DNA from: a virus
IMG/VR virus record: IMGVR_UViG_3300023174_000039
Location: 1-64,000 of that record
Length of the DNA: 64,000 nt
Reading direction: 5' to 3' (one strand)
Shown: positions 1-64,000 of the stretch, piece after piece
Layout of the letters: each line of letters begins with the position of its first letter
How positions within the stretch are numbered: position 1 is the first letter of the stretch
Made by a program: the position numbers and the translations under genes
The notes under the pieces: model-generated
Database searches by the model: none
Seen by the model: the letters and a program-made list of their open reading frames with translations, nothing else
Told to the model about the DNA's origin: nothing

Positions 1-1
1 A

Positions 2-619
2 ACAAATACAGCATTATTACTTGATATGACAAATGCCGGTATCATTGACAATGCAATGATGAACAACTTAGAAACAGTTGGTAATGCACAGATTTCTACT
101 ACACAAAGTAAGTTTGGTGGAAGTAGTATGTATTTTGATGGTACTGGCGATTATTTAACAACACCCTCGTCACTTGCAATGGCACTTGGATCAACATTCA
201 CAGTTGAATGTTGGATTTATGTTATTGGCTGGGGGGGAGGTTCCCCAATGATTCTTGATGTGCGTGATTCAAATATTGTTGGGGCAATATATCTTGTAAG
301 TGACGGAACTGCAAGAATGCAAACAACTGGTACTGGTACTATTGCATCACAATCTGGAATTACCCTTAATACATGGATCCATGTTGCTTTTGTAAGTGAT
401 GCAACTTCTTCTAGAGTTTATGTAAACGGTTCAAATACAAGTGCAACAAATCAAGGCCAAGCATTATTTCCCACTACTGCTAAAGTTGGATTTATTGGTG
501 CAGACTTTAGCGGAACCTCTGGTTTTAATGGTTACATAGATGATTTCCGCATTACAAAAGGTTATGCTAGATATACTGCTAACTTTACCCCACCAACCAC
601 GGCGTTCCCGTTATGTTAA
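2..619 (+). CDS. Tail fibre/adhesin C-terminus with LamG-like fold (5' truncated)
   Basis: The reading frame is open from the left edge, so the gene starts outside the window and only its last 205 codons are seen. The sequence has the hallmarks of a concanavalin/LamG jellyroll of phage fibres: FTVECWIY near residue 60, a central TWIHVAFVSD strand and a terminal GYIDDFRITKGYARY motif followed by FTPP. Such domains bind carbohydrate or protein ligands at the tips of fibres or baseplate appendages. It ends one base before the convergent nudix gene. The family is confident; which fibre it belongs to is not. Confidence 0.75.
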   Translation, partial: TNTALLLDMTNAGIIDNAMMNNLETVGNAQISTTQSKFGGSSMYFDGTGDYLTTPSSLAMALGSTFTVECWIYVIGWGGGSPMILDVRDSNIVGAIYLVSDGTARMQTTGTGTIASQSGITLNTWIHVAFVSDATSSRVYVNGSNTSATNQGQALFPTTAKVGFIGADFSGTSGFNGYIDDFRITKGYARYTANFTPPTTAFPLC

Positions 620-620
620 A

Positions 621-1043
621 TTAAGATTTTTGAAAAGCATTTTCAATGGACGCAAGTTTGGTCTGAATGCTTTCCAAGTTCACAGTGGACCACAAGCCAG
701 GATGCATGGGGCGAGGCCATGTGCCTTGATCAATCCAGGCATAGCCAAGATGTTCGTCGTTTAGCACAGGCACAAACTCCAGGTCAACAACACACACCCA
801 GGTATGATATTCAAATATGCCATCAGCTGATGTGAACTTTTCCAAGGGCATGAGTCTGGTGTAGGCAGGAAAACTGCCCAGCTCTTCCACACACTCACGT
901 TCCATGCCACCCAGCAGGGTCTCGCCTGTTTCTATTTTGCCGCCAGGCAGTCCCCAGGATCCAGGATGTTTAGAGTCGTTGCGCAACAAGTACAGGTATC
1001 GGCCAGTTGCCTGACTTAGAAACCATACACCTACTGCTTTCAC
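621..1043 (-). CDS. Nudix hydrolase
   Basis: About 140 aa. A complete nudix box is present: G-x5-E-x7-RE-C-V-EE-L-G, preceded by WGLPGGKIETGE. It should hydrolyse a nucleoside diphosphate linked to another moiety (T4 NudE is the analogue), cleaning up nucleotide or NDP-sugar pools. The best start is the GTG whose GTGA overlaps the TGA stop of the gp15-like gene, with a GGAG nine bases upstream, implying translational coupling. An open frame continues further upstream but only as an out-of-frame overlap with gp15. The substrate cannot be inferred. Confidence 0.82.
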   Translation of the reverse strand: MKAVGVWFLSQATGRYLYLLRNDSKHPGSWGLPGGKIETGETLLGGMERECVEELGSFPAYTRLMPLEKFTSADGIFEYHTWVCVVDLEFVPVLNDEHLGYAWIDQGTWPRPMHPGLWSTVNLESIQTKLASIENAFQKS

Positions 1044-2455
1044 AGTACTAGACTCCACGTGCCTCCAGGATAGATACCTTGATATGATTTGATCCACATT
1101 TCGCCAGTCCATTCGTACTGTGTGCCTGTGGTGATGTTGGTGACATATTGTACAGCAGTGGAATCTGCTGACACAAACACCACACGCCACCGGGTACCGT
1201 TCCATTCAATGATGTCATTGGCCATGGCAACCAAGGGTTGGCCGCTATCACCTAACCAGGCTTGGGGATTGGCTGCATTGTTGTAGTCACCAGTTGACTC
1301 TGTCAACAAATAACGTTGTCCTGTTATGGGCACAGGTAATCCGTCACCGGGCGCACTGGCCAGAGGATTGATAATTGCTGTGATCGGATCAAGGGTGTTT
1401 TGCGGAGCAGTATCCTGGTCCACATTGAATATCACTAGACGATCATCATTGGGGTCAATCACAATTGTGCCAATGATGGGATTGGCAGGGGTTTCTGTAT
1501 TGGGAGGATTGTTCAGGCGTATTTGACTAATTCCCGGACGCAAGGTCCCATAAGCATTGATTACCGCAGGCCACAACAGCGGCGAGTCGGCAACAATGGC
1601 AGTGGGATCTAGATCTTCGTAGCTGCCATTGGGCACTACCACAGGATTGTACAGCACCTGAATCTTGTTTTCAATCACAACCAATTTATACATCCATGGT
1701 GTGATCATTTGTCGTGTGCCCAGCAACAGGTCGTTGTGCAAAATAGCATCCACAAAGTCGCCCTGAGCATCGTACATGCTGGCAATAACACGTTCAATAA
1801 CACCCAGTTTCTTGACCTTGGCAGGAGGACTGATCCAGATAGGCAAGGTAAATTTTAAGGTAGCAATATCAATGGGATTTTCTGTGCTCATGGGAATGGT
1901 TCTAGAAGTCCATTGCGTTGATTCCAGTTCCACAACACTCAGCGATGTCCAATCCAGGAAGTTGTCTGTGCTTTGTATTTCTAAACTGGGATTGAACAAG
2001 GTTAGAATTTGTTCCAACAACTGCATTTTTTGGTTAGTATTGCTAGTCCAAATGTCCAGAGTAATTGTCAGCTTGTATGGCACAGGCATCAGTCGTTCAA
2101 CTGTGAATGCATTGCCTTGTGTGGTTTCATAGCTCTCGGTAGCACTGTCATAGGTGCGTTGACGAACCACAGTGCGTTGCACGTGATATGGTTCTTGCAT
2201 TCTGGGACGATCATAATCCAGCCCGGTAATGTAAAAAGTCATCATGGGACTGGATGGCAATGAGTTGGCAGAGTTATCCTGCAAGATGGTTTGTGCTTGA
2301 CGGCTTGCATCACCATAGCGAATAGGCACACGTAGCAAGGCCGCCACATTAGGGTTGTCAGATTCACGGCCGTACTCTACCTGGAATCCAGAAAAGATTC
2401 TGGTAAACTGTAATAGAAAGCGACGTATTTGTTCGTCGTAAAAGAATTGTTGCAT
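1040..2455 (-). CDS. 15: gp15-like tail sheath stabiliser / tail terminator
   Basis: 471 aa. The N-terminal 250 residues resemble T4 gp15, which caps the tail tube and last sheath ring and makes the joint to the neck: an FFYDEQIRRFLLQFTRIFSG start, a RVPIRYGD strand, an LTLFNP(S/H) segment and a PIWISPP segment near residue 210. T4 gp15 is 272 aa, so there is a long C-terminal extension. It contains ITGQRYLLTE and IIEWNGTRW motifs typical of phage virion beta modules. It lies 2 nt downstream of gp14, so neck genes 14-15 form one minus-strand operon ending in nudix. Confidence 0.72.
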   Translation of the reverse strand: MQQFFYDEQIRRFLLQFTRIFSGFQVEYGRESDNPNVAALLRVPIRYGDASRQAQTILQDNSANSLPSSPMMTFYITGLDYDRPRMQEPYHVQRTVVRQRTYDSATESYETTQGNAFTVERLMPVPYKLTITLDIWTSNTNQKMQLLEQILTLFNPSLEIQSTDNFLDWTSLSVVELESTQWTSRTIPMSTENPIDIATLKFTLPIWISPPAKVKKLGVIERVIASMYDAQGDFVDAILHNDLLLGTRQMITPWMYKLVVIENKIQVLYNPVVVPNGSYEDLDPTAIVADSPLLWPAVINAYGTLRPGISQIRLNNPPNTETPANPIIGTIVIDPNDDRLVIFNVDQDTAPQNTLDPITAIINPLASAPGDGLPVPITGQRYLLTESTGDYNNAANPQAWLGDSGQPLVAMANDIIEWNGTRWRVVFVSADSTAVQYVTNITTGTQYEWTGEMWIKSYQGIYPGGTWSLVL

Positions 2456-2457
2456 TG

Positions 2458-3831
2458 TTAACTCGATTTCTGCCCAGGTCGTGTGTCAGGGAACGGCTTG
2501 GGAGCCTTGCCCCCATTTTGATCACCATTGTCTGCACGTGGTTTAAGCAACTCGCTCAAGCTCTGACGACTTGGAATGTTGCCAAGATCTGTTGTTGGCA
2601 CAGTGTATGTATTGTTAACGAAGCTGGACCGTAAAGTATTGTTGTTAGGCCCGTTGTTGAGATCTGTTCGTACATTCTCGGCAATTTTGTGCCAACGCCG
2701 GCCATCATAACGGAACATGCGATTTGGAAAATAATCTAATCTCAAAGTATAATCTCCAGCCACTGCGTCTAGTGGAAAACTCACACCGGCAGTGACAGGC
2801 AAACCATTTGGTGCGTGTGCGTCGCCAGTTAGGTAACCCGAAGTCCAGCCAAATCCATCTGGAGTAACACTCATACCGCCTTGTGTGCCATCCACTGTGT
2901 CGCCATCTATTGTGCTCAGTGATGTGGGATTAGCAGGTTGTCCGTCCAACAGTGTGGGTACAACATACAACGGCTTGTTGTCGTAGCCAGATTTTGGCAC
3001 TTCCACGTCGGCTTGTGCAAGGATAGCATCATTGAGTTGGTAATCTTTTTCTCGTGTGCCCTGTTTGTCACTGATGGTAGGCGGAGTGTACTCACGCCAG
3101 TAATCGGTATTGGTAATCGGTGTACCAGCAGGTGTGTTGACCCGGGCTTGATAATACACGTCACCAGCATTGACAATAGCACCAGCAGGATAAAAATCAC
3201 TTGGATCCCAAATGTATTCAGCCACAAATGGTTTGTTGGTGATCGAGTTGTATTCTTGTGCATCAGTCAGTGGTGTGGCTTTCACACGCCACAAGTGTGG
3301 TAACCAAGTTTGACTGAAACCTTCACTTGCAAATGCCGCATCTTGCACCACATAGTATTTGGGCAATGATCTACTTAGATCCTTGTTCAGGGGATTGTAG
3401 TCTCGTAAGTTTGGGACTTCAAGCACATCGCCACTCATGAGTTTGCGACCAAATGTGTCAATCATGTCATTGTAGTGAAACGTGATAAACAGGGTATCGT
3501 TGTTCAAAAACAATCCAAACTGACTCAAATCAAAGTCGATGTCTTGTGCATTATAAACACCACGCATGACATACACATCATCGTCATACACGCGATCTCT
3601 GTTTTCCAGCAACAGCAAATCTTGTATGTTCATAGGGTTGAGCTCGTCGTAAACAGGTTGTGTGGCATCACCGTTGCCGCTGAGTACAGAATCTTCGCCG
3701 CCAGTTTGCGGTCCCAGGTACTTGTGGACAAAGAGGTCAAGGCCACCAACAGTGTATTGCTCACTGATTGTGCGGTCTAGAAATTGGTAATCTCTAGTGC
3801 GATTGGGGCGGTATAGGCTTAAACGTGGCAT
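2458..3831 (-). CDS. 14: gp14-like neck protein
   Basis: 457 aa. Residues 1-190 match the T4 gp14 plan: an early DLFVHKYLGP strand, a segment around FGLFLNNDTLFITFH, a GDVLEVPNLRDY motif and a WRVKATPL segment. gp14 with gp13 forms the neck joining head and tail. The protein is about 200 aa longer than T4 gp14; residues 205-250 look like a CBM5/12-type carbohydrate-binding module (PAGAIVNAGDVYYQA...YWREYT). I chose the ATG at 3831 because a perfect late-promoter motif TATAAATA lies five bases upstream; an earlier in-frame ATG would run through that promoter. Confidence 0.7.
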   Translation of the reverse strand: MPRLSLYRPNRTRDYQFLDRTISEQYTVGGLDLFVHKYLGPQTGGEDSVLSGNGDATQPVYDELNPMNIQDLLLLENRDRVYDDDVYVMRGVYNAQDIDFDLSQFGLFLNNDTLFITFHYNDMIDTFGRKLMSGDVLEVPNLRDYNPLNKDLSRSLPKYYVVQDAAFASEGFSQTWLPHLWRVKATPLTDAQEYNSITNKPFVAEYIWDPSDFYPAGAIVNAGDVYYQARVNTPAGTPITNTDYWREYTPPTISDKQGTREKDYQLNDAILAQADVEVPKSGYDNKPLYVVPTLLDGQPANPTSLSTIDGDTVDGTQGGMSVTPDGFGWTSGYLTGDAHAPNGLPVTAGVSFPLDAVAGDYTLRLDYFPNRMFRYDGRRWHKIAENVRTDLNNGPNNNTLRSSFVNNTYTVPTTDLGNIPSRQSLSELLKPRADNGDQNGGKAPKPFPDTRPGQKSS

Positions 3832-3836
3832 AATGT

Positions 3837-3844
3837 TATTTATA
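3837..3844 (-). promoter_or_regulatory. Late promoter TATAAATA for gp14-gp15
   Basis: Exact T4 late consensus TATAAATA on the minus strand. Five bases (ACATT) separate it from the gp14 ATG. If the motif spans -13 to -6 as in T4, transcription starts at the A of the ATG. It lies back to back with the divergent early promoter at 3853. Confidence 0.65.
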
Positions 3845-3852
3845 GCATTCGG

Positions 3853-3881
3853 TTGACTGAATATTCCCAAACTGCTATAAT
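3853..3881 (+). promoter_or_regulatory. Early sigma70-type promoter
   Basis: TTGACT, 17-base spacer, TATAAT preceded by TGC (extended -10). It drives the small gene starting at 3910. Confidence 0.75.
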
Positions 3882-3909
3882 TAGCACTTAACAACAACGG
3901 GAGCCACCT

Positions 3910-4167
3910 ATGCTTACAGATGCACAAAGCGCACAAATTAATAATACTGAAGTATACACTTTAGATTATGAGGCAGAAGCCCTGCAAAGCTACGAGGACA
4001 CAGGCGAGGACTTAATGGACGAGCTGGAAGTTCGTGCCACTAATGTTATTTTGGAACAAACAGCCTGGGACGCTCGCGAGGACTTGGGCGGCATTACAGT
4101 TTACTTCCGAGATAGTACTTTAGTAGCATTTTACGATTACGAGCAGTTTCGCGGCACTGTGTTCTAA
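3910..4167 (+). CDS. Small acidic hypothetical protein
   Basis: 85 aa, strongly acidic, with no family I recognise. It follows a near-consensus host promoter and a GGGAG ribosome site, so it is probably expressed immediately after infection. Small early acidic proteins of T4-like phages often act on host enzymes, but nothing in this sequence shows a target. It has no cysteine cluster or membrane segment. Confidence 0.6.
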   Translation: MLTDAQSAQINNTEVYTLDYEAEALQSYEDTGEDLMDELEVRATNVILEQTAWDAREDLGGITVYFRDSTLVAFYDYEQFRGTVF

Positions 4168-4177
4168 AAACAACACC

Positions 4178-4209
4178 AGCAAAGATTGACATCAAAATCA
4201 ATCTTTGCT
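4178..4209. repeat. Perfect 12-bp inverted repeat over an early promoter
   Basis: The left arm AGCAAAGATTGA (4178-4189) and right arm TCAATCTTTGCT (4198-4209) are exact reverse complements with an 8-base loop. The left arm contains the start of the -35 box and the right arm ends at the first base of the -10 box. With no U-run after it, an operator is more likely than a terminator. Confidence 0.6.
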
Positions 4210-4214
4210 ATAAT
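4186..4214 (+). promoter_or_regulatory. Consensus sigma70 promoter
   Basis: TTGACA, 17 bases, TATAAT with TGC in front: perfect -35 and -10 hexamers. It drives 4243 and probably 4539. It is embedded in the inverted repeat 4178-4209. Confidence 0.85.
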
Positions 4215-4242
4215 ACATACTTAACCACTCTAGGAGTATGTT

Positions 4243-4530
4243 ATGAAAGCCGCTAACTTTTTAACAAAGTACACAGGCCCAAAAGGCAAGGGGTTTATAC
4301 AGCCCTACGACAAAGTAAAAGCCACAGAAAAATGGGTGGAGTATGCTCTTGACATTGTGGACATGAGCCGTATAATAATGACAGTGGACTTCAACACTAA
4401 ATGGAAACTGGCAGAGGCACTGGAAGTGGCAGAGCGCAAAAAAGCCTGGATGTACAAGCACAAAAATTTTGATGTTAAACGTGCCGCAAAACTTTTTGAC
4501 GCTGTTAAACACTTGCCCAAAACTAAGTAA
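4243..4530 (+). CDS. Small basic hypothetical protein
   Basis: 95 aa, lysine-rich and mostly helical in appearance (a KWKLAEALEVAERKKAWMYKHK run in the middle). No family is recognised. It follows the strongest promoter of the window, with TAGGAG upstream of the ATG, and is 8 nt ahead of the next gene, so both are probably cotranscribed early. It could be a nucleic-acid or host-protein binding factor, but that is only a guess from charge. Confidence 0.6.
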   Translation: MKAANFLTKYTGPKGKGFIQPYDKVKATEKWVEYALDIVDMSRIIMTVDFNTKWKLAEALEVAERKKAWMYKHKNFDVKRAAKLFDAVKHLPKTK

Positions 4531-4538
4531 GGAATATT

Positions 4539-5675
4539 ATGATTGCAACCAAACCCGTTAAACCCCTAAACCCTCGTAGTGCAGATACCAATGCCATGGG
4601 CATGGAGCCCACCTGGCGGGTGCAACCTACAGAAGGCCGTATCAGTGCCTTTAGTCATGCGTTCTCTTGGTACAACTACTTTTATGGTAAAAAAGATGCC
4701 CGTGAGATGATTGTAAATTACCTGGAAGCACACGGCCGCAAAGCAGATGTTCGCACACTCAAACGCATTCCAGACAGCTCAATCCGGTTGACCACAGGTT
4801 GGTTGTGCCGCATGAGCATGGTGGGTCTGGAGCTCACAGAACACGAACAGATCAAATTGGATAACTTGCTTAACGAAATTTTGGAATCCAAGCAAGATGA
4901 AGAAGCAGTGGTAGCACCTGTAGATGATTCAGTGCCAAAAATTACAATTCAGGACAGACTCCGGGAAAAGGTATCAGAGTGTGCAGGTGAACTGGACGGC
5001 TTGTTTGATGACTTTATTGCATCGGGTGCCAAACTCACGGCAGACTACAAACCCGTGGTACTCATGCGCAGTCTAAACATTGCTCCACAAATGGTCAATG
5101 ACATCAAACAAATCTGGACCCGTAAACTCACAGAGTTTGATGAAGCAGTAGCCGGCAAAGATGCAGACTTGTCACAGGGCTACAATTACTTGACCAAAAT
5201 ACAGTTAAAGAATTGCGTAAAGTTCTGTGAGCTTGTGATTTCGGACTGTGGTGCCTATGTGCAGATTAAAAAGGTTGAGCGCAAGCCGCGGGCAGTCAAG
5301 GCAGTGCCACCAGAGAAACGTGCCGCAAAGTTCAAGTGCATTACGGAATTTGCAGAGCTCAAACTCAAAGGTCTTCCTGCCGCAAGCCTAGTAGACAAAG
5401 CAGAAGCCTGGTTGTATGACACCAAAAAGCGCAAGCTGATCCACATTGTTGCTGACAGTCATGCACAGGCATTTACTGTAAAGAGCAACGCTATCATTGG
5501 ATTTAGCACAATAGAGAGCCAGCAAAAAACTGTGCGTAAGCCAGCAGAGATACTCAAAGCCATGGGCGCCGCAGGCAAGCCGGCTGCCAGGAAGATCTAC
5601 AAGGACTTGACCACTACAGAAACACCGTTTAACGGACGTGGCACAGAGAACTTGATCATTCTAAAAAGCTGGTAA
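4539..5675 (+). CDS. Conserved-looking hypothetical protein, 378 aa
   Basis: A long soluble protein I cannot assign. The N-terminal 110 residues contain an aromatic FSWYNYFYGKKDAREMIVNYL segment and a GWLCRMSMVGLELTEHE segment; an acidic linker follows near 120; the rest is lysine-rich with an RKPRAVKAVPPEKRAAKF stretch near 250. No Walker, nuclease or methylase motif is visible. It lies in an operon with the small protein at 4243 under the consensus early promoter, upstream of gp13. The base composition matches its neighbours. Confidence 0.6.
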   Translation: MIATKPVKPLNPRSADTNAMGMEPTWRVQPTEGRISAFSHAFSWYNYFYGKKDAREMIVNYLEAHGRKADVRTLKRIPDSSIRLTTGWLCRMSMVGLELTEHEQIKLDNLLNEILESKQDEEAVVAPVDDSVPKITIQDRLREKVSECAGELDGLFDDFIASGAKLTADYKPVVLMRSLNIAPQMVNDIKQIWTRKLTEFDEAVAGKDADLSQGYNYLTKIQLKNCVKFCELVISDCGAYVQIKKVERKPRAVKAVPPEKRAAKFKCITEFAELKLKGLPAASLVDKAEAWLYDTKKRKLIHIVADSHAQAFTVKSNAIIGFSTIESQQKTVRKPAEILKAMGAAGKPAARKIYKDLTTTETPFNGRGTENLIILKSW

Positions 5676-5678
5676 ATA
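5671..5678 (+). promoter_or_regulatory. Possible late promoter GGTAAATA for gp13
   Basis: A TAAATA core overlaps the stop codon of the preceding gene and lies 19 bases before the gp13 ATG. It is a weaker match than other late motifs here, but gp13 is a late gene and needs one. Confidence 0.35.
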
Positions 5679-5680
5679 AA

Positions 5681-5695
5681 GGGGACGGAGTCCCC
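5681..5695 (+). promoter_or_regulatory. Hairpin holding the gp13 ribosome site in its loop
   Basis: GGGGAC (5681-5686) pairs with GTCCCC (5690-5695) around a GGA loop, ending two bases before the gp13 ATG. The only GGAG-like Shine-Dalgarno lies in the loop and the first base of the right stem, so initiation may be controlled by this fold. Confidence 0.5.
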
Positions 5696-5697
5696 CA

Positions 5698-6465
5698 ATG
5701 GCAGAACAGCAACAAAACACACTTGAGTCGCTCAAGCAAAACTTGATAGAATATGTAAAGCTTCAACTCGGTGATCAGATCATTGATCTCGAGTTGGACC
5801 CTGCACACTATGAAGCCGCCTATCAAAAAACACTAGGCACTTACCGCCAACGGGCCAGCAATGCCTATGAAGAAAGCTACAGCTTTATGGAACTGGTTAA
5901 AGATGTCAACATCTATCAGTTGCCACAAGAGGTTGTGAGTGTACGCCAGATATTCCGCAGACAGTTTGGTGATGCTACTGGACAAGCCAGTAACTTTGAT
6001 CCGTTCTCTCAGGCCAGCATGAATGTTTACCTAATGAACTTTAACGTAGCAGGCGGCCTTGCCACATACGACTTCTACAGCCAATACGTTGAACTGGCCG
6101 CACGTATGTTTGGCGGCTACATGAACTACACTTGGAATCCAGTTACCAAGAAAATTCAGCTGATTCGTGACCCAAGAGGCACAGGAGAGAATGTGTTGCT
6201 TTGGACATACAACCTAAAACCCGAAGTTAACTTGTTGCAAGACTTCCAAATTCAGCAATGGATCAAGGACTACATGGTTGCCAACTGTAAAATGATCATT
6301 GGTGAAGCACGTGAGAAGTTTGGTTCAATTGCCGGACCACAGGGCGGCGGTACACTAAACGGTGCCGCAATGAAAGCCGAAGCCAAAGAAGCTATCACAG
6401 CCCTAGAAGAACAGCTCAAGAACTACGTGGATGCCAGCCAACCACTTACTTGGGTAATTGGCTAA
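5698..6465 (+). CDS. 13: gp13-like neck / head completion protein
   Basis: 255 aa. It matches the marine T4-like gp13 pattern: an ELDPAHYEAAYQKTLGTYRQR opening, DVNIYQLPQEVVSVRQIFRR, NFDPFSQASMN, GGLATYDFYSQY, the strand pair NYTWNPVTKKIQLIRDP, and the C-terminal AREKFGSIAGPQGGGTLNG motif. gp13 closes the head portal with gp14 and receives the tail. The length is normal for aquatic T4-like phages. Its partner gp14 lies 2 kb away on the other strand. Confidence 0.85.
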   Translation: MAEQQQNTLESLKQNLIEYVKLQLGDQIIDLELDPAHYEAAYQKTLGTYRQRASNAYEESYSFMELVKDVNIYQLPQEVVSVRQIFRRQFGDATGQASNFDPFSQASMNVYLMNFNVAGGLATYDFYSQYVELAARMFGGYMNYTWNPVTKKIQLIRDPRGTGENVLLWTYNLKPEVNLLQDFQIQQWIKDYMVANCKMIIGEAREKFGSIAGPQGGGTLNGAAMKAEAKEAITALEEQLKNYVDASQPLTWVIG

Positions 6466-6472
6466 CATACAG

Positions 6473-6501
6473 TAGACTTGCGATAAAAATTCTGTTATAC
6501 T
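6473..6501 (+). promoter_or_regulatory. Early sigma70-type promoter for dexA
   Basis: TAGACT, 17 bases, TATACT, ending seven bases before the dexA ATG. Confidence 0.6.
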
Positions 6502-6507
6502 TGCAGT

Positions 6508-7032
6508 ATGGCAGACTTAATGATCGACTTAGAAGGGCTTGCTACAGGCCCAGACACTACAATACTAACTATTGCGGCCCAGAGCTTTGACCCTTTTGGG
6601 CAAGGCCACTCTGGCCAGAGTTACTATGCCAGAGTCACACTAGAAAGCCAAGAAGATCGCGCTATTGATCAAGGCACAATTGATTGGTGGGCTACACAAC
6701 CTGCTGTGGTTCGAGACGAAGCATTCAATGAACAAGACCGCATCCCATTGGATCAAGCTCTAGATGGGTTAGGTCGGCTGATTTGGCACTCCAACAGAAT
6801 CTGGGCCCAAGGACCCACGTATGACATGAACATTCTGGAGCATGCCTACAAGAGCTATCGCAAGCCCTTGCCTTGGAAATACTACATGGTGCGTGATAGC
6901 CGTACGGTGTTTAGCTTGTGGCCTGATCAGCCTATCCCGCCCACCAGCCACCATGCCCTAGAAGACTGCCGCAGACAAATTGGCATGCTACAACACACAC
7001 TAAAACATCTTGGGGTTACTGCGCTGAAGTAG
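6508..7032 (+). CDS. dexA: DexA-like 3'-5' exonuclease
   Basis: 174 aa, DEDDh exonuclease family. Exo I is MIDLEGL (Asp and Glu near residues 6-9), exo II is the YDMNILEHAY segment with its Asp, and exo III is HHALEDCRRQ, giving the His and final Asp. In T4, DexA trims 3' ends of DNA. It has its own early-type promoter and a very short leader. Its 3' end overlaps the convergent radical SAM gene by 17 nt. The assignment to the RNase T/DexA fold is firm; the exact substrate is inferred. Confidence 0.8.
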   Translation: MADLMIDLEGLATGPDTTILTIAAQSFDPFGQGHSGQSYYARVTLESQEDRAIDQGTIDWWATQPAVVRDEAFNEQDRIPLDQALDGLGRLIWHSNRIWAQGPTYDMNILEHAYKSYRKPLPWKYYMVRDSRTVFSLWPDQPIPPTSHHALEDCRRQIGMLQHTLKHLGVTALK

Positions 7033-8986
7033 GTTTAGGTCTTGACCAAGTACCACTGCCTGTCCACGGTAGCCTAAACGTAAATTCCTTACCAAATTCA
7101 ATTGGTGGATGGTCCTGACCGTCTATAAAAATCTCATGGTCAAAATCTGCAGTCCACTCACCACTGCTGTTGATGTTGAACTGATATCTGGCTCGATAGT
7201 AACTGTTTATTCTTGGCAAATTAAAAGCACCCAGTTCTTGTGTGTCATGTGCAGGGTCAAATTTTAAATCAAGTTCATACGGGCCCAACGCCAACCACAA
7301 CACACGAAGCAGCGGCCAGATTTCGTTGACCACAGTGACATTCAATGGATGGTCATCAATTTTAATAATGTTAAAATCAAACTGTTCATATGGTATATCT
7401 GTAATGATATTTTCAGGATCGTAACTGAGCGTGTAGTGTTCAGGCTTTTCCAGTCCTGGGCGCTCGTTCAGTGTTTCGTATGTTACACTGCGATTCTTAA
7501 TAAGATGATTGAGAATAACGTTGACAGACTTGTAGCGTATGAGACGTTGAAAAATAGTGTTGGTATAGTCGTCAGTTTTCCATTGATGTGTTAGATTGTG
7601 GTTGGAAATGCCAAATTTTGATCTTTCATAGTTCAGAGGAGTGTCCATGCCAATTTGGCAAGTGCCAAAACTACGCCCAAAAATATTACAATTACGTGTG
7701 CGCCACAACAAGGTCATGGTGTCAGCAACATCATTATATCCCTCGCCAGGAAATCCCACAAACCAATTTGTGTGTGACCGAATTCCTACAGTGGTAAAGT
7801 CTTTGAGATTTTGTTCTATATCATTGCGTTTGACATTCTTTTTCATGACGTCCAACACATGCTGGCTTCCTGACTCTACACCAAAACTCAGCATGTTGCA
7901 GCCACCGTTTTTGAGATCATTAATGTAGTCGAGATCCATGCGCCCGTCACATCTGGCGTACCCCATCCAACTCAGATGAATGTTTCGTTCAACCAATCCT
8001 TTTGCAAATGCACTTAGTTCTTTTAAATTGCCATTGATCAAACTGTCAATAAACCACACGCTGTCAATGCCCAAGGTTTTGTATTGGTGTTCTAATTCAT
8101 CCAGTATGTTGTTTGCTTGTCGGCCGCGGTATCTCCAAAATGTTGTTTCACTGCAAAACTGACATTTGGCCACACACCCGCGACTCAGTTCAGCACTTAC
8201 TCCATTTTGTTGATACAATGATAAATCTAAATCAGAGTAGTCTGGGTACGGCAAGCTGTCAAGATCAATACGTATGCTCTTGTCATGCACAAGGAATTTT
8301 TCAGTAACAGGAATGTTATTCTCAATCTTCTCCATCAAGTCCAAGAAAATTGCTTCGCCCTCTCCTACCACAATGTGGTCAATGATATCGGTGTTTTCTA
8401 TTTTTTCTTGAATAGCAGTTGGGCCGCCTGCTATAATAATAGTGTCGGGCAGCCTGCTACGAATTTGATTGATCATCCAGGTCGTGGCTTTGTTGCTGGT
8501 GGTAAAAATACTGAAGCCCATGACATCTGGTTTGAACGCCACAATCTTGTCAAGGTATTCATTCAGTATAGGTTCAATAAGAGGATGTACATCGGTGTAA
8601 TAACTGTCAGTGGTCCACACCCAGTCCTTGTATCCACTCCAGTACGCTTGATCTATTTTTGAATAACACACAGCATTGATATCGTATGCAACTGTTTCAA
8701 ATCCGCTATCTCGGCTGAGTGCAGTTATTCTAGCCAAATTGTAAGGAGGGATGTACGGAGCCCATTCAGGTAAAATAGCCAATGCCACACGAGTTTTTCG
8801 TGTCACTTGCCGATTGACCACTACCTGGGTTAGATTTTTTTGGGGCTTTGATCGGCCTGCACTGTCTAATTGCAATGCTTTGAGCATGGCCAAATCTCGA
8901 GCACCACCGTCGCTGTTGTTTACTATCTTGGTTAAATCAGGCTCAACTTTATCTGAAGTGGTCAATATATCAAATATTTTATTCAT
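7016..8986 (-). CDS. B12-binding-type radical SAM protein
   Basis: 656 aa. Residues 60-230 resemble a cobalamin-binding-type Rossmann domain (FKPDVMGFSIFTTSN, IIIAGGPTAIQE, VVGEGEA), without an obvious DxHxxG cobalt ligand. A radical SAM core follows with C271-x3-C275-x2-C278 in SRGCVAKCQFC, then FIDSLINGN, GVESGSQHVLDVMKKN and WFVGFPGEG. The last 200 residues have no clear match. Families with this layout carry out methylations, ring closures or methylthiolations. It is one of seven radical SAM proteins in the window. A TGTAAATA motif sits four bases before its ATG. The function is unknown; the fold is confident. Confidence 0.85.
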   Translation of the reverse strand: MNKIFDILTTSDKVEPDLTKIVNNSDGGARDLAMLKALQLDSAGRSKPQKNLTQVVVNRQVTRKTRVALAILPEWAPYIPPYNLARITALSRDSGFETVAYDINAVCYSKIDQAYWSGYKDWVWTTDSYYTDVHPLIEPILNEYLDKIVAFKPDVMGFSIFTTSNKATTWMINQIRSRLPDTIIIAGGPTAIQEKIENTDIIDHIVVGEGEAIFLDLMEKIENNIPVTEKFLVHDKSIRIDLDSLPYPDYSDLDLSLYQQNGVSAELSRGCVAKCQFCSETTFWRYRGRQANNILDELEHQYKTLGIDSVWFIDSLINGNLKELSAFAKGLVERNIHLSWMGYARCDGRMDLDYINDLKNGGCNMLSFGVESGSQHVLDVMKKNVKRNDIEQNLKDFTTVGIRSHTNWFVGFPGEGYNDVADTMTLLWRTRNCNIFGRSFGTCQIGMDTPLNYERSKFGISNHNLTHQWKTDDYTNTIFQRLIRYKSVNVILNHLIKNRSVTYETLNERPGLEKPEHYTLSYDPENIITDIPYEQFDFNIIKIDDHPLNVTVVNEIWPLLRVLWLALGPYELDLKFDPAHDTQELGAFNLPRINSYYRARYQFNINSSGEWTADFDHEIFIDGQDHPPIEFGKEFTFRLPWTGSGTWSRPKPTSAQ

Positions 8987-8990
8987 AGTG

Positions 8991-8998
8991 TATTTACA
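8991..8998 (-). promoter_or_regulatory. Possible late promoter TGTAAATA
   Basis: A TAAATA core on the minus strand, four bases from the ATG of the B12-type radical SAM gene. The same octamer precedes the radical SAM gene at 21371. Confidence 0.4.
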
Positions 8999-9039
8999 TC
9001 GTTGTCTCTAGACCATCAAATCAAACGGCTAATTGCCAG

Positions 9040-9068
9040 TTGATTTGTATTTTTGTTTGTGCTAATAT
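9040..9068 (+). promoter_or_regulatory. Early sigma70-type promoter for dNMP kinase
   Basis: TTGATT, 17 bases, TAATAT preceded by TGC; the ATG follows six bases later. Confidence 0.6.
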
Positions 9069-9074
9069 ACAACT

Positions 9075-9605
9075 ATGTCAACAACTCATACATCACATCT
9101 TCCAAAACTGCTAATCATCGGCAATGCTCGTCACGGCAAAGACACTGTGTGCGATATTCTGCGTAAAGAATTTGGTTACTCATTCCGTTCAAGCTCGGAC
9201 TTTTGTGCCGAAAAGTTTATCTACAACGAGCTCAAACTCAAGTACGGTTATACCTCCTATGCCCAGTGTTTTGAAGATCGACACAATCACAGAGCTGAGT
9301 GGTACAACATGATTCATGAATACTGTCGAGATGACTATGCTAGATTGGGTAGAGAAATTTTTGCTGAAAATTCTATCTATTGCGGTCTTCGCAACAAGTC
9401 AGAATTCCATGCTATGAAGAATACACAGGTATTTGATTATGCTGTTTGGGTGGATCGTAGCGACCACTTGCCTGTAGAAGATCGTTCAAGTATGAGCTTG
9501 GAAATTTGGATGGCCGACTACGTGATTGACAACAATGGTGGATTACAAGATCTGCGTCGCAATACCTGTGAATTAATGACCGCACTGTTAAAGATCCACA
9601 GATAG
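9075..9605 (+). CDS. 1: Deoxynucleoside monophosphate kinase (T4 gp1-like)
   Basis: 176 aa. A P-loop IIGNARHGKDT lies at residues 15-25, followed by RSSSDFCAEKF, a substrate-recognition segment of the dNMP kinase family. Downstream, the VWVDRSDH strand and DYVIDNNGG resemble the nucleotide-binding end of such kinases. It would phosphorylate dNMPs from host DNA breakdown to supply phage replication. It is shorter than T4 gp1 (241 aa). It is expressed from its own early promoter; its stop overlaps the convergent HNH-like gene by 18 nt. Confidence 0.75.
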   Translation: MSTTHTSHLPKLLIIGNARHGKDTVCDILRKEFGYSFRSSSDFCAEKFIYNELKLKYGYTSYAQCFEDRHNHRAEWYNMIHEYCRDDYARLGREIFAENSIYCGLRNKSEFHAMKNTQVFDYAVWVDRSDHLPVEDRSSMSLEIWMADYVIDNNGGLQDLRRNTCELMTALLKIHR

Positions 9606-9932
9606 ATCACCAGGTTTCCAGGGTAACGTGCTCTTAGACACTTCTTCTACGCAATTACGACAAATGCACTTTAGATTTTTGACACTAGTGTTGTTTAAGT
9701 TACCATCAACATGATATACTAGAATCTGACTAGAGTATCGGGCCTTAAACCCGCACTTGTCACACACGAGCTTTTTTTTAAATCCTGCGGCTTCCCATCG
9801 TGGGATTCTTTTTTTCAGCCCACGATGCTTCCTTGCACAACTCTCGCATCTGGTACGATAGTGTGCAACATCGTTACGATAATAGTTAACAGCACAAGGC
9901 AGTTGATTGCATGCTTGACAAATGGGTCTCAT
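9588..9932 (-). CDS. HNH-like zinc protein
   Basis: 114 aa with paired cysteines: C-x2-C (CQACNQ) at the N terminus, C-x2-C at RCESCARKH, C-x2-C at VCDKCGFK and C-x3-C-x2-C at the end. An HNH-like stretch LVYHVDGNLNNTSVKNLKCICRNC gives a His-Asn-Asn layout as in beta-beta-alpha-metal nucleases. Similar proteins recur in aquatic T4-like phages next to the sheath gene. It may be a nuclease or a DNA-binding zinc protein. A GCTAAATA motif is four bases upstream of the ATG. Confidence 0.6.
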   Translation of the reverse strand: MRPICQACNQLPCAVNYYRNDVAHYRTRCESCARKHRGLKKRIPRWEAAGFKKKLVCDKCGFKARYSSQILVYHVDGNLNNTSVKNLKCICRNCVEEVSKSTLPWKPGDLSVDL

Positions 9933-9936
9933 ACGG

Positions 9937-9944
9937 TATTTAGC
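9937..9944 (-). promoter_or_regulatory. Possible late promoter GCTAAATA
   Basis: A late-type octamer on the minus strand, four bases before the ATG of the HNH-like gene. The identical octamer precedes 59025 and 60640. Confidence 0.45.
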
Positions 9945-9959
9945 ACCAGGGCCTTTAAT

Positions 9960-9985
9960 AAAGGGTACCGTAACGGCACCTTTTT
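9960..9985 (+). terminator. Rho-independent terminator before the sheath gene
   Basis: An 11-bp stem with one mismatch (AAAGGGTACCG / CGGCACCTTTT), a TAA loop and a T run. It would end plus-strand early transcripts just before the late sheath promoter. Confidence 0.65.
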
Positions 9986-9995
9986 AGCAGTTATC

Positions 9996-10003
9996 TATAA
10001 ATA
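9996..10003 (+). promoter_or_regulatory. Late promoter TATAAATA for the tail sheath
   Basis: Exact T4 late consensus, 24 bases before the sheath ATG, leaving room for an AAAAGGA ribosome site. Confidence 0.75.
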
Positions 10004-10027
10004 TTGTATCTTGAAAAGGAATTGACC

Positions 10028-13000
10028 ATGGCTCTAGTATCACCAGGCGTAGAAGTAACAGTAATTGACGAAAGTCAGTATATCCCTTCTGCAGTAAACA
10101 CAGTACCGTATTTTTTAATCGCTACTGCTCAGAACAAAGTAAGCTCTAACGGTGTTACCGTTGCAGCTGGCACATTGGCAGCCAATGCCAATAAGACTTA
10201 TTTAATCACAAGTCAACGAGATTTGGCAGCCACATTTGGCGTGCCATTCTTCTATAAAACAACCACAGGTACCCCAATCAACGGTTACGAACTCAACGAG
10301 TACGGATTGTTGGCTGCATATTCAGCGTTGGGTATCACAAATCGTTGTTATGTGCAACGGGTTGACATTGACCTAACAGAGCTAACTGCTAGTTTGGTTC
10401 GTCCAACAGGCTCTCCTGCCAATGGCGACTACTGGTTAGACACAGGTACTAGTGTATGGGGTATACAAGAATACAACCAAGAAACCAACACGTTCATGGT
10501 TGAAACTCCAATGATTATTACTGATACTGCTGATGTAGTAGATCCAGACACTGATCCTGCCCCGTTGGCCACAATAGGCAGCATTGGTGACTACGCAGTG
10601 GTCACCTGTTCAGGAACTGCTCACAACACAATTTTTTACAAAAACTCCAACAACACTTGGGTTGAACTAGGTAGTGACGCCTGGAAAACATCTTGGCCCA
10701 CTATTGAAGGAACAGCAACTCCTACCAGTCTGACTGCTGCCTCAAGTATGTTTATCAATGACAGTGAAATATTTGTTCCGGCTTCTCCAAATAACACAGT
10801 GGCTGGCTTTGCAGGTGCAATCAATACTGCCTCCATTACCGGTGTTACTGCTGCCGCAGTAAGTGGTAAACTTTACATGTATGCTGATTCAACTGCTACC
10901 AATGATACTTCAACCCTGAATGGTGGTGTAATTTCCATTCAAACAGGGGCTTCAGCAGGCGCCGCATTGTTGACTGCTTTGGGAATTGACACAGGTGAAT
11001 TTAGAGCTCCTAACTATTTGCCATCATACAGTTATCAAGCACCACGTTGGGCAGTTGGGCAAACAGCACCAGCACCAACTGGGTCAGTTTGGAACAACCT
11101 TAGCCCAGCCAACAATGGACTGAGTTTACGAGTCAAGAAATACAGCACATCACTTGGTTCATTTATTACACAAGCATGTCCGGCATACTACTCAGATACT
11201 CAGGCAATTTATGCATTAGACCCAACAGGCGGTGGTAAAAACATTCCAGTTGGCACAACATATGTGTTATATGATGCTGGTTCGTACGGTAACCCGATCC
11301 CAACAGCTGAGTTTGAGATACTAGAAAGATATGCACTGGGTGCCACAATCATCACTGGAAATGTAACTAATCCAGTATTTGCGTCAGGAAACAGTTTTGA
11401 AATCTACGCAACAGAACCTGGCCAACCTGGTAACACATTTGGAACAGCTACCTTAACAGGAACTACACCAAGTGCATTTATCACAGCATTGAGTGCCGCT
11501 GCCATTCCTAATGTAAGTGCAAGCGTCAATAGCTCGGGCGCCCTGGTGATCACACATGCCACTGGTGGATCAGTCACATTGAAAAATATTTCAGGAACTC
11601 CTGTAACAGTAGCTGGATTCACGCCGGCTGTGGAAGGTGTTAGACCTACGCCAAAGCTGGCTGATGCAGTTACTTTGAGCAACTGGGTTGGTGCTCCAAC
11701 ATTCACATATACTGCCAGTAGCACAACACCTGACCAGGATCCAGTGAATGGTCGTTTATGGTATTATAGCACAGTTAGCGATGCTGATATCATGATTCAA
11801 AACAACGGACAATGGATTGGTTATCAAAATTGTACCAACGATGTTCGTGGATTTTCTCTAAATCTTACCAATGCCAGCGGCCCAATTATTGCAGCCACTG
11901 CACCAAAAACACAAAATAACACAGCTTTGTCTCCATTGGTACTGGGTGATTTGTGGATTGACACTAGCGATTTAGAAAATTATCCTAAATTGTATCGCTG
12001 GCAACCAGTTGACGGTGTTAATCAGTGGGTAGAGATTGACACAACTGACCAGGTTACACAAAGTGGTATCTTGTTTGCAGATGCACGTTGGGCACCAAAC
12101 GGCACAACTGATCCTGTAATGGATGCTATTCCCACTATCAACAGTTTGTTGACCAGTAATTATTTAGACCTAGATGCTCCAAATCCAGCACTATATCCAC
12201 AAGGCATGCTGTTGTTTAACACACGTCGCTCAGGATACAATGTCAAGAGTTTCCAGAGCAACTATTTCAATGCAACCAAATACCCAGCAGATCCTTGGGT
12301 AAATGTCACAAGCTACAGCATTGGAAGTTATGTCAGCTATTCAGGAACAAATTACATTTCGTTGCAGAACTTTAATCGTAACAATGTTCCGGGCACAACT
12401 GCATTCTGGACGCCAGTTACACAAACCAGCACATGGTTAACAGCCAGTGGCAACAGAGACACAGGTGCAATGTGGTCAGGTCGTCAAGCACAACGTCAGT
12501 TGGTTGTTCAAGCAATGAAAGCCGGTCTTGATGGTAGCTCAGCGGCACGTGAAGAACAAGCACAATTCAGTTTGATTGCCGCTACTGCTTACCCTGAGTT
12601 GATTCCCAACATGGTTGCACTCAGCAATGAACGCAACAACACATTGTTTGTGGTTGGTGACACACCAATGCGCCTTGAAGGCAACGGCACTGCACTAGCA
12701 GCCTGGGCGACCAACAATGGTGGATTAGGATTCCCAAGTGAGGACGGCTTGTTGACTGCTAGCCAGTACCTGGGTACATTCTGGCCAAGTTGCCAGACCA
12801 CAGACACAACTGGTAACCCAGTGGTGACAGCACCAAGTCACATGATGATGCGTACTATTATCCGCAGTGATGCAGTGAGCTATCCTTGGTTAGCACCTGC
12901 TGGCACACGTCGTGGTGTAGTTGACAATGCTGTTGCAATTGGTTATATTGATGCCATGTCAGGTGAATTCCAGCAGATCAATGTTGGCCAAGGACTACGT

Positions 13001-13426
13001 GATGTGCTGTATGAAAACGATATCAACCCAATCACCTTTATCCCAGGTGTGGGCATTACCAACTTTGGTAACAAGACCACAACCAGTGTTACTAGTGCGC
13101 TGGATCGTATCAACGTATCACGACTGGTTGCGTTCTTGCGTGGCAGACTTGAAGAAATTGGTAAACTGTATCTGTTTGAACCCAATGACGACATCACCCG
13201 CGCTGAAATTACTAACACAGTCAACTCATTGATGATTGACTTGATAGCAAAACGCGGTATCTATGACTACTTGGTGGTTTGTGACTTGAGCAACAATACT
13301 CCAGCACGTATTGATCGCAACGAGTTGTGGGTTGACATTGCTATTGAGCCAGTGAAAGCAGTGGAATTTATCTATATTCCTTTGCGTATCAAGAACACTG
13401 GTGAAATATCAGGACAAGCAGCCTAA
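10028..13426 (+). CDS. 18: Tail sheath protein gp18
   Basis: 1132 aa. The start SPGVEVTVIDESQY and the C-terminal half (EEQAQFSLIAATAYPELIPNM, ISRLVAFLRGRLEEIGKLYLFEPND, PVKAVEFIYIPLRI) are diagnostic of T4-type contractile sheath. T4 gp18 is 659 aa, so this one is much enlarged. The extra mass lies in the middle as several beta-rich inserts. Residues 757-800 look like a CBM5/12-type sugar-binding module (WVNVTSYSIGSYVSYSG...FWTPVT). I start at the ATG preceded by AAAAGGA, eight codons after an alternative ATG that lies beside the promoter. The subunit contracts to drive the tube into the cell. Confidence 0.92.
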   Translation: MALVSPGVEVTVIDESQYIPSAVNTVPYFLIATAQNKVSSNGVTVAAGTLAANANKTYLITSQRDLAATFGVPFFYKTTTGTPINGYELNEYGLLAAYSALGITNRCYVQRVDIDLTELTASLVRPTGSPANGDYWLDTGTSVWGIQEYNQETNTFMVETPMIITDTADVVDPDTDPAPLATIGSIGDYAVVTCSGTAHNTIFYKNSNNTWVELGSDAWKTSWPTIEGTATPTSLTAASSMFINDSEIFVPASPNNTVAGFAGAINTASITGVTAAAVSGKLYMYADSTATNDTSTLNGGVISIQTGASAGAALLTALGIDTGEFRAPNYLPSYSYQAPRWAVGQTAPAPTGSVWNNLSPANNGLSLRVKKYSTSLGSFITQACPAYYSDTQAIYALDPTGGGKNIPVGTTYVLYDAGSYGNPIPTAEFEILERYALGATIITGNVTNPVFASGNSFEIYATEPGQPGNTFGTATLTGTTPSAFITALSAAAIPNVSASVNSSGALVITHATGGSVTLKNISGTPVTVAGFTPAVEGVRPTPKLADAVTLSNWVGAPTFTYTASSTTPDQDPVNGRLWYYSTVSDADIMIQNNGQWIGYQNCTNDVRGFSLNLTNASGPIIAATAPKTQNNTALSPLVLGDLWIDTSDLENYPKLYRWQPVDGVNQWVEIDTTDQVTQSGILFADARWAPNGTTDPVMDAIPTINSLLTSNYLDLDAPNPALYPQGMLLFNTRRSGYNVKSFQSNYFNATKYPADPWVNVTSYSIGSYVSYSGTNYISLQNFNRNNVPGTTAFWTPVTQTSTWLTASGNRDTGAMWSGRQAQRQLVVQAMKAGLDGSSAAREEQAQFSLIAATAYPELIPNMVALSNERNNTLFVVGDTPMRLEGNGTALAAWATNNGGLGFPSEDGLLTASQYLGTFWPSCQTTDTTGNPVVTAPSHMMMRTIIRSDAVSYPWLAPAGTRRGVVDNAVAIGYIDAMSGEFQQINVGQGLRDVLYENDINPITFIPGVGITNFGNKTTTSVTSALDRINVSRLVAFLRGRLEEIGKLYLFEPNDDITRAEITNTVNSLMIDLIAKRGIYDYLVVCDLSNNTPARIDRNELWVDIAIEPVKAVEFIYIPLRIKNTGEISGQAA

Positions 13427-13430
13427 TGAA

Positions 13431-13458
13431 ATTGGCGGGTGATTTTTCACTCGCCAAT
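13431..13458 (+). terminator. Strong hairpin between sheath and tube genes
   Basis: A 12-bp stem (ATTGGCGGGTGA / TCACTCGCCAAT, one G-U pair) with a TTTT loop. No U-run follows, so it may attenuate or protect the sheath mRNA rather than terminate cleanly. The tube gene has its own promoter right after it. Confidence 0.5.
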
Positions 13459-13461
13459 TCA

Positions 13462-13469
13462 ACTAAATA
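13462..13469 (+). promoter_or_regulatory. Late promoter ACTAAATA for the tail tube
   Basis: A late-type octamer 24 bases before the tube ATG, followed by an AACAGGAG ribosome site. Confidence 0.6.
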
Positions 13470-13493
13470 AACGTAACAGGAGATACCTACAAA

Positions 13494-14129
13494 ATGTCTA
13501 GTTCATCACTATCAAGAATGTCAGTCCCACTGGGAGGCCAGGCTGATCAGGGCTTGTTGATGCCCAAGCTCAAATATCGCTTCCGCGTATTTTTTGAGAA
13601 CTTTGGCGTGGCAAAACCCACAACAGAATTAACCAAACAAGTAATGACCTTTGCAAGACCTAATTTGAGTTTTGAAGAAGTCACTATTCCAATTTATAAC
13701 TCAACACTGAAGTTGGCCGGTAAACCTACCTGGCAAGACGTTGCCTGCGAAATTCGTGACGACGCCGCTGGTTCAGTTAGCAAGTTAGTTGGCGAGCAAA
13801 TGCAAAAGCAAATGGACTTCTTGGAAATGGCATCAGCCAGTTCTGGTATTGACTACAAGTTCTTGACACGTATTGAAATCCTTGACGGCGGCAACGGTGC
13901 TGCTGATCCAGTGGTTCTTGAGACATGGGAACTGTATGGTTGCTACCTGAAGTCAGCAGACTACGGTCAATTGAGTTATGCCGAAAGTGCAGTTGTTACA
14001 ATTAACTTGGGTATTGCGTATGATAACGCCAACCAAATTCCATCTGGCTCTAACGGTGCTGGTATTGGTGGTGCTATTGGCCGAACATTAGGCGACATTG
14101 TTACAGGTGCCGGCACAACAAACGGCTAA
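13494..14129 (+). CDS. 19: Tail tube protein gp19
   Basis: 211 aa. Typical T4-like tube signatures are LKYRFRVFFENFG near residue 26, VMTFARPNLSFEEVTIPIYNS, KPTWQDVACEIRDDAAG, LDGGNGAADPVVLETWELYGCYL and SYAESAVVTINLGIAYDNA. It polymerises into the inner tube of the contractile tail. It stands next to the sheath gene, as in T4. The glycine-rich C terminus is probably disordered. Confidence 0.9.
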   Translation: MSSSSLSRMSVPLGGQADQGLLMPKLKYRFRVFFENFGVAKPTTELTKQVMTFARPNLSFEEVTIPIYNSTLKLAGKPTWQDVACEIRDDAAGSVSKLVGEQMQKQMDFLEMASASSGIDYKFLTRIEILDGGNGAADPVVLETWELYGCYLKSADYGQLSYAESAVVTINLGIAYDNANQIPSGSNGAGIGGAIGRTLGDIVTGAGTTNG

Positions 14130-14135
14130 TAACTA

Positions 14136-15314
14136 ATGTCATTAGCCACATTTGGTCAACAGATTTTTCAAGGATTCACCGCAGTCAATGGACTGCGTGG
14201 ATACAATCATGCCAACAGAGTTTTTACTCCCAATGGATACGAACTAAAGCCACGCTTTAAGTTCCTGTTCCATGTGGCGTTTACAATCAACACTGCACAA
14301 ATTCCTGCCTTGCGCGGTGCACTTGGACTAACTGATATTTCTAACATTAGTCTCCTGGTCAAAACAGTTGATTTGCCCAAGTATACTATCAACACAGAAA
14401 CTCTAAATCAATACAATCGTAAACGTATTATTCAAACCAAGATCAATTATGATCCGGTGAATATCACATTTCACGATGACGGATCAGATTTAATTCGTAA
14501 CATGTGGTACAACTACTACAGTTACTACTACAAAGATGCCAGCCAGAACTATGGCGCCACCAACAGCACCAATGGTAGCATGGGTGCCGAAGGTAACGGA
14601 ACAAACGGATTTGGGTACAGTGGTCGTGACATTTACAATCAAGACCGTATGGGTGGTGTAAACGATTGGGGTTACATAGGCGAAGCAATCAACGACGGCA
14701 CAACCAGTTCCTCGGGCAAGCCTCCATTCTTTACAGACATAAGAATTTTTGGTTTTGATTATCAACACAAATATGCCGAGTATGTGTTGATTAATCCACT
14801 GATTTCAAATTGGAGTCATGACACATACGATTACAGTCAAGGCAATGGCCTTATGCAACACTCAATGACCATTGCATATGAAACTGTGAAGTACAAACAA
14901 GGTGCCCCTAACACACAGGCACCCGGTTTTGCCAATGCCGCACATTATGACACAACACCAAGTCCATTGGCTCGAGTGGGCGGTACATCTACTATTCTTG
15001 GACAAGGCGGATTGATTCAAGCCGCTGGCGGTATTGCTGAAGACCTGCAGTCTGGTTCAGTACTGGGATTGATTGGTGCGGCACAAAAAGCTGGTACACT
15101 GTATAATACATTCAAAGGCAAAAATCTCAAGAGTATTGCAGTGGCAGAAGCTACAGCAATTGGTACACAAGTTATTCAAGGCAGCTTGCCCGGAGCAGTA
15201 AGAAGTGTGGCCAGCAAAGCTGATGGATTTTTCTTTCCAACAGCTACCACGGCTCGCAACCAAGCCACAGTAAATCAAATCAATAAAAATCAACCAGTGG
15301 GCGGTGGTGTATGA
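14136..15314 (+). CDS. Second tube-superfamily virion protein
   Basis: 392 aa. The N-terminal 150 residues share the tube plan (LKPRFKFLFHVAFTIN, LLVKTVDLPKYTINTETLNQYNRKR, YDPVNITFHDDGSD), followed by a Tyr/Asn/Gly-rich insert, then FDYQHKYAEYVLINPLISNW. Proteins of this superfamily include the T4 tube-initiation proteins gp54 and gp48, and aquatic T4-like phages carry a long gp19 paralogue at this position. It probably joins tube and baseplate or neck. It follows gp19 after 6 nt and overlaps the next start by 4 nt. Confidence 0.65.
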   Translation: MSLATFGQQIFQGFTAVNGLRGYNHANRVFTPNGYELKPRFKFLFHVAFTINTAQIPALRGALGLTDISNISLLVKTVDLPKYTINTETLNQYNRKRIIQTKINYDPVNITFHDDGSDLIRNMWYNYYSYYYKDASQNYGATNSTNGSMGAEGNGTNGFGYSGRDIYNQDRMGGVNDWGYIGEAINDGTTSSSGKPPFFTDIRIFGFDYQHKYAEYVLINPLISNWSHDTYDYSQGNGLMQHSMTIAYETVKYKQGAPNTQAPGFANAAHYDTTPSPLARVGGTSTILGQGGLIQAAGGIAEDLQSGSVLGLIGAAQKAGTLYNTFKGKNLKSIAVAEATAIGTQVIQGSLPGAVRSVASKADGFFFPTATTARNQATVNQINKNQPVGGGV

Positions 15315-15667
15315 GCACGGTAAATTACGCAAATTACAAAAAAGATCTCACAGTACGTGTGTTTGACAGTTTTTACAACTATGACACCAATGTTCCTGCA
15401 GAAGAATATGATATTGTGTATTCATACTTTTCCAGTGTCATGCCCAAAAAAGCCGCAGGAAATTTTACTGTGAGTTTGTTTAGAGTAGCAGAAGACACCA
15501 ATATCCCTGCACTGACACTATTGCAGGTCATGCAGGGTCAAACTGGGTTGAATCTAAATGCCAGTCTAGCTTACTACCTGAATATGATTCGTAGCAGAGC
15601 TACACTTCTTGGTATCAATGCCAGTTCAACACCCAATCAATACGCCGCACGTTTGGTAATACAATGA
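15311..15667 (+). CDS. Conserved-position hypothetical virion protein
   Basis: 118 aa. It starts with ATGA overlapping the previous stop and ends with an ATGA overlap into gp4, so three genes are translationally coupled. The sequence contains EYDIVYSYFSSVM and SLAYYLNMIRSRATLLGI, mostly helical. I do not recognise a family. Its placement between tube-type and head-completion genes suggests a virion assembly role. Confidence 0.6.
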   Translation: MSTVNYANYKKDLTVRVFDSFYNYDTNVPAEEYDIVYSYFSSVMPKKAAGNFTVSLFRVAEDTNIPALTLLQVMQGQTGLNLNASLAYYLNMIRSRATLLGINASSTPNQYAARLVIQ

Positions 15668-16095
15668 GTCGTTGGGCACAAGGTCAATACATAGTGCAAA
15701 ACCCTTCTAAATATGTGGGTCGAGGCACACCTCGTTATAGATCTGGATGGGAACACAGCTTCATGCGTTTTTGCGACACCAACGACAATGTGTTGCAATG
15801 GGCCAGCGAAAGCATTGCCATACCTTACATGAATCCAGTAACAGGCAAAAAAAGCAACTATGTGCCTGACTTCTTGATCACTTATCGTCAAAAGGATAAC
15901 ACTGTCAAGGCCGAGCTGATTGAGATCAAACCAAAAAAGCAAAGTGTTATTGAAAGCAAAATGAGCAGCCGTGACCGTGCTGTGGTAGCAGTTAACTATG
16001 CCAAATGGGGCGCCGCCCAGAAGTGGTGCGCCCGCCAAGGACTTACCTTTAGAGTGATCACCGAAAACGATATGTTTTCCAATGGTCGTAATTGA
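15664..16095 (+). CDS. 4: gp4-like head completion protein (TnsA/PD-ExK fold)
   Basis: 143 aa. YRSGWEHSFMRFCDTNDNVLQW is the signature of T4 gp4 (also called gp50/65), needed to complete heads before tails attach. A nuclease-like triad is visible: Glu in WEHSF, Asp in YVPDFLI and E-x-K in LIEIKPKK, matching the TnsA/PD-(D/E)xK arrangement. It is coupled to the upstream gene by a 4-nt overlap. Whether the nuclease is active is not known from sequence. Confidence 0.82.
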   Translation: MSRWAQGQYIVQNPSKYVGRGTPRYRSGWEHSFMRFCDTNDNVLQWASESIAIPYMNPVTGKKSNYVPDFLITYRQKDNTVKAELIEIKPKKQSVIESKMSSRDRAVVAVNYAKWGAAQKWCARQGLTFRVITENDMFSNGRN

Positions 16096-16097
16096 TC

Positions 16098-16105
16098 CAT
16101 AAATA
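16098..16105 (+). promoter_or_regulatory. Late promoter CATAAATA for gp16
   Basis: A late octamer exactly five bases before the gp16 ATG, predicting transcription start at or next to the start codon. Confidence 0.6.
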
Positions 16106-16110
16106 TCCGC

Positions 16111-16599
16111 ATGACGCGGAAATTAGAAGACCTTTTTGACTTACCCTCTTCGGTTGAAATTGAAACCAAAGACGACGCCCCCACCATTGAAGAAGCACAA
16201 ACACAACTGGCTGCAATAGACATAGCCATTGACAAGATTGACACAGCATTGCCTGCTGTTAAAGATCTAAGTGCCAGTGACACTGAGATGGACGAACTAG
16301 CAAACTTGGCAAAAGACAGCTATAAAGATCTCATGGATCTTGGCATGCAAGTAGATTCACGCTTTGCCAGCGAGATATTCAATGTAGCAGGCACTATGTT
16401 AGGCCATGCTATCACTGCTAAAACAGCCAAAATGAACAAGAAACTCAAGGTTATTGATCTACAGTTGAAGAAAATGCGACTGGATCAACAAACGCCAGCC
16501 GACGAACAAATAGCCACAGCACAAGGTCAAGTGTTGAATCGCAACGATTTATTGGAACGTTTACTTAAAGGTAAAGACCAAAATAACGGAAAAGTATAA
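16111..16599 (+). CDS. 16: gp16-like small terminase subunit
   Basis: 162 aa, almost entirely helical with an acidic N terminus. The central FASEIFNVAGTMLGHAITAKTAKMNKKLKVIDLQLKKMR parallels the T4 gp16 core helix hairpin that forms the ring. Flanking position (gp4 before, virion genes after) and size (T4 gp16 is 164 aa) agree. It would recognise DNA and stimulate the gp17 ATPase. gp17 is 6 kb downstream rather than adjacent. No ribosome site is visible because the late motif sits five bases from the ATG. Confidence 0.6.
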   Translation: MTRKLEDLFDLPSSVEIETKDDAPTIEEAQTQLAAIDIAIDKIDTALPAVKDLSASDTEMDELANLAKDSYKDLMDLGMQVDSRFASEIFNVAGTMLGHAITAKTAKMNKKLKVIDLQLKKMRLDQQTPADEQIATAQGQVLNRNDLLERLLKGKDQNNGKV

Positions 16600-16602
16600 A
16601 TA
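16595..16602 (+). promoter_or_regulatory. Late promoter TATAAATA for 16620
   Basis: Exact late consensus overlapping the gp16 stop codon, 17 bases before the next ATG, followed by an ATAGGA ribosome site. Confidence 0.65.
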
Positions 16603-16619
16603 TACAATAGGATACTGAC

Positions 16620-17228
16620 ATGAAACCATTTGCAAAATATCTATTAGAAAGTGACCGCACTTATGCGTATCGCATCAAAGTAGTGGGCGATATACCCAAG
16701 GACTTCTTCAAACAGTTTGAAGAAAAACTCAGCCAATTTGACATTGCTAAAATGTCAACTCCAAAGAGTACTCCGGTACGTGCTGTGATCCCTGACTTCC
16801 CTGCTTTCCCCAATCAATCTGTAACACGAGTTGATGTAGAGTTCAAGTATCCTGCTATTGAACCACAGATCAAACAGATTGCTAGATTACTGGGACTAGA
16901 TGAAAATCGTATTGTGATGATGACCACACCATACGAAGAAAGTCTAGACACTGAGTCAGTCAAGATTACTGACCAAAACAAAGACCTGTTGGATGATCCT
17001 GATTATCCTGCAGATGACAAATTGCAAAAGAATCTCAAGAAAGACTATTCAGCAGAGCCACACAACCATGTGGTCTTAAAGAATGCCTATCGTTCAAACT
17101 TTTCAGTGGCTGGTGGAAAAACACCTGCTGCTAAGACCTCTAATGATTTGCCAATGGGAACCAAAAGCCCAATGACCAACGTAAAGAGACCACCCAAGCC
17201 TGCTACCGGCGCACAACCAAGAGGATAA
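16620..17228 (+). CDS. Conserved-type virion protein with capsid-targeting-like start
   Basis: 202 aa. It begins MKPFAKYLLE-S, a short basic/hydrophobic peptide ending in L-x-E, like T4 capsid-targeting sequences cut by the gp21 protease. Residues 18-110 look like a compact alpha/beta domain (YAYRIKVVGDIPKDFF, TRVDVEFKYP, IARLLGLDENRIVMMT); the C terminus is lysine/proline-rich and disordered. Related proteins occur in aquatic T4-like phages without known function. I infer packaging inside the head. Confidence 0.6.
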   Translation: MKPFAKYLLESDRTYAYRIKVVGDIPKDFFKQFEEKLSQFDIAKMSTPKSTPVRAVIPDFPAFPNQSVTRVDVEFKYPAIEPQIKQIARLLGLDENRIVMMTTPYEESLDTESVKITDQNKDLLDDPDYPADDKLQKNLKKDYSAEPHNHVVLKNAYRSNFSVAGGKTPAAKTSNDLPMGTKSPMTNVKRPPKPATGAQPRG

Positions 17229-17232
17229 TCCA

Positions 17233-19263
17233 ATGACATTTTTCTATGACTTAAACAAACGCCTGGCTGCTGTTAATGACGCACCAGAATCCAAACAACT
17301 CAACGAGCGCGACATGAGCCGTGCTGCCAAGGGTTACGAAAAATACGGCAAAGAAGGCATGGAAGCATTGGCCAAAGCTGGCCGCGAAGGCAAATCTTTG
17401 GATCCTGTTCGTAAAAAATACGACAAGTATGACAACAAAGAAGTTGATGAAGGTGCATATCAAGGCGGTCCAGACAAGAGTCAGATTCCTGCAGTGAATC
17501 GCCCTGGTAACAGAATGACCCTACAAGATCTTGACAAGGAACGCACACAGAGTCCTACAAGTCCTGAAGGATTAAAACGTGCTCAACAACGTCTGGGTCA
17601 ACAACATCCTATCAAAGAAAAAATGAATCCTGCCAAGCAAAAATCTTTTGCTGCCTTGGCACCCCCAAAAGACAAAATTACATTTGCTGATAAAATTGCT
17701 GGTGCCAAAAAAGAAGTTGACGAAATGCTAGGCGATGTTGCCGCAGAAGCAATGAAATCTGCACTGAGTGGCGGTCAAAAGAAACTTGACAAGAACGACA
17801 ATGGCAAACTAGATGCCAATGACTTTGCTATGCTACGCAAAGGTGGTAAGAAACCCACAGCTGAGGACGATGATAAAAATCCGTTTACAAACTTCAAAAA
17901 ATCACGTGCTGACAAACCACGTGTGGGAGATGTAGAGCATGGATCCAAACACGATATCACTCACACTGCTACAGGTCGGAAGGTAATACGTCGTGCAGAT
18001 GACCAAGGTATTTCGGTTGGGTCAGACACTGACGATGAAGGCAATCAACACGAAAAACGCAGCCGTGGTCGTCCAAAGGGTCCTGCCAAGGGCACAGAAC
18101 GTGTGACCGGTAAAGCTACCAAACACAAAGGTGAGCGCGAGAAAAAAGGATCCGCTGGGTCAGTGTCTGATTCTGGCAAGGCTTTGCAAGGATTTATGAT
18201 TGGTAACAAACCTAACAAGCCTGTGGGTAAAGTAAGTGTTAGCCACAAGATGAAAGAAGGCGATGCCGACCCAACCAACAATGATTCAGGGGAACTAAAA
18301 GCAGCCATGGCTCTGTTGAAGAAAGCCGGCTACAAAGTCAGCAAAGGTGAACAAGAGCTGGACGAAAAAGCAGTAAGCAAAAAGCAACAAAAGTTCATGG
18401 GCATGGTTCATGCAACACAAAAGGGAGAAAAAGCTCCTAGCAAAGAAGTTGCCAAAGTTGCCAAGTCAATGAAAAAGGGCGATGCAGAAGATTTTGCAAG
18501 TACCAAGCACAAAGGTCTGCCAGAAAAGGCTTCCAAGAAAAAAGAAAAAACTGAAGAAGCAGGCGGAACAGGAACTCCTACAGCAAGCAGTGGCTTTGGC
18601 TACGGCAAAGGCATTTACGACAGTTTAAATCGTGACGTTGAAAACGCTATTAACGAATCAATGCAACAACTGAGTGAGTCAATGAGTGTTAACATGAGTG
18701 ACTCGTCTGAAGGCGGCAAGAGCCTGACTATCACTGCCACTGACGAAGATGCATTAAAGTTGGCAACATTGTTGAAGTCAGCAGGACTGGGTGGCGGAGA
18801 CGCACATGATGCATATAGTCATGATGAAGGTTGTTCATCATGTGGTCAATCACCATGTGGTTGTGAAGAAGTAGAAATTGACGAAGTTTCTATGAACGAA
18901 CCTGACTATCCTACCAACACAGAAACTGGCAGCTCAATGCAGTACAGTGGTGGACTAGATGGTCCTAAGTCAACTGGACAATCAACCCTAACAGGCGGCG
19001 GCATACCAAACTTAGATCCAGACCGTCAAGACAGTTATGCTGACGTTGAAGAAGATGCCATCAAGCGCATGATGGAAATGGCTGGTATTAAAAAAGTTGA
19101 TGAAGACGATGTGGAAGAAGGCAACAAGTTCACTGCAGGTCTAGCCGACGATGATATCAAAGTTGGAGAAAAAATTCCTGGAACCAATGCTGTAAAGAAA
19201 AAAGACATTGACGAAGGCATTTTGGCCAGCACTCGTGCTTTGTGGAAAAAATACCAGGAGTAA
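17233..19263 (+). CDS. Large low-complexity virion/internal protein
   Basis: 676 aa, highly charged (Lys/Glu/Asp-rich). In order: MTFFYDLNKRLAAV start, a repeated Lys-Tyr-Asp region, an EF-hand-like loop DKNDNGKLDANDF near 183, an AT-hook-like RGRPKG near 279, a second Lys-rich block near 380-430, and a Cys cluster CSSCGQSPCGC near 534 followed by an acidic tail. No enzyme motif. Such a protein could condense or coat packaged DNA or act as scaffold. The gene lies 4 nt after 16620 in a late operon. Confidence 0.6.
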   Translation: MTFFYDLNKRLAAVNDAPESKQLNERDMSRAAKGYEKYGKEGMEALAKAGREGKSLDPVRKKYDKYDNKEVDEGAYQGGPDKSQIPAVNRPGNRMTLQDLDKERTQSPTSPEGLKRAQQRLGQQHPIKEKMNPAKQKSFAALAPPKDKITFADKIAGAKKEVDEMLGDVAAEAMKSALSGGQKKLDKNDNGKLDANDFAMLRKGGKKPTAEDDDKNPFTNFKKSRADKPRVGDVEHGSKHDITHTATGRKVIRRADDQGISVGSDTDDEGNQHEKRSRGRPKGPAKGTERVTGKATKHKGEREKKGSAGSVSDSGKALQGFMIGNKPNKPVGKVSVSHKMKEGDADPTNNDSGELKAAMALLKKAGYKVSKGEQELDEKAVSKKQQKFMGMVHATQKGEKAPSKEVAKVAKSMKKGDAEDFASTKHKGLPEKASKKKEKTEEAGGTGTPTASSGFGYGKGIYDSLNRDVENAINESMQQLSESMSVNMSDSSEGGKSLTITATDEDALKLATLLKSAGLGGGDAHDAYSHDEGCSSCGQSPCGCEEVEIDEVSMNEPDYPTNTETGSSMQYSGGLDGPKSTGQSTLTGGGIPNLDPDRQDSYADVEEDAIKRMMEMAGIKKVDEDDVEEGNKFTAGLADDDIKVGEKIPGTNAVKKKDIDEGILASTRALWKKYQE

Positions 19264-19267
19264 CATC

Positions 19268-19441
19268 ATGAAACTTTATACAGAAGTAGCAACTGAATTG
19301 GCCAATCGCCAGGCAAATGCGTACACGCCACCTAGTATCCCACAAGTCAAACAGACTGCTGTGGAAATTCCTGGAGTGATGTATCAAGCCCGTGAGTTGT
19401 TTCAGCCCGTGGTCAGTCAACCCAACCAGGACAAGAAATAA
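19268..19441 (+). CDS. Small hypothetical protein, 57 aa
   Basis: The ATG is 4 nt after the previous stop, and the gene's last base overlaps the next start (TAATG). The sequence is KLYTEVATELANRQANAYTPP followed by a proline/valine tail, with no recognised family. I chose this start because the upstream in-frame ATG lies inside the preceding gene. It belongs to the late virion operon. Confidence 0.5.
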   Translation: MKLYTEVATELANRQANAYTPPSIPQVKQTAVEIPGVMYQARELFQPVVSQPNQDKK

Positions 19442-19734
19442 TGGCTATTCAAGTAATTAAGGACACAGCAGGTAATGTATTGTGGACCACAGACAAGGCT
19501 GAAATCAATTCAGAAAGTAGTAATGTTACCTATCAAGTATTTGCTACTGCCTTGGGCACAGCCAATGCTGTAGGCAATTTATATGCCGCCGCAGTATCTG
19601 TGCCCAACGGAACCACAAAAGAAATTTACGTAGGCGCAGGTAACTATTTGATTCTGACTGGTACAAATTTTACTGCTGTTGCATTGGGCACAGCAAGTTC
19701 TGCACAAAGTGGTGTAATTGGCGGCGGCAGCTGA
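19441..19734 (+). CDS. Small beta-rich virion protein
   Basis: 97 aa, rich in Ala/Gly/Thr/Ser/Val with alternating hydrophobics (VTYQVFATALG, KEIYVGAGNYLIL), consistent with a small beta-sandwich decoration or baseplate protein. No family is recognised. It overlaps both neighbours by one base (TAATG and TGATGAG junctions), so the operon is tightly coupled. Confidence 0.5.
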   Translation: MAIQVIKDTAGNVLWTTDKAEINSESSNVTYQVFATALGTANAVGNLYAAAVSVPNGTTKEIYVGAGNYLILTGTNFTAVALGTASSAQSGVIGGGS

Positions 19735-20117
19735 TGAGAGCAAATGAATTTATTGTTGAAGACCGCAAGGGAAAGATTCCAGGTGGTCACGACAATGCCA
19801 TGCCAGGTGCTCACATCATGCGAGACAATGGCGGATATGATCGTATCAATCACATGAATCGTATGATGATGGCAGCAGCCATGCATGACGGCAAAAGCAA
19901 AAAAGCAATTCCTAGAGACCAAATGGATCCTGCAAGTTGGATTGAAAAATATAACTCGGCACACCCATACACCAAAGAAGAAGACAACATGATTCACGGT
20001 GCAATGAAAACCATTGGTGCAGAAAACATTCACACAGTTGGCGACCATCGTAGTTTAGAAAAACCTGATACACACAAAACCAGTCCAGTAACAGCATTCA
20101 AGGGCTACCCTAGATGA
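19734..20117 (+). CDS. Predicted internal head protein A
   Basis: 127 aa. It starts MRANEFIVE-D, strikingly similar to the T4 internal protein leader MKTYQEFIAE, with an I-x-E gp21-type cut site. The body is His/Met/Asn-rich (NHMNRMMMAAAMHDG) and has PASWIEKYNSAHPY. The last residues SPVTAFKGYPR are almost identical to those of the next gene. I infer a protein packaged in the head and possibly injected; no enzymatic motif is visible. Confidence 0.6.
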   Translation: MRANEFIVEDRKGKIPGGHDNAMPGAHIMRDNGGYDRINHMNRMMMAAAMHDGKSKKAIPRDQMDPASWIEKYNSAHPYTKEEDNMIHGAMKTIGAENIHTVGDHRSLEKPDTHKTSPVTAFKGYPR

Positions 20118-20500
20118 GAGCCCGTGAGTTCTTAACTGAACAATCAACTTTGCCTCCCGAGCAGGCAGACCCCATGCGTTACACTTATGTAATTCCAGGA
20201 CTCAGTGCCGCTGATCCTTATCGCAATTATAGATTTGGAGTGGCACTTGCACGAGCACGTAGCAATGCAGGCACAGATGGTCTCACTGATAAGTTGCCTG
20301 AATGGTCACCAGAAACAGCATTTGGCGAACACGGTGTAGTAGAAGGTATGGCTGCTAACATTGCTGAAATTATTGACCAAGCATTGGCCATGACCAATAC
20401 CCCAGGCGGAAAGCAACTGGTTTCGACCCCCACAAGCACAGAACCTACATTTGTGGACACCCAAAGTCCAGTAAAGCCATTTAAAGGCTATCCACGCTGA
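20114..20500 (+). CDS. Predicted internal head protein B
   Basis: 128 aa. It starts MRAREFLTE-Q (L-x-E site) and ends SPVKPFKGYPR, sharing both ends with the previous gene while the middle differs (YTYVIPGLSAADPYRNYRFGVALARAR). The start ATGA overlaps the upstream stop. The middle is small, Ala-rich and helical. Shared termini around different cores suggest a common packaging and processing route. Confidence 0.6.
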   Translation: MRAREFLTEQSTLPPEQADPMRYTYVIPGLSAADPYRNYRFGVALARARSNAGTDGLTDKLPEWSPETAFGEHGVVEGMAANIAEIIDQALAMTNTPGGKQLVSTPTSTEPTFVDTQSPVKPFKGYPR

Positions 20501-20509
20501 CCCAGGGCA

Positions 20510-20517
20510 ACTAAATA
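20510..20517 (+). promoter_or_regulatory. Late promoter ACTAAATA for the secreted nuclease
   Basis: A late octamer four bases before the ATG of 20522. Confidence 0.5.
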
Positions 20518-20521
20518 CCCA

Positions 20522-21337
20522 ATGAAAAAACTTTTAATTGTGCTGTTGCTAGCAGCCTCTAGTCTAGCACAAGCGTGGGAACAACGTGCCCCATTACCCC
20601 CTCAAGCCTGTGCTGTACACAGCCCGTATGGATTTGCACAAACACAACGAGCCGCACAACCCATCTGCCGTGAAGCATATTTTGTGGCCTACGATGCTCC
20701 TGTAAAGATTCCTGTGTATGTTGCTTACACACTAACACCCCCTAATGCACTAGGTTGTTTCCCTCGCACTAACGCATTTGTTGCTGACCGTTCAGTGCCT
20801 AATGGTGCCAGGCCAGATGACTATGCTGGCACAGGTTATGACAAAGGCCATGCCGCTCCAGATGGCGACCTGAGTTGGAGTGAACAAGTTGAATATGAAT
20901 CATTCCTAATGACCAACATGTATCCACAACATGGCAGTTTGAATCGTGGTGTTTGGAAACTGTTAGAAACATCAGTACGTGGATGGGCAGTACAACGCAA
21001 CCAACCTTACACAATTTATGTAGGTGCAATGTATGCTCCTAATGATCCTACTATTGGTGCAGGAGTAATTGTTCCACATGGTTACTATAAAATTGTAATC
21101 AATAACACCACTCACGAAATTGCTGGTTGGAGTTTTCCGCATACAAAACCCTACGTTAACCTGGGCAACGACTTGACCAAGTTTAGATTACCTGTTAGTC
21201 AAATTCAAACAATGGCCAGTGTAGCACACAAGTTTCCTGTTAACGCAAAGGAATTGCCACCAGGTGCTGAATGGCCAGTAGACTACGGTGCATTGACCAA
21301 CGCTAAACGTGCCAAGTGCGGCAAGAACGCAGAATAA
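20522..21337 (+). CDS. Secreted DNA/RNA non-specific endonuclease
   Basis: 271 aa. A clear Sec signal peptide (MKKLLIVLLLAASSLAQA, cut near residue 18) is followed by a Serratia-nuclease-type beta-beta-alpha-metal domain: GTGYDKGHAAPDGD (D107-K-G-H110, normally DRGH) and MTNMYPQ...LNRGVWKLLE with the metal-ligand Asn. It should act outside the cytoplasm, in periplasm or medium. Possible jobs are degrading DNA of competing phages or extracellular DNA. It sits in a late virion region with a late motif at its ATG. The cysteines at 30, 49, 79 and near the C terminus could form disulfides. Confidence 0.85.
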   Translation: MKKLLIVLLLAASSLAQAWEQRAPLPPQACAVHSPYGFAQTQRAAQPICREAYFVAYDAPVKIPVYVAYTLTPPNALGCFPRTNAFVADRSVPNGARPDDYAGTGYDKGHAAPDGDLSWSEQVEYESFLMTNMYPQHGSLNRGVWKLLETSVRGWAVQRNQPYTIYVGAMYAPNDPTIGAGVIVPHGYYKIVINNTTHEIAGWSFPHTKPYVNLGNDLTKFRLPVSQIQTMASVAHKFPVNAKELPPGAEWPVDYGALTNAKRAKCGKNAE

Positions 21338-21357
21338 TTGACCCCTGGTATCAGGCA

Positions 21358-21365
21358 TGTAAATA
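21358..21365 (+). promoter_or_regulatory. Possible late promoter TGTAAATA
   Basis: A late-type octamer exactly five bases before the ATG at 21371, identical to that before the radical SAM gene ending at 7016. Confidence 0.4.
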
Positions 21366-21370
21366 ACTGC

Positions 21371-22516
21371 ATGTCTGATACTTTCTATTGTGCCGCACCT
21401 TGGCGTGGCCTACACATAAATCCCCGTGGTGATGTTAAAACTTGTTGTGCAGGCGATCCCAACATGCTGGGCAACTTGAACACCAACAACATTATTGAAA
21501 TACTCAACGGAGATCTACTGCAAGAAATTCGCGGTAGCATTGCACAAGGCAAGCCACACAAGTATTGCTCTAACTGCGTACAAGCCGAACGCTTTGGTGC
21601 CGACTCAGAACGCAAATGGCACAACGATCAGAACCAAGATTTAGATTATACGACTGCCGGATCACTGTACCACTATCCTGTTATAGTGGACGTGAGATGG
21701 AATACCACCTGTAACCTTTCATGTAACTACTGTAGTGAATGGGCCAGTTCAAAATGGTCCGCACTCAAAGGTATTCCATTCAAGTCCGGCAGTCGTCCCT
21801 ATTATGATGATGTGTGTGACTTCATTGCGGCGCATCACGAGCACATTCGAGATGTAGCACTTGTGGGCGGTGAGCCCTTGCTGTTACCAGAAAACGAACG
21901 ACTACTAGATGTCATTCCAGAAGATTGTACAGTAACCATCATTACCAACATGAATGTGGATCTTGACCGAAACAAGATCTTCAAGAAACTAGCACAACGT
22001 AAGAAAGTTGGCTGGAGCATGAGCTTTGACAACATTGACGACCGCTTTGAATATGTGCGATATGGCGGCGAGTGGTTACAAGTTGAAAACAACATTGCTA
22101 TAGTCAAAGATTTGTTTTCAAAAGGACACTGGGGCGGCATACATGCAGTGTACAACATCTACAATGCCACACGCATTACAGAATTCCGTGAATGGGCTGT
22201 GGCACGAGGTGTAACTGTACTCTGGCAAAACCTGTTTCAACCTGACTACCTTGATCCATTCTTGCATGGACCTGAAGTTGCTGAACTGGCAGCCGCCGAA
22301 ATTGAGCGATTCTATGCAACAGGACTTGCAACAGATGCAGAGCGCATGTTCTTTGACAATGCATTAAACACTTATCGTAATGTTAAACAAGAACGCCCAG
22401 GCATCACCGCCAAATTTAAACAACACATTGCAGAAATTGAAACAAAATATCATCCAGACAAGTCAGGTGAGTTTGTGAGATGCTGGCCTGAACTTGCGGC
22501 ATTATTAGATAATTAA
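21371..22516 (+). CDS. N-twitch radical SAM protein (paralogue 1)
   Basis: 381 aa. The N-terminal cysteine module is C7-AAP-W, 13 residues, then CC and C-x2-C (CSNC). The radical SAM core has C114-x3-C118-x2-C121 (TCNLSCNYC), SAM-binding GGEP in ALVGGEPLL, and SFDNIDDRFEYVRYGGEW. It shares this layout with the proteins at 29347, 42573, 43693 and 48364. The start is the ATG five bases after a TGTAAATA late-type motif; a TTG 11 codons earlier is possible. It lies just before the terminase gene. The substrate is unknown. Confidence 0.82.
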   Translation: MSDTFYCAAPWRGLHINPRGDVKTCCAGDPNMLGNLNTNNIIEILNGDLLQEIRGSIAQGKPHKYCSNCVQAERFGADSERKWHNDQNQDLDYTTAGSLYHYPVIVDVRWNTTCNLSCNYCSEWASSKWSALKGIPFKSGSRPYYDDVCDFIAAHHEHIRDVALVGGEPLLLPENERLLDVIPEDCTVTIITNMNVDLDRNKIFKKLAQRKKVGWSMSFDNIDDRFEYVRYGGEWLQVENNIAIVKDLFSKGHWGGIHAVYNIYNATRITEFREWAVARGVTVLWQNLFQPDYLDPFLHGPEVAELAAAEIERFYATGLATDAERMFFDNALNTYRNVKQERPGITAKFKQHIAEIETKYHPDKSGEFVRCWPELAALLDN

Positions 22517-22520
22517 TAGC

Positions 22521-24101
22521 ATGGCTATCAGTCCAGAAACAGTACTAGTCAAAGCACCACACCGCAGAGAAACATTCACTGAAGACCAGTTAATGGAGTT
22601 CATGCAGTGTGCTGATTCTGTGGATGGCCCGTTGTTCTTCATGGACAACTTCTTTTATATCCAGCACCCCACACGCGGTAAGATGTTGTACCATCCGTTT
22701 GATTATCAGAAAAAGTTAATTTACACCTACCACAACTATCGCTATTCAATTTCGTTAATGCCTCGACAAACTGGCAAGTCAACTTCGGCAGCTGGTTACT
22801 TGTTATGGTATGCAATGTTTGTACCAGACTCAACTATTCTAATCGCCGCTCACAAGTATACAGGTGCACAGGAAATTATGCAACGTATTCGCTATGCCTA
22901 TGAGCTGTGCCCTAACCATATACGAGCAGGTGTAACCAGTTACAACAAAGGATCTATAGACTTTGACAACGGGTCACGTATTGTATCGCAAACAACAACA
23001 GAAACAACAGGCCGAGGTATGTCTATCTCGCTACTATACTCGGATGAGTTTGCATTCGTACGCCCTACCATTGCCAAAGAGTTTTGGACTTCCATCAGCC
23101 CCACATTAGCAACTGGTGGTAAAGCCATTATTACAAGTACCCCCAACTCAGACGAAGATCAGTTTGCTTACCTGTGGAAAGGTGCCAACAAGACCGAAGA
23201 TGAATTTGGCAACCAACGACCAAATGGCCTGGGCATAAACGGTTTCAAAGCATATCGTAGTTACTGGCGTGATCATCCTGATCGTGACGAGTCCTGGGGA
23301 GATCAGCAACGAGCACAGCTAGGTGAAGAACGTTTCCGTCGAGAGATGGATTGTGAATTTGTTATCAATGACGAAACATTGATATCTCCTATCAAACTGT
23401 TGGATATTGAAGGAGTTGAGCCCACGAGGAAAACTGGCCAAGTACGCTGGTATGCACCCATACACGCAGACAAAATATACATTGTGGCACTGGATCCCAG
23501 TTTGGGCACAGGCAGCGACCCTGCAGCCATACAAGTGTTTGAAGCAGACACCACAACACAGGTAGCTGAGTGGAGACACAATCGCACTGATGTGCCAACA
23601 CAGGTTAAAATTCTAGCAGATATTGTAAAAGAAATCAATGCAGTGGTCAAAGATGAAAGAAAAGTCTACTATTCTGTGGAGAATAACACCCTTGGCGAAG
23701 CCGCACTAATTTCCATTGCAGAGTATGGAGAAGAAAACATTCCAGGATACTTCCTTAGCGACAACTCTGTGCAGGGCACAGCAGGACGTAGAATACGCAA
23801 AGGATTCACAACCACAAACAAAAGCAAAATTGTGGCCTGCAACAAGTTCAAGATACTTGTGGAATCAGATCGCATGAAACTACACTCAAAGCCCTTGATT
23901 TCTGAACTCAAAACATTTGTAGCCATGGGCTCAAGCTACGCCGCCAAACCAGGAGAGACAGATGATCTTGTAATGAGCAGTTTGCTAGCAGTACGCATGC
24001 TCATGCTGTTGCAAACATATCACGCAGACCTAAACACACACCTTAAAGATCACGCAGACAATCAAATTGAACCTATGCCTTTTGTGGCTCTTCTTAGATA
24101 A
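22521..24101 (+). CDS. 17: Large terminase subunit gp17
   Basis: 526 aa. The ATPase domain has Walker A SLMPRQTGKST near residue 80, Walker B ISLLYSDEFAF near 170 and the coupling motif ITSTPN. The C-terminal RNase H-like nuclease has ALDPSLGTGSD, VENNTLGEA and the final metal aspartates in ETDDLVMS. It powers DNA packaging into proheads and cuts concatemers. The start is 4 nt after the radical SAM stop. A homing endonuclease gene has inserted immediately downstream, separating it from 24803. Confidence 0.95.
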   Translation: MAISPETVLVKAPHRRETFTEDQLMEFMQCADSVDGPLFFMDNFFYIQHPTRGKMLYHPFDYQKKLIYTYHNYRYSISLMPRQTGKSTSAAGYLLWYAMFVPDSTILIAAHKYTGAQEIMQRIRYAYELCPNHIRAGVTSYNKGSIDFDNGSRIVSQTTTETTGRGMSISLLYSDEFAFVRPTIAKEFWTSISPTLATGGKAIITSTPNSDEDQFAYLWKGANKTEDEFGNQRPNGLGINGFKAYRSYWRDHPDRDESWGDQQRAQLGEERFRREMDCEFVINDETLISPIKLLDIEGVEPTRKTGQVRWYAPIHADKIYIVALDPSLGTGSDPAAIQVFEADTTTQVAEWRHNRTDVPTQVKILADIVKEINAVVKDERKVYYSVENNTLGEAALISIAEYGEENIPGYFLSDNSVQGTAGRRIRKGFTTTNKSKIVACNKFKILVESDRMKLHSKPLISELKTFVAMGSSYAAKPGETDDLVMSSLLAVRMLMLLQTYHADLNTHLKDHADNQIEPMPFVALLR

Positions 24102-24139
24102 TATACTATTTATTGCTATACTATACTATTTATTGCTAT
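24102..24139 (+). repeat. 18-bp tandem direct repeat after the terminase gene
   Basis: TATACTATTTATTGCTAT occurs at 24102-24119 and again at 24122-24139 (20-base period), exactly between the terminase stop and the homing endonuclease. It may be a scar of insertion or slippage. Confidence 0.75.
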
Positions 24140-24143
24140 GTCT

Positions 24144-24151
24144 GATAAATA
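24144..24151 (+). promoter_or_regulatory. Late promoter GATAAATA for the homing endonuclease
   Basis: A late-type octamer five bases before the ATG at 24157. Confidence 0.5.
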
Positions 24152-24156
24152 CTAGT

Positions 24157-24792
24157 ATGTTCATAGAAAACAAATATACATTGTGGTACTACAATATTAT
24201 TAACAACGCCCGTGCAAGAAAGGCTACAGGTTATGTTGAGAAGCATCATATTGTTCCTAAGAGTCTTGGTGGAACTAATAGCAATGAAAACCTTGTAGAA
24301 TTAACAGCAAGAGAACATTTTATATGTCATTATCTTCTGACAAAAATGACAATTGGATTAGAAAAACGGAGTATGTGGCATGCAACATGGGCTATGGCAA
24401 ATTTACATAATACAACTACACAGCAACGATATAAAATAACATCAAGAATATACGAAGTGATTAAAAAGAATAATGCAACTGCATTGTCTGAATCTAATAG
24501 AGGCAAACCGAGCAAGCACAAAGGTAGAAGGCTCACACCCGAATGGAGGGAAAAAATTAGTAAAACTCTTAGTGGCACCAAACCTAGCGCCGAACGCAAT
24601 CTTAAAGTAAGTCAAGCACTAACTGGAAAGAAAAGGCCACAAAGATCTGCAGAATGGATGAATAATCTAAAGTCATCTATTAATGATAGTAAAACAACTT
24701 GTGAGCATTGTGGAAAAACAATTATTAAGGCTGCCTATACACGATGGCACGGAGATAAATGTCATACTAGGCAGACTACAACATTAGACTAA
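24157..24792 (+). CDS. HNH homing endonuclease with NUMOD3-like repeats
   Basis: 211 aa. An HNH core lies at residues 27-60: VEKHHIVPKSLGGTNSNENLVELTAREHFICHYLL. Residues 100-175 hold NUMOD3-like DNA-binding repeats (GKPSKHKG, EKISKTLSGTKPS, VSQALTGKKRP). A terminal C-x2-C...C zinc-like motif follows (CEHCGKT). The gene is markedly more A+T-rich than its neighbours and is flanked by a tandem repeat, indicating recent arrival as a free-standing mobile gene. It should cut an allele lacking the insertion near the terminase gene. Confidence 0.85.
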   Translation: MFIENKYTLWYYNIINNARARKATGYVEKHHIVPKSLGGTNSNENLVELTAREHFICHYLLTKMTIGLEKRSMWHATWAMANLHNTTTQQRYKITSRIYEVIKKNNATALSESNRGKPSKHKGRRLTPEWREKISKTLSGTKPSAERNLKVSQALTGKKRPQRSAEWMNNLKSSINDSKTTCEHCGKTIIKAAYTRWHGDKCHTRQTTTLD

Positions 24793-24795
24793 ATA
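24788..24795 (+). promoter_or_regulatory. Late promoter ACTAAATA for 24803
   Basis: A late octamer overlapping the homing endonuclease stop, seven bases before the ATG at 24803. Confidence 0.5.
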
Positions 24796-24802
24796 TACAA
24801 CT

Positions 24803-26770
24803 ATGGCACAAGAACTCAATTTTGAACAAAAACTAGCCGATTTGCTGGACACCCGCGATTTTCAAGCTGAAACCACAGGAAAAGATGGCCGCCCGTGCGA
24901 TACCGATAAGGCCAAAGTGTTTACTTTTGACTATGTATCGCAGTCAGGTAAAAATTACGGTACCATGGTTATAGTAGCAGGATCCAAAGACAATCCTACT
25001 GAAATGCTGATCATGTATGGTGACAATCTTGGCAAGACCATGGAGAGCCCCGAAGACCGCAACGACTTTTTTGAGTTCCAACAACAGTTAATGGCACTGT
25101 GCCACCGAAACAGATGGACCGGCACCATGATGGACATTAGCAAACTACACCAGGTGCGGGCATCCTTAAAGGCCTTGACTGAAGGCTTGTTTGAAGGCTA
25201 TTACGGAAACAAGCGTACCAGCTACAGTGGTGAGCCCACAGAAGCACGACTGGTAATTAACCATAATCGTGTGCTAGGTGAAAACGACAAACGCTATCGC
25301 TATGTGGAAAGTTTGTTTATTGAAACTGCTGATCGTGAACGTTTTAAATTACAATTTACAAATCTAGCAGGCGGCCGTGCCATGCTAGAACATGTGCGAC
25401 AAGGCGGCAAGCCCTACGATATTCGTGGCAGCCATATTAATAATATGGTAACCGAAATGAAAGTGTTAAACCGTTTCAATCGTGCCAGTCAAGGACGTGT
25501 GATGGAAGGTGTCACACAAGAGATTACAGAACAAGCTCAATCATACTATCAAAGTCTACGTGAAAGTGTCAAACGCATGGGCACACCACGTGGGTATGCC
25601 CACTACTTTGAGTCTTGGCATCCTGCTGAAATTGGTGCGCAAGAAGAACTGGTAGAAAACATCAAAACAATGTTTATTGAACAAACATTGGACTCACGAA
25701 TCGAAGAGGCTCTGCCACTATTGGCTCGTATACAACAACAAGGAAATGCTATGAGAGAAGCAGATATATTTGAATCGTGGATCAACAACTTGGCCGAAGG
25801 CACGTGGGAATTACCCGAAACGTCCAAACAAGTAAACAAGCTCAAAGAGTTGCTGAGCAAAGACTTGATTGTAGGTCCAGATGCAACCAATGCCAGAGAA
25901 CTGTTAGGCGGCATAGTTGGCGATGACATCTTGTTTGATCGTTTAGATGCATTAGCCAAGCAAGATGCTGATGCTAATGCCTGGAATGATACCGAAGTTA
26001 TGGCTCGTTTGGAAGAACTAGGCATTGACACAAGCCCACAAGAGCCAGCTGGTGTATTACCAGATGATGGCACAGAACCAGGTATCCAGCCTGAACAACC
26101 AGTGGCACCCACACAGGACATGCCTGAAGAACCTGAAATGGCTCCTGTAAGCGAAGCAGTTGAAAGTCTCAATGCCATGCGCAAGGCAGCCGGATTGCCT
26201 GTTGCAGAAAGTCGTGACCACGCAGGCAGTGAATACATTGACGAACTAGTGGGCAAGATTCTGGCACTAGAAAAGCCAGGTATGAGCACCAACAGCGACA
26301 ACGATGATTTCTACAAAGCTGTGTACGACGAATTAATTGAAATAGGTATGACTCCAAAAGCAGCTCGTTACAAAATCAACTATGACGAAGACTTTATAAG
26401 CGATGTAGCGTCAGCTTACCACCATTTCAGTAGTCATCCCGAAGTTGACGAAGGTGCGGCAGTTGATGCGTTCATGGTAGGTAAAAGCCCAGCGGTTGCA
26501 CATTTTGCCGACCAATTGGACAAGAGTGCAGAAAAATCAGTAGCTGAATGCAATTACACCATGGAAGGTGAATACTGTCCAGAACATGGACTTGCCGAAT
26601 GCGGTGGCATGTATGAAATGGGCACTGTGGCAGGCAGCATGGCTCCTGTCATGGGCGAAGGAAATGACGATCCCATGAACAGCAACAGTGCTATTACTGG
26701 TGCCTACTATGAAAGCAAGGACGGCGACGCATTGCTAGCCAGAATCAAATCTCTAGCCTTGGTGAAATAA
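24803..26770 (+). CDS. Large putative virion protein
   Basis: 655 aa. The N-terminal 300 residues form a folded-looking domain (GLFEGYYGNKRTSYSGE, RLVINHNRVLGENDKRYRYVESLFIE, KPYDIRGSHINNM); the rest is acidic with a Pro/Glu linker near 420-450 and a Cys/His patch YCPEHGLAECGG near 610. Proteins of this type recur in aquatic T4-like phages with unknown function. A late motif lies seven bases before the start, and a strong terminator follows. I infer a late structural or internal protein. Confidence 0.6.
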   Translation: MAQELNFEQKLADLLDTRDFQAETTGKDGRPCDTDKAKVFTFDYVSQSGKNYGTMVIVAGSKDNPTEMLIMYGDNLGKTMESPEDRNDFFEFQQQLMALCHRNRWTGTMMDISKLHQVRASLKALTEGLFEGYYGNKRTSYSGEPTEARLVINHNRVLGENDKRYRYVESLFIETADRERFKLQFTNLAGGRAMLEHVRQGGKPYDIRGSHINNMVTEMKVLNRFNRASQGRVMEGVTQEITEQAQSYYQSLRESVKRMGTPRGYAHYFESWHPAEIGAQEELVENIKTMFIEQTLDSRIEEALPLLARIQQQGNAMREADIFESWINNLAEGTWELPETSKQVNKLKELLSKDLIVGPDATNARELLGGIVGDDILFDRLDALAKQDADANAWNDTEVMARLEELGIDTSPQEPAGVLPDDGTEPGIQPEQPVAPTQDMPEEPEMAPVSEAVESLNAMRKAAGLPVAESRDHAGSEYIDELVGKILALEKPGMSTNSDNDDFYKAVYDELIEIGMTPKAARYKINYDEDFISDVASAYHHFSSHPEVDEGAAVDAFMVGKSPAVAHFADQLDKSAEKSVAECNYTMEGEYCPEHGLAECGGMYEMGTVAGSMAPVMGEGNDDPMNSNSAITGAYYESKDGDALLARIKSLALVK

Positions 26771-26787
26771 TTTACCATTCTCTAAAG

Positions 26788-26811
26788 AGCCCGGCCTAGT
26801 CGGGCTTTTTT
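26788..26811 (+). terminator. Rho-independent terminator
   Basis: AGCCCG pairs with CGGGCT around a 7-base loop, followed by a T run. It ends the late transcript before the gp32 promoter. Confidence 0.85.
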
Positions 26812-26849
26812 ATGGCTGACAAGAAAGGCAAAAGTCTTGCCATTTGCTA

Positions 26850-26878
26850 TTGCGATGCTAAATACATTCGTATACAAT
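26850..26878 (+). promoter_or_regulatory. Early promoter for gp32
   Basis: TTGCGA, 17 bases, TACAAT. The leader to the gp32 ATG is about 75 nt, the longest 5' region here, possibly leaving space for autoregulation as in T4 gp32. Confidence 0.55.
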
Positions 26879-26958
26879 ACAACTTGTATGCACAGGCAAC
26901 ACACATCTAAGTTTTTAGATAGGCATATTACATAGGCAACTTAACAAGGAGAAACACT

Positions 26959-27963
26959 ATGGCATCATTAGCAGAAATCAGAGCACGACTACAGGCAGCA
27001 GAAGGCAACAAAGGCGGACAAGGTTCGCAAGGTGGCGGAGACAAATCGATCTATCCACACTGGAACATGGAAGAAGGCCAATCGGCTACACTACGCTTCC
27101 TCCCTGATAGTAACACAAAAAACACATTCTTCTGGCAAGAACGAGCAATGATTCGTTTGCCTTTCAACGGTATCAAGGGAGAAATGGAATCTAAACAGGT
27201 CATGGTACAAGTACCCTGTGTTGAGATGTGGGGCGACGCTTGCCCAATCTTGGCAGAAGTACGTACATGGTTCAAGGACAAGAGTCTTGAAGACATGGGT
27301 CGTAAGTACTGGAAAAAACGCAGTTACATTTTCCAAGGCTTTGTTCGCGAGAACCCAATTGCTGACGACAAGACTCCGGACAATCCTATTCGCCGATTCA
27401 TCATTGGTCCTCAATTGTTCACGCTTATCAAAGGTGCGTTGATGGATCCTGAATTGGAAGAATTGCCAACAGACGCCATGCGTGGTCTGGACTTCCGTAT
27501 CACAAAAACACAAAAAGGTGGATACGCTGACTATAATACTTCAAAGTGGGCCCGTAAGGAATCTGCATTGACAGAAACTGAGCAAGCCGCAGTCGAAGCA
27601 CACGGCTTGTTTGACTTGAGCACATTCTTGCCCAAGCGTCCAACAGACGTGGAGTTGAAGGTTATCAAAGAGATGTTCGAAGCATCGGTAGATGGCCAAC
27701 CGTACGACACAGAGCGTTGGGGTCAGTACTTCCGTCCAGCAGGTGTTAACGCACCAGCAGGTGGCAACAGTGGAGTAACTGAAGACGATATTGTGGCCGC
27801 AAGTGCTCCTGTAGCCAAGGCAGCACCTGCCCCGGTAGCCGCATCACCATTTGATGATGAAGAAGAAGCGCCAGTTGCTACAGCACCAGTTGCCAAACCC
27901 GCTGCCGCCAGCGGTAATGCCCAAGATATTTTGGCCATGATTCGTGCTCGTCAGCAAAAATAA
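26959..27963 (+). CDS. 32: Single-stranded DNA-binding protein gp32
   Basis: 334 aa. It has the T4 gp32 plan: a Lys/Gly-rich N-terminal cooperativity arm, a DNA-binding core with YPHWNMEEGQSATLRFLPD, the CVEMWGDACP cysteine segment corresponding to the zinc site of T4 gp32 (reduced), KKRSYIFQGFVREN, RRFIIGPQLFTLIK and GLDFRITKTQKGGY, and an acidic Ala/Pro-rich C-terminal tail (FDDEEEAP) that contacts replication partners. An AACAAGGAG ribosome site is present. It coats ssDNA and organises UvsX, UvsY and helicase loading. Confidence 0.92.
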   Translation: MASLAEIRARLQAAEGNKGGQGSQGGGDKSIYPHWNMEEGQSATLRFLPDSNTKNTFFWQERAMIRLPFNGIKGEMESKQVMVQVPCVEMWGDACPILAEVRTWFKDKSLEDMGRKYWKKRSYIFQGFVRENPIADDKTPDNPIRRFIIGPQLFTLIKGALMDPELEELPTDAMRGLDFRITKTQKGGYADYNTSKWARKESALTETEQAAVEAHGLFDLSTFLPKRPTDVELKVIKEMFEASVDGQPYDTERWGQYFRPAGVNAPAGGNSGVTEDDIVAASAPVAKAAPAPVAASPFDDEEEAPVATAPVAKPAAASGNAQDILAMIRARQQK

Positions 27964-27991
27964 TTGACACCACATCACGCAAGGGGATAAC
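27964..27991 (+). promoter_or_regulatory. Possible promoter for uvsX
   Basis: A perfect TTGACA with GATAAC 16 bases on. The -10 is only 4/6 and lies within the terminator stem, so this is weak. Confidence 0.3.
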
Positions 27992-28010
27992 ACCTCTTGC
28001 GTTTCTTTCT
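27977..28010 (+). terminator. Hairpin terminator after gp32
   Basis: A 10-bp stem ACGCAAGGGG / CCTCTTGCGT (one G-U) with an ATAACA loop and a U-rich TTTCTTTCT tail, between gp32 and uvsX. Confidence 0.65.
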
Positions 28011-28025
28011 ATACATAGGTGAATT

Positions 28026-29081
28026 ATGGGAAAACCATTTGACGTTTCAAAGTTCCGCAAGGAAATTACAAAAAGCATTGACGGCCTGAGTATTGGCTTC
28101 AATGATCCTACAGATTGGATCAGCACAGGCAATTATGCCCTAAACTATTTGATCTCTGGTGACTTCAACCGCGGCATTCCGTTGGGCAAAGTCACTGTGT
28201 TTGCTGGTGACTCGGGTGCTGGTAAATCTTACATCTGTAGTGGCAACATTGTTAAACACGCACAAGAGCAAGGCATCTTTGTGGTGTTGATTGACAGTGA
28301 GAACGCACTAGATGAAGACTGGCTCAAAGCACTAGGCGTTGACACAGGCCAGGACAAACTGCTTAAATTAAGCATGGCCATGATTGATGATGTTGCCAAA
28401 ACAATTTCCACATTCATGAGTGATTACAAAGCCTTGCCCGATGGTGAGCGTCCCAAAGTCATGTTTGTTATTGACTCCTTGGGCATGTTGTTAACACCCA
28501 CAGACGTTAATCAGTTTGATGCAGGTGAAATGAAAGGTGACTTGGGTCGCAAGCCCAAAGCACTCACAGCACTTGTTCGTAACTGTGTTAATATGTTTGG
28601 TAGCTACAATGTTGGATTGGTATGTACCAACCACACATACGCATCACAAGACATGTTTGATCCGGATGACAAGATTAGTGGCGGGCAAGGCTTTATCTAT
28701 GCCAGCTCTATTGTGGTTGCCATGAAGAAGATGAAGCTCAAAGAAGATGAAGATGGCAACAAAGTTTCAGAAGTAAACGGTATCCGTGCTGGTTGCAAAG
28801 TTATGAAAACACGTTATGCTAAACCGTTTGAAGGAGTACAAGTCAAGATCCCTTACACAACAGGTATGAGTCCTTACTCAGGGCTAGTTGACTTGATTGA
28901 AAAGAAAAACTTACTCAAACGTGAAGGCAACAGCCTTGTGTTCACTACCAGTGCAGGCGAGATTATCAAGAAGTTCCGCAAAGCATGGGAAAAGAACGAC
29001 GACGGGTGTCTTGATACTGTGATGAAAGACTTTGCAAATCAGAAGGCAGAGGTAACTACAGTCGAGGAGGAAACAGAATGA
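28026..29081 (+). CDS. uvsX: RecA-like recombinase UvsX
   Basis: 351 aa. Walker A GDSGAGKS near residue 62, an IDSENALDEDWL segment, Walker B VMFVIDSLG near 147, and the L2-side GGQGFIYASSIVVAMKK. It forms filaments on ssDNA for strand exchange and recombination-dependent replication. Partner genes gp32 (upstream) and a UvsY-like gene (downstream) are adjacent. The stop overlaps the next gene by 4 nt (ATGA). Confidence 0.93.
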   Translation: MGKPFDVSKFRKEITKSIDGLSIGFNDPTDWISTGNYALNYLISGDFNRGIPLGKVTVFAGDSGAGKSYICSGNIVKHAQEQGIFVVLIDSENALDEDWLKALGVDTGQDKLLKLSMAMIDDVAKTISTFMSDYKALPDGERPKVMFVIDSLGMLLTPTDVNQFDAGEMKGDLGRKPKALTALVRNCVNMFGSYNVGLVCTNHTYASQDMFDPDDKISGGQGFIYASSIVVAMKKMKLKEDEDGNKVSEVNGIRAGCKVMKTRYAKPFEGVQVKIPYTTGMSPYSGLVDLIEKKNLLKREGNSLVFTTSAGEIIKKFRKAWEKNDDGCLDTVMKDFANQKAEVTTVEEETE

Positions 29082-29347
29082 GCGAAGTAGTAGCAAGCGA
29101 AATTTGGGGTGAACTCAAACGTTTTGTAAACACCGTGGATCGTGCAGAAGCCGCAGAAACTGTGGTACAGATCTTGATGGACAATGATTCAGATGTTGAT
29201 GATATTCGTAGTGCTTTCAAAGGTGATTCAGATATCAAACGTGCGTTGACTGCATACCTTGACAATGACAAAGACTACATCGAAGAAGAAGATGCAGAAG
29301 AAGATGAAGACTTTGACGACTTTGACAAGGACGACTGGGAAAATTAA
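29078..29347 (+). CDS. Small acidic protein coupled to uvsX
   Basis: 89 aa; the last 30 residues are almost all Asp/Glu (EEEDAEEDEDFDDFDKDDW). The N terminus is helical (EIWGELKRFVNTVDRAEAAETVVQIL). Its stop overlaps the following ATG by one base. An acidic DNA-mimic-like tail beside UvsX could tune recombination or gp32 binding, but no family is known to me. Confidence 0.6.
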   Translation: MSEVVASEIWGELKRFVNTVDRAEAAETVVQILMDNDSDVDDIRSAFKGDSDIKRALTAYLDNDKDYIEEEDAEEDEDFDDFDKDDWEN

Positions 29348-30591
29348 TGTCCTTGACATATTTTCCAATCCGAACTGCAACAAGTTGTCAATTAAAATGG
29401 AATTGGACGGCATTGTACCTCAATGGCGGGTTCTCTCGAACTTGCCATCGTACTGCTGAAACACAATTAACTCCAGAAAATTTTAGTGATTTTCACAATA
29501 CTGAAGTTGTGTTAAGCGATCGTACAAGAATGTTGCAAGGCCTATGGCCAGAGAAAAGTTGTTCGTATTGTAAAAATATTGAAGAAGCAGGCGGAACAAG
29601 TGATCGATTGCGACAAATTGACAATCCAAATTTATCTCCGCCTGAACTTGTTGATGATCCTTCTGCAATTGTAGTAAGTCCCACGGTACTAGAAGTATTT
29701 TTTAATAATACATGCAACCTAGGATGCTTGTACTGCACACCCTCATTGAGTTCTGTGATAAACACTGAAAATCACAAGTTTGGTAACTTTGATCAAAACG
29801 GTGTTTCGTTGACTCCTGTAGACATACACTATAAGGATCTATCTCCACATTTTTGGCAATGGTTTCCTGACGGCTTTCCCAAGCTCAAACGATTTGGAGT
29901 GCTAGGTGGTGAACCGTTCTATCAAAAAGAGTTTGAAAAACTTTTAGACATGATAGAGCAACATCCCAATCCCAATTGCGAACTCAACATCATAACCAAT
30001 CTTATGGTATCTCCGGACAGGTTAAGTATGTTTGTTGAACGTTTTAAAAAACTGTTGCTGACAAAAAAAATAAAACGAGTTGATATAACGTGCAGTATAG
30101 ATTGCTGGGGACCACAACAAGAGTATGTGAGATGGGGAATTGATCTTGAGCAATGGCAACAGAATTTTGAATCTCTAATCAAGCACAAATGGTTGTACAT
30201 TAGTATAAATCAAACTATAACAGCGTTGACTATCAAGACCATGCCTGATTTGTTGCTAAAGTTAAAAGAATGGAACGCTATACGCCCAGTACATCATCAC
30301 TTTAGTGGCCCGTCGCCGACTCCGAGCTACTTTGATGCTGGCATATTAGGCGGCGACGAGTTTAAACATGACTTTGATCAAATATTATCCTTGATGCCAC
30401 AATCTACTGATGAAGATAAAATAACATACAACTACATGTTGGGTATAGCAAATGGCATCGTACAGTCCCGGATTAATCCTGATGAGATTAACAAATTGTT
30501 AACTTATCTTGACGAGAAGGATCGCCGACGTGGCACAGATTGGAAAATATTATTTCCGTGGTTAGTGGAGTATAAAAAATATGTGGTATAG
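29347..30591 (+). CDS. N-twitch radical SAM protein (paralogue 2)
   Basis: 414 aa. N-terminal module C14-QLK-W, 14 residues, CH, then C-x2-C (CSYC, residues 72-75). The radical SAM core has C123-x3-C127-x2-C130 (TCNLGCLYC), GGEP in GVLGGEPFY, and SIDCWGPQQEYVRWG. Replacement of CC by CH in the N module is shared with 43693. The gene is embedded between uvsX and the uvsY-like gene with one-base and 11-base overlaps, so it is expressed with recombination genes. The substrate is unknown. Confidence 0.82.
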   Translation: MSLTYFPIRTATSCQLKWNWTALYLNGGFSRTCHRTAETQLTPENFSDFHNTEVVLSDRTRMLQGLWPEKSCSYCKNIEEAGGTSDRLRQIDNPNLSPPELVDDPSAIVVSPTVLEVFFNNTCNLGCLYCTPSLSSVINTENHKFGNFDQNGVSLTPVDIHYKDLSPHFWQWFPDGFPKLKRFGVLGGEPFYQKEFEKLLDMIEQHPNPNCELNIITNLMVSPDRLSMFVERFKKLLLTKKIKRVDITCSIDCWGPQQEYVRWGIDLEQWQQNFESLIKHKWLYISINQTITALTIKTMPDLLLKLKEWNAIRPVHHHFSGPSPTPSYFDAGILGGDEFKHDFDQILSLMPQSTDEDKITYNYMLGIANGIVQSRINPDEINKLLTYLDEKDRRRGTDWKILFPWLVEYKKYVV

Positions 30592-31033
30592 TAAAGTTAC
30601 GTCTAATCTTGGACTCATTCCTGATTTTATATCGCATTACGAAAACGAATTAGATCTGGCCAAACGAGACTGCAAAATTGGTGGTATAGTAGAAAAAAAT
30701 ATCACTGCATTACCGGGTATTACTGAGCACAGGTTTAATCAACTGCAAGAGATTGAAGCAGTATTGAATTTTCTCAACATCCAGTTGCGCAAGATTAGAC
30801 GCAAGCACTTCCAGAAATATTTAGAAGGCTATGCCAGAGCCTTAACTAGTAGGGATGCGGAGAAATATGTTGATGGTGAGGACGAAGTAATTGATTACGA
30901 AACCATCATCAACGAAGTAGCATATTTGCGAAATCGTTGGCTAGGGATCATGAAAGGTCTTGATACCAAACAGTGGCAAATGGGCCACGTGGTACGATTA
31001 CGTACTGCTGGCATGGAAGATATACAAGTTTAA
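30581..31033 (+). CDS. uvsY: UvsY-like recombination mediator (tentative)
   Basis: 150 aa, helical and charged (EHRFNQLQEIEAVLNFLNIQLRKIRRKHFQKYLEGYARALTSRDAEKYVDGEDEVIDYE). It ends with WLGIMKGLDTKQWQMGHVVRLRTAGMEDI. Size and position in the uvsX operon fit UvsY, which loads UvsX onto gp32-coated DNA. The identification is from position and general resemblance, not a hard motif. Confidence 0.5.
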   Translation: MWYSKVTSNLGLIPDFISHYENELDLAKRDCKIGGIVEKNITALPGITEHRFNQLQEIEAVLNFLNIQLRKIRRKHFQKYLEGYARALTSRDAEKYVDGEDEVIDYETIINEVAYLRNRWLGIMKGLDTKQWQMGHVVRLRTAGMEDIQV

Positions 31034-31041
31034 AGGAATCA

Positions 31042-32142
31042 ATGAGTTATCTATTTACAAGTGAAAGTGTGTCTGAAGGACACCCAGATAAAATAGCAGA
31101 CGCCATTAGCGATGCTGTATTAGATCTAGTTATGACCAAACAAGACACAGCATTGCGATGCGCATGCGAGACATTGGTTACTACCAATCGTGTCATAGTT
31201 GCAGGAGAATACAAAGGCATTTTACACGCCGAGGAAGTTGATTCTGCAGTTCGCAAAGTTATCAAAGATGTTGGGTACAAACAAGCAGGATTTAATTGGC
31301 AAACAGTAGAGATTACAAATTTATTGCATGGGCAAAGTGCTGACATTGCATTAGGAACTGACACCTTTGGCGCCGGAGATCAAGGATTGATGTTTGGATA
31401 TGCTTGCAATGAAACTGATGCACATATGCCTAGTGCAATTTATTGGAGCCACAAGATTGTAGAACAGCTTGCCAAGCTACGCAAAAACAATGACTTGCCT
31501 TGGTTAGGTCCAGATGCTAAGAGTCAGGTCACATTTGAATACAATGACGATGGCTCTCCTAAACGTATTGCTAAAGTGGTATGCTCTACGCAACATCACG
31601 AGTCAGTGGATATTGAGCAAGTTCAAATGTCTGTTGAAAGTGTGATTCGCAGTGTCTTACCGGAGAAATATGTTGACAATGCTACTGAGTTTTTTATTAA
31701 TCCTACTGGCCGTTTTGTTATTGGTGGCCCTGATGGTGATACAGGTCTCACCGGTCGTAAGATTATTGTTGATACTTATGGTGGGTATAGCCCTCATGGG
31801 GGCGGGGCTTTCTCAGGGAAAGATCCCACAAAGGTGGACCGTAGTGCCGCTTACATGATGCGCTATCTTGCCAAGAACATTGTAGCAAGTGGTCGAGCAG
31901 ATTGGGCTACAGTACAGATTAGTTATGCTATTGGTCTAGCACAGCCCATGAGCTTCTATGTAGAAACCGCAGACTTACAACAGAGTCGCGATCTAACCAA
32001 ATGGTTACAAGACAATGTTGATTTAACACCTCGTGGTATTATTGAACGTTTTAATTTGTTTAGGCCAATCTATAGTACAACAACCAATTACGGACACTTT
32101 GGCAAAGATTATTTGCCCTGGGAAAAAACAGACCTGTTCTAA
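31042..32142 (+). CDS. metK: S-adenosylmethionine synthetase
   Basis: 366 aa. It makes SAM from methionine and ATP. All signature motifs are present: SEGHPDKIADAISD near residue 10, GAGDQGLMFGYACNET near 112, NPTGRFVIGGPDGDTGLTGRKI near 220 and GGGAFSGKDPTKVDRSAAY near 253. It is slightly shorter than bacterial MetK (about 384 aa). AAAGGA precedes the ATG. It lies in the recombination operon just ahead of the glycan island. It could supply SAM to the seven radical SAM proteins and three methyltransferases of this phage. Confidence 0.95.
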   Translation: MSYLFTSESVSEGHPDKIADAISDAVLDLVMTKQDTALRCACETLVTTNRVIVAGEYKGILHAEEVDSAVRKVIKDVGYKQAGFNWQTVEITNLLHGQSADIALGTDTFGAGDQGLMFGYACNETDAHMPSAIYWSHKIVEQLAKLRKNNDLPWLGPDAKSQVTFEYNDDGSPKRIAKVVCSTQHHESVDIEQVQMSVESVIRSVLPEKYVDNATEFFINPTGRFVIGGPDGDTGLTGRKIIVDTYGGYSPHGGGAFSGKDPTKVDRSAAYMMRYLAKNIVASGRADWATVQISYAIGLAQPMSFYVETADLQQSRDLTKWLQDNVDLTPRGIIERFNLFRPIYSTTTNYGHFGKDYLPWEKTDLF

Positions 32143-32149
32143 TACTGTG

Positions 32150-32157
32150 TTTAAATA
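32150..32157 (+). promoter_or_regulatory. Possible late promoter TTTAAATA
   Basis: A late-type octamer five bases before the ATG of the glycan-island first gene. Confidence 0.35.
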
Positions 32158-32162
32158 GCAGT

Positions 32163-32918
32163 ATGAAAATTGTACTTGTAACAGGTGGGTTCGATCCCAT
32201 ACACTCCGGACACCTTGCCTACTTTCAGGCAGCAAAACAACTAGGTGATAAACTCATAGTTGGACTTAACTCAGATGAATGGCTTACTCGTAAAAAGGGC
32301 AAGCCATTCATGCCCATGAGTGAACGCTTTGCACTAGTTAGTGCATTGAGCATTGTGGATCAAGTGATTGTTTACAATGACAACGATAACTCCAGTTGTG
32401 ATGCAATTCAACTGATAAAAACACGTTACCCTAACGATACTATTGTGTTTGCCAACGGGGGCGATCGCACCAAGGATAACATTCCAGAAATGGTATTTGA
32501 CGATGTGGAGTTTGTGTTTGGTGTTGGTGGCGAAAACAAGATGAACTCTAGTTCCTGGATATTGGAAGATTGGAAGAAACCCAAGACCTCACGTGCCTGG
32601 GGGTATTATCGTGTGTTACACGAAGTTGGGCCAAACACCAAACTCAAAGAACTTACTGTGGCACCCAAGACCTGCTTGAGTATGCAACGACACGATCGAC
32701 GTGCTGAGTTTTGGTTTGTGGCAGAAGGTGAAGCCGCAGTGTATACCCTGGACAATTCCAGCGATCACGATCTTGTTGGTCATTTCAATGTGCATGACTA
32801 TATCTGGATCAAGAAAAATCAATGGCACATGCTGTGCAATGAAACTGACCAACCTCTTAAACTGATTGAAATTCAGTATGGTGAAGATTGTGTGGAAGAG
32901 GATATTGAGCGTCGATGA
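32163..32918 (+). CDS. Nucleotidyltransferase fused to a cupin
   Basis: 251 aa. Residues 1-130 are a cytidylyltransferase-type fold with GGFDPIHSGH (HxGH, residues 14-17), VGLNSDEWLTRKKG and a late FANGGDRTK motif, as in HldE/RfaE-type sugar-phosphate nucleotidyltransferases. Residues 140-251 are a cupin like the C-terminal domain of type II mannose-6-phosphate isomerases (RAWGYYRVLHEVGP, RAEFWFVAEGEA, W-H near 222). It probably activates a sugar phosphate for the glycosyltransferases that follow. The stop overlaps the next ATG by 4 nt. Confidence 0.75.
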   Translation: MKIVLVTGGFDPIHSGHLAYFQAAKQLGDKLIVGLNSDEWLTRKKGKPFMPMSERFALVSALSIVDQVIVYNDNDNSSCDAIQLIKTRYPNDTIVFANGGDRTKDNIPEMVFDDVEFVFGVGGENKMNSSSWILEDWKKPKTSRAWGYYRVLHEVGPNTKLKELTVAPKTCLSMQRHDRRAEFWFVAEGEAAVYTLDNSSDHDLVGHFNVHDYIWIKKNQWHMLCNETDQPLKLIEIQYGEDCVEEDIERR

Positions 32919-33604
32919 AAGCCATACCAGTTTACGTTGGGTATGATCCTAGAGAAGCAATTGCTTTTCATACCTGTGCTAACTCAATCATACGACATGC
33001 ATCAAAGCCTGTGGCTATTATTCCTGTGGCGCTGAACCTGTTTCGTGACTACGAAGAAACACATACAGATGGCAGCAATCACTTTATCTACACACGATTT
33101 CTTGTGCCACACCTGCAAGAATACACAGGATGGGCAATATTCATTGACGGCGACATGATTGTGCGTGATGACATTGTTAAACTATGGGAGTTGAAAAATC
33201 CCTACAATGACGTGATGGTAGTCAAGCACGATTACAAAACACGCATGCCTGTAAAATATTTAGGAGCACGAAATGAAGACTATCCTCGAAAAAATTGGTC
33301 TAGTGTTATTCTGTGGAATTGTAATAGCTTTCCTAACAGACAGCTTACTCCTGAGTTTGTCCAGCGAGCCACGGGCAGTGAGCTCCACCGCTTCTCGTGG
33401 CTAGATGATGCCCGCATAGGTGAACTGCCACCAGAGTGGAATTGGCTGCCAGATGAATATGGTGTCAACAAGGACGCTAAACTATTGCACTACACTCTGG
33501 GCACACCGTGCTTTCAAGAGTTTGCTGACACACCACAAGGTGATGAATGGCACAGAGAACGCATACTTACTGAATATTGTTTACAGAGGTCAATAGATGA
33601 ATGA
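32915..33604 (+). CDS. GT-A-type glycosyltransferase
   Basis: 229 aa. IPVYVGYDPREAIAFHTCANSI begins a GT8-like Rossmann domain; a D-x-D metal/nucleotide-sugar motif is FIDGDMIVRDD near residue 78; later NWSSVILWNCN and LLHYTLGTPCF. It would transfer a sugar from a nucleotide sugar, acceptor unknown. Overlaps of 4 nt upstream and 8 nt downstream place it in the island operon. Confidence 0.75.
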   Translation: MKAIPVYVGYDPREAIAFHTCANSIIRHASKPVAIIPVALNLFRDYEETHTDGSNHFIYTRFLVPHLQEYTGWAIFIDGDMIVRDDIVKLWELKNPYNDVMVVKHDYKTRMPVKYLGARNEDYPRKNWSSVILWNCNSFPNRQLTPEFVQRATGSELHRFSWLDDARIGELPPEWNWLPDEYGVNKDAKLLHYTLGTPCFQEFADTPQGDEWHRERILTEYCLQRSIDE

Positions 33605-34592
33605 CTGGGAACTCGAAGACGAAACCAATTACGTTCCACCCCTGCCGCCACCGCCGCCGCCGCCGCATGTGCTTGATCAAACTGTACCAGAAATAAGATA
33701 TTTGTTTGATAATATATTAAAATATCGTGTGGACCCTGCAGGATTGTACTATGGAATTACGTTAGAAGTATTACACCAGCAGTTGGCTGCTATACCAGTC
33801 AATCAAGTTGTGGCACTAGATAGTGAATATAGATACGAAAGAAAAGGTCATATGTACGACCCACTACTACAAAGTTTTGTTCAAGGTGCAGGTGGACAAC
33901 TCAGCACCTGGGAAAAAGAAGAACACTCAATGACCCCGGCTGTGTTGCGCGGCATTACCAAACGCAAGCAAATGGAAGGCTGTCGAGCAGTTGGTAGAGA
34001 TTTTTACTACATGGACACTGGTTACTTTGGCAATAGCAAGCGAAAGTTATATCATCGCATTACAAAGAACGATGTACAGTATTTTGGTCCAGTTATAGAA
34101 CGTCCTAGAGATAGACTAGATGCAACAGGTGTAAAGTTTAAAAAGTTTACGTCAGGCACAAACATACTGTTGGCACCACCTAGCCAAAAATTATTAAACC
34201 TATATGATATCAATTTAGAAGAGTGGCTTGAAACCACACAAGAAACTTTAAGAAAACACACAAACCGTCCAATTGTAGTACGCACTAAACAAGGGCGTAG
34301 TACCAGAGTCAATACCGATACCATGGAAATGGCACTGGATCAAGATGTACATTGCTTGGTAACATATTCAAGTATTGCTGCCACAGAAGCACTATTGTTG
34401 GGTAAACCAGCAATCACACTAGGGCCAAACGCTGCCTCACCGTTATGCAGAAAAAATATTGCCGATATTGAAAATCCTTACATACCGAGCCTCGACGAAG
34501 TTGATGCATGGGCACGTAGCCTAGCCTATTGCCAATTTACCGAAGTAGAAATGCGAAACGGTACTGCTTGGCGTATTCTAAATGAGCGTTGA
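33597..34592 (+). CDS. GT-B-like glycan enzyme (island paralogue 1)
   Basis: 331 aa. A proline run (residues 14-23) encoded by CCN repeats is followed by a domain with YYMDTGYFGN, ILLAPPSQ, the motif HTNRPIVVRTK near 223, and LVTYSSIAATEALLLGKPAIT near 258. The last two motifs recur in 34582, 37346 and 38961 and resemble the RPHP and S-x-E-A-x-x-x-G-x-P motifs of capsule-polysaccharide (Kps) and CDP-glycerol transferases. This suggests a GT-B fold acting on a surface-type glycan; the acceptor is unknown. Confidence 0.6.
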   Translation: MNDWELEDETNYVPPLPPPPPPPHVLDQTVPEIRYLFDNILKYRVDPAGLYYGITLEVLHQQLAAIPVNQVVALDSEYRYERKGHMYDPLLQSFVQGAGGQLSTWEKEEHSMTPAVLRGITKRKQMEGCRAVGRDFYYMDTGYFGNSKRKLYHRITKNDVQYFGPVIERPRDRLDATGVKFKKFTSGTNILLAPPSQKLLNLYDINLEEWLETTQETLRKHTNRPIVVRTKQGRSTRVNTDTMEMALDQDVHCLVTYSSIAATEALLLGKPAITLGPNAASPLCRKNIADIENPYIPSLDEVDAWARSLAYCQFTEVEMRNGTAWRILNER

Positions 34593-35511
34593 TGTTGTTG
34601 TTTATGTCAGTAGTGTAGCAAATCCTCGAAAACACGCAAGGAAAATTGCCTGCCTAGAAAGTTTTGCCGAAGGTGTTAAAAATACCGGGCATCGAGTTCA
34701 TGTGGAATGGGATTTTAAGTATCGTCCCAGCAGACTGGCAGTGATGTTGGGTTGGGCAACAACCAACACAGGCGGTCGTAATATCACTTTGCGAAAAGAA
34801 ATAATTGCCGAACAGCAACGTCGTGGATTTAACACCATGTGCATTGATGCCAGTTGTTGGAAGTATCTTGATGACTCAGGTACCTATTTGCGTTATAGCC
34901 TGGGCGGTCCGTTTTACGATCGTGCTGAGTATGCAAATAAAAATAGTAGCCCAGAGAAGTGGACAGAAATTAGTCAACGACTAAACATACATCTGCAACC
35001 TGTAAAAAATAACAATAATGGGTATATTTTGATTTGTATGCAACGTGATGGCGGCTTTGCTATGAAGACATTGAGTCCCGTGGCCTGGCTAGAAGATAAA
35101 ATTAAAACTATTCGTCAATATACAAAAAGACAAATTGTTGTGAGACCACATCCTGGTGCATACCTAATGAAAGATTTTTCACACATACGTCAATTGAATA
35201 CTAGTGTAATTGATCCTGCGCATAGTAAACTGCTAGATAATTTAATCGATGCGCATTCAGTAGTATTGTTCAACAGTTCAGCCAGTGTGGCTGCTGTGTG
35301 CGCAGGCGTTCCAGTGTTTGCAGATGATGCCAGTTGTGTTAGTTGGGCAGTAGCCAACCGAGATATATCACGTATTGAATCTCCGGAAATATTTGATCGG
35401 CAGCAATGGATTCAAGATTTATCAGCGGCCCATTGGAGTGATGCCGATGCTTGCCAAGGCCTTGTGTACCAAAAGTTTTTGCCTTATTTGACTTCAACTA
35501 CCACATCGTAA
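34582..35511 (+). CDS. GT-B-like glycan enzyme (island paralogue 2)
   Basis: 309 aa. It starts inside the end of the previous gene (11-nt overlap). Key motifs are YTKRQIVVRPHPGAY near residue 184 and VVLFNSSASVAAVCAGVPVFADD near 228, with NGYILICMQRDGG before them. The RPHP form is closest of the four paralogues to Kps-type transferases. The N-terminal 130 residues differ from the others. Its 3' end overlaps the convergent methyltransferase gene by 28 nt. Confidence 0.6.
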   Translation: MSVDVVVYVSSVANPRKHARKIACLESFAEGVKNTGHRVHVEWDFKYRPSRLAVMLGWATTNTGGRNITLRKEIIAEQQRRGFNTMCIDASCWKYLDDSGTYLRYSLGGPFYDRAEYANKNSSPEKWTEISQRLNIHLQPVKNNNNGYILICMQRDGGFAMKTLSPVAWLEDKIKTIRQYTKRQIVVRPHPGAYLMKDFSHIRQLNTSVIDPAHSKLLDNLIDAHSVVLFNSSASVAAVCAGVPVFADDASCVSWAVANRDISRIESPEIFDRQQWIQDLSAAHWSDADACQGLVYQKFLPYLTSTTTS

Positions 35512-36041
35512 TTGTGTCCTACAATGTCGGACCACTTGTGACTTTTGTCAACCACACTTATATCTTCTTTGACTATAGTAAGTTGCATAACCTTTAGTAT
35601 GCGATCTCTCCACCATTCGGGAGTCTCTACAATTAGATGAGCATTACGTCCATCGGGCAAGTGCTTTTTAGCTGGATAACAGGCAATTCTAAACCAACCA
35701 GCTTTTTGTATTTTACCACGTATCAAGGTCAACGTTTGGTCAAGGTATGCTGGCTCAATATGCTCAAACACATCCGCACTCACAACAACATCAAAATTGC
35801 GTTTGGGCATTTGATTATGATCAGTATTGCCGGGGTCGTACCCTTCCACACGCATAGCAGGATATAGTTCTTGTATACTTGCTATTAATGCCCCGTGGCC
35901 ACAGCCGTAGTCTAATAAACTTGCAGGCCGGTATTGGTCAATAAATGGTTTTACATTTTTTAAAATCTTACTGCCTCTAACAAATTGACCACGCCCATGC
36001 ATGGTTGCCAACTGTTTTTGATAATTTGGATCTATAATCAT
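35484..36041 (-). CDS. Class I SAM-dependent methyltransferase 1
   Basis: 185 aa. Motif I is SLLDYGCGHGAL near residue 40, motif II VEGYDPG, motif IV FDVVVSADVFEHIEP. It is probably a small-molecule or sugar methylase acting on the island's glycan. I start at the ATG overlapping the previous stop (ATGA); an upstream in-frame start would run through the neighbouring gene. It is last in a five-gene minus-strand block. Confidence 0.75.
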   Translation of the reverse strand: MIIDPNYQKQLATMHGRGQFVRGSKILKNVKPFIDQYRPASLLDYGCGHGALIASIQELYPAMRVEGYDPGNTDHNQMPKRNFDVVVSADVFEHIEPAYLDQTLTLIRGKIQKAGWFRIACYPAKKHLPDGRNAHLIVETPEWWRDRILKVMQLTIVKEDISVVDKSHKWSDIVGHNYDVVVEVK

Positions 36042-36712
36042 CTGTGATTTACCTCTACATATTTGTACTTGCCAGTCCATGTTGCAGGAACATCGGACCA
36101 CTTGCCTGTGAGTTGATCATCTAACCATCCAGGATAGTACTCGCGATCTTTAAACCACCAAAACAAATCACCACCTGTCCAGTCTTGGTAGTAACTACGA
36201 AAGAATTCTCTAGTGCGTGGTTTACAAAAATATGCAGGATCATACATGGTCTTTTTACTCTTGGCTTCACGTTGAAAATTCAATCCAATAAAGCAAAACT
36301 TACTGGCATAACTTTCCATCAACTCTCTCACCCAAGTCATGTCATCATCTGGTATGCTGTTTAATACCTGAGTACAAATTACTCCGTCAAACTTGGTTCC
36401 TCTCGGAGGCAACTGATCAAATTCAGCAACGCAAGGATCGTAGCAGTATACCTTGACTCCTAGATACTCGTCAAACGTTCTCCAGTCGCTTTCGGGTATG
36501 CCCACACTGCCTGTTTGGCTGTAGGGAAGTTTTTCTTTGTATTGTAATCCCTTACCACACCCGTAATCAAGTATGGTCTTTGCACCATAATGATCCACTA
36601 GGTCTTTGATCTTCTTTTGATATTTTACAACATCGTACCCGGCCCAGTTTTTATTGCTTTCTTGAAAATTGGTGCCTAGCCGAACTGATTGCGTATAATA
36701 AGAACTCACCAT
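36038..36712 (-). CDS. Class I SAM-dependent methyltransferase 2
   Basis: 224 aa. Motif I is TILDYGCGKGLQY near residue 46; VYCYDPCVAEFDQLP and FDGVICTQVLNSIPDDDM follow. A long C-terminal region is Trp/Tyr/Asp-rich (YYQDWTGGDLFWWFKD). It has 4-nt overlap with methyltransferase 1 and a 7-nt overlap with the FkbM gene, so all three are translated together. The substrate is unknown, possibly a sugar residue. Confidence 0.72.
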   Translation of the reverse strand: MVSSYYTQSVRLGTNFQESNKNWAGYDVVKYQKKIKDLVDHYGAKTILDYGCGKGLQYKEKLPYSQTGSVGIPESDWRTFDEYLGVKVYCYDPCVAEFDQLPPRGTKFDGVICTQVLNSIPDDDMTWVRELMESYASKFCFIGLNFQREAKSKKTMYDPAYFCKPRTREFFRSYYQDWTGGDLFWWFKDREYYPGWLDDQLTGKWSDVPATWTGKYKYVEVNHR

Positions 36713-37353
36713 CCCATAATCCAGTCATCTTTAACTTGATCTAGTTTGCGCATGCCAAAGGATTCTAGTAATCCAATGGCTGCAAACTGTCCATAGTCTT
36801 TTGAATACATATCGTGTGGCTTTTGCTCCACTACCACAACTGGGCGCCATTGTCGAATTGTTTGCTCAGCACCTTGTATCACACGATATTCAAATCCTTC
36901 GCAGTCCATTTTGATATAGTCTACATTGTCAATGTACAAGTTATCTAGTTTGACCACAGTGGTATCACCAGATCCAATGCTGGTAGGATCAATATGCGTG
37001 TGTCCTGTATTACCAGCAGTTATGTTCATACGTGCTGTGGTATCCTGATCACCTAAGGCCATGGGGCTGATAAAAAAGTTTTTGCCTGTGACATTTTTAT
37101 GCAAGCATTCTCTAAACATTGGTACAGGCTCAAACGCAATCACACGTTCAAACTTTGACACAAGTGAACGACTCCATAAGCCTACATTGGCACCAATGTC
37201 TATGCCAGTTCTAAACTGTTTGACATAGGTCAAACTCTTGTTGCGTACCTGATACTGATATTCAGCAGGTCCACCTTTACTGATACTCTTGTTGAGCATT
37301 TGTGGGAAGTGTGTTTCCGTATCTGGAAACCACCATCCGTGGCTTTCATACAT
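36706..37353 (-). CDS. FkbM-family methyltransferase
   Basis: 215 aa. Typical FkbM layout: FRTGIDIGANVGLWSRSLV near residue 50, RVIAFEPVPMFRECLHKNV, MALGDQ, VDYIKMDCEGFEYRVIQGAE near 150, and VVVVEQKP. FkbM enzymes O-methylate sugars or polyketides. The ATG at 37353 has AAGGAG seven bases upstream and overlaps the previous gene's stop by 8 nt. Confidence 0.85.
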   Translation of the reverse strand: MYESHGWWFPDTETHFPQMLNKSISKGGPAEYQYQVRNKSLTYVKQFRTGIDIGANVGLWSRSLVSKFERVIAFEPVPMFRECLHKNVTGKNFFISPMALGDQDTTARMNITAGNTGHTHIDPTSIGSGDTTVVKLDNLYIDNVDYIKMDCEGFEYRVIQGAEQTIRQWRPVVVVEQKPHDMYSKDYGQFAAIGLLESFGMRKLDQVKDDWIMGW

Positions 37354-38149
37354 TGTAGGTCTCCTTGAGTATGCGTGTGGCAACTCCGTTTTTTAACTCG
37401 TCGTTATGGAACTGTCCATACGCAAGATGATGTGCCCAAGCATGTACTTGATCTTGGTCAGCATAAGTGGGGGTGTCTATTTTGGCTAAGTCTGTGTCGG
37501 CTACAGGCATGGCCGCGTTACAAGGTGCTAGAACAAACGCTGGCACGCCTGATAAAATACTTTCTGTGGCAGCAATTGAGTTAAAGGTAACCACAGCATG
37601 TACATCATCTAGTGCAGATTCAATGTTGTGTTTGACCCTGGCCCGCCTATCAGGATTGCGTTGCCGTATTTCCACCGGACGATCAGTGTGTCGTTTTATA
37701 GTAGTCATAGTTTGTGCAATCCATTGCTCAAGATCAATGCCGTAAAATATACAAGGCTTTTCATCTGGCGCCGCAATTAAAATTTTACTGCCTGTGCGCC
37801 TCCAAGGCTGTATGTTGATTCTTAATCGCTCCCAGCGATCAGCAGGGCGTGACACAATTTTATCATGCTGTAAGTTGTTGAATACAATACGATGATAGTA
37901 CTTCCATCCATTGGGATTGGCACTACTGGCACGATTGCCTACATAGCCAGAATCCATGTACAAAAATGGTCTTTGATCCTGCCAACATTGTTTGATAATC
38001 TTGTGCTTCATTATGCCACGTACTACAATTGTATTTTGACTGGATTCGTATTGCCAAGTTTCAAGTGGGGTAGACGTTGACCCTGACCCATGAGCCAACA
38101 TTTCCATGTACTCATCCTGATTGTTCTTGCTTAAAAATATCCAGTTCAT
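37346..38149 (-). CDS. GT-B-like glycan enzyme (island paralogue 3)
   Basis: 267 aa. It shares with 33597 a FLYMDSGYVGN motif, SKILIAAPDE, HTDRPVEIRQR near residue 167 and VVTFNSIAATESILSGVPAFVL near 199, plus the end pattern W-A-x(4)-YGQF...NGVATRIL. The resemblance to 33597 runs the whole length, so they are recent paralogues on opposite strands. Likely a transferase on the same or a related glycan. Confidence 0.62.
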   Translation of the reverse strand: MNWIFLSKNNQDEYMEMLAHGSGSTSTPLETWQYESSQNTIVVRGIMKHKIIKQCWQDQRPFLYMDSGYVGNRASSANPNGWKYYHRIVFNNLQHDKIVSRPADRWERLRINIQPWRRTGSKILIAAPDEKPCIFYGIDLEQWIAQTMTTIKRHTDRPVEIRQRNPDRRARVKHNIESALDDVHAVVTFNSIAATESILSGVPAFVLAPCNAAMPVADTDLAKIDTPTYADQDQVHAWAHHLAYGQFHNDELKNGVATRILKETYNV

Positions 38150-38949
38150 TGCCAGTATGCTTCTGTTCTTGTGACTTTAAGGTCCACACGCTTGCTACGT
38201 CCAAGGTCTTTTCTTGCACCCTTAAGATGATCTAACCATGCTCCCCACTCACAGTTGATTAAGGGATGTCCTTCGCCGGTGATCAAATGACTTGACCAGT
38301 CAAGTTCTATCAACGTACTATTACGACGTACGGCATCAAACACAAATGAGTCGTGCCACTCGTCCAGTTTAAAAATACCATTCTCGGCATCATCGTAGGC
38401 CTGCTGAAACTTGCTTAAAAACAAACAAGTAGCAGGGCTTGTTAAATTCATAGCATACAATCCGCATTCGGTATACTTTTGTCTACGTCCCAGGAAGCAA
38501 AGGTCCATTCTTGGGGGACACATTTTTTGTAAATCAGCAAGCCTGATCGGGCTATGGCATATGGTATCAGCATCCATCCACAACAACCAATCAGTTGATG
38601 TAGTTTTTGCACAGTGAAATACGGCATAAACTTTGTGAGCAAATCGAATTGCATCCCACTTGAAGCCTTTACCGGCATCCTTGCGTTGAGACCGTGCTGG
38701 ATCAGCACTTACATCACCATTTGCTTTGGGCACACCGCGCCACTTGTGTTTGAATGCAACCAGTTCTGGACTAGCAACCGCAAGGTCATGCACAATCAAG
38801 TTAGGTGCCGATTCACTTACCGCACAAGCTTCGGCATACACAACCAATTGAACCTCTTGCGGCCAATTCTGCAAAAAGGTTTGTATCATGCGTCGGCCAT
38901 ACTTCTCATAACCGCCGGCGTTAAAAGTGGTACATACAGTATATTTCAT
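38146..38949 (-). CDS. GT-A-type glycosyltransferase
   Basis: 267 aa. It starts KYTVCTTFNAGGYEKYGRRMIQTFL; D-x-D is LLWMDADTICHSP near residue 125; later FVFDAVRRN and HLITGEGHPLINCEWG. It is first in the minus-strand island block and overlaps the next gene by 4 nt. The ATG lies just 11 bases from the divergent ATG at 38961, so both promoters must lie inside coding sequence. Confidence 0.72.
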   Translation of the reverse strand: MKYTVCTTFNAGGYEKYGRRMIQTFLQNWPQEVQLVVYAEACAVSESAPNLIVHDLAVASPELVAFKHKWRGVPKANGDVSADPARSQRKDAGKGFKWDAIRFAHKVYAVFHCAKTTSTDWLLWMDADTICHSPIRLADLQKMCPPRMDLCFLGRRQKYTECGLYAMNLTSPATCLFLSKFQQAYDDAENGIFKLDEWHDSFVFDAVRRNSTLIELDWSSHLITGEGHPLINCEWGAWLDHLKGARKDLGRSKRVDLKVTRTEAYWQ

Positions 38950-38960
38950 CAAGAATACTT

Positions 38961-39803
38961 ATGATTAAAAACATAGCATATTATCCTTTACAACGTGCTC
39001 TAAATGGCGGCCCTCCTATGAATGCCATGCTTACTGCTCTGCACAACGCTGGCATAGAAACACACGATCGTGGACTAGATTCTGACGCTGTGCTCATATG
39101 GTCAGCACTATGGTCTGGTAGAATGGCAGCCAACCAAGCAGTATATAGACATTATAGGGCACAAGGCAAGCCAGTAATCATCATTGACATTGGGGCACTA
39201 AATCGTGGCACAACATGGAAGGTTGCAGTGAACAACATCAATGCCAATGGTTATTATGGGCACTTAGACAACCTAGATTGGGATCGTCCCCGGAAGATGA
39301 ATCTAGTACTTGGCACTCCCACAAATACCAAATCTCACATTGTGATTGCGGCACAGCACACGCAAAGCGAACAATTGGCAGGAGTTGATCTTACTATGTG
39401 GATACATGCTCAAATACAATTGATAAAAAACAACACGGATAGACCCATACACATTAGACCACATCCCAGATGCAGTCTTAACACTACCAGTTTTGCTGGA
39501 GTCAAAATTGAGTCGCCCAGTAGAGTATCCAACACATACGACAGTTTTGATTTGGGATTGAATTGTCATGCCATTGTAAATTACAACTCGGGACCGGGCA
39601 TACAAGCAGCCATAGCAGGTGTTCGTCCCATAGTTGAAATGAGTAGTTTGGCATATCCTGTTGGGGTTGGCATTGCTGATATAGAAAAACCTTACACAAC
39701 TGACCGTGAATTGTGGCTCGCACAAATTAGTCATACTGAATACACAGTACCTGAATTAGAACAAGGCTTATGGCTAAAAAGAATAGAATCGGCACTGGCA
39801 TAA
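38961..39803 (+). CDS. GT-B-like glycan enzyme (island paralogue 4)
   Basis: 280 aa. SHIVIAAQHTQSEQLAG, NTDRPIHIRPHPR near residue 155 and HAIVNYNSGPGIQAAIAGVRPIVEM near 200 match the two motifs shared by the four paralogues. The N terminus has MLTALHNAGIETHDRG, a Rossmann-like opening. Its end overlaps the next gene by 34 nt. Confidence 0.6.
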   Translation: MIKNIAYYPLQRALNGGPPMNAMLTALHNAGIETHDRGLDSDAVLIWSALWSGRMAANQAVYRHYRAQGKPVIIIDIGALNRGTTWKVAVNNINANGYYGHLDNLDWDRPRKMNLVLGTPTNTKSHIVIAAQHTQSEQLAGVDLTMWIHAQIQLIKNNTDRPIHIRPHPRCSLNTTSFAGVKIESPSRVSNTYDSFDLGLNCHAIVNYNSGPGIQAAIAGVRPIVEMSSLAYPVGVGIADIEKPYTTDRELWLAQISHTEYTVPELEQGLWLKRIESALA

Positions 39804-40507
39804 CTGATTGTGCCTGTGTGATACACAGCACCGGCTATGACTGGACCTATGTTGAACGACTGTACAACATGCTGGATCGTAACTTGCCCGGTGACATACG
39901 CTTTCATGTTTATACCGAACATGATCGTAGTGTGCCTCCTTACATGATCAAACACATACTAGAAGACTGGCCAGGCATTGCTGGTCCAAAGAAGTCATGG
40001 TGGCACAAGCTACAGGTGTTTAATCCTGAACATTATGAAGGCAATTTGCTTTACTTTGATCTTGACACAGTGATTGTTCGTGACGTAGGTTGGATTACTC
40101 AACTGGATCCCAATTACCTCTGGGGCATTAGAGATTTTAGGCACTTACAAAATCCCAGACTTAACACATTGAACTCCAGTGTAATGTGGTGGAATGTCAA
40201 ACAGTTTGGATGGGTATGGGACAAGTTTAAAACAGATGACATTGACAAAGTGTCAAGACAGTATCCTGGAGACCAAGATTACCTGTATGCAACACTTGGT
40301 CACAACAAAGTTCGGTATTTTGATGATGCACAATTAAAAAGTTGGCGTTGGCAGTGTTTTGATGGCGGATATGACTTTCAGTACAGAAAGCACAGAGCAC
40401 CGGGACAAGGTACCTTTATTGATGGTAATACTTCTGTTTTAGTATTTCATGGCAACCCTAAACCCCATAAAATTAACGATAAAGTAGTACAAGACCTTTG
40501 GAAGTAA
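39770..40507 (+). CDS. GT-A-type glycosyltransferase
   Basis: 245 aa. D-x-D is LLYFDLDTVIVRDVGW near residue 90; also KKSWWHKLQVFNP, NSSVMWWNV and GDQDYLYATLG, patterns common to phage- and SAR11-type glycosyltransferases. The catalytic-side H in LVFHGNPKPH lies near the C terminus. It is last in the island; the following gene has an independent early promoter. Confidence 0.75.
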   Translation: MAKKNRIGTGITDCACVIHSTGYDWTYVERLYNMLDRNLPGDIRFHVYTEHDRSVPPYMIKHILEDWPGIAGPKKSWWHKLQVFNPEHYEGNLLYFDLDTVIVRDVGWITQLDPNYLWGIRDFRHLQNPRLNTLNSSVMWWNVKQFGWVWDKFKTDDIDKVSRQYPGDQDYLYATLGHNKVRYFDDAQLKSWRWQCFDGGYDFQYRKHRAPGQGTFIDGNTSVLVFHGNPKPHKINDKVVQDLWK

Positions 40508-40511
40508 ACGG

Positions 40512-40540
40512 TTGACCAATAATTCCCCATTTGCTACAAT
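40512..40540 (+). promoter_or_regulatory. Early sigma70-type promoter
   Basis: TTGACC, 17 bases, TACAAT preceded by TGC. Confidence 0.7.
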
Positions 40541-40570
40541 AGAAGTATTGTAAGAAATAAGGAGTCCAAA

Positions 40571-40780
40571 ATGGGTTACAAGGTTGTTGACACTACAGAC
40601 ATGATGCGTACCAAGTACGAGCCTCGTAAGGGACTGGAAGGTCCGTTTAACTTCTCAGGCCAAGTGTTGTATTATGACAACAAAGAGGGTGCCTACTACG
40701 ATCCCACTACAGATTTCTACGTTTCCAAAGAGGAAATGGACATTATCAACCAGCGGTTTTACAAAGTGCTTAAAAAATAA
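40571..40780 (+). CDS. Small hypothetical early protein
   Basis: 69 aa with FNFSGQVLYYDNKEGAYYDPTTDFYVSKEEM in the middle, a tyrosine-rich beta-like region. AAGGAG precedes the ATG, and it has its own promoter. Related small proteins seem common in aquatic T4-like phages, but I know no function. Confidence 0.6.
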   Translation: MGYKVVDTTDMMRTKYEPRKGLEGPFNFSGQVLYYDNKEGAYYDPTTDFYVSKEEMDIINQRFYKVLKK

Positions 40781-40814
40781 GCAGTTTTGTTGTAAAAAAG
40801 CCACATTTTACCAT

Positions 40815-40843
40815 TTGACCATTAAATCTCAAACTGCTATAAT
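40815..40843 (+). promoter_or_regulatory. Early sigma70-type promoter
   Basis: TTGACC, 17 bases, TATAAT preceded by TGC. Confidence 0.78.
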
Positions 40844-40873
40844 ACTTGTATAGTAATTAAAAAGGAGCCAAAG

Positions 40874-41269
40874 ATGCAAAACTGGACTGACAAGATCATT
40901 CATTGGAATCAACTGCCCGGCACAGAAGTCAAACGTCTGTTAGCTACCTGGGGCAAGTCTCCAGTAGAGATTGCCAAGTATGACCGTAAGCACGGCTTTA
41001 CAAGCTCTGCCCCAAAAGCACAAGTGCCAGTCAAAGCAGAAAAACCAGTACCGGCTGTGACAAAACCCGTTGCTAAAAAAGCAGTGGCCAAACCAGCCGC
41101 TCGCCAAAAGCACACAGGTGCCGACGGTGAAATCAAGTTTGTAGCACACAGAAATCTCTATGTGGGATTCCTGGGCGGCCGGGTTGTAGTAACCAAACGT
41201 ACAGTAGATGCCTGCCGTGCTGTGTTGCTCGAACAGTTTGGAATCGAAGGCGTGCAGGTTGACGCCTAA
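40874..41269 (+). CDS. Hypothetical early protein with Lys/Pro/Ala linker
   Basis: 131 aa. An N-terminal helical part (WTDKIIHWNQLPGTEVKRLLATWG) joins, through a KPVAKKAVAKPAA-type linker at 50-78, a C-terminal domain (KFVAHRNLYVGFLGGRVVVTKRTVDACRAVLLEQFG). The linker resembles those of DNA-associated proteins. AAAGGAG ribosome site and own promoter are present. No family assigned. Confidence 0.6.
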   Translation: MQNWTDKIIHWNQLPGTEVKRLLATWGKSPVEIAKYDRKHGFTSSAPKAQVPVKAEKPVPAVTKPVAKKAVAKPAARQKHTGADGEIKFVAHRNLYVGFLGGRVVVTKRTVDACRAVLLEQFGIEGVQVDA

Positions 41270-41287
41270 TTCGATATCTGCTATAAT
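41259..41287 (+). promoter_or_regulatory. Early sigma70-type promoter for the AAA ATPase
   Basis: TTGACG, 17 bases, TATAAT preceded by TGC. The -35 lies inside the end of the previous gene. Confidence 0.72.
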
Positions 41288-41317
41288 TTAATTTTAACGC
41301 ACAACAAGGAGCCAACC

Positions 41318-42340
41318 ATGAGTGCCATTCGTATTATTAAGGGCGAGTACCGTAACAAGCCCGTCCGCAATATTGCTTTTACTTTAGTGTCAGGCTATGT
41401 CACAGGCGCCAAAGGCAATTATGTTACTGTCAAGAATGATGGTAACTTTCCCAACTGCCCAGATACCGTACGTATCAAGGTAGATTCCATCCAAAATTTT
41501 GAATATGTCACAGGAGATGCCGTGCAAGACAATACAGTACATTTTGAGAAACCCGCAGTTGTGGAAACAGATGACGAGGCTATGGATCGTATCCGTGAGC
41601 GTTTTGACATCCTACACGAGATGACAAAAGCCACTGTGAGCGGTGACATCCGTGCTATGATTGTGAGCGGCCCTCCAGGAGTGGGCAAGAGCTACGGCGT
41701 TGAGACAGAGATTGAGAAGGCTTGCTTGTTTGACAAACTAGCAGGCAAACGACTCCGTGCTGAGGTAGTTAAAGGCAGTGCCACTCCCATTGGACTGTAC
41801 CAAACCCTGTACAAATACAGTGACGCCAACAGTGTCGTGGTATTTGACGACTGTGACAGCATCTTGTTAGATGACGTTGCTCTTAACTTGCTCAAGGGTG
41901 CCTTGGACTCAGGCAAGAAGCGTGTGATCTCCTGGTTGTCAGAGAGCAGTGCCTTGCGCCGCGAAGGCATCCCAGACCGTTTTGAGTTCAAAGGCAGTGT
42001 CATCTTTATTACAAACTTAAAGTTTGACAAGATGAAGTCGCAAAAATTGCGTGACCACTTGGATGCCTTGCAGTCACGTTGCCACTATTTGGACTTGACA
42101 CTTGATACCATGCGTGACAAGTTGTTGCGTATCAAACAGATTGCCAAAGATGGTGTGTTGTTTGCAGACTACGACTTTAATGAGTATGCACAAGACGACA
42201 TCATTGACTTTATGCATGCCAACAAAGATCGTTTGCGTGAGGTATCCTTGCGCATGGCGCTCAAGATTGCAGACTTGCGCAAGAGCTTCCCCAATAACTG
42301 GAAGCGCATGAGTGAGACAACATGTATGAAGAGTGCCTAA
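41318..42340 (+). CDS. AAA+ ATPase
   Basis: 340 aa. Walker A VSGPPGVGKSYG near residue 112; Walker B SVVVFDDCDSIL near 170; sensor-1-like VIFITNLKFD near 228; arginine-rich RDHLDALQSRCHYLDL next. The N-terminal 90 residues form a beta-rich domain (VSGYVTGAKGNYVTVKNDG). Similar ATPases are common in aquatic phages; roles in DNA transactions or protein remodelling are unproven. Confidence 0.8.
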   Translation: MSAIRIIKGEYRNKPVRNIAFTLVSGYVTGAKGNYVTVKNDGNFPNCPDTVRIKVDSIQNFEYVTGDAVQDNTVHFEKPAVVETDDEAMDRIRERFDILHEMTKATVSGDIRAMIVSGPPGVGKSYGVETEIEKACLFDKLAGKRLRAEVVKGSATPIGLYQTLYKYSDANSVVVFDDCDSILLDDVALNLLKGALDSGKKRVISWLSESSALRREGIPDRFEFKGSVIFITNLKFDKMKSQKLRDHLDALQSRCHYLDLTLDTMRDKLLRIKQIAKDGVLFADYDFNEYAQDDIIDFMHANKDRLREVSLRMALKIADLRKSFPNNWKRMSETTCMKSA

Positions 42341-42342
42341 TT

Positions 42343-42444
42343 ATGTATAAAATTTATGATGGTGAGTTGTTTCTGTTTGCTGTGGATACCACGTATGAGG
42401 CAGACGAACAACGGCAACAAGGTTTTCGCGTGGTAGTTGATTAG
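42343..42444 (+). CDS. Very small ORF, 33 aa
   Basis: MYKIYDGELFLFAVDTTYEA followed by DEQRQQGFRVVVD. It starts 2 nt after the ATPase stop and the codon use is like its neighbours. It is plausibly translated by coupling, but I see no own ribosome site. Confidence 0.4.
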   Translation: MYKIYDGELFLFAVDTTYEADEQRQQGFRVVVD

Positions 42445-42497
42445 TTCATTTTGTTTCCTTTTTCCCGGGCATTGGTTGGCTCCGGCTCGGGCTTTAT

Positions 42498-42531
42498 GAC
42501 AGGTACCCTTAAAAAAGGTACCTGTCTTTTT
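42498..42531 (+). terminator. Rho-independent terminator overlapping the next promoter
   Basis: A perfect 10-bp inverted repeat GACAGGTACC / GGTACCTGTC around a 9-base loop, then TTTTT. The last T bases are the first bases of the -35 box of the following promoter. Confidence 0.82.
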
Positions 42532-42558
42532 GACTTTGTGACTGTGCTACTGTATAAT
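42530..42558 (+). promoter_or_regulatory. Early sigma70-type promoter for two radical SAM genes
   Basis: TTGACT, 17 bases, TATAAT. A CTTAAATA late-like motif (42559-42566) sits between it and the ATG, so early and late use are both possible. Confidence 0.7.
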
Positions 42559-42572
42559 CTTAAATACATAAC

Positions 42573-43700
42573 ATGACTTTTTGCTATTCCCCTTGGTCCA
42601 ACATTGACATTAGTCCTCAAGGTGACCTCACGCCTTGTTGCAAATTTCAAATGTCCAAGTACAATGAGTCGTTTAATGTGCAAACGCAAACCTTGCCTGA
42701 GTATTTTGGCAGTGCCTTTTTGGCAGAAATCAAGCAAGAATTTGCACAAGGACAATGGCCACGTGGATGTGAACGGTGTCGTATTGAGGAAGAGAACAAC
42801 ATTGCCAGCAAGAGACAATTGGATTATGAACGCTGGCAACAACATTACCAACTGTATGATCTTGCCAGCAGTAAGTGTATCACCGCCAGCATTGCATTTG
42901 GAAACACCTGTAATCTAAAATGCATAACCTGCAGTCCTTACAGTAGCAGTAAATGGCATCAAGAACATCTAAAAATACACAATGTTGATATTGGACCTGT
43001 TAAATTTTACAGGAGTGATTTTGTAGAAAAGTTTATAGACCAGTCACCAGATGTTGTTCATTTGGACATACCCGGAGGCGAACCTTTCCTATCTGGTGTG
43101 CAAGAACAAAAACGCTTGTTGAATCATTATATAACAACAGGACAGGCCAAACATATTAGTTTACATTACACTACCAACGTAACGCTATTTCCTGATCAAG
43201 AGTGGTGGGATATTTGGCAGCATTTTGAGAACGTCGACATCCAACTCAGCATAGACGGAGTGGGCAACAGATATGAGTACATTAGATATCCGGCCAAATG
43301 GGCAGAAGTTGTTGATAACACTGCTCGGTACTTAGAACGGCACCAAGGCAATATCCAGCTTAGTGTAAGTCATACCGTGAGTGCCTACAACATTTATTAT
43401 CTTGATGAATTTTTTACATGGTGCAAACACATGGGATTGCCTGATCCGTGGCTGGGCCGAGTTCATAATCCCATGCACATGCGACCCACAGTATGGCCTA
43501 CTGCTGTCAGAAATCACATTGCTGAACATTTACAATCCAGCAGTTACACACATGTGCGCACCTGGGCACAACTGTTACAAAGCCAAGATGACAGCGAGAA
43601 GTTTGATAAATTTAAGACTTATCTGCTACAGCATGATCAATATAGAGGATTAAACTTTGCAGAAACGTTTCAGGAACTATCGGAGTTTTTAAATGTCTAG
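42573..43700 (+). CDS. N-twitch radical SAM protein (paralogue 3)
   Basis: 375 aa. N module C4-YSP-W, 13 residues, CC, then C-x2-C (CERC, 66-69). Core C113-x3-C117-x2-C120 (TCNLKCITC), GGEP in DIPGGEPFL, SIDGVGNRYEYIRYPAKW. No additional C-terminal cysteine cluster is seen, so the auxiliary cluster is probably N-terminal. It overlaps the next radical SAM gene by 8 nt; the two share one promoter and run into uvsW. Confidence 0.85.
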   Translation: MTFCYSPWSNIDISPQGDLTPCCKFQMSKYNESFNVQTQTLPEYFGSAFLAEIKQEFAQGQWPRGCERCRIEEENNIASKRQLDYERWQQHYQLYDLASSKCITASIAFGNTCNLKCITCSPYSSSKWHQEHLKIHNVDIGPVKFYRSDFVEKFIDQSPDVVHLDIPGGEPFLSGVQEQKRLLNHYITTGQAKHISLHYTTNVTLFPDQEWWDIWQHFENVDIQLSIDGVGNRYEYIRYPAKWAEVVDNTARYLERHQGNIQLSVSHTVSAYNIYYLDEFFTWCKHMGLPDPWLGRVHNPMHMRPTVWPTAVRNHIAEHLQSSSYTHVRTWAQLLQSQDDSEKFDKFKTYLLQHDQYRGLNFAETFQELSEFLNV

Positions 43701-45012
43701 TAGAAAAGACTATCCAATATATCAGGTGCTTGAAGAAAAGAGCAAGTTTTTTTGTCCTGCCAAGTGGACAGAGTTGTTCTTGTATCTCAATCATGGAACC
43801 AGTAATAGTTGTCATCATCCTATTCCACACAACATACCACAAGAGTTGCTGAGCAATCCGGCAGTGTTACACAACACCCCGCACAAGTTAAAAATGCAAC
43901 AGCTCATGATAGACGGAGTCAGGCCAGACGAATGTCACATGTGTTGGCATATAGAAGATGCAGATCCTGACGCTGTGAGTGACCGCATTACCAAAAGTCA
44001 GCACTGGCAAGATAGAATTGCAGGACTTGCAGTTGATCCAGAATATGTGCCGCCATTCATTGAAGTGGTATTTGACAACTATTGTAACCTAACCTGTAGC
44101 TATTGCGACTCCGGGCAAAGCTCATCCTGGGCTGCCAAAGTACACAAACAACCGTTGCACTTGCTCACCGACTATCGTGAGTTGTATTCCAAAATTCATA
44201 TTGCACCCGGAACAACCAAGCAACAGTATCTTGATGCCTGGCTAACCTGGTGGCCAACCATACGTGATCAAGTACAGGTACTCAAAATCAGTGGCGGCGA
44301 GCCATTGATGAGCAAAAACTTTTGGCGCTTTGTTGATGAACTTGGAACAGCACCCAACTTGTCTATTGCCATCAACAGTAATTTTTCTGTGGACCACGAG
44401 TTGGTAAAACGCTTTGCAGCCTATGCACCAAACTTTCGTAAAGTAACAATATCTGCTAGCATTGATGCAACTGAAAGCATTGCAGAATACGCCAGGCAAG
44501 GGCTAAACTACCAGCAATTTTTACACAATGTGCATTATTGGTGCTCAAGTACTCCGGACAATTGTTTCCTCAAACTACAAAGCACAGTCAACGTATTAAA
44601 TGTATGGGGGCTAACTGATAAGTTTGAATTAAACGCACACCTGCGACAACTATATCCTGCTCGTGTGTTGGATTTTTATAGCACAATTGTGCGAGCACCA
44701 GAGTTTCAGTCAATCTTGATACTGCCCAATAATGTCAGACACCAACTTGGTATCCAGATTCAAACTTGGATTAAGCACAATAGTCAGCTGTTGTCATCTG
44801 CGGAAAAGGTACTGGCAAACAAAACTGCAAGCTACCTGGTAAACAACCCGGAACCCATGCACAAGTTTGAGCAACGCCAATTAGAGCTTGACTTTGTGAC
44901 ATTTTTACTGTATTATAATCAAACAAGCAAACTACAATATCAACATGTATACCCTAAAGAATTCTTAGAATGGATAGAAACAATTGAAACAATGCACAAT
45001 ACAAATACGTGA
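43693..45012 (+). CDS. N-twitch radical SAM protein (paralogue 4)
   Basis: 439 aa. N module C21-PAK-W, 14 residues, CH, then C-x2-C (CHMC, 81-84). Core C131-x3-C135-x2-C138 (YCNLTCSYC), GGEP in KISGGEPLM, SIDATESIAEYARQG. The CH variant groups it with 29347. The gene overlaps its upstream paralogue by 8 nt and uvsW by 29 nt, suggesting tandem duplication followed by divergence. Confidence 0.83.
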   Translation: MSSRKDYPIYQVLEEKSKFFCPAKWTELFLYLNHGTSNSCHHPIPHNIPQELLSNPAVLHNTPHKLKMQQLMIDGVRPDECHMCWHIEDADPDAVSDRITKSQHWQDRIAGLAVDPEYVPPFIEVVFDNYCNLTCSYCDSGQSSSWAAKVHKQPLHLLTDYRELYSKIHIAPGTTKQQYLDAWLTWWPTIRDQVQVLKISGGEPLMSKNFWRFVDELGTAPNLSIAINSNFSVDHELVKRFAAYAPNFRKVTISASIDATESIAEYARQGLNYQQFLHNVHYWCSSTPDNCFLKLQSTVNVLNVWGLTDKFELNAHLRQLYPARVLDFYSTIVRAPEFQSILILPNNVRHQLGIQIQTWIKHNSQLLSSAEKVLANKTASYLVNNPEPMHKFEQRQLELDFVTFLLYYNQTSKLQYQHVYPKEFLEWIETIETMHNTNT

Positions 45013-46453
45013 CGAAGTCAACATCAAGTTAGAAGGACTTGATTTGGATGTGCGTAAAAAACTAGTCAACACATTCAAGTATGAAAATCCGGCAGCTAGA
45101 TATTTGCCTGCGGTTAGGCTTGGCCGCTGGGATGGCAAGATTGCCTACTTCCAACTTGGTGGTAGCACCTACACCAATCTGTTGCCTGAGATCATTCCCA
45201 TTTTAGAGCAGTACAACTACGACATTGAACTAGATGACCAGCGTGAATACTCAACCACATTTGAGTTTGCATTGATGCAGGAAGATACCTTTGCTGGCAC
45301 ATTATGGCCCAAAGGACATCCACAAGAAGGACAGCCTATTGTGTTGCGTGACTATCAAGTGGAAATCATCAACAACTACTTGCAAAATCCGCAATGCATA
45401 CAAGAAGTGGCCACAGGTGCAGGCAAGACTATTATGACAGCGGCCTTGAGTTGGAACGTACAGCCGTATGGTAGATCAATTGTGATTGTGCCCAACAAGA
45501 GCTTGGTAACACAAACAGAAAAGGACTATGCAAACCTGGGTCTGGATGTGGGTGTGTACTTTGGTGATCGTAAAGACTACGGCAAGACACATACTATCTG
45601 TACTTGGCAGAGTCTAAATAACTTGCTTAAAGATAGCAAGGACGGTACAGCAAAATTCACCATACAAGACTTTATGGAAGATGTAGTATGTGTTATTGTA
45701 GATGAAGTACACATGGCCAAAGCAGATGCACTCAAAACTCTGCTGACCGGCATCATGGCTAGAGTGCCAATTCGATGGGGGCTGACAGGTACAATCCCCA
45801 AAGAGAAGTTTGAAAGTCAAGCATTATTGGTGGGACTAGGTCCTGTTGTTAGCAAACTATCAGCAAGTGAACTACAGGACCGTGGTGTGCTGGCTCAGTG
45901 TCACGTTAACATTGTGCAGTTGGTAGACCATGTGGAATATTCTAACTATCAAAGTGAGCTCAAATACTTGCTGGAAGAATCCGGACGCCTCGATACCATG
46001 GCAGACCTTGTGCGCAGAGTCAACGAAACAGGCAACACACTTGTGTTGGTAGACAGAACCGAATGTGGCAGACAACTAGTAGAACGACTAGGTGACGGAG
46101 CAGTATTTGTATCCGGAGCCACAAAAGCAAAGGCTAGACAAGATGAATATGATGAAGTGGCTGATGCAACAGGCAAAATTATTGTGGCCACATATGGAGT
46201 GGCTGCTGTTGGCATTAACATTCCCCGCATTTTTAATCTGGTGCTTATTGAACCTGGCAAGAGTTTTGTGCGTGTTATACAGTCAATTGGTCGTGGCATA
46301 CGTAAAGCAGAAGACAAAGATCATGTTCAGATCTGGGACATAACGTCAACATGCAAGTTTGCAAAACGCCACTTGACCAAACGCAAACAGTTTTACCGCG
46401 AAGCCAACTATCCGTTCTCTGCAGAGAAATTAGAGTGGATGAAGATCAAATAA
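44984..46453 (+). CDS. uvsW: UvsW-like helicase
   Basis: 489 aa, SF2 helicase. Residues 1-110 form the UvsW N-terminal domain (FKYENPAARYLPAVRLGRWDGKIAYF). Then Q/motif region LRDYQVEIINNYL, Walker A VATGAGKT near 146, DExH box VIVDEVHMAK near 238, LTGTIPK, and motif VI QSIGRGIRKAED near 440. It unwinds branched DNA and turns off origin replication in T4. The start is TTG inside the radical SAM gene; no in-frame ATG fits the conserved N terminus. Confidence 0.92.
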   Translation: MKQCTIQIRDEVNIKLEGLDLDVRKKLVNTFKYENPAARYLPAVRLGRWDGKIAYFQLGGSTYTNLLPEIIPILEQYNYDIELDDQREYSTTFEFALMQEDTFAGTLWPKGHPQEGQPIVLRDYQVEIINNYLQNPQCIQEVATGAGKTIMTAALSWNVQPYGRSIVIVPNKSLVTQTEKDYANLGLDVGVYFGDRKDYGKTHTICTWQSLNNLLKDSKDGTAKFTIQDFMEDVVCVIVDEVHMAKADALKTLLTGIMARVPIRWGLTGTIPKEKFESQALLVGLGPVVSKLSASELQDRGVLAQCHVNIVQLVDHVEYSNYQSELKYLLEESGRLDTMADLVRRVNETGNTLVLVDRTECGRQLVERLGDGAVFVSGATKAKARQDEYDEVADATGKIIVATYGVAAVGINIPRIFNLVLIEPGKSFVRVIQSIGRGIRKAEDKDHVQIWDITSTCKFAKRHLTKRKQFYREANYPFSAEKLEWMKIK

Positions 46454-46455
46454 AT

Positions 46456-46484
46456 TTGACTTTTACTACAAAATACTGTAATAT
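46456..46484 (+). promoter_or_regulatory. Early sigma70-type promoter
   Basis: TTGACT, 17 bases, TAATAT; the ATG follows after six bases. Confidence 0.6.
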
Positions 46485-46490
46485 ACAATT

Positions 46491-46991
46491 ATGCGAATAC
46501 TAACACTAGATAACCAACACTATGACCTTGATCACTTGCCTGAAGAGGTGGATGACATGAGGTTTGCCATACTAGATAACTCTAATCCAGCAGATCCTGA
46601 CTATCACTTTATTCCTTTGATCTTCTTGGAAAGTTTTAACTCACCGGCCTTGGTGTTGCGCATAGGCGATAACACAATCAAGATGCCCATGGACTGGCAA
46701 GTGTTAATTGGAGAACCCGAGATTGGCGACCTAGAAGTACTGCCCTTGACCAGCATCAATGATCGTGGATTCAAGGTATTCCAGTTTAACCCTTTAACTA
46801 GTTTCCGTCCCAGTTTTCCTGACATTGAGATCCTGGATGTGTATCATGAAGTATCTTGGTATGCCCCCAAACTCAAGAATGGACAAATGCTTGCGGTGCC
46901 AATCACAGATGGTGACGAACCAGAATGTGTGTACTTTGTCAAAGACATCAGTCGCAACTGCGAGATTGTGGATTATAACAAGGCTTGGTAA
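46491..46991 (+). CDS. Conserved-type hypothetical protein
   Basis: 166 aa, beta-rich. Distinctive segments are ALVLRIGDNTIKMPMDWQVLIGEPEIGDLEVLPLTSINDRGF and HEVSWYAPKLKNGQMLAVPITDGDEPECVYFVKDIS. Such proteins seem widespread in aquatic T4-like phages near replication genes, with no function known to me. Own early promoter with only six bases of leader. Confidence 0.65.
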   Translation: MRILTLDNQHYDLDHLPEEVDDMRFAILDNSNPADPDYHFIPLIFLESFNSPALVLRIGDNTIKMPMDWQVLIGEPEIGDLEVLPLTSINDRGFKVFQFNPLTSFRPSFPDIEILDVYHEVSWYAPKLKNGQMLAVPITDGDEPECVYFVKDISRNCEIVDYNKAW

Positions 46992-46997
46992 GACATT

Positions 46998-47255
46998 ATG
47001 GGCAGCCTCAAACCCAACGCAACTTACATATATGAGCGTGTCGGAGACACAGTGTTTAGACGCGAAAGTGGCCAAACAGAACGAGAAGTAGTGGGTTACG
47101 ATTACCGCACGTCAGATGGTCGCCCACTAGTTGACCACATGAAAGAAGACCAGCTGTGGGGCAATATCAGGAGAGAGGCTCAAACCAATCCTGCTTTACA
47201 AGATGCCCTGGATCGTGCTATAATAATCTACAATTTGAGCAAAACAAATGACTGA
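46998..47255 (+). CDS. Small hypothetical protein
   Basis: 85 aa with YIYERVGDTVFRRESGQTEREVVGYDYRT and a helical C terminus, 6 nt after the previous gene. Similar small proteins precede the clamp-loader gene in some aquatic T4-like phages. The promoter for the next gene lies inside its 3' end. Confidence 0.58.
   Translation: MGSLKPNATYIYERVGDTVFRRESGQTEREVVGYDYRTSDGRPLVDHMKEDQLWGNIRREAQTNPALQDALDRAIIIYNLSKTND
47195..47224 (+). promoter_or_regulatory. Internal early promoter for the gp62-like gene
   Basis: TTTACA, 18 bases, TATAAT preceded by TGC, inside the 3' end of 46998. Confidence 0.5.
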
Positions 47256-47700
47256 TAAACTAAGCATTGCCAACGAAATGAAAATGTTTGACCACAAGGT
47301 TAGAGATTTCTACGACGAGTTAACAGACGAAGAGCGCAAAAAGTTTGCCCCATTCCTAATGATACGCTGGGGTAGTGCAGTAGAAGGCTCTAGAGACCTT
47401 CAAGAGTTTTATGTAATTTCCACAAACGAACGACTGAACAAAAACTTCTTTAACATCAGTTCATCTAAACATCGTAAACTGCAATGGCTAATGGCCACAA
47501 CTGTGAGTCCAGGCATGGGCTCGCTACGACACAACTGGATTGCACCCAAGAAAAAAGAAGCAGGGGCAGGTTCAATGAAAAAGCAATTGACCGAACTGTT
47601 CCCGCACTACAAGCCAGACGAAATAGATGTCATGGCAGCAATCACAACCAAAAAAGAACTTGACCAATACATTAGACAGCATGGACGAGACACCAAGTAA
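47248..47700 (+). CDS. 62: gp62-like clamp loader small subunit (tentative)
   Basis: 150 aa. FAPFLMIRWGSAVEG, KHRKLQWLMATT, and FPHYKPDEIDVMAA are features I associate with the clamp-loader small subunit of aquatic T4-like phages. T4 gp62 is 187 aa and diverges strongly. The large subunit gp44 is not in this window, so context does not settle it. It overlaps upstream by 8 nt and downstream by 20 nt. Confidence 0.5.
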   Translation: MTDKLSIANEMKMFDHKVRDFYDELTDEERKKFAPFLMIRWGSAVEGSRDLQEFYVISTNERLNKNFFNISSSKHRKLQWLMATTVSPGMGSLRHNWIAPKKKEAGAGSMKKQLTELFPHYKPDEIDVMAAITTKKELDQYIRQHGRDTK

Positions 47701-48370
47701 GTTTACCTGTGAGTTTTGTAAAAAAGAGTTTGCACGTGAAAGCTCCATTGCAGTACACATGTGCGAGCCCAAGCGCAGGCGCATGGAACAAAGTGAACGT
47801 GGGGTACAACTGGGCTTTCAAGCCTACATCAAGTTTTACGAACTGGCACAAGGTAGTGCCAAACTAAAAACATTTGAGGACTTTTGTGACTCACCTTACT
47901 ACCGAGCATTTGTCAAGTTTGGCCGCTATTGTGTAAACACACGAGTCATTAATCCTGCACAGTTTATGTCATGGTTATTGAAAAACAACAAGAAAATTGA
48001 CCACTGGTGCAGTGACAAAATCTACACTGAGTACTTGTTGTTTTATCTACGAGTAGAAGCTGTAGCAGATGCCCTGGCTCGTGCAATAGAGTACAGTATT
48101 GACTGGAGTGAAAAGACCACGCACCCTGCATATGATTGCATGCGTTATGGTAATATCAATTTGCTATGTCATGCTGTGACAACAGGACGTATATCGCCCT
48201 GGGTGATTTATAATTCAGCATCTGGACAAGAGTTCTTGAACAACCTGGACTCTTCTCAGATTGCAATGATCTGGCCCTACATTGATAGTGATGCGTGGCA
48301 AAAGAAATTCCATGACTACTCAGCGGATCAAGAGTATGCCAAAGAGATTTTGAGGCAAGCAGGATGGTGA
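47681..48370 (+). CDS. C2H2-like zinc-finger protein
   Basis: 229 aa. Residues 7-28 hold a classical-like finger FTCEFCKKEFARESSIAVHMC (C-x2-C and H-x2-C), then a basic KRRRMEQ patch; the remaining 190 residues are helical (FKAYIKFYELAQ-like, FCDSPYYRAFVKFGRYC, WIYNSASGQEF-like). I start at the ATG within the end of the gp62-like gene. It overlaps the downstream radical SAM gene by 7 nt. Possibly DNA-binding; function unknown. Confidence 0.62.
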   Translation: MDETPSKFTCEFCKKEFARESSIAVHMCEPKRRRMEQSERGVQLGFQAYIKFYELAQGSAKLKTFEDFCDSPYYRAFVKFGRYCVNTRVINPAQFMSWLLKNNKKIDHWCSDKIYTEYLLFYLRVEAVADALARAIEYSIDWSEKTTHPAYDCMRYGNINLLCHAVTTGRISPWVIYNSASGQEFLNNLDSSQIAMIWPYIDSDAWQKKFHDYSADQEYAKEILRQAGW

Positions 48371-49866
48371 CTAGAAAACTTTGCCTTGGCAACAATACCG
48401 AACTTACTGATCAACAGACAAGAAAACTAGCAGCCGAGCAAGGCACAATTTGTCACGGGCTGTTGAGCGAGCTAGACGGTGAAATCGCAAACTACTCAGT
48501 TGACGGGTTTTATCATAGTAGCGTGTATGATATAATGCCAGGAAGATTGCGAGAAATTTGTTTAGATATTGGGCATGTAATAGTATTGCCGCAAACAAAG
48601 TCAGATTATCAAGATCCAGAATCATTTTATCAAACAGTTCAATTGTGTAAACAGCTAGAGACAACCATCACTGTGGAATGGTTAGATCCAGAAATTAAAA
48701 ATACAAATCAATTTTTTGAACAGCTGGTCAATACCAATAGCAGTTTTTGCATCTATCCCTTTATTGAGTTATTGGTACAGAATGGTTCTACTACTGTATG
48801 TTGTAGATCATCTAATCCGGTAACAGAACTAAGTCAACTGAAAGACTACGGAACTGATCCAGGGTACACTGCTATTAGAGATAAAATGTTACAAGGTGTA
48901 CGTGTTCCAGAACATTGTTCTGCATGCTATAAACTAGAAAATGTTGGGATCACGAGTCCCAGGAAACAAGAAACAATTGAATGGGCAAACAGATTAGGAC
49001 TCAATGGCCTAGAAGATTTGCAACAAATTACACAACCTGTGTATTACGAAATTAGACCAAGCAACATATGCAATTTGCAATGCAGGATGTGCTCTCCGAC
49101 TTACAGTCATCTTATTGATCAAGAATACCAACAGTTGGGATTATCGGCACCTATAAAGATCGACCACACTGGATTTGATATTGTGGATATCAACAATGTT
49201 AACAAACTCTATGTGGCTGGAGGAGAACCAATGGCCATGCCTGATTTTTATGAATTTGTAGACCAATGTATTGATACTCATAACACTGATTTTGAATTTG
49301 TTATAAACACAAATGGTACCAAGTTAAGCGATCGGTTTAAACGTCAACTACAGCACTTCTCTCGAATGCAGTTTATTGTAAGCATTGACGGGGCTGATCG
49401 ACTAAATCACTATATTAGATGGCCCAGTAACTGGAGCACAATAGTAGACAATGTCACTTACTTGGTCACAAACAATTACTATGTGACATTCAACGTTACT
49501 GTGAGCATGTACAATGTACTGGATTTAAATAATCTGTTTAGATTTTTTGAACAACATTGGCCGAGGCAGGCAGTGCATTTACAATTGGCGGGATCTCGAG
49601 ATGATTATCTGTCAGCATTTAACCACCCGTCAAGCGACTTGGTAGTACATATGTTGACACAATCTCAACAGACTGCCACCTATCGTGACAATGCATTGGT
49701 AGCAAACTTTGTTGACACAATGCTAGCCCATTACAAAAATAACCATCAATGTGATTTGGTAAAACTTAAAAAATTCTTTGAGATAAATGACAAGTTAGAT
49801 CAATCAAGGAACATATATCTTGAGGACTACTTGCCCGATCTGTCTAACGCCAGGAGCATGATATGA
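48364..49866 (+). CDS. N-twitch radical SAM protein (paralogue 5, extended)
   Basis: 500 aa, the longest of the family. An extra N-terminal domain of about 125 residues (LGNNTELTDQQTRKLAAEQG, a variable segment ending near 110) precedes the module C129-IYP-F, 12 residues, CC, then C-x2-C (CSAC). Core C236-x3-C240-x2-C243 (ICNLQCRMC), GGEP in YVAGGEPMA, SIDGADRLNHYIRWPSNW. The extension may recognise a partner or substrate. It overlaps the zinc-finger gene by 7 nt. Confidence 0.83.
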   Translation: MVTRKLCLGNNTELTDQQTRKLAAEQGTICHGLLSELDGEIANYSVDGFYHSSVYDIMPGRLREICLDIGHVIVLPQTKSDYQDPESFYQTVQLCKQLETTITVEWLDPEIKNTNQFFEQLVNTNSSFCIYPFIELLVQNGSTTVCCRSSNPVTELSQLKDYGTDPGYTAIRDKMLQGVRVPEHCSACYKLENVGITSPRKQETIEWANRLGLNGLEDLQQITQPVYYEIRPSNICNLQCRMCSPTYSHLIDQEYQQLGLSAPIKIDHTGFDIVDINNVNKLYVAGGEPMAMPDFYEFVDQCIDTHNTDFEFVINTNGTKLSDRFKRQLQHFSRMQFIVSIDGADRLNHYIRWPSNWSTIVDNVTYLVTNNYYVTFNVTVSMYNVLDLNNLFRFFEQHWPRQAVHLQLAGSRDDYLSAFNHPSSDLVVHMLTQSQQTATYRDNALVANFVDTMLAHYKNNHQCDLVKLKKFFEINDKLDQSRNIYLEDYLPDLSNARSMI

Positions 49867-49877
49867 CTTCAAATAAG

Positions 49878-49907
49878 TTGACTAATAGTCATGGCCAAAT
49901 GTACAAT
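49878..49907 (+). promoter_or_regulatory. Early sigma70-type promoter
   Basis: TTGACT, 18 bases, TACAAT. The leader then carries a CTAAAGGA ribosome site before the ATG at 49930. Confidence 0.55.
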
Positions 49908-49929
49908 CTATGCTAAAGGACATAAAATT

Positions 49930-50280
49930 ATGATTAAAACAATCAACGCTGGAGCAGGAATTAGAATTCAGAATGGGTATACTTCTACAACTTATGTTAG
50001 TATGAGCAATTCCAGTGCTGGCATGGTTAGGTACAATGGAAATTCAAACAACATGGAAGTGTATGACGGATCATCGTGGTTGACACTAAACGCCGCATAC
50101 CCCATTGTAGAACTTGATGGTGATGTACTGGCTGTGGTAAACTGGGCCAAAGAAAAAATGAACAAAGAAGCCCGGATTCAAGAGTTAGCACAGCAAAATA
50201 AAACTGTAGCAGATGCATTAGAGGCTGTGGAAAAAGCACAACAGCAATTGGACATTGTTGCAAAGTTGGTCACTGTATGA
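49930..50280 (+). CDS. Small protein with tail-fibre-like beta motif
   Basis: 116 aa starting [38 protein letters not shown] resembles the repeat at the end of many phage fibres; the C terminus is a coiled coil ([28 protein letters not shown]). I prefer this ATG because it follows the ribosome site and the -10 box would fall inside a longer protein. It might be a whisker/fibre accessory or chaperone. It overlaps endonuclease VII by 4 nt. Confidence 0.55.
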
Positions 50281-50693
50281 GTACTTTTCACCAGTTCTTT
50301 GACGGTGTTGAGGAAAAAACAAAAGTATGTGGGATATGCTCAATAAAAAAACCACTTGGAAGTTTTGGCAACGATGGCGGAGCAAACTACAAAAGATACG
50401 AGTGCAAAGAATGTGCCCGAAAACAAGCCAAGATAATTGCTAAGATAAAAAAATCAGTGCAGAAGCCATCACATGATTATCGATGTCCAATATGCAATCG
50501 AACAGCTGATGAAGCACAAGGTCATAGCATAAAAAAGAAACAAGTTTGGTGCGCCGATCACGATCACGAAACAGGACAATTTAGAGGATGGTTGTGTCAT
50601 AAGTGCAATTTAGGGTTAGGAAACTTTGGGGATGATCGAAAGAGATTACAGGCTGCTGACAAATATTTGGAAAAACATGAGCGCGGACATTGA
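50277..50693 (+). CDS. 49: Recombination endonuclease VII
   Basis: 138 aa. The zinc cysteines of T4 endonuclease VII are here as CGIC...CKEC and CPIC, and the His-Me catalytic loop is [30 protein letters not shown] near residues 94-123. It resolves Holliday junctions and branches before packaging. The start overlaps the previous stop by 4 nt. The C terminus overlaps the next gene by 17 nt. Confidence 0.92.
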
Positions 50694-51255
50694 CATTGAC
50701 TTTGCTGACAGAGATCTTGTGTTGAAGTTGATTCAGCATACTCCGGCACGACAATGGCACCAAGGACAAGTGCGCCGACACAATTCAGGAGTGTATGTTA
50801 CAGACATTCCGTACGATCCCATACACAACTGTGCGGCATTGGATTACGAAGAAGCTGAACAGCGTGGGTATTTTAAAATAGACTTTTTGAACATGGGTGT
50901 GTATCAGTTGGTCAAGAGCCCCGAACACTATGAACAGATGTTATCAGCTACTCCGCCTTGGGATAGACTTTGGCAAGATACAGAATGGGCTCGACAGTTG
51001 GTTCACGTGGGCAACTACACAGACCTGCTAAAGAACATGCGTCCTGCAACCATACCACAGATGGCAGCATTTATTTCAATTATTAGGCCTGGCAAAGCAC
51101 ACTTACAGAACCAGTCTTGGGCAGATGTGTTTGCAAGTGTATGGGACGGTGATGACTCACAGGGATACACGTTTAAAAAGTCACACAGTTTGTCTTATGC
51201 AATGTTGGTTGTGTTGCACATGAACTTGCTCAATCAAGACGCCGAACCAGTGTAA
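50677..51255 (+). CDS. DNA polymerase III alpha-like fragment protein
   Basis: 192 aa. It resembles short internal pieces of bacterial Dna[13 protein letters not shown] at the start (compare DIDFD motif), [41 protein letters not shown] and [16 protein letters not shown]. It lacks a full palm with three Asp or a PHP domain, so it is not a working polymerase on its own. Comparable proteins occur in aquatic T4-like phages. It may bind a DNA end or the host beta clamp/polymerase. Starts within the endonuclease VII gene. Confidence 0.6.
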
Positions 51256-51607
51256 TTGACTTGCGTTTGCTTTTCTTGCGAGATATATCCAGTAGACTGC
51301 AAGCAGGGCCATGTAATATTTCTAAATCTTTGTTGACAAAAGTGCGTAGTGTGTAGCGGAAAGGTTCCCACTCTGTGCGCAAAAATATGTTGATAGGAAT
51401 AGATCTGTTGCTCTCCCACCACCAGGTTGTGGCCAGCTCTAAGAATTTCATCTTGTTTTCCGGCAATAGTATGCTACCAAAGTCGTAGATAGTTGTGACT
51501 GTGTCGTCCCTGTTCTGTACAATGCCCACATACTCAGCGTTTGCATACACGCACAGCGTGATAAACGGATACTTTTCCGTCAGTTTGTCAAAGATATTGT
51601 TGCCCAT
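51230..51607 (-). CDS. Conserved-type hypothetical protein
   Basis: 125 aa. ITLCVYANAEYVGIVQNRDDTVTTIYDFGSI and WWWESNRSIPINIFLRTEWEPFRYTLRTF, then a basic C terminus [13 protein letters not shown]. Small alpha/beta protein seen in aquatic T4-like phages, function unknown to me. It overlaps the convergent DnaE-like gene by 26 nt, and its start abuts the late motif of the divergent 51620 gene. Confidence 0.62.
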   Translation of the reverse strand: MGNNIFDKLTEKYPFITLCVYANAEYVGIVQNRDDTVTTIYDFGSILLPENKMKFLELATTWWWESNRSIPINIFLRTEWEPFRYTLRTFVNKDLEILHGPACSLLDISRKKSKRKSITLVRRLD

Positions 51608-51612
51608 AAATA
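51605..51612 (+). promoter_or_regulatory. Late promoter CATAAATA
   Basis: A late octamer overlapping the divergent start codon, seven bases before the ATG at 51620. Confidence 0.55.
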
Positions 51613-51619
51613 TTGTTCT

Positions 51620-52690
51620 ATGTATTCCACTACAGCATACTTATATCAGCAAATCACCAGAGTGTTATTGATTGACACCAGCGGTGGCTATTTCACAGCG
51701 AGGTACGATCCAGTGTACGCAAAACAACTAACAGTAAACAAAGGTGTTGACAACGTTCTACTCTTTGAATTTATCAATCAGGAACAAAAACCTGTAAACA
51801 TCACCGGCAGCACTTTTGTGTTCCGTATGATCAGCCAAAACGGCGATGTACTACTACTCAGCAAACGGATGGAAACACTCAGTGCCGCACTTGGCAGAGT
51901 CAAGGTAGTGCTAACAACTGAAGACACTATTGATTTAACAGCACAACCTGCCAGTTACAGTATCCAACGCACATCGGGTGATTATGTTCAAGCTGTGTAC
52001 ACAGATGCCAATTCGCAAGCTCGAGCAGACTGCAACATTGTGGATTCAATACTGCCCGAATTTCAAGACAGTGCCAATTTAACTATTCCCACAATTTATG
52101 GACCAAATGCATGGCCACAAAGTCCACCAAGTAGTTGGCCTGATTGGGCACTTACACCGCAGCCATTGAACGCCGCACATGCAACAGAATTTTATTCAAG
52201 CCAAATTCCCACACATGGTGCCAGCTTGACCACAATCAAAATGGATCTAACACATTACACAGGCACAATCAAAGCACAAGCCGCACAGGACTATGAAGCA
52301 CCATGGTATGATGTAACAGATTCAACACAGTACATGGATGCAACAGAAAGCATTTATCTTAATGTGGTTGGGTTCCATCCCTTGATACGTGTGGCATTTA
52401 ACCAAAGTCAAGGATGGGGCGCCACTGCCACTGCCACTGTGGTCAATGGAGTGGTCACAGGTATCACGGTCAACAACACCGGACAACGCTATATTGCCGC
52501 ACCAAATGTAATGATTATTGGCAACGGTGCAGGAGCCCGAGCAATAGGCAGCGTGGGGGCAGATGGCGGAATTGGTCCAATCACCGTGACTGATGGCGGC
52601 AACGGTTATCTACCTGTGACGTTTGGCAATCCGGTCTACGCTAGTGTTGTCATAAACAACGGCACTGTTACCAATTTGATGTATCGTTGA
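51620..52690 (+). CDS. Baseplate/fibre-type virion protein
   Basis: 356 aa. Residues 35-120 resemble the BppU N-terminal domain of baseplate upper proteins (LTVNKGVDNVLLFEFINQ, ITGSTFVFRMISQNG). The C-terminal 90 residues carry a duplicated glycine-rich motif: GVVTGITVNNTGQRYIAAPNVMI and GIGPITVTDGGNGYLPV. It is a late gene by its promoter, yet it stands alone between replication genes, which suggests an accessory, possibly host-range, role. Confidence 0.65.
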   Translation: MYSTTAYLYQQITRVLLIDTSGGYFTARYDPVYAKQLTVNKGVDNVLLFEFINQEQKPVNITGSTFVFRMISQNGDVLLLSKRMETLSAALGRVKVVLTTEDTIDLTAQPASYSIQRTSGDYVQAVYTDANSQARADCNIVDSILPEFQDSANLTIPTIYGPNAWPQSPPSSWPDWALTPQPLNAAHATEFYSSQIPTHGASLTTIKMDLTHYTGTIKAQAAQDYEAPWYDVTDSTQYMDATESIYLNVVGFHPLIRVAFNQSQGWGATATATVVNGVVTGITVNNTGQRYIAAPNVMIIGNGAGARAIGSVGADGGIGPITVTDGGNGYLPVTFGNPVYASVVINNGTVTNLMYR

Positions 52691-52719
52691 TTGATCTTTG
52701 TTGAGCAATCTGTTATACT
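52691..52719 (+). promoter_or_regulatory. Early sigma70-type promoter for primase-helicase
   Basis: TTGATC, 17 bases, TATACT; the -35 overlaps the stop of 51620. Confidence 0.58.
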
Positions 52720-52725
52720 ATACAG

Positions 52726-53709
52726 ATGCTAGACATTGTTTCCTACTTACCCGGCAAACGCAAACACACTCCATCTGGGTGGATCAGCTTCAATGCAGTT
52801 TGTTGCAGTCACAATGGGAATAGTCCAGACAAACGACAGCGTGGCGGACTCAAAGCAACAGAACAGGGTTGGAGTTATCACTGCTTTAACTGCGGATACA
52901 CCGCCAGCTTTATCCTTGGCCGCACTGTAAGCTTCAAAGCCCGCAGGCTCTTGAGTTGGATGGGTGTACCAGATGCTGAAATTGATCATCTCAATTTGGA
53001 AAGTTTGCGACACAGATCAATCAACGGCATATTAGAAGATCGACAAAAGATAGTCAATGTATTAAGTTCAATTGAGTTTGATGAACGAGACTTGCCGCCA
53101 TATGCTGAATTGTTGACTGATGAAGGCAATTACAGAGATTATGTGCGACGTCGTTGTGTGCCAGAAGACTTTCCTGTAATGGTACAGTTACATAACGATG
53201 GTATTCATTGGACACGCCCACATGTGATAATTCCATTTACCCATAATGATCAAGTTGTGGGTTATACATGTAGATTTCTCGACAACAAAACGCCTAAGTA
53301 CATATCCGACAGCCAACCTAACTATGTGTTTGGCACAGATCTACAAAACAAAGCCTGGGACCATGCGTTAGTAATGGAAGGTATCTTTGATGCACTCAGC
53401 ATCGGAGGTCTTGCCGTGATGCACAACACCATCAGCGATGGACAGGCTAGACTCATACGCAGTCTAGGAAAACAAATAACAGTAGTGCCAGACCAAGATG
53501 TGCCTGGCCTAGAACTAATTGATCGTGCTGTAGAACTAGGATGGGCTGTGAGCATACCCAACTGGCCCGCACACATTAAAGATGTAAATGATGCTGTGAT
53601 AGAGTTGGGTCGACTTGGCACCTTGCTGACTATTATGCAGGCTAGAGAAACAAGTCGAATCAAGATAGAAATAAGGAAGAAACAACTTGCTAAAAGAATA
53701 CGGACTTGA
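52726..53709 (+). CDS. 61: DNA primase gp61
   Basis: 327 aa. A CHC2-type zinc site is formed by VCCSHNGNSP and YHCFNCGY near residues 25-57. A Toprim domain follows with VMEGIFDALSIGG near 220 and TVVPDQDVPG near 255. It synthesises primers for lagging-strand replication with helicase gp41, whose gene overlaps by 23 nt. The operon 61-41 shares one early promoter. Confidence 0.88.
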   Translation: MLDIVSYLPGKRKHTPSGWISFNAVCCSHNGNSPDKRQRGGLKATEQGWSYHCFNCGYTASFILGRTVSFKARRLLSWMGVPDAEIDHLNLESLRHRSINGILEDRQKIVNVLSSIEFDERDLPPYAELLTDEGNYRDYVRRRCVPEDFPVMVQLHNDGIHWTRPHVIIPFTHNDQVVGYTCRFLDNKTPKYISDSQPNYVFGTDLQNKAWDHALVMEGIFDALSIGGLAVMHNTISDGQARLIRSLGKQITVVPDQDVPGLELIDRAVELGWAVSIPNWPAHIKDVNDAVIELGRLGTLLTIMQARETSRIKIEIRKKQLAKRIRT

Positions 53710-55159
53710 CGTCCAAAGACTATTTTTAGAGATGATGTTGGAAGATGCGTCTAGCTATGTGCGCATTCAAAATATCTACAACCCAGAGAACTTTGACAAG
53801 AGCTTGCGCAAAGCCGCAGAGTTTATTAAAGAACACTCAGACAAACACAAAACCATGCCTGACAGGTTGCAGATTAGTGCCACCACAGGAGTTAAACTGC
53901 AACCGGTGCCAGACTTAAACGAAGGTCACTATGACTGGTTCATGCAGGAGTTTGAATCATTTACCAAGCGTCAAGAACTTGAACGTGCTATCTTAAAGGC
54001 AGCAGACTTGCTGGAAAAGGGCGACTTTGATCCTGTGGAAAAACTCATCAAAGATGCTGTACAAATCTCACTTACCAAAGACATGGGCACAGACTACTTT
54101 GCTGATCCGGCTGCCAGGATCAACAAATATTTCAACTCAGGTGGGCAAGTATCAACAGGCTGGCCACAGATGGATCGATTGTTGTATGGTGGATTCTCAA
54201 GAGGAGAACTAAACATCTTTGCAGGTGGATCGGGTTCGGGCAAGAGCTTGGTCATGATGAACATTGCGTTAAACTGGTTACAGCAAGGACTAAGTGGTGT
54301 TTATATCTCACTAGAACTTTCAGAAGAACTCACAAGTTTGCGCACAGATGCCATGTTAACACAAACCAGTACCAAAGACATTCGAAAAGATATTGACACA
54401 ACCACAATGAAAGTCATACTGGTGGGCAAGAAGTCGGGAAATTATCAAGTTAAAGGATTACCGGCACAGAGCAATATCAATGATATTCGCGCTTATTTAA
54501 AAGAGTATCAAATTCAAACAGGCAAGAAAGTGGACTTTGTGATGATTGACTACTTGGATTTGTTGATGCCAGTAAGTGCTAAGGTCAGTCCCAACGACTT
54601 GTTTGTGAAAGACAAGTATGTGAGTGAGGAATTGCGCAACTTGTCCAAAGAACTGGGAGTGTTAATGGTCACCGCATCACAGTTGAATCGATCAGCTGTG
54701 GAAGAAGTTGTGTTTGATCACTCACACATTTCAGGTGGTATTTCCAAGATCAACACAGCAGACAATGTGTTTGGTATCTTTACCAGTCGGTCAATGAAAG
54801 AGCGTGGCAAGTATCAAATACAATGTATGAAATCACGTAGTTCAACAGGTGTGGGACAAAATATCGATCTGGAATACAACATTGAAACCATGCGTATTAC
54901 TGATGAGGGCGGTGACGAAGGAACTGGTTACAACAAACCACAGAGCAGTATCATGGACACAATCAAAGCACGTAGCCAAATAACCACTGTTGATAGTGAA
55001 AGTACCAAGTCTACCAAGTGGGAGAAGCCAACCGGTAAACACGCATGGGAATATCAAACTGGCAGTACAGATCAGAAATCAGACGATACAGAAAAAGTCA
55101 CAGCAGATGTGCAAAGTGCAAAACTTAAACAAATGCTTGCAGGTATTAAAAAGGGTTAG
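53687..55159 (+). CDS. 41: Replicative helicase gp41
   Basis: 490 aa, DnaB/gp41 family. Walker A FAGGSGSGKSLVMMN near residue 178, an ISLELSEEL segment, Walker B FVMIDYLDLLMP near 285, sensor VMVTASQLNRSAV near 327, and arginine finger region KSRSSTGVGQ. The start is TTG inside the primase gene with AAGGAAGAAA upstream. A Ser/Thr/Lys-rich tail ends the protein. It forms hexamers on the lagging strand. Confidence 0.92.
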   Translation: MLKEYGLDVQRLFLEMMLEDASSYVRIQNIYNPENFDKSLRKAAEFIKEHSDKHKTMPDRLQISATTGVKLQPVPDLNEGHYDWFMQEFESFTKRQELERAILKAADLLEKGDFDPVEKLIKDAVQISLTKDMGTDYFADPAARINKYFNSGGQVSTGWPQMDRLLYGGFSRGELNIFAGGSGSGKSLVMMNIALNWLQQGLSGVYISLELSEELTSLRTDAMLTQTSTKDIRKDIDTTTMKVILVGKKSGNYQVKGLPAQSNINDIRAYLKEYQIQTGKKVDFVMIDYLDLLMPVSAKVSPNDLFVKDKYVSEELRNLSKELGVLMVTASQLNRSAVEEVVFDHSHISGGISKINTADNVFGIFTSRSMKERGKYQIQCMKSRSSTGVGQNIDLEYNIETMRITDEGGDEGTGYNKPQSSIMDTIKARSQITTVDSESTKSTKWEKPTGKHAWEYQTGSTDQKSDDTEKVTADVQSAKLKQMLAGIKKG

Positions 55160-56052
55160 GCAAACACGCAACCGTTGTTGCCTATGCAATACCATTTGTT
55201 GTTGATGTACTGTAGTGTGCAACCGTCACCAATGTCGTTGAGAGTGATAGTACCGGTGCCGGATGATTTCCATCCTGCATTGGTCACTGTGATAACCATG
55301 TCGCCAAGATCTGCAACCATCATAAAGGTTTTGATTTGACCATTGGTACCAGCAGCCAATGTAGCAGTTTCTGCTGAGGAAGTAGAAATATAGCTGGCAG
55401 TTGTTGCTAGGCTTACCGCTGCCGATGCGGCTAGATCTTCACTGCTGGCCAACAACAATGGATTTGTGTACAACCTCAAAGGACGATTTAAATCAAACAT
55501 GGTAACAGTTGTACCACCATTCTTGGTTTGGAATGCAAACTCGTATGTGCCCGCGGCAGCAAAGGTAATGGTATTGCCTGAAATGCCCTGTACGCCAGTT
55601 GTGCCGTACAGTGTGGTCATGCCCGAGAATGTGACAGTTCTACCTGCAATGTCTATGACAAGTTGTAATTTAATATAGCCAAAAGTAGGAGCAATTGGCC
55701 AATTATTAATGCTGACATTGATATTGCCCGTAGTTGTGATACTTTGATAATGACCGGCTGCGTAATCCACTGCAATTGATCCTGCTGTGGCAGTGATGTT
55801 GACTGCTGTGGCTGAAAAATCTTGAATTTTGGCCGCATAAATTAGCGCATCATTCATGTTGTTGTCCAAGGTGGTGCCATTCAGTGCAGCCTTTAATACA
55901 GCTTTGTTTTCTAGATCGTTTATTTCGTTTTCTGCGTATTGAAAATTTGTTTGAATTGCTGTAAAATTATCACGAAATCCCTGTGTATTGTTAGGTTGTC
56001 CGGCCACAGGATATGCGGTATCTATATTGTTTGGGTTGATCTGACTGGTCAT
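55156..56052 (-). CDS. Virion protein, probably baseplate or fibre
   Basis: 298 aa, rich in Thr/Asn/Ala/Gly. It starts MTSQINPNNIDTAYPVAGQPNNTQGFRDNFTAI, a common opening in aquatic T4-like structural proteins, then a beta-repeat region (GYIKLQLVIDIAGRTVTFSG, AAGTYEFAFQTKNGGTTV), and ends with a small cap (TLQYINNKWYCIGNNG). The start ATG has AAAGGAA upstream. Its 3' end overlaps gp41 by 4 nt. Confidence 0.65.
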   Translation of the reverse strand: MTSQINPNNIDTAYPVAGQPNNTQGFRDNFTAIQTNFQYAENEINDLENKAVLKAALNGTTLDNNMNDALIYAAKIQDFSATAVNITATAGSIAVDYAAGHYQSITTTGNINVSINNWPIAPTFGYIKLQLVIDIAGRTVTFSGMTTLYGTTGVQGISGNTITFAAAGTYEFAFQTKNGGTTVTMFDLNRPLRLYTNPLLLASSEDLAASAAVSLATTASYISTSSAETATLAAGTNGQIKTFMMVADLGDMVITVTNAGWKSSGTGTITLNDIGDGCTLQYINNKWYCIGNNGCVFA

Positions 56053-56083
56053 TATTATTCCTTTGCTTTGCAAGCAGTATAGA

Positions 56084-56092
56084 TATTTATTA
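56084..56092 (-). promoter_or_regulatory. Late promoter TAATAAATA
   Basis: A minus-strand late-type motif with a 31-base leader before the ATG at 56052. Confidence 0.55.
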
Positions 56093-56105
56093 GAATTCAA
56101 AAAGC

Positions 56106-56113
56106 ACTAAATA
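56106..56113 (+). promoter_or_regulatory. Late promoter ACTAAATA
   Basis: A late octamer 19 bases before the ATG at 56133, divergent from the minus-strand late motif at 56084. Confidence 0.5.
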
Positions 56114-56132
56114 ATCCAAAGGTTCTTGAGTA

Positions 56133-56381
56133 ATGCAAAAAAAGACACGTAGTTTGTTGGAAGAATTAGACTCAATGTATGTTGAGCGAGATCGTCGCCT
56201 CATCATTGAATCACGTGCAGATAATATAATTGCCAGTGCAATCAGGCTGGTTGAACAAATTGAACACGAGTTTGGCACTGAGCAAGCAGAGAATCTCACA
56301 AGAAAATTGCTCAATGCCATACGAACAAAGGATGCTGGAAAGTTTTCTAGATCCGTTAGGAAAACCAATGCAGATTCATGA
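56133..56381 (+). CDS. Small helical hypothetical protein
   Basis: 82 aa, almost wholly helical and charged (RSLLEELDSMYVERDRRLIIESRADNIIASAIRLVEQIE). A short basic C terminus follows. It overlaps the next gene by 14 nt. Small proteins of this type occur in aquatic T4-like phages in late operons. No function is evident. Confidence 0.58.
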   Translation: MQKKTRSLLEELDSMYVERDRRLIIESRADNIIASAIRLVEQIEHEFGTEQAENLTRKLLNAIRTKDAGKFSRSVRKTNADS

Positions 56382-57069
56382 AATAACACGCAAACAAATA
56401 GCCGAAGCTGTTGGCGATAAAATATTAGGTGGCTTGACCAACATGCTGTACAAATCAGCAGGTGCTACCAATCCACATGATCAAAATGGTCTTCAAGGCC
56501 CTGCCACAGCTGGCAATCTAAGACAAGGTGCCGCTGGTGAAATGAATAAGACATTGCTAGCACCACTTGCAAAAGAAATGCAAAAACGTTGGGCACAAAC
56601 AGTGCAACAACTGTTGATAAAATCAGTTGATAAAACCACAGGTGCCCCTGCCACCAGTGCGGCGGGAATTGATAGCACGGCATTAGAAAAAGAAATGTAT
56701 ACGTTTATAAATACATTGGTTGGGTTTGACGTGGGCACATTGCCCAGCATGGATGATGGTTCAGGGCAGGCCAAGCAACTGGATTCAGAACTAAAGCCAC
56801 AGATCACAGCGGCCATTGCCAACACACAAAAGCCCACAACTGGAGCAGATGTTTGGCTGCCATTGGCCACTAGTATACAACGTGCAAAAAGCATAAAGAA
56901 TTTTGCTAGTGGCGGTAAAGCTGCCGGAGGCCCCAGCAAGTTCTTACCTATTACACCAACAGGAGTAGCAGGCAAAGTACTAGTAGATGGCCAGCCATAC
57001 AACCGAACTAATCCAATTCATATAGCATCAGTCAAGGCGGCGGGAATTGACCCTGCCACACTCAAATAA
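56368..57069 (+). CDS. Predicted internal head protein C
   Basis: 233 aa. The start MQIHEITRKQIAE-A has an I-x-E site as in capsid-targeted proteins. The rest is Ala/Gly/Thr/Pro-rich with helices (EMQKRWAQTVQQLLIKS, LEKEMYTFINTLVG) and ends LVDGQPYNRTNPIHIASVKAAGID. I prefer this ATG because TTAGGA lies just upstream; earlier in-frame ATGs lie inside 56133. It overlaps the next ATG by one base. Confidence 0.55.
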   Translation: MQIHEITRKQIAEAVGDKILGGLTNMLYKSAGATNPHDQNGLQGPATAGNLRQGAAGEMNKTLLAPLAKEMQKRWAQTVQQLLIKSVDKTTGAPATSAAGIDSTALEKEMYTFINTLVGFDVGTLPSMDDGSGQAKQLDSELKPQITAAIANTQKPTTGADVWLPLATSIQRAKSIKNFASGGKAAGGPSKFLPITPTGVAGKVLVDGQPYNRTNPIHIASVKAAGIDPATLK

Positions 57070-58961
57070 TGAAATATCTAACAAAACTACTAGAAGGCGG
57101 CAATGTGTTCAAGGACAAACAAGGCCAGCCACTCACACAACGCATCAATCAAGCTGATGTGCCTGCCACCATCAAATACATTGAAAATATTTTGGGAATT
57201 GAATTCCCGCCCGAACGCTGGTTGGGATCTACGGGCCGCAAGCCCACATCAGGCGACTTGGATCTTGGTGTGGACCTAAATGAAATTGACAAAGATCAAT
57301 TGGCTGCTGCACTACAGCAAATTGTAACTGGCCAGGGACTGGATCCACGTGAATGGGTTGTTAAAAAGGGCGAAGTACACTTTAGAACCCCCATTGCTGG
57401 AGATCCCAACAAAGGTTATGTACAAACAGACTTTATGTTTTTCCCCAATTTGGACTGGGGCACATTCTATTATGGTGGCGCAGAAGGGTCTGCATACAAA
57501 GGCATGAACCGCAATGTGCTAATGTCAAGTATGGCCAAGGCCTTGGGCTTTAAAGTGGGTGCAAATGGCATGTTCAGCAGATCAACTGAGCAACTGGTTC
57601 CTGGCGGAATGGATCCCAATCATGTGGCTCAAGTGTTATTGGGCCCAGCATTCACAAAAGAAAATCTAAAGAATGTGGAAAGCATCTACGCCGCATTGAG
57701 TAATGATCCCAATAAAGATGCCAAGCTAAAAGATTTCCGTGAATATCTAGCACGTGAAGGATTCAAAGAGCCACAACTGTCGGTGTCTGAAGATGATGTG
57801 GGCTTTTTGGGACGCCTGCGTGATCGTATTGTTAACAAGGGCTATGTGGCACTGGTAGAAGCCGAGGAACCTGGAGTAGGCGGCCGAGCCAAGGGCATTG
57901 AACACCTGGAAGATCTAGTGTTCCGTCGTGGCACACAAGGTATTCAAGACGCCTTGGACATTGTGCAACATGCTACAGAGAATCCCCGAACAACCACTGC
58001 CAAGTGGGACGGTAAGCCAGCTGTGATTTGGGGTCGCAAACCCAGCACAGGCGAGTTTGTGTTGACTGATGGATCCGGCTTTGAAGCCAAGGGCTACGAC
58101 GGTCTTGCTACCAGTCCACAAATGATGGCTGCTATCCAACGCACACGGTCAGGCAATCGCGATGAATTGATCAACTTGTATGCACAGCTATTCCCTGTGC
58201 TAGAAGCCACACTGCCAGCCAACTTCCGCGGCTACGTCAAAGGTGATCTGTTGTACATGTCAACCCCGCCAGAAATTGCCGGTAACTATGTGTTCCGCCC
58301 CAACACTATTGAGTATAAAATTCCAGCTCGAAGTAAATTGGGACAACGCATCGGAAACAGTGACATTGGTATTGCTGTACACTCAATGTATTCGGATGTG
58401 GGCGATGCACGTCAACCACTTAAAGGTGTGACATTTAATGAAGTACCTGGCCTAATGCTAGAGCGTCCAGCAACACCATCAGCATTGGTAACAGAACCTG
58501 CCAAAGTCAAACAACTCAAGCAATTGATACGCACAGATGGTGCAGACATTGCCACATTGTTTAATCCTGCCGAACTGCGAGCACACAAGATCACAGACCT
58601 TGCCAAACTATGCGTGGACTATATCAACACCAAGGTTGGTGCACCACTGAACCCGCAAACACTATTGCCCGAGTTTGGCCACTGGTTGCAAAGCCGAGTA
58701 ACACCCAGCAAGTTCCGTAATATTGTGGAGTATCTGGAAAGCCCCAGTAGCAATACCCCTGCGCTGGCCGCTGCCTTTACTGCGTTTATACTGTTGCATG
58801 ATTTGAAGATGGACATTCTAAAACAAGCAGATCTAGAGCATCCAGGACAAGAAGGCTGGGTCATGGCCACCCCTGCAGGTTATGCCAAGGCTGTAAATCG
58901 CTTTGATCCCAATGCTTTTGCTGCTCAAAATCGGCAGAGAAATAACCCTCAACCCACGTGA
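57069..58961 (+). CDS. Nucleotidyltransferase plus ligase-like protein, probably head-packaged
   Basis: 630 aa. The start MKYLTKLLE-G resembles a capsid-targeting peptide with L-x-E. Residues 50-125 are a pol-beta-type nucleotidyltransferase: G53-S54 ... D63-L-D65 and third acidic D121 in YVQTDFMF. Residues 305-420 look like the adenylylation domain of ATP ligases: AKWDGKPAVIWGR with K312 as the expected nucleotidyl lysine, FEAKGYDG, and YVKGDLLYM. This C-terminal part matches a phage family I recall as DUF6267. The chemistry is inferred, not shown. Confidence 0.65.
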   Translation: MKYLTKLLEGGNVFKDKQGQPLTQRINQADVPATIKYIENILGIEFPPERWLGSTGRKPTSGDLDLGVDLNEIDKDQLAAALQQIVTGQGLDPREWVVKKGEVHFRTPIAGDPNKGYVQTDFMFFPNLDWGTFYYGGAEGSAYKGMNRNVLMSSMAKALGFKVGANGMFSRSTEQLVPGGMDPNHVAQVLLGPAFTKENLKNVESIYAALSNDPNKDAKLKDFREYLAREGFKEPQLSVSEDDVGFLGRLRDRIVNKGYVALVEAEEPGVGGRAKGIEHLEDLVFRRGTQGIQDALDIVQHATENPRTTTAKWDGKPAVIWGRKPSTGEFVLTDGSGFEAKGYDGLATSPQMMAAIQRTRSGNRDELINLYAQLFPVLEATLPANFRGYVKGDLLYMSTPPEIAGNYVFRPNTIEYKIPARSKLGQRIGNSDIGIAVHSMYSDVGDARQPLKGVTFNEVPGLMLERPATPSALVTEPAKVKQLKQLIRTDGADIATLFNPAELRAHKITDLAKLCVDYINTKVGAPLNPQTLLPEFGHWLQSRVTPSKFRNIVEYLESPSSNTPALAAAFTAFILLHDLKMDILKQADLEHPGQEGWVMATPAGYAKAVNRFDPNAFAAQNRQRNNPQPT

Positions 58962-58974
58962 TTTTTGCCAAAAG

Positions 58975-58982
58975 GCTAAATA
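58975..58982 (+). promoter_or_regulatory. Late promoter GCTAAATA
   Basis: A late octamer with a 42-base leader and an AAAGGA ribosome site before 59025. Confidence 0.6.
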
Positions 58983-59024
58983 AAAGCAGACCCACTGTGG
59001 TCACAAACTTAAAGGAAATTCATC

Positions 59025-59426
59025 ATGGCATATTTAATCCCCGTAAATGGCGATTCACAACCAGTATTCGCAATCGACGTACTGAACGGCCCTGTAAGCG
59101 CATCAGCTTCCACAGCCGCTACACCAGTTAACCTAGCTGGTCCTAAACTAGACTTCTTCCGTGCTGTCGCCAACACCACTGTTGTTTCACAACAAGGTGT
59201 GCAAGAGTATGTTGGAAACGTTATTCAAGCTATCCAACAAACTGCTACAGTTGCAATGTATCAAGTTGACGGCACAGTGTTGAGCTTTGCTACGTACCCA
59301 ACAGGTGCGTTTGCTAATGCTACAACAAACACCAGCGCCGCTACCTTCTTGGCCGCTGCCAACGTAACCTACACAGGTTACCAGTTAGACAGTTGCACCA
59401 GCGTTGGCTTCAAGCTATCGACCTAA
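59025..59426 (+). CDS. Small virion protein, Ala/Thr/Val-rich
   Basis: 133 aa of beta-forming sequence (YLIPVNGDSQPVFAIDVLNG, AVANTTVVSQQGVQEYVGNVIQ, TVAMYQVDGTVLSF). It has its own late promoter, a good ribosome site and its own terminator, implying a high-copy product such as a decoration or tail protein. No family is recognised. Confidence 0.62.
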   Translation: MAYLIPVNGDSQPVFAIDVLNGPVSASASTAATPVNLAGPKLDFFRAVANTTVVSQQGVQEYVGNVIQAIQQTATVAMYQVDGTVLSFATYPTGAFANATTNTSAATFLAAANVTYTGYQLDSCTSVGFKLST

Positions 59427-59440
59427 TCAATCTTTGATTA

Positions 59441-59478
59441 ACAACAAGCCCGGCTTAGAAATATCCCGGGCTTTTTGT
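59441..59478 (+). terminator. Rho-independent terminator after 59025
   Basis: AAGCCCGG / CCGGGCTT stem around a 12-base loop, extended by AAC...GTT pairing, followed by T-rich sequence. Confidence 0.85.
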
Positions 59479-59483
59479 TGGCC

Positions 59484-59491
59484 GTTAAATA
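59484..59491 (+). promoter_or_regulatory. Late promoter GTTAAATA
   Basis: A late-type octamer eight bases before the ATG at 59500, directly after the terminator. Confidence 0.5.
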
Positions 59492-59499
59492 CTCCTATA

Positions 59500-59922
59500 A
59501 TGCGAATACTCTGTAGAACTCTTTTTGATTGCTCGGCCACTGGCATCACTGGTCATTATAGACCCAGCCAGATACCATTTACGGATGGTGCTGGCAACAC
59601 AATTAAAAATCAGCACGACTGGACATTTGCCAGGAATCAGCAACGCAATTGGGAAACTCTGAATCAACTGATCAGCTTGCGTACACAACCAGTGGATGTT
59701 GTGCCCTTGGGATGTGATTCGGGCATTTGGCATTTTGAATTTGAAGTTGAACACGGAGAAGTATACAGCACTACTGGATATGTAGGTGACTTGACTGGCT
59801 TGGTAAATGAATGTGCTGGTGTGCCTATGTTGACAGGACTGACAGAAAAGTTAACTGAGCAAGCTGTATTAGTAACCCAAGGCGCAGATCAGAACATTTG
59901 GTTTGAACCCATAAATAAATGA
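59500..59922 (+). CDS. Conserved-type virion-associated protein
   Basis: 140 aa: MRILCRTLFDCSATGITGHYRPSQIPF and TFARNQQRNWETLNQLISLRTQP are characteristic of a protein found in aquatic T4-like phages next to late genes. The C-terminal half is beta-rich (WHFEFEVEHGEVYSTTG). No enzymatic motif is seen. The start fits the late promoter; an upstream in-frame ATG would lie in the previous terminator. Confidence 0.6.
   Translation: MRILCRTLFDCSATGITGHYRPSQIPFTDGAGNTIKNQHDWTFARNQQRNWETLNQLISLRTQPVDVVPLGCDSGIWHFEFEVEHGEVYSTTGYVGDLTGLVNECAGVPMLTGLTEKLTEQAVLVTQGADQNIWFEPINK
59910..59917 (+). promoter_or_regulatory. Late promoter CATAAATA
   Basis: A late octamer 17 bases before the ATG at 59935, overlapping the previous stop. 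Confidence 0.5.
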
Positions 59923-59934
59923 TGGGAACCCATT

Positions 59935-60195
59935 ATGGACACAACTGATATTGAAAAAAAGAGTCTTGAAGCGCACGTGGAATTATGTGCCGAGCGATAT
60001 AAATTGCTAGAACTCAAATTAGAGACTGTGGAGTCCACAGTGGACAGTCTCAGAGACACCATTGACCAAGTACACAATATAGTGCAAGGAATGGCAGCCA
60101 AACGCAATGATCAATTGATCCACTGGGGATCGGGCGTCATTGGTGTGCTGTTAGGCACCATTGGATGGCTGGTTTCGCATTACATACTCAAATGA
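59935..60195 (+). CDS. Coiled-coil membrane protein, XhlA/holin-like
   Basis: 86 aa. Residues 8-55 form a coiled coil (KLLELKLETVESTVDSLRDTIDQVHNIVQ), followed by a C-terminal membrane helix WGSGVIGVLLGTIGWLVSHYIL. This arrangement is that of haemolysin XhlA-type phage proteins that accompany holins in lysis. No lysin gene is adjacent in the window, so a lysis role is tentative; a membrane-anchored assembly factor is the alternative. Confidence 0.6.
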   Translation: MDTTDIEKKSLEAHVELCAERYKLLELKLETVESTVDSLRDTIDQVHNIVQGMAAKRNDQLIHWGSGVIGVLLGTIGWLVSHYILK

Positions 60196-60689
60196 ACAAA
60201 CAACACAAGCTAGAAGCTTTTGCCGCAAAAGAAATACTCAATCTGACTGATAAATTGATTGTGGGTGATGGCCGCGGCGGCATCTTGGCTTTTGGAAAAT
60301 ACAATATAGTTCCTACAGATTACAAGTTTGTGGTCAATATAAAAAATCAAGATTCTGTCACATTTGGCAGCAAACGCAGTGCAATCAGCTGGTGTATTGC
60401 AGATCAACACAATCAACTCACACTGGCACGTATTATACACACGCTAGACACTAAAAAACACACACTGGCAGCGGATATACACTGCCGCAAGACCCTTGCA
60501 GAACGTAGCAAGCACGAAGATTTTTACGAAGGTGTTTCCATCAAACTTCAACGCAAGATTGATCATATGGAAGCAGTTGATGCCGAATTAGAGAAATGTT
60601 TAATTTCGGCTAAATATATGCAAATTAGAGGATTCTCAAATGAAACTGCAAGAACTGGCCGCCCCGTCGCCAACAAAACAAATCGCTAA
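60192..60689 (+). CDS. Hypothetical virion-operon protein
   Basis: 165 aa starting MNKQHKLEAFAAKEILNLTDKLIVG, with an ATGA overlap to the XhlA-like gene. The core YKFVVNIKNQDSVTFGSKRSAISWCIADQHN looks alpha/beta; the C-terminal half is helical. It overlaps the next gene by 50 nt, an unusually long overlap containing that gene's late promoter upstream. No known function. Confidence 0.58.
   Translation: MNKQHKLEAFAAKEILNLTDKLIVGDGRGGILAFGKYNIVPTDYKFVVNIKNQDSVTFGSKRSAISWCIADQHNQLTLARIIHTLDTKKHTLAADIHCRKTLAERSKHEDFYEGVSIKLQRKIDHMEAVDAELEKCLISAKYMQIRGFSNETARTGRPVANKTNR
60609..60616 (+). promoter_or_regulatory. Late promoter GCTAAATA inside 60192
   Basis: A late octamer 23 bases before the ATG at 60640, with a TTAGAGGA ribosome site between. 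Confidence 0.6.
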
Positions 60690-61530
60690 AGTTTTCGAAA
60701 GTTACTTTGGTTCCAACATTGAATTTGACCGTTTGACTCAGCGTCAGACTCAACACCTGTTGCAACGTGTGCAAGGGTTGTTGCGTGAACATCGTTCAGG
60801 TTCAGACAGATATCAAAGCCAACAAAATCCAGGTTACCTTAAACTGGTAATGATGGAGCAGGCATTGACCACACGCATGGCCGAAGAAGCTATTCCTGTT
60901 GCTCCAGCCGCTGGTGTTGGTGCCGCACCCGGTGCCAAGCCTGCACAACCAAGCACTGTGCAAGTTAAAGATCCTAAATTGGCTGCCGCATTAAAGAAAA
61001 GCACAGCTGGTCAGGCATTGAATCCTGAAGAACAAAAGCTAGTGGCTGGTGCTGCCATGATGCAGGCTGAAAGCCGTTTGCGTCGTGCAATGACTCGATT
61101 GAACGAATCAGAAGTACAACAAGCCCAAGTGGTGTTGGCCGCACAAGACATGGTTGACAAGATGCAAGGCATGTTGGAAGATGTTACTGAGTTGCAGTTC
61201 AAAGAATTGCCAGCTCTGGTTGACTCAATCAAGAATCAAGTGGGTATTGACCAAGCCACACAATTCAACACAGATGCCACAGCCGCTCTTGCTGGCCTGG
61301 TACAGAATCTACAAGGCGCCAAAGCCGCATTGGATCAAGCACTTGGTGTGGTAACCGGTCAAGCACCTCCACCGGATGCTGGCATGGCAGCACCTGCTCC
61401 TGGCGCAGTTGATCCAGCAGCCGGTATGGCGCCACCTGCACCCGAAATGGGCGGCGAAATGCCTCCTGAGATGCCTGCTGATCCAGAAGCAGCCGCAGGC
61501 GGCCCTGCCCTAGGCAGAGCACGTAGATAA
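60640..61530 (+). CDS. Putative prohead core / virion protein
   Basis: 296 aa. Helical N-terminal half (FDRLTQRQTQHLLQRVQGLLREH, YLKLVMMEQAL), then AESRLRRAMTRLNESEVQQAQVVLAAQDMVDKMQGMLEDVTELQFKELPALVDSI. The C-terminal 60 residues are Pro/Ala/Met/Gly-rich. Similar proteins are conserved in aquatic T4-like phages in late operons and look like scaffold or core components. Its stop overlaps the next start by one base. Confidence 0.62.
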   Translation: MKLQELAAPSPTKQIAKVFESYFGSNIEFDRLTQRQTQHLLQRVQGLLREHRSGSDRYQSQQNPGYLKLVMMEQALTTRMAEEAIPVAPAAGVGAAPGAKPAQPSTVQVKDPKLAAALKKSTAGQALNPEEQKLVAGAAMMQAESRLRRAMTRLNESEVQQAQVVLAAQDMVDKMQGMLEDVTELQFKELPALVDSIKNQVGIDQATQFNTDATAALAGLVQNLQGAKAALDQALGVVTGQAPPPDAGMAAPAPGAVDPAAGMAPPAPEMGGEMPPEMPADPEAAAGGPALGRARR

Positions 61531-61889
61531 TGCGATTCCGTGAATTCATAACAGAATCCACAACACCCAGCCCCGACGAACTGTTAGGGCTGGTCAACTT
61601 TCTTGCCGGACGTGCCGATGACGAAGGCGCACAAAAACAGATTTCTCGAGGTGCATTTATTAGTCTTGCACAAAGTCTAAACATCAATGTTACCGAAGAC
61701 AACATTGAAGAAATTGTAGGACAACCTCCACTGAGTTCGGTGCTGGAACCCATGACTCCAGAATCACAAGAAATCATATTCAAAGGCGCAGGCGAACCCG
61801 AAGCGCCTGCCACAATGCCTGTGAACAAAGCACAAGACATAGTTGCCAATGCCGCTAAATCGGCAATGAATAAACCACGAGGCGTTTAA
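61530..61889 (+). CDS. Predicted internal head protein D
   Basis: 119 aa. It starts MRFREFITE-S, the best match in this window to the T4 leader MKTYQEFIAE with an I-x-E processing site. The body is a helical domain (DELLGLVNFLAGRADDEGAQKQISRGAFISLAQSL) with IEEIVGQPP, then an Ala-rich tail. Late operon position next to the putative core protein supports packaging in the head. Confidence 0.6.
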   Translation: MRFREFITESTTPSPDELLGLVNFLAGRADDEGAQKQISRGAFISLAQSLNINVTEDNIEEIVGQPPLSSVLEPMTPESQEIIFKGAGEPEAPATMPVNKAQDIVANAAKSAMNKPRGV

Positions 61890-61894
61890 TCAAA

Positions 61895-61917
61895 ACTGTC
61901 AACATTTGGTTGACGGT
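61895..61917. repeat. Inverted repeat over the 61957 promoter
   Basis: ACTGTCAAC (61895-61903) and GTTGACGGT (61909-61917) pair with one G-U across a 5-base gap. The right arm contains the -35 box, so a repressor site is possible. Confidence 0.5.
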
Positions 61918-61938
61918 AGGCGTTATATATAGTATAAT
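61910..61938 (+). promoter_or_regulatory. Sigma70-type promoter for the secreted protein and isc genes
   Basis: TTGACG, 17 bases, TATAAT; a CAAAGGAG ribosome site follows before the ATG at 61957. It probably also serves iscU, the radical SAM gene and iscA. Confidence 0.75.
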
Positions 61939-61956
61939 AACTCAAAGGAGATCGCG

Positions 61957-62268
61957 ATGAAAAAGATCTTAATCACACTCATTTTAGCGGCAGCTGCCGT
62001 TCCTGCCTTGGCACAGCACTGGCAACATCACGGTTATAGACCCTACAGACCTTATGGACCTCCTGTATACAGTGGCGGTGGTTGGGTGGCACCACTCATA
62101 ATTGGTGGTGTAGTGGGTGCGGCAATTGCCAATCGTCCTGTGCCGGCAGAAACTGTGATTGTGCAGAGACAACCCGTAATTGTGCAACAGCAAGAATCAT
62201 GCACAGCTTGGAAAGAAATACAAACATCGGATGGTAACACCTACCGAGAAAGAACCTGTACACAATAA
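61957..62268 (+). CDS. Small secreted Pro/Tyr/Gly protein
   Basis: 103 aa. Signal peptide MKKILITLILAAAAVPALA (cut near residue 20), then a His/Tyr/Pro-rich stretch (YRPYRPYGPPVY), a hydrophobic glycine-zipper-like segment (APLIIGGVVGAAIA), a Gln/Val-rich stretch and a C-terminal Cys pair (SCTAW...RTCTQ). It resembles bacterial envelope proteins. It may be exported to the periplasm during infection, perhaps altering the surface. It is the first gene of the transcript carrying iscU and iscA. Confidence 0.7.
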   Translation: MKKILITLILAAAAVPALAQHWQHHGYRPYRPYGPPVYSGGGWVAPLIIGGVVGAAIANRPVPAETVIVQRQPVIVQQQESCTAWKEIQTSDGNTYRERTCTQ

Positions 62269-62269
62269 T

Positions 62270-62662
62270 ATGGCATACTCACAAAAAGTTGTAGACCACT
62301 ACGAAAACCCACGCAACGTGGGTTCCTTCTCCAAGGACGACACTGACATTGGCACAGGCATGGTAGGTGCTCCTGCCTGCGGTGATGTAATGAAATTGCA
62401 GATCAAAGTTGTAGATGGAATAATTACAGATGCACGATTTAAAACATATGGCTGCGGGTCAGCCATTGCATCAAGTTCATTGATCACTGAAATGGTCAAA
62501 GGCATGACACTAGATAATGCTTCACAAATTAAAAACTCAGAAATTGCTGAAGAACTAGCACTACCTCCTGTAAAAATACACTGTAGTATTCTTGCAGAAG
62601 ATGCTATCAAAGCCGCAGTTGAAGACTACAGAAAGAAACATGACACAACGCATCTTAATTGA
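62270..62662 (+). CDS. iscU: Iron-sulfur scaffold protein IscU
   Basis: 130 aa. Full-length IscU: cluster ligands C37 and D39 (GAPACGDVMKLQIKV), C62 (TYGCGSAIASSS) and C105 (KIHCSILAEDAIKAA), plus the LPPVK motif (98-102) recognised by the HscA chaperone. By eye it is very similar to E. coli IscU along the whole length. It would build Fe-S clusters with host IscS as sulfur donor; no iscS is in the window. Its stop lies 23 nt inside the following radical SAM gene. Confidence 0.96.
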   Translation: MAYSQKVVDHYENPRNVGSFSKDDTDIGTGMVGAPACGDVMKLQIKVVDGIITDARFKTYGCGSAIASSSLITEMVKGMTLDNASQIKNSEIAEELALPPVKIHCSILAEDAIKAAVEDYRKKHDTTHLN

Positions 62663-63539
62663 CAAACTGGAATTTTATGTTACAAACGTTTGTAACTTGA
62701 CCTGCAACGGGTGTAACCGCTACAATAATTATAAATTTGCCGGATGGCAAAGTTGGGACGAATATGGCCCCATACTAGAACGCTGGGCAGAAAAAATTGA
62801 TATCCGCCATCCTGTTATTCTTGGCGGCGAGCCATTGCTCAATCCAGAAATCAACAAGTGGGTGGAAGGACTAAAACGCTTGTGGCCCGACCATTCCGGC
62901 GTACAAATTCAGAGCAACGGCACACGAATTGACAAGGTCAAGGGTTTGTATGAAGCTCTGGGCAACGGGCAAGGACACTGGATTGGTATCAGCATACACA
63001 ATCCCGACGACAAAGAAGAAATCTTTTCACGCATTAGAAACTTCTTGACAGCACCCATTACAGAAACCAGTGATCCCAATCATCCCATTGGTTCAGACTT
63101 TCAGTTTACTGACGTAAACAAAAACTATGTGCATGCCTGGATGAGCAACAAGTTTGTACAAAGTAATATTTTAGAATTGCCCAATGGAAGATTTGGACTG
63201 TACAACAGCGATCCTGTCAAGGCACATGACAATTGTGCCTTTGCTAGATTTAAAAACTATCACATGATCCGTGGCAAGATCTACAAGTGCGGCCCTGCTG
63301 CCTTGATGCCAGAATTTGATGAGCAGTATCAATTTGATATCTCGGACGAAGATCGATTGTTGATGAAAGGTTACAAGCCCTTGGCCATTGACGAGTTTGA
63401 CACACGTGGTGCTGAGTTCTTGGGCAATATTGACAATGTGATTGATCAATGCAAATTTTGCCCAGAATCATATGACTACAAACCTATTACTTTCACCAAC
63501 TTGAAAAAGAACTGGAAGAAAGATGATGTTGTAGCATGA
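62640..63539 (+). CDS. Radical SAM protein in the isc cassette
   Basis: 299 aa. The cluster motif is very near the N terminus: C18-x3-C22-x2-C25 (VCNLTCNGC). GGEP occurs in VILGGEPLL near residue 61, then IQSNGT, and a C-terminal SPASM-like cysteine set (IYKCGPAAL, QCKFCPES) that could hold an auxiliary cluster. It lacks the N-twitch module of the other five, so it is a different subfamily. It overlaps iscU by 23 nt and iscA by 4 nt. Confidence 0.87.
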   Translation: MTQRILIDKLEFYVTNVCNLTCNGCNRYNNYKFAGWQSWDEYGPILERWAEKIDIRHPVILGGEPLLNPEINKWVEGLKRLWPDHSGVQIQSNGTRIDKVKGLYEALGNGQGHWIGISIHNPDDKEEIFSRIRNFLTAPITETSDPNHPIGSDFQFTDVNKNYVHAWMSNKFVQSNILELPNGRFGLYNSDPVKAHDNCAFARFKNYHMIRGKIYKCGPAALMPEFDEQYQFDISDEDRLLMKGYKPLAIDEFDTRGAEFLGNIDNVIDQCKFCPESYDYKPITFTNLKKNWKKDDVVA

Positions 63540-63859
63540 TCTCTGTAACAGATATTGCAGCCAATAAAATCTTAAAGAGCATTGCCAAACGCGGCCGAGG
63601 GCAAGGCATTCAAGTAGGTGTTAGAACTACAGGTTGCTCAGGCCTGGCCTACGTGCTAGAATATGTAGACAACCCCAACTTACATTGTGTTAGACACTAC
63701 GATAGCAATGGGGTTAGGATATTTGTAGATCCCAAGAACATACCTTATCTTGACGGCATGATTATCGATTTCAAAAGAAATGGCCTCAATGAAGGCTTTG
63801 AATTTATCAACAAAAATGAACGTGACCGCTGTGGTTGCGGAGAATCTTTTCGAGTGTAA
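63536..63859 (+). CDS. iscA: A-type iron-sulfur carrier IscA
   Basis: 107 aa. The three conserved cysteines are C34 (RTTGCSGLAYVLEYVD) and C99/C101 (DRCGCGESF), and LNEGFEF precedes the last pair, closely matching E. coli IscA in length and motif positions. A-type proteins carry Fe or Fe-S clusters to targets. The ATGA overlap with the radical SAM gene indicates coupled translation, so the clusters may be delivered directly to that enzyme. Confidence 0.96.
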   Translation: MISVTDIAANKILKSIAKRGRGQGIQVGVRTTGCSGLAYVLEYVDNPNLHCVRHYDSNGVRIFVDPKNIPYLDGMIIDFKRNGLNEGFEFINKNERDRCGCGESFRV

Positions 63860-63861
63860 CT

Positions 63862-64000
63862 TTGTACAATCCAAAATTTGACTATAAGCCTATCCCACGA
63901 GTTGTGTTAGAAGGCAAACGTTTCTATGCCACCCCAGATGGACGAAACCTTCCTAGTGTAACTACTATACTTGACAAAACCAAAAGTCCAGACAAAATTG
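63862..64000 (+). CDS. Start of a probable PD-(D/E)xK nuclease (3' truncated)
   Basis: Only the first 46 codons are inside the window, from a TTG two bases after iscA. YNPKFDYKPIPRV then RFYATPDGRNLPSVTTIL is the usual opening of a Cas4/RecB-like nuclease common in aquatic T4-like phages. The catalytic residues would lie beyond the edge, so the call rests on the N-terminal pattern only. Confidence 0.5.
   Translation, partial: MYNPKFDYKPIPRVVLEGKRFYATPDGRNLPSVTTILDKTKSPDKI

What the first reader, a model, noticed from the sequence alone, without database searches (positions are those of the whole stretch)
57069..58961. Probable head-packaged protein joining a nucleotidyltransferase and a ligase-like domain
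A pol-beta-type GS...DxD domain is fused to a segment with KWDG and YVKGD motifs typical of ATP ligases or capping enzymes. Its N terminus looks capsid-targeted. An enzyme that enters with the genome and nucleotidylates or ligates host nucleic acid or protein (by analogy with T4 Alt, which is injected) would be new.
Basis: inference. Interest (0 to 1): 0.75.

Follow-up and report, generated by a model that had tools for sequence, protein, structure and literature searches.

The report
Head-packaged polymerase-plus-ligase polyprotein of phage
A giant lake phage makes one protein holding a DNA-polymerase-like nucleotide-adding enzyme joined to a ligase-like enzyme, with cutting sites for the phage's own capsid protease at its front end and exactly between the two enzymes, so it looks like a two-enzyme nucleic-acid repair kit that is loaded into the virus head, cut apart there and injected with the genome.

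Summary
The 630-aa ORF (57069-58961) is real and conserved (80 IMG/VR loci at 70% identity or more). Residues 10-237 fold as a DNA-polymerase-X/Pol-beta nucleotidyltransferase (GS..D63xD65..D121 conserved; Foldseek top 50 all family X). Residues 265-630 are DUF6267; its invariant KxDG, E-G-x-V and K-x-V-x-R motifs, and weak Foldseek hits led by DNA ligases, tRNA ligase and capping enzymes, mark it as a covalent nucleotidyltransferase (ligase). The T4 gp21-type cleavage motif (L/I)-x-E|A/G occurs twice only: after residue 9 and after residue 264. Both lie in the disordered N-terminus and linker of the AlphaFold model. All 32 fused homologues examined keep both sites. The phage encodes the matching S77 protease. 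The two domains are obligate partners, fused (17) or neighbouring genes (60) in 77 of 85 NTase loci. A PA5oct homologue of the NTase domain was found in virions by mass spectrometry, inside a partly syntenic cluster of virion proteins. Best reading: a capsid-targeted pro-polyprotein matured into two injected end-repair enzymes. Packaging, cleavage and activity of this protein are inferred; two stand-alone DUF6267 proteins without the tag were absent from virion proteomes. DNA versus RNA substrate is open.

The parts
57069..58961 (+). Whole gene: 630-aa pro-polyprotein (propeptide + Pol-X-like NTase + linker + DUF6267 ligase domain)
57069..57095 (+). Residues 1-9, MKYLTKLLE: putative capsid-targeting propeptide ending in an (L/I)-x-E|G protease site
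   Evidence: L7 and E9 invariant with variable upstream residues; AlphaFold pLDDT <50 exactly at residues 1-9; stand-alone NTases of three jumbo phages start at this point (MGG/MSG)
57096..57779 (+). Residues 10-237: DNA polymerase X / Pol-beta-fold nucleotidyltransferase
   Evidence: Foldseek PDB top 50 all family X polymerases, prob 0.99-1.00; alignment A2
57225..57263 (+). NTase active site, first part: GS (53-54) ... D63xD65
   Evidence: invariant in A1 and A2
57423..57431 (+). NTase active site, second part: Q119-T-D121 (third carboxylate)
   Evidence: Q119 and D121 invariant in A1 and A2
57780..57890 (+). Residues 238-274: largely disordered interdomain linker
   Evidence: pLDDT <50 at 238-245 and 252-274
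57852..57863 (+). L262-V-E264|A265: second prohead-protease-type site, at the joint of the two enzymes
   Evidence: (L/I)xE(A/G/S) present in 11 of 11 distinct linkers against 4 sites per 7003 core residues; all 32 fused homologues
57861..58958 (+). Residues 265-630: DUF6267, covalent nucleotidyltransferase (ligase-like) domain
   Evidence: PF19782 E 3.3e-28; AlphaFold pLDDT 89.7, pTM 0.85; Foldseek top hits DNA ligases, tRNA ligase, capping enzymes
58002..58013 (+). Motif I K312-W-D-G315 (predicted adenylated lysine)
   Evidence: K, D, G invariant in 37 sequences
58233..58247 (+). Motif III Y389-V-K-G-D393
   Evidence: G and D conserved in 90% or more
58365..58391 (+). Motif IIIa-like strand IGIAVHSMY (433-441) with H438
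   Evidence: H438 invariant
58851..58862 (+). Motif IV E595-G-W-V598
   Evidence: E, G, V invariant
58881..58901 (+). Motif V YAK607AVNR
   Evidence: K607 invariant; V and R at 90% or more
56368..57069 (+). Upstream coupled gene (233 aa), itself starting MQIHEITRKQIAE|A; likely co-packaged head protein
   Evidence: stop overlaps the ATG of 57069; conserved in 72 of 80 close loci
56133..56381 (+). 82-aa protein homologous to PA5oct gp259, Phosso and Atu_ph07 small proteins; synteny anchor
   Evidence: phmmer 4e-19 and 6e-20
60640..61530 (+). Head protein homologous to PA5oct gp247 (detected in virions by ESI-MS/MS); PHROG 14154 virion structural, head and packaging
61530..61889 (+). Small protein MRFREFITE|S..., CTS-type start; in the position of PA5oct gp246 (MS-detected), no homology detected

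Best explanation
A capsid-targeted pro-polyprotein. Its first 9 residues steer it into the prohead core. The phage's own T4-gp21-type (S77) protease then cuts after E9 and after E264, releasing two separate enzymes inside the maturing head: a Pol-X-like nucleotidyltransferase (residues 10-264) and a DUF6267 covalent nucleotidyltransferase/ligase (265-630). Both leave with the DNA at infection and act together on broken nucleic-acid ends: the NTase restores or adds nucleotides and the ligase, adenylated on K312, seals. Most likely use: instant repair, before any phage gene is expressed, either of host tRNA/RNA cut by defence nucleases or of nicked/gapped incoming phage DNA. Shown here: folds and conserved catalytic motifs, obligate pairing of the domains, conserved protease-type sites at both predicted joints, presence of the protease gene. 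Shown for a relative by others: virion presence of the NTase in PA5oct. Inferred: packaging and cleavage of this protein, its enzymatic activity, its substrate.
For: Pol-X fold: Foldseek PDB top 50 all pol lambda/beta/mu/TdT/PolX, prob 0.99-1.00, E from 2e-3. Ligase: DUF6267 3e-28, invariant KxDG/EGxV/KxVxR, Foldseek ranks 1-12 all DNA ligases, tRNA ligase or capping enzymes, but best prob 0.80; the Atu_ph07 NTase has a PF09414 RNA_ligase-like neighbour (E 0.002, below cut-off). Obligate pairing: 77 of 85 NTase loci carry DUF6267, 60 as separate genes and 17 fused. Sites: only two (L/I)xE(A/G/S) in the protein; 11/11 distinct linkers against 0.014 expected per 24 residues; both in the pLDDT<50 segments; 40 of 54 distinct stand-alone DUF6267 proteins carry such a site in an N-terminal tag and 5 start directly at the domain. 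gp21 cuts after L/I-X-E, and Alt and IP propeptides are 7-10 residues (PMC9026906). S77 protease and gp23-type capsid protein are in the genome. PA5oct NTase gp253 flagged ESI-MS/MS structural, in a partly syntenic virion-protein cluster. DUF6267's companion HIGH-type NTase, fused to it in some phages, is in virions of several cyanophages.
Against: No proteomics exists for this phage. The PA5oct NTase lacks a recognisable L-x-E propeptide yet is in virions, and PA5oct's separate ligase-like gp256 is not flagged by MS. Stand-alone DUF6267 proteins of S-SZBM1 and S-CREM2 (which lack the N-terminal tag) are absent from their virion proteomes. Foldseek E-values for the ligase domain are weak and TM-scores low. 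RlaP and the RNA_ligase Pfam family are not detected in the genome, and the phage has a separate ATP-dependent DNA ligase, so the substrate is open. The joint to the HIGH domain in three-part fusions does not consistently carry the site.
Confidence: 0.55

Rival explanations
1. Intracellular repair enzyme: a fused Pol-beta NTase + ligase made after infection, working like the RlaP/RNA-ligase pairs of jumbo phages to repair tRNA cut by host defences; the L-x-E motifs are not used and the protein is not packaged.
For: Gene lies just behind primase and DnaB helicase. Known jumbo-phage RNA-repair logic pairs Pol-beta NTases with ATP-grasp ligases (PMC7824862). Tag-less stand-alone DUF6267 proteins were not seen in two cyanophage virions.
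Against: Site conservation at the N-terminus and joint in all 32 fused homologues against near absence elsewhere; tag-or-nothing N-termini of stand-alone relatives; the NTase homologue and its neighbours are virion proteins in PA5oct.
Confidence: 0.22
2. Injected modifier of host molecules: the NTase and/or ligase-like domain transfers NMP to host protein or caps host RNA, as T4 Alt ADP-ribosylates RNA polymerase.
For: Pol-beta NTases occur as predicted protein-modifying domains in polyvalent phage proteins (PMC5512222). Capping enzymes are among the Foldseek hits of the second domain.
Against: Closest fold is DNA polymerase X, not protein-modifying NTases; obligate coupling to a ligase-type domain suggests a nucleic-acid end substrate.
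Confidence: 0.12
3. NAD/nucleotide-handling module: DUF6267 uses NAD+ as adenylate donor and the frequently attached NMNAT-like HIGH enzyme rebuilds NAD+ from the released NMN, so the packaged set is a self-recharging ligase.
For: DUF6267 is fused to or followed by a HIGH NTase in S-PM2, L213, L214, L253 and in 42 of 80 cyanophage-type loci; NMNAT-like proteins recur in cyanophage virions.
Against: No such partner next to the window gene (the window's own HIGH hit at 32163 sits in a sugar cluster); no NAD-binding Ia domain identified.
Confidence: 0.06

Closest known systems
T4 Alt and internal proteins IPI-III (capsid-targeting propeptide cut by gp21)
   Same: Short N-terminal propeptide ending in (L/I)-x-E, packaged-enzyme logic, S77 protease and gp23-type head in the same genome
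   Different: Different enzyme (nucleotidyltransferase + ligase, not ADP-ribosyltransferase) and a second conserved site that would split one precursor into two enzymes
RlaP (RNA-ligase-associated Pol-beta) NTase + ATP-grasp RNA ligase pairs of jumbo phages
   Same: Pol-beta-fold NTase obligately paired with a covalent ligase-type enzyme
   Different: Not RlaP (PF10127) or PF09414 by profile; NTase is closest to DNA polymerase X; fused and apparently head-packaged
Polyvalent proteins of phages (Iyer et al. 2017, PMC5512222)
   Same: Several enzyme domains on one polypeptide, predicted to be injected and processed
   Different: Processing here by the trans-acting prohead protease at the domain joint rather than an embedded peptidase; T4-type small cargo rather than giant proteins
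DUF6267 / phrog_455 proteins of cyanophages (stand-alone or fused to a HIGH cytidylyltransferase)
   Same: Same domain, same motifs, same genomic position near primase/helicase
   Different: Cyanophage versions lack the Pol-X partner and often have only the HIGH partner; function was not assigned
DNA polymerase family X + DNA ligase gap-repair pairs (e.g. African swine fever virus, named from general knowledge)
   Same: Same pair of activities by fold
   Different: Not homologous by sequence; here fused and with protease sites

Membership tests
DUF6267 (PF19782) | Pfam profile over cut-off | tested here: met
   99.6 bits against cut-off 27, residues 277-612
Covalent nucleotidyltransferase superfamily (DNA/RNA ligases, capping enzymes) | Motif I KxDG with invariant Lys | tested here: met
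   K312, D314, G315 invariant in 37 sequences
Covalent nucleotidyltransferase superfamily (DNA/RNA ligases, capping enzymes) | Motifs III (hxGD/E), IV (EGxV), V (K) | tested here: met
   G392-D393 90% or more; E595, G596, V598, K607 invariant
Covalent nucleotidyltransferase superfamily (DNA/RNA ligases, capping enzymes) | Ligase fold | tested here: inconclusive
   Foldseek ranks 1-12 all ligases/capping enzymes but E >= 0.015, prob 0.80 or lower, TM about 0.2
Covalent nucleotidyltransferase superfamily (DNA/RNA ligases, capping enzymes) | Lysine-AMP formation and strand sealing | not testable with these tools
   needs an assay
Pol-beta superfamily, family X polymerases | GS..DxD..D active site and palm fold | tested here: met
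Pol-beta superfamily, family X polymerases | N-terminal 8-kDa/HhH domain of pol beta | tested here: not met
   only about 50 residues precede the GS motif; so 'Pol-X-like', not a full pol beta
RlaP (PF10127) | Pfam profile match | tested here: not met
   no match in the whole genome
Rnl-type RNA ligase (PF09414) | Pfam profile match | tested here: not met
   no match in the genome; only the Atu_ph07 and Phosso neighbour ligases match weakly, below cut-off
T4-type head-packaged (CTS) protein | N-terminal propeptide ending in (L/I)xE before A/G/S | tested here: met
   specificity from PMC9026906
T4-type head-packaged (CTS) protein | Cognate S77 protease in the genome | tested here: met
   PF03420 1.3e-23
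T4-type head-packaged (CTS) protein | Presence in virions | tested here: inconclusive
   PA5oct NTase homologue yes; two tag-less DUF6267 proteins not detected; this protein untested

The most novel reading that the evidence does not exclude
A dedicated injected nucleic-acid end-repair kit: one capsid-targeted precursor cut by the prohead protease into a Pol-X-type nucleotide-adding enzyme and a new ligase family (DUF6267), in some phages with a third NMNAT-like enzyme, that acts in the first minutes of infection before transcription. It would be a bacteriophage polyprotein matured in trans by the head protease, spread across T4-type and jumbo phages in lakes and oceans.
Probability: 0.5. Interest if true: 0.82.

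Novelty: new variant of a known kind. Interest (0 to 1): 0.7.

Why it matters
DUF6267 is widespread in marine T4-type phages (468 phage records) and has no assigned function; the held paper library has no mention of it. Assigning it as a ligase paired with a Pol-X-like NTase turns a large set of 'hypothetical proteins' into a testable repair system. The conserved protease sites give a sequence rule, (L/I)xE tag or joint, for predicting head cargo in uncultured phages, and suggest that phages use the head protease to mature multi-enzyme cargo as eukaryotic viruses mature polyproteins.

Tried and rejected
Sequence searches of the PDB with the protein and with full-length, DUF6267 and NTase profiles found no credible relative. 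NCBIfam gave nothing. No homologue in bacterial/archaeal genome contigs, so a cellular origin could not be traced. RlaP and RNA_ligase Pfam membership rejected. The idea that DUF6267 is the phage's only DNA ligase was rejected: a PF01068 ligase lies at 76670-77263 of the same genome. The window's HIGH-type NTase at 32163 was rejected as partner: it scores as a heptose-phosphate adenylyltransferase-type protein with a cupin, in a sugar cluster. A rule that every packaged relative has the tag was rejected: PA5oct gp253 lacks it. The third joint (ligase to HIGH domain) was checked and does not consistently carry the site. The MIJ3 proteomics paper identified only four abundant structural proteins, so it is uninformative.

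Full report
What is there. The ORF at 57069-58961 encodes 630 aa; its ATG overlaps the stop of the 233-aa gene before it (TAATG). The genome record is a 331,654-base virus record with a T4-type head: S77 prohead protease (PF03420, 1.3e-23, 319159-319602) and gp23 capsid protein (PF07068, 1e-97). IMG/VR holds 80 loci with the same protein at 70-96% identity, so this is a conserved gene.

Second domain. Residues 277-612 match Pfam DUF6267 at 3.3e-28 and PHROG 455, unknown function. In an alignment of 37 DUF6267 domains down to about 20% identity the invariant residues include K312-x-D314-G315, E595-G596-x-V598 and K607, with G392-D393 and V609/R611 almost invariant. By established knowledge of the ligase/capping superfamily these are motifs I, IV, V and III. 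AlphaFold on that alignment gave pLDDT 89.7 and pTM 0.85. Foldseek against the PDB placed DNA ligases (archaeal, human LIG1, African swine fever virus, T4), a tRNA ligase and mRNA capping enzymes in the first twelve ranks, but with E 0.015 or worse, falling probability and low TM. I therefore call it a covalent nucleotidyltransferase from motifs, with the fold comparison as weak agreement.

First domain. G53-S54, D63, D65 and D121 are invariant in close homologues and in the divergent stand-alone relatives. The top 50 Foldseek hits of the full-length model were all family X DNA polymerases, prob 0.99-1.00, about 200 aligned columns. The 8-kDa/HhH domain of pol beta is absent. It is a Pol-X-like nucleotidyltransferase.

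The two belong together. A viral-contig scan with an alignment led by the Atu_ph07 NTase, plus named phages, gave 85 loci with the NTase: 60 have DUF6267 as a separate nearby gene, 17 have it fused, 8 have no DUF6267 hit. Among the 8, Atu_ph07, Phosso and PA5oct have a different KxDG..EGxV protein close by, weakly matching PF09414 RNA_ligase in two cases. Four large fusions add further domains; in L214 and L253 a HIGH-type (CTP_transf_like) NTase follows. In cyanophages DUF6267 is followed by or fused to such a HIGH NTase (S-PM2, S-SZBM1, S-WAM1).

Capsid targeting and cutting. T4 gp21 cuts after L/I-X-E; propeptides of Alt and the internal proteins are about 7-10 residues; the targeting sequence has been proposed as a general way to load proteins into T4-like heads (PMC9026906). 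In the window protein (L/I)xE followed by A/G/S occurs only at residues 7-10 (LLE|G) and 262-265 (LVE|A). L7 and E9 are invariant while the residues before them range from MNLLE to MKYLTKLLE. Three jumbo phages have NTases starting M-GG or M-SG at exactly this point, as if the tag were an addition. At the joint, 11 of 11 distinct linkers carry the site; the folded parts of the same proteins have 4 in 7003 residues, i.e. 0.014 per linker-sized stretch. In the AlphaFold model the only segments under pLDDT 50 are 1-9, 238-245 and 252-274, so both sites are exposed. Of 54 distinct stand-alone DUF6267 proteins, 40 have a tag with such a site, 5 start directly at the domain, and most of the rest have L-x-E before another residue. 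The joint of the fused protein thus looks like the retained tag of a once separate gene.

Virion evidence from relatives. The window cluster matches it at gp259, gp253 and gp247. The HIGH-type companion of DUF6267 was detected in purified virions of S-SM1 (PMC3037559), S-CREM2 (PMC10665884), S-SCSM1 (PMC9602691) and S-SZBM1 (PMC9146016); those checked start with a tag (MKSFLQFLKE|A, MKNFSSFLTE|A, MRFRQFIIE|A). DUF6267 proteins without a tag in S-SZBM1 and S-CREM2 are not in the proteome tables, which fits the tag model but leaves DUF6267 itself without a positive virion detection. The authors of those papers caution that enzymes may be carry-over.

Mechanism and novelty. Best reading: a precursor packaged in the prohead and cut into two enzymes that enter with the DNA and repair nucleic-acid ends. 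Pol-X and DNA-ligase fold hits lean to DNA; the RNA_ligase-like neighbour in Atu_ph07 and the RlaP precedent (PMC7824862) lean to RNA. The phage has its own replicative-type ATP DNA ligase, so this ligase is specialised. Known pieces are T4 Alt-type cargo, polyvalent proteins (PMC5512222) and RlaP/ligase pairs; the new part is a capsid-protease-processed enzyme pair and the assignment of DUF6267. Packaging and cleavage of this very protein, and all activity, are inferred.

Noticed in passing
L086 (Atu_ph07 46757-57197), 6606-9983: Next to the NTase/ligase genes lie four paralogues with tag-like starts (MRLFQLLE, MRWHQLIE, MKWHQLTE, MRWDQLTE) and PLYRGI...SIFCTG motifs that look like ADP-ribosyltransferases (as in T4 Alt); one has a weak GNAT match. 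Would fit an injected-effector cassette.
   Followed up: partly
44 NTase loci, e.g. L242 6579-7451; Atu_ph07 L086 5821-6609; Phosso L087 5824-6501: A third recurring neighbour, about 290 aa with a tagged start (MQFIQELHE|A) and an STDLY motif, no family match; possible third component of the module.
   Followed up: partly
L214, L253 (1094-1271 aa); S-PM2 S-PM2d138: Fusions of DUF6267 with a HIGH-type (NMNAT/cytidylyltransferase-like) domain, up to three nucleotidyltransferases of different folds on one chain.
   Followed up: partly
window 30973-32142 and 32163-32918: Phage-encoded MetK (methionine adenosyltransferase, 4.5e-143) next to a heptose-phosphate-adenylyltransferase-like + cupin protein and glycosyltransferase-like genes.
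   Followed up: no
window 48364-49866, 62592-63539, 62180-62662, 63536-63859: Radical SAM proteins together with NifU/IscU-like and IscA-like Fe-S assembly genes in a phage genome.
   Followed up: no
window 55156-56100 (-): A minus-strand 314-aa ORF, repeat-type fibre-like protein, inserted between DnaB and the cargo cluster in 56 of 80 close loci.
   Followed up: no
DUF6267 residues 279-282 (HxED), window 57903-57914: An invariant H-x-E-D just upstream of motif I in all DUF6267 proteins has no counterpart I can name in known ligases.
   Followed up: no
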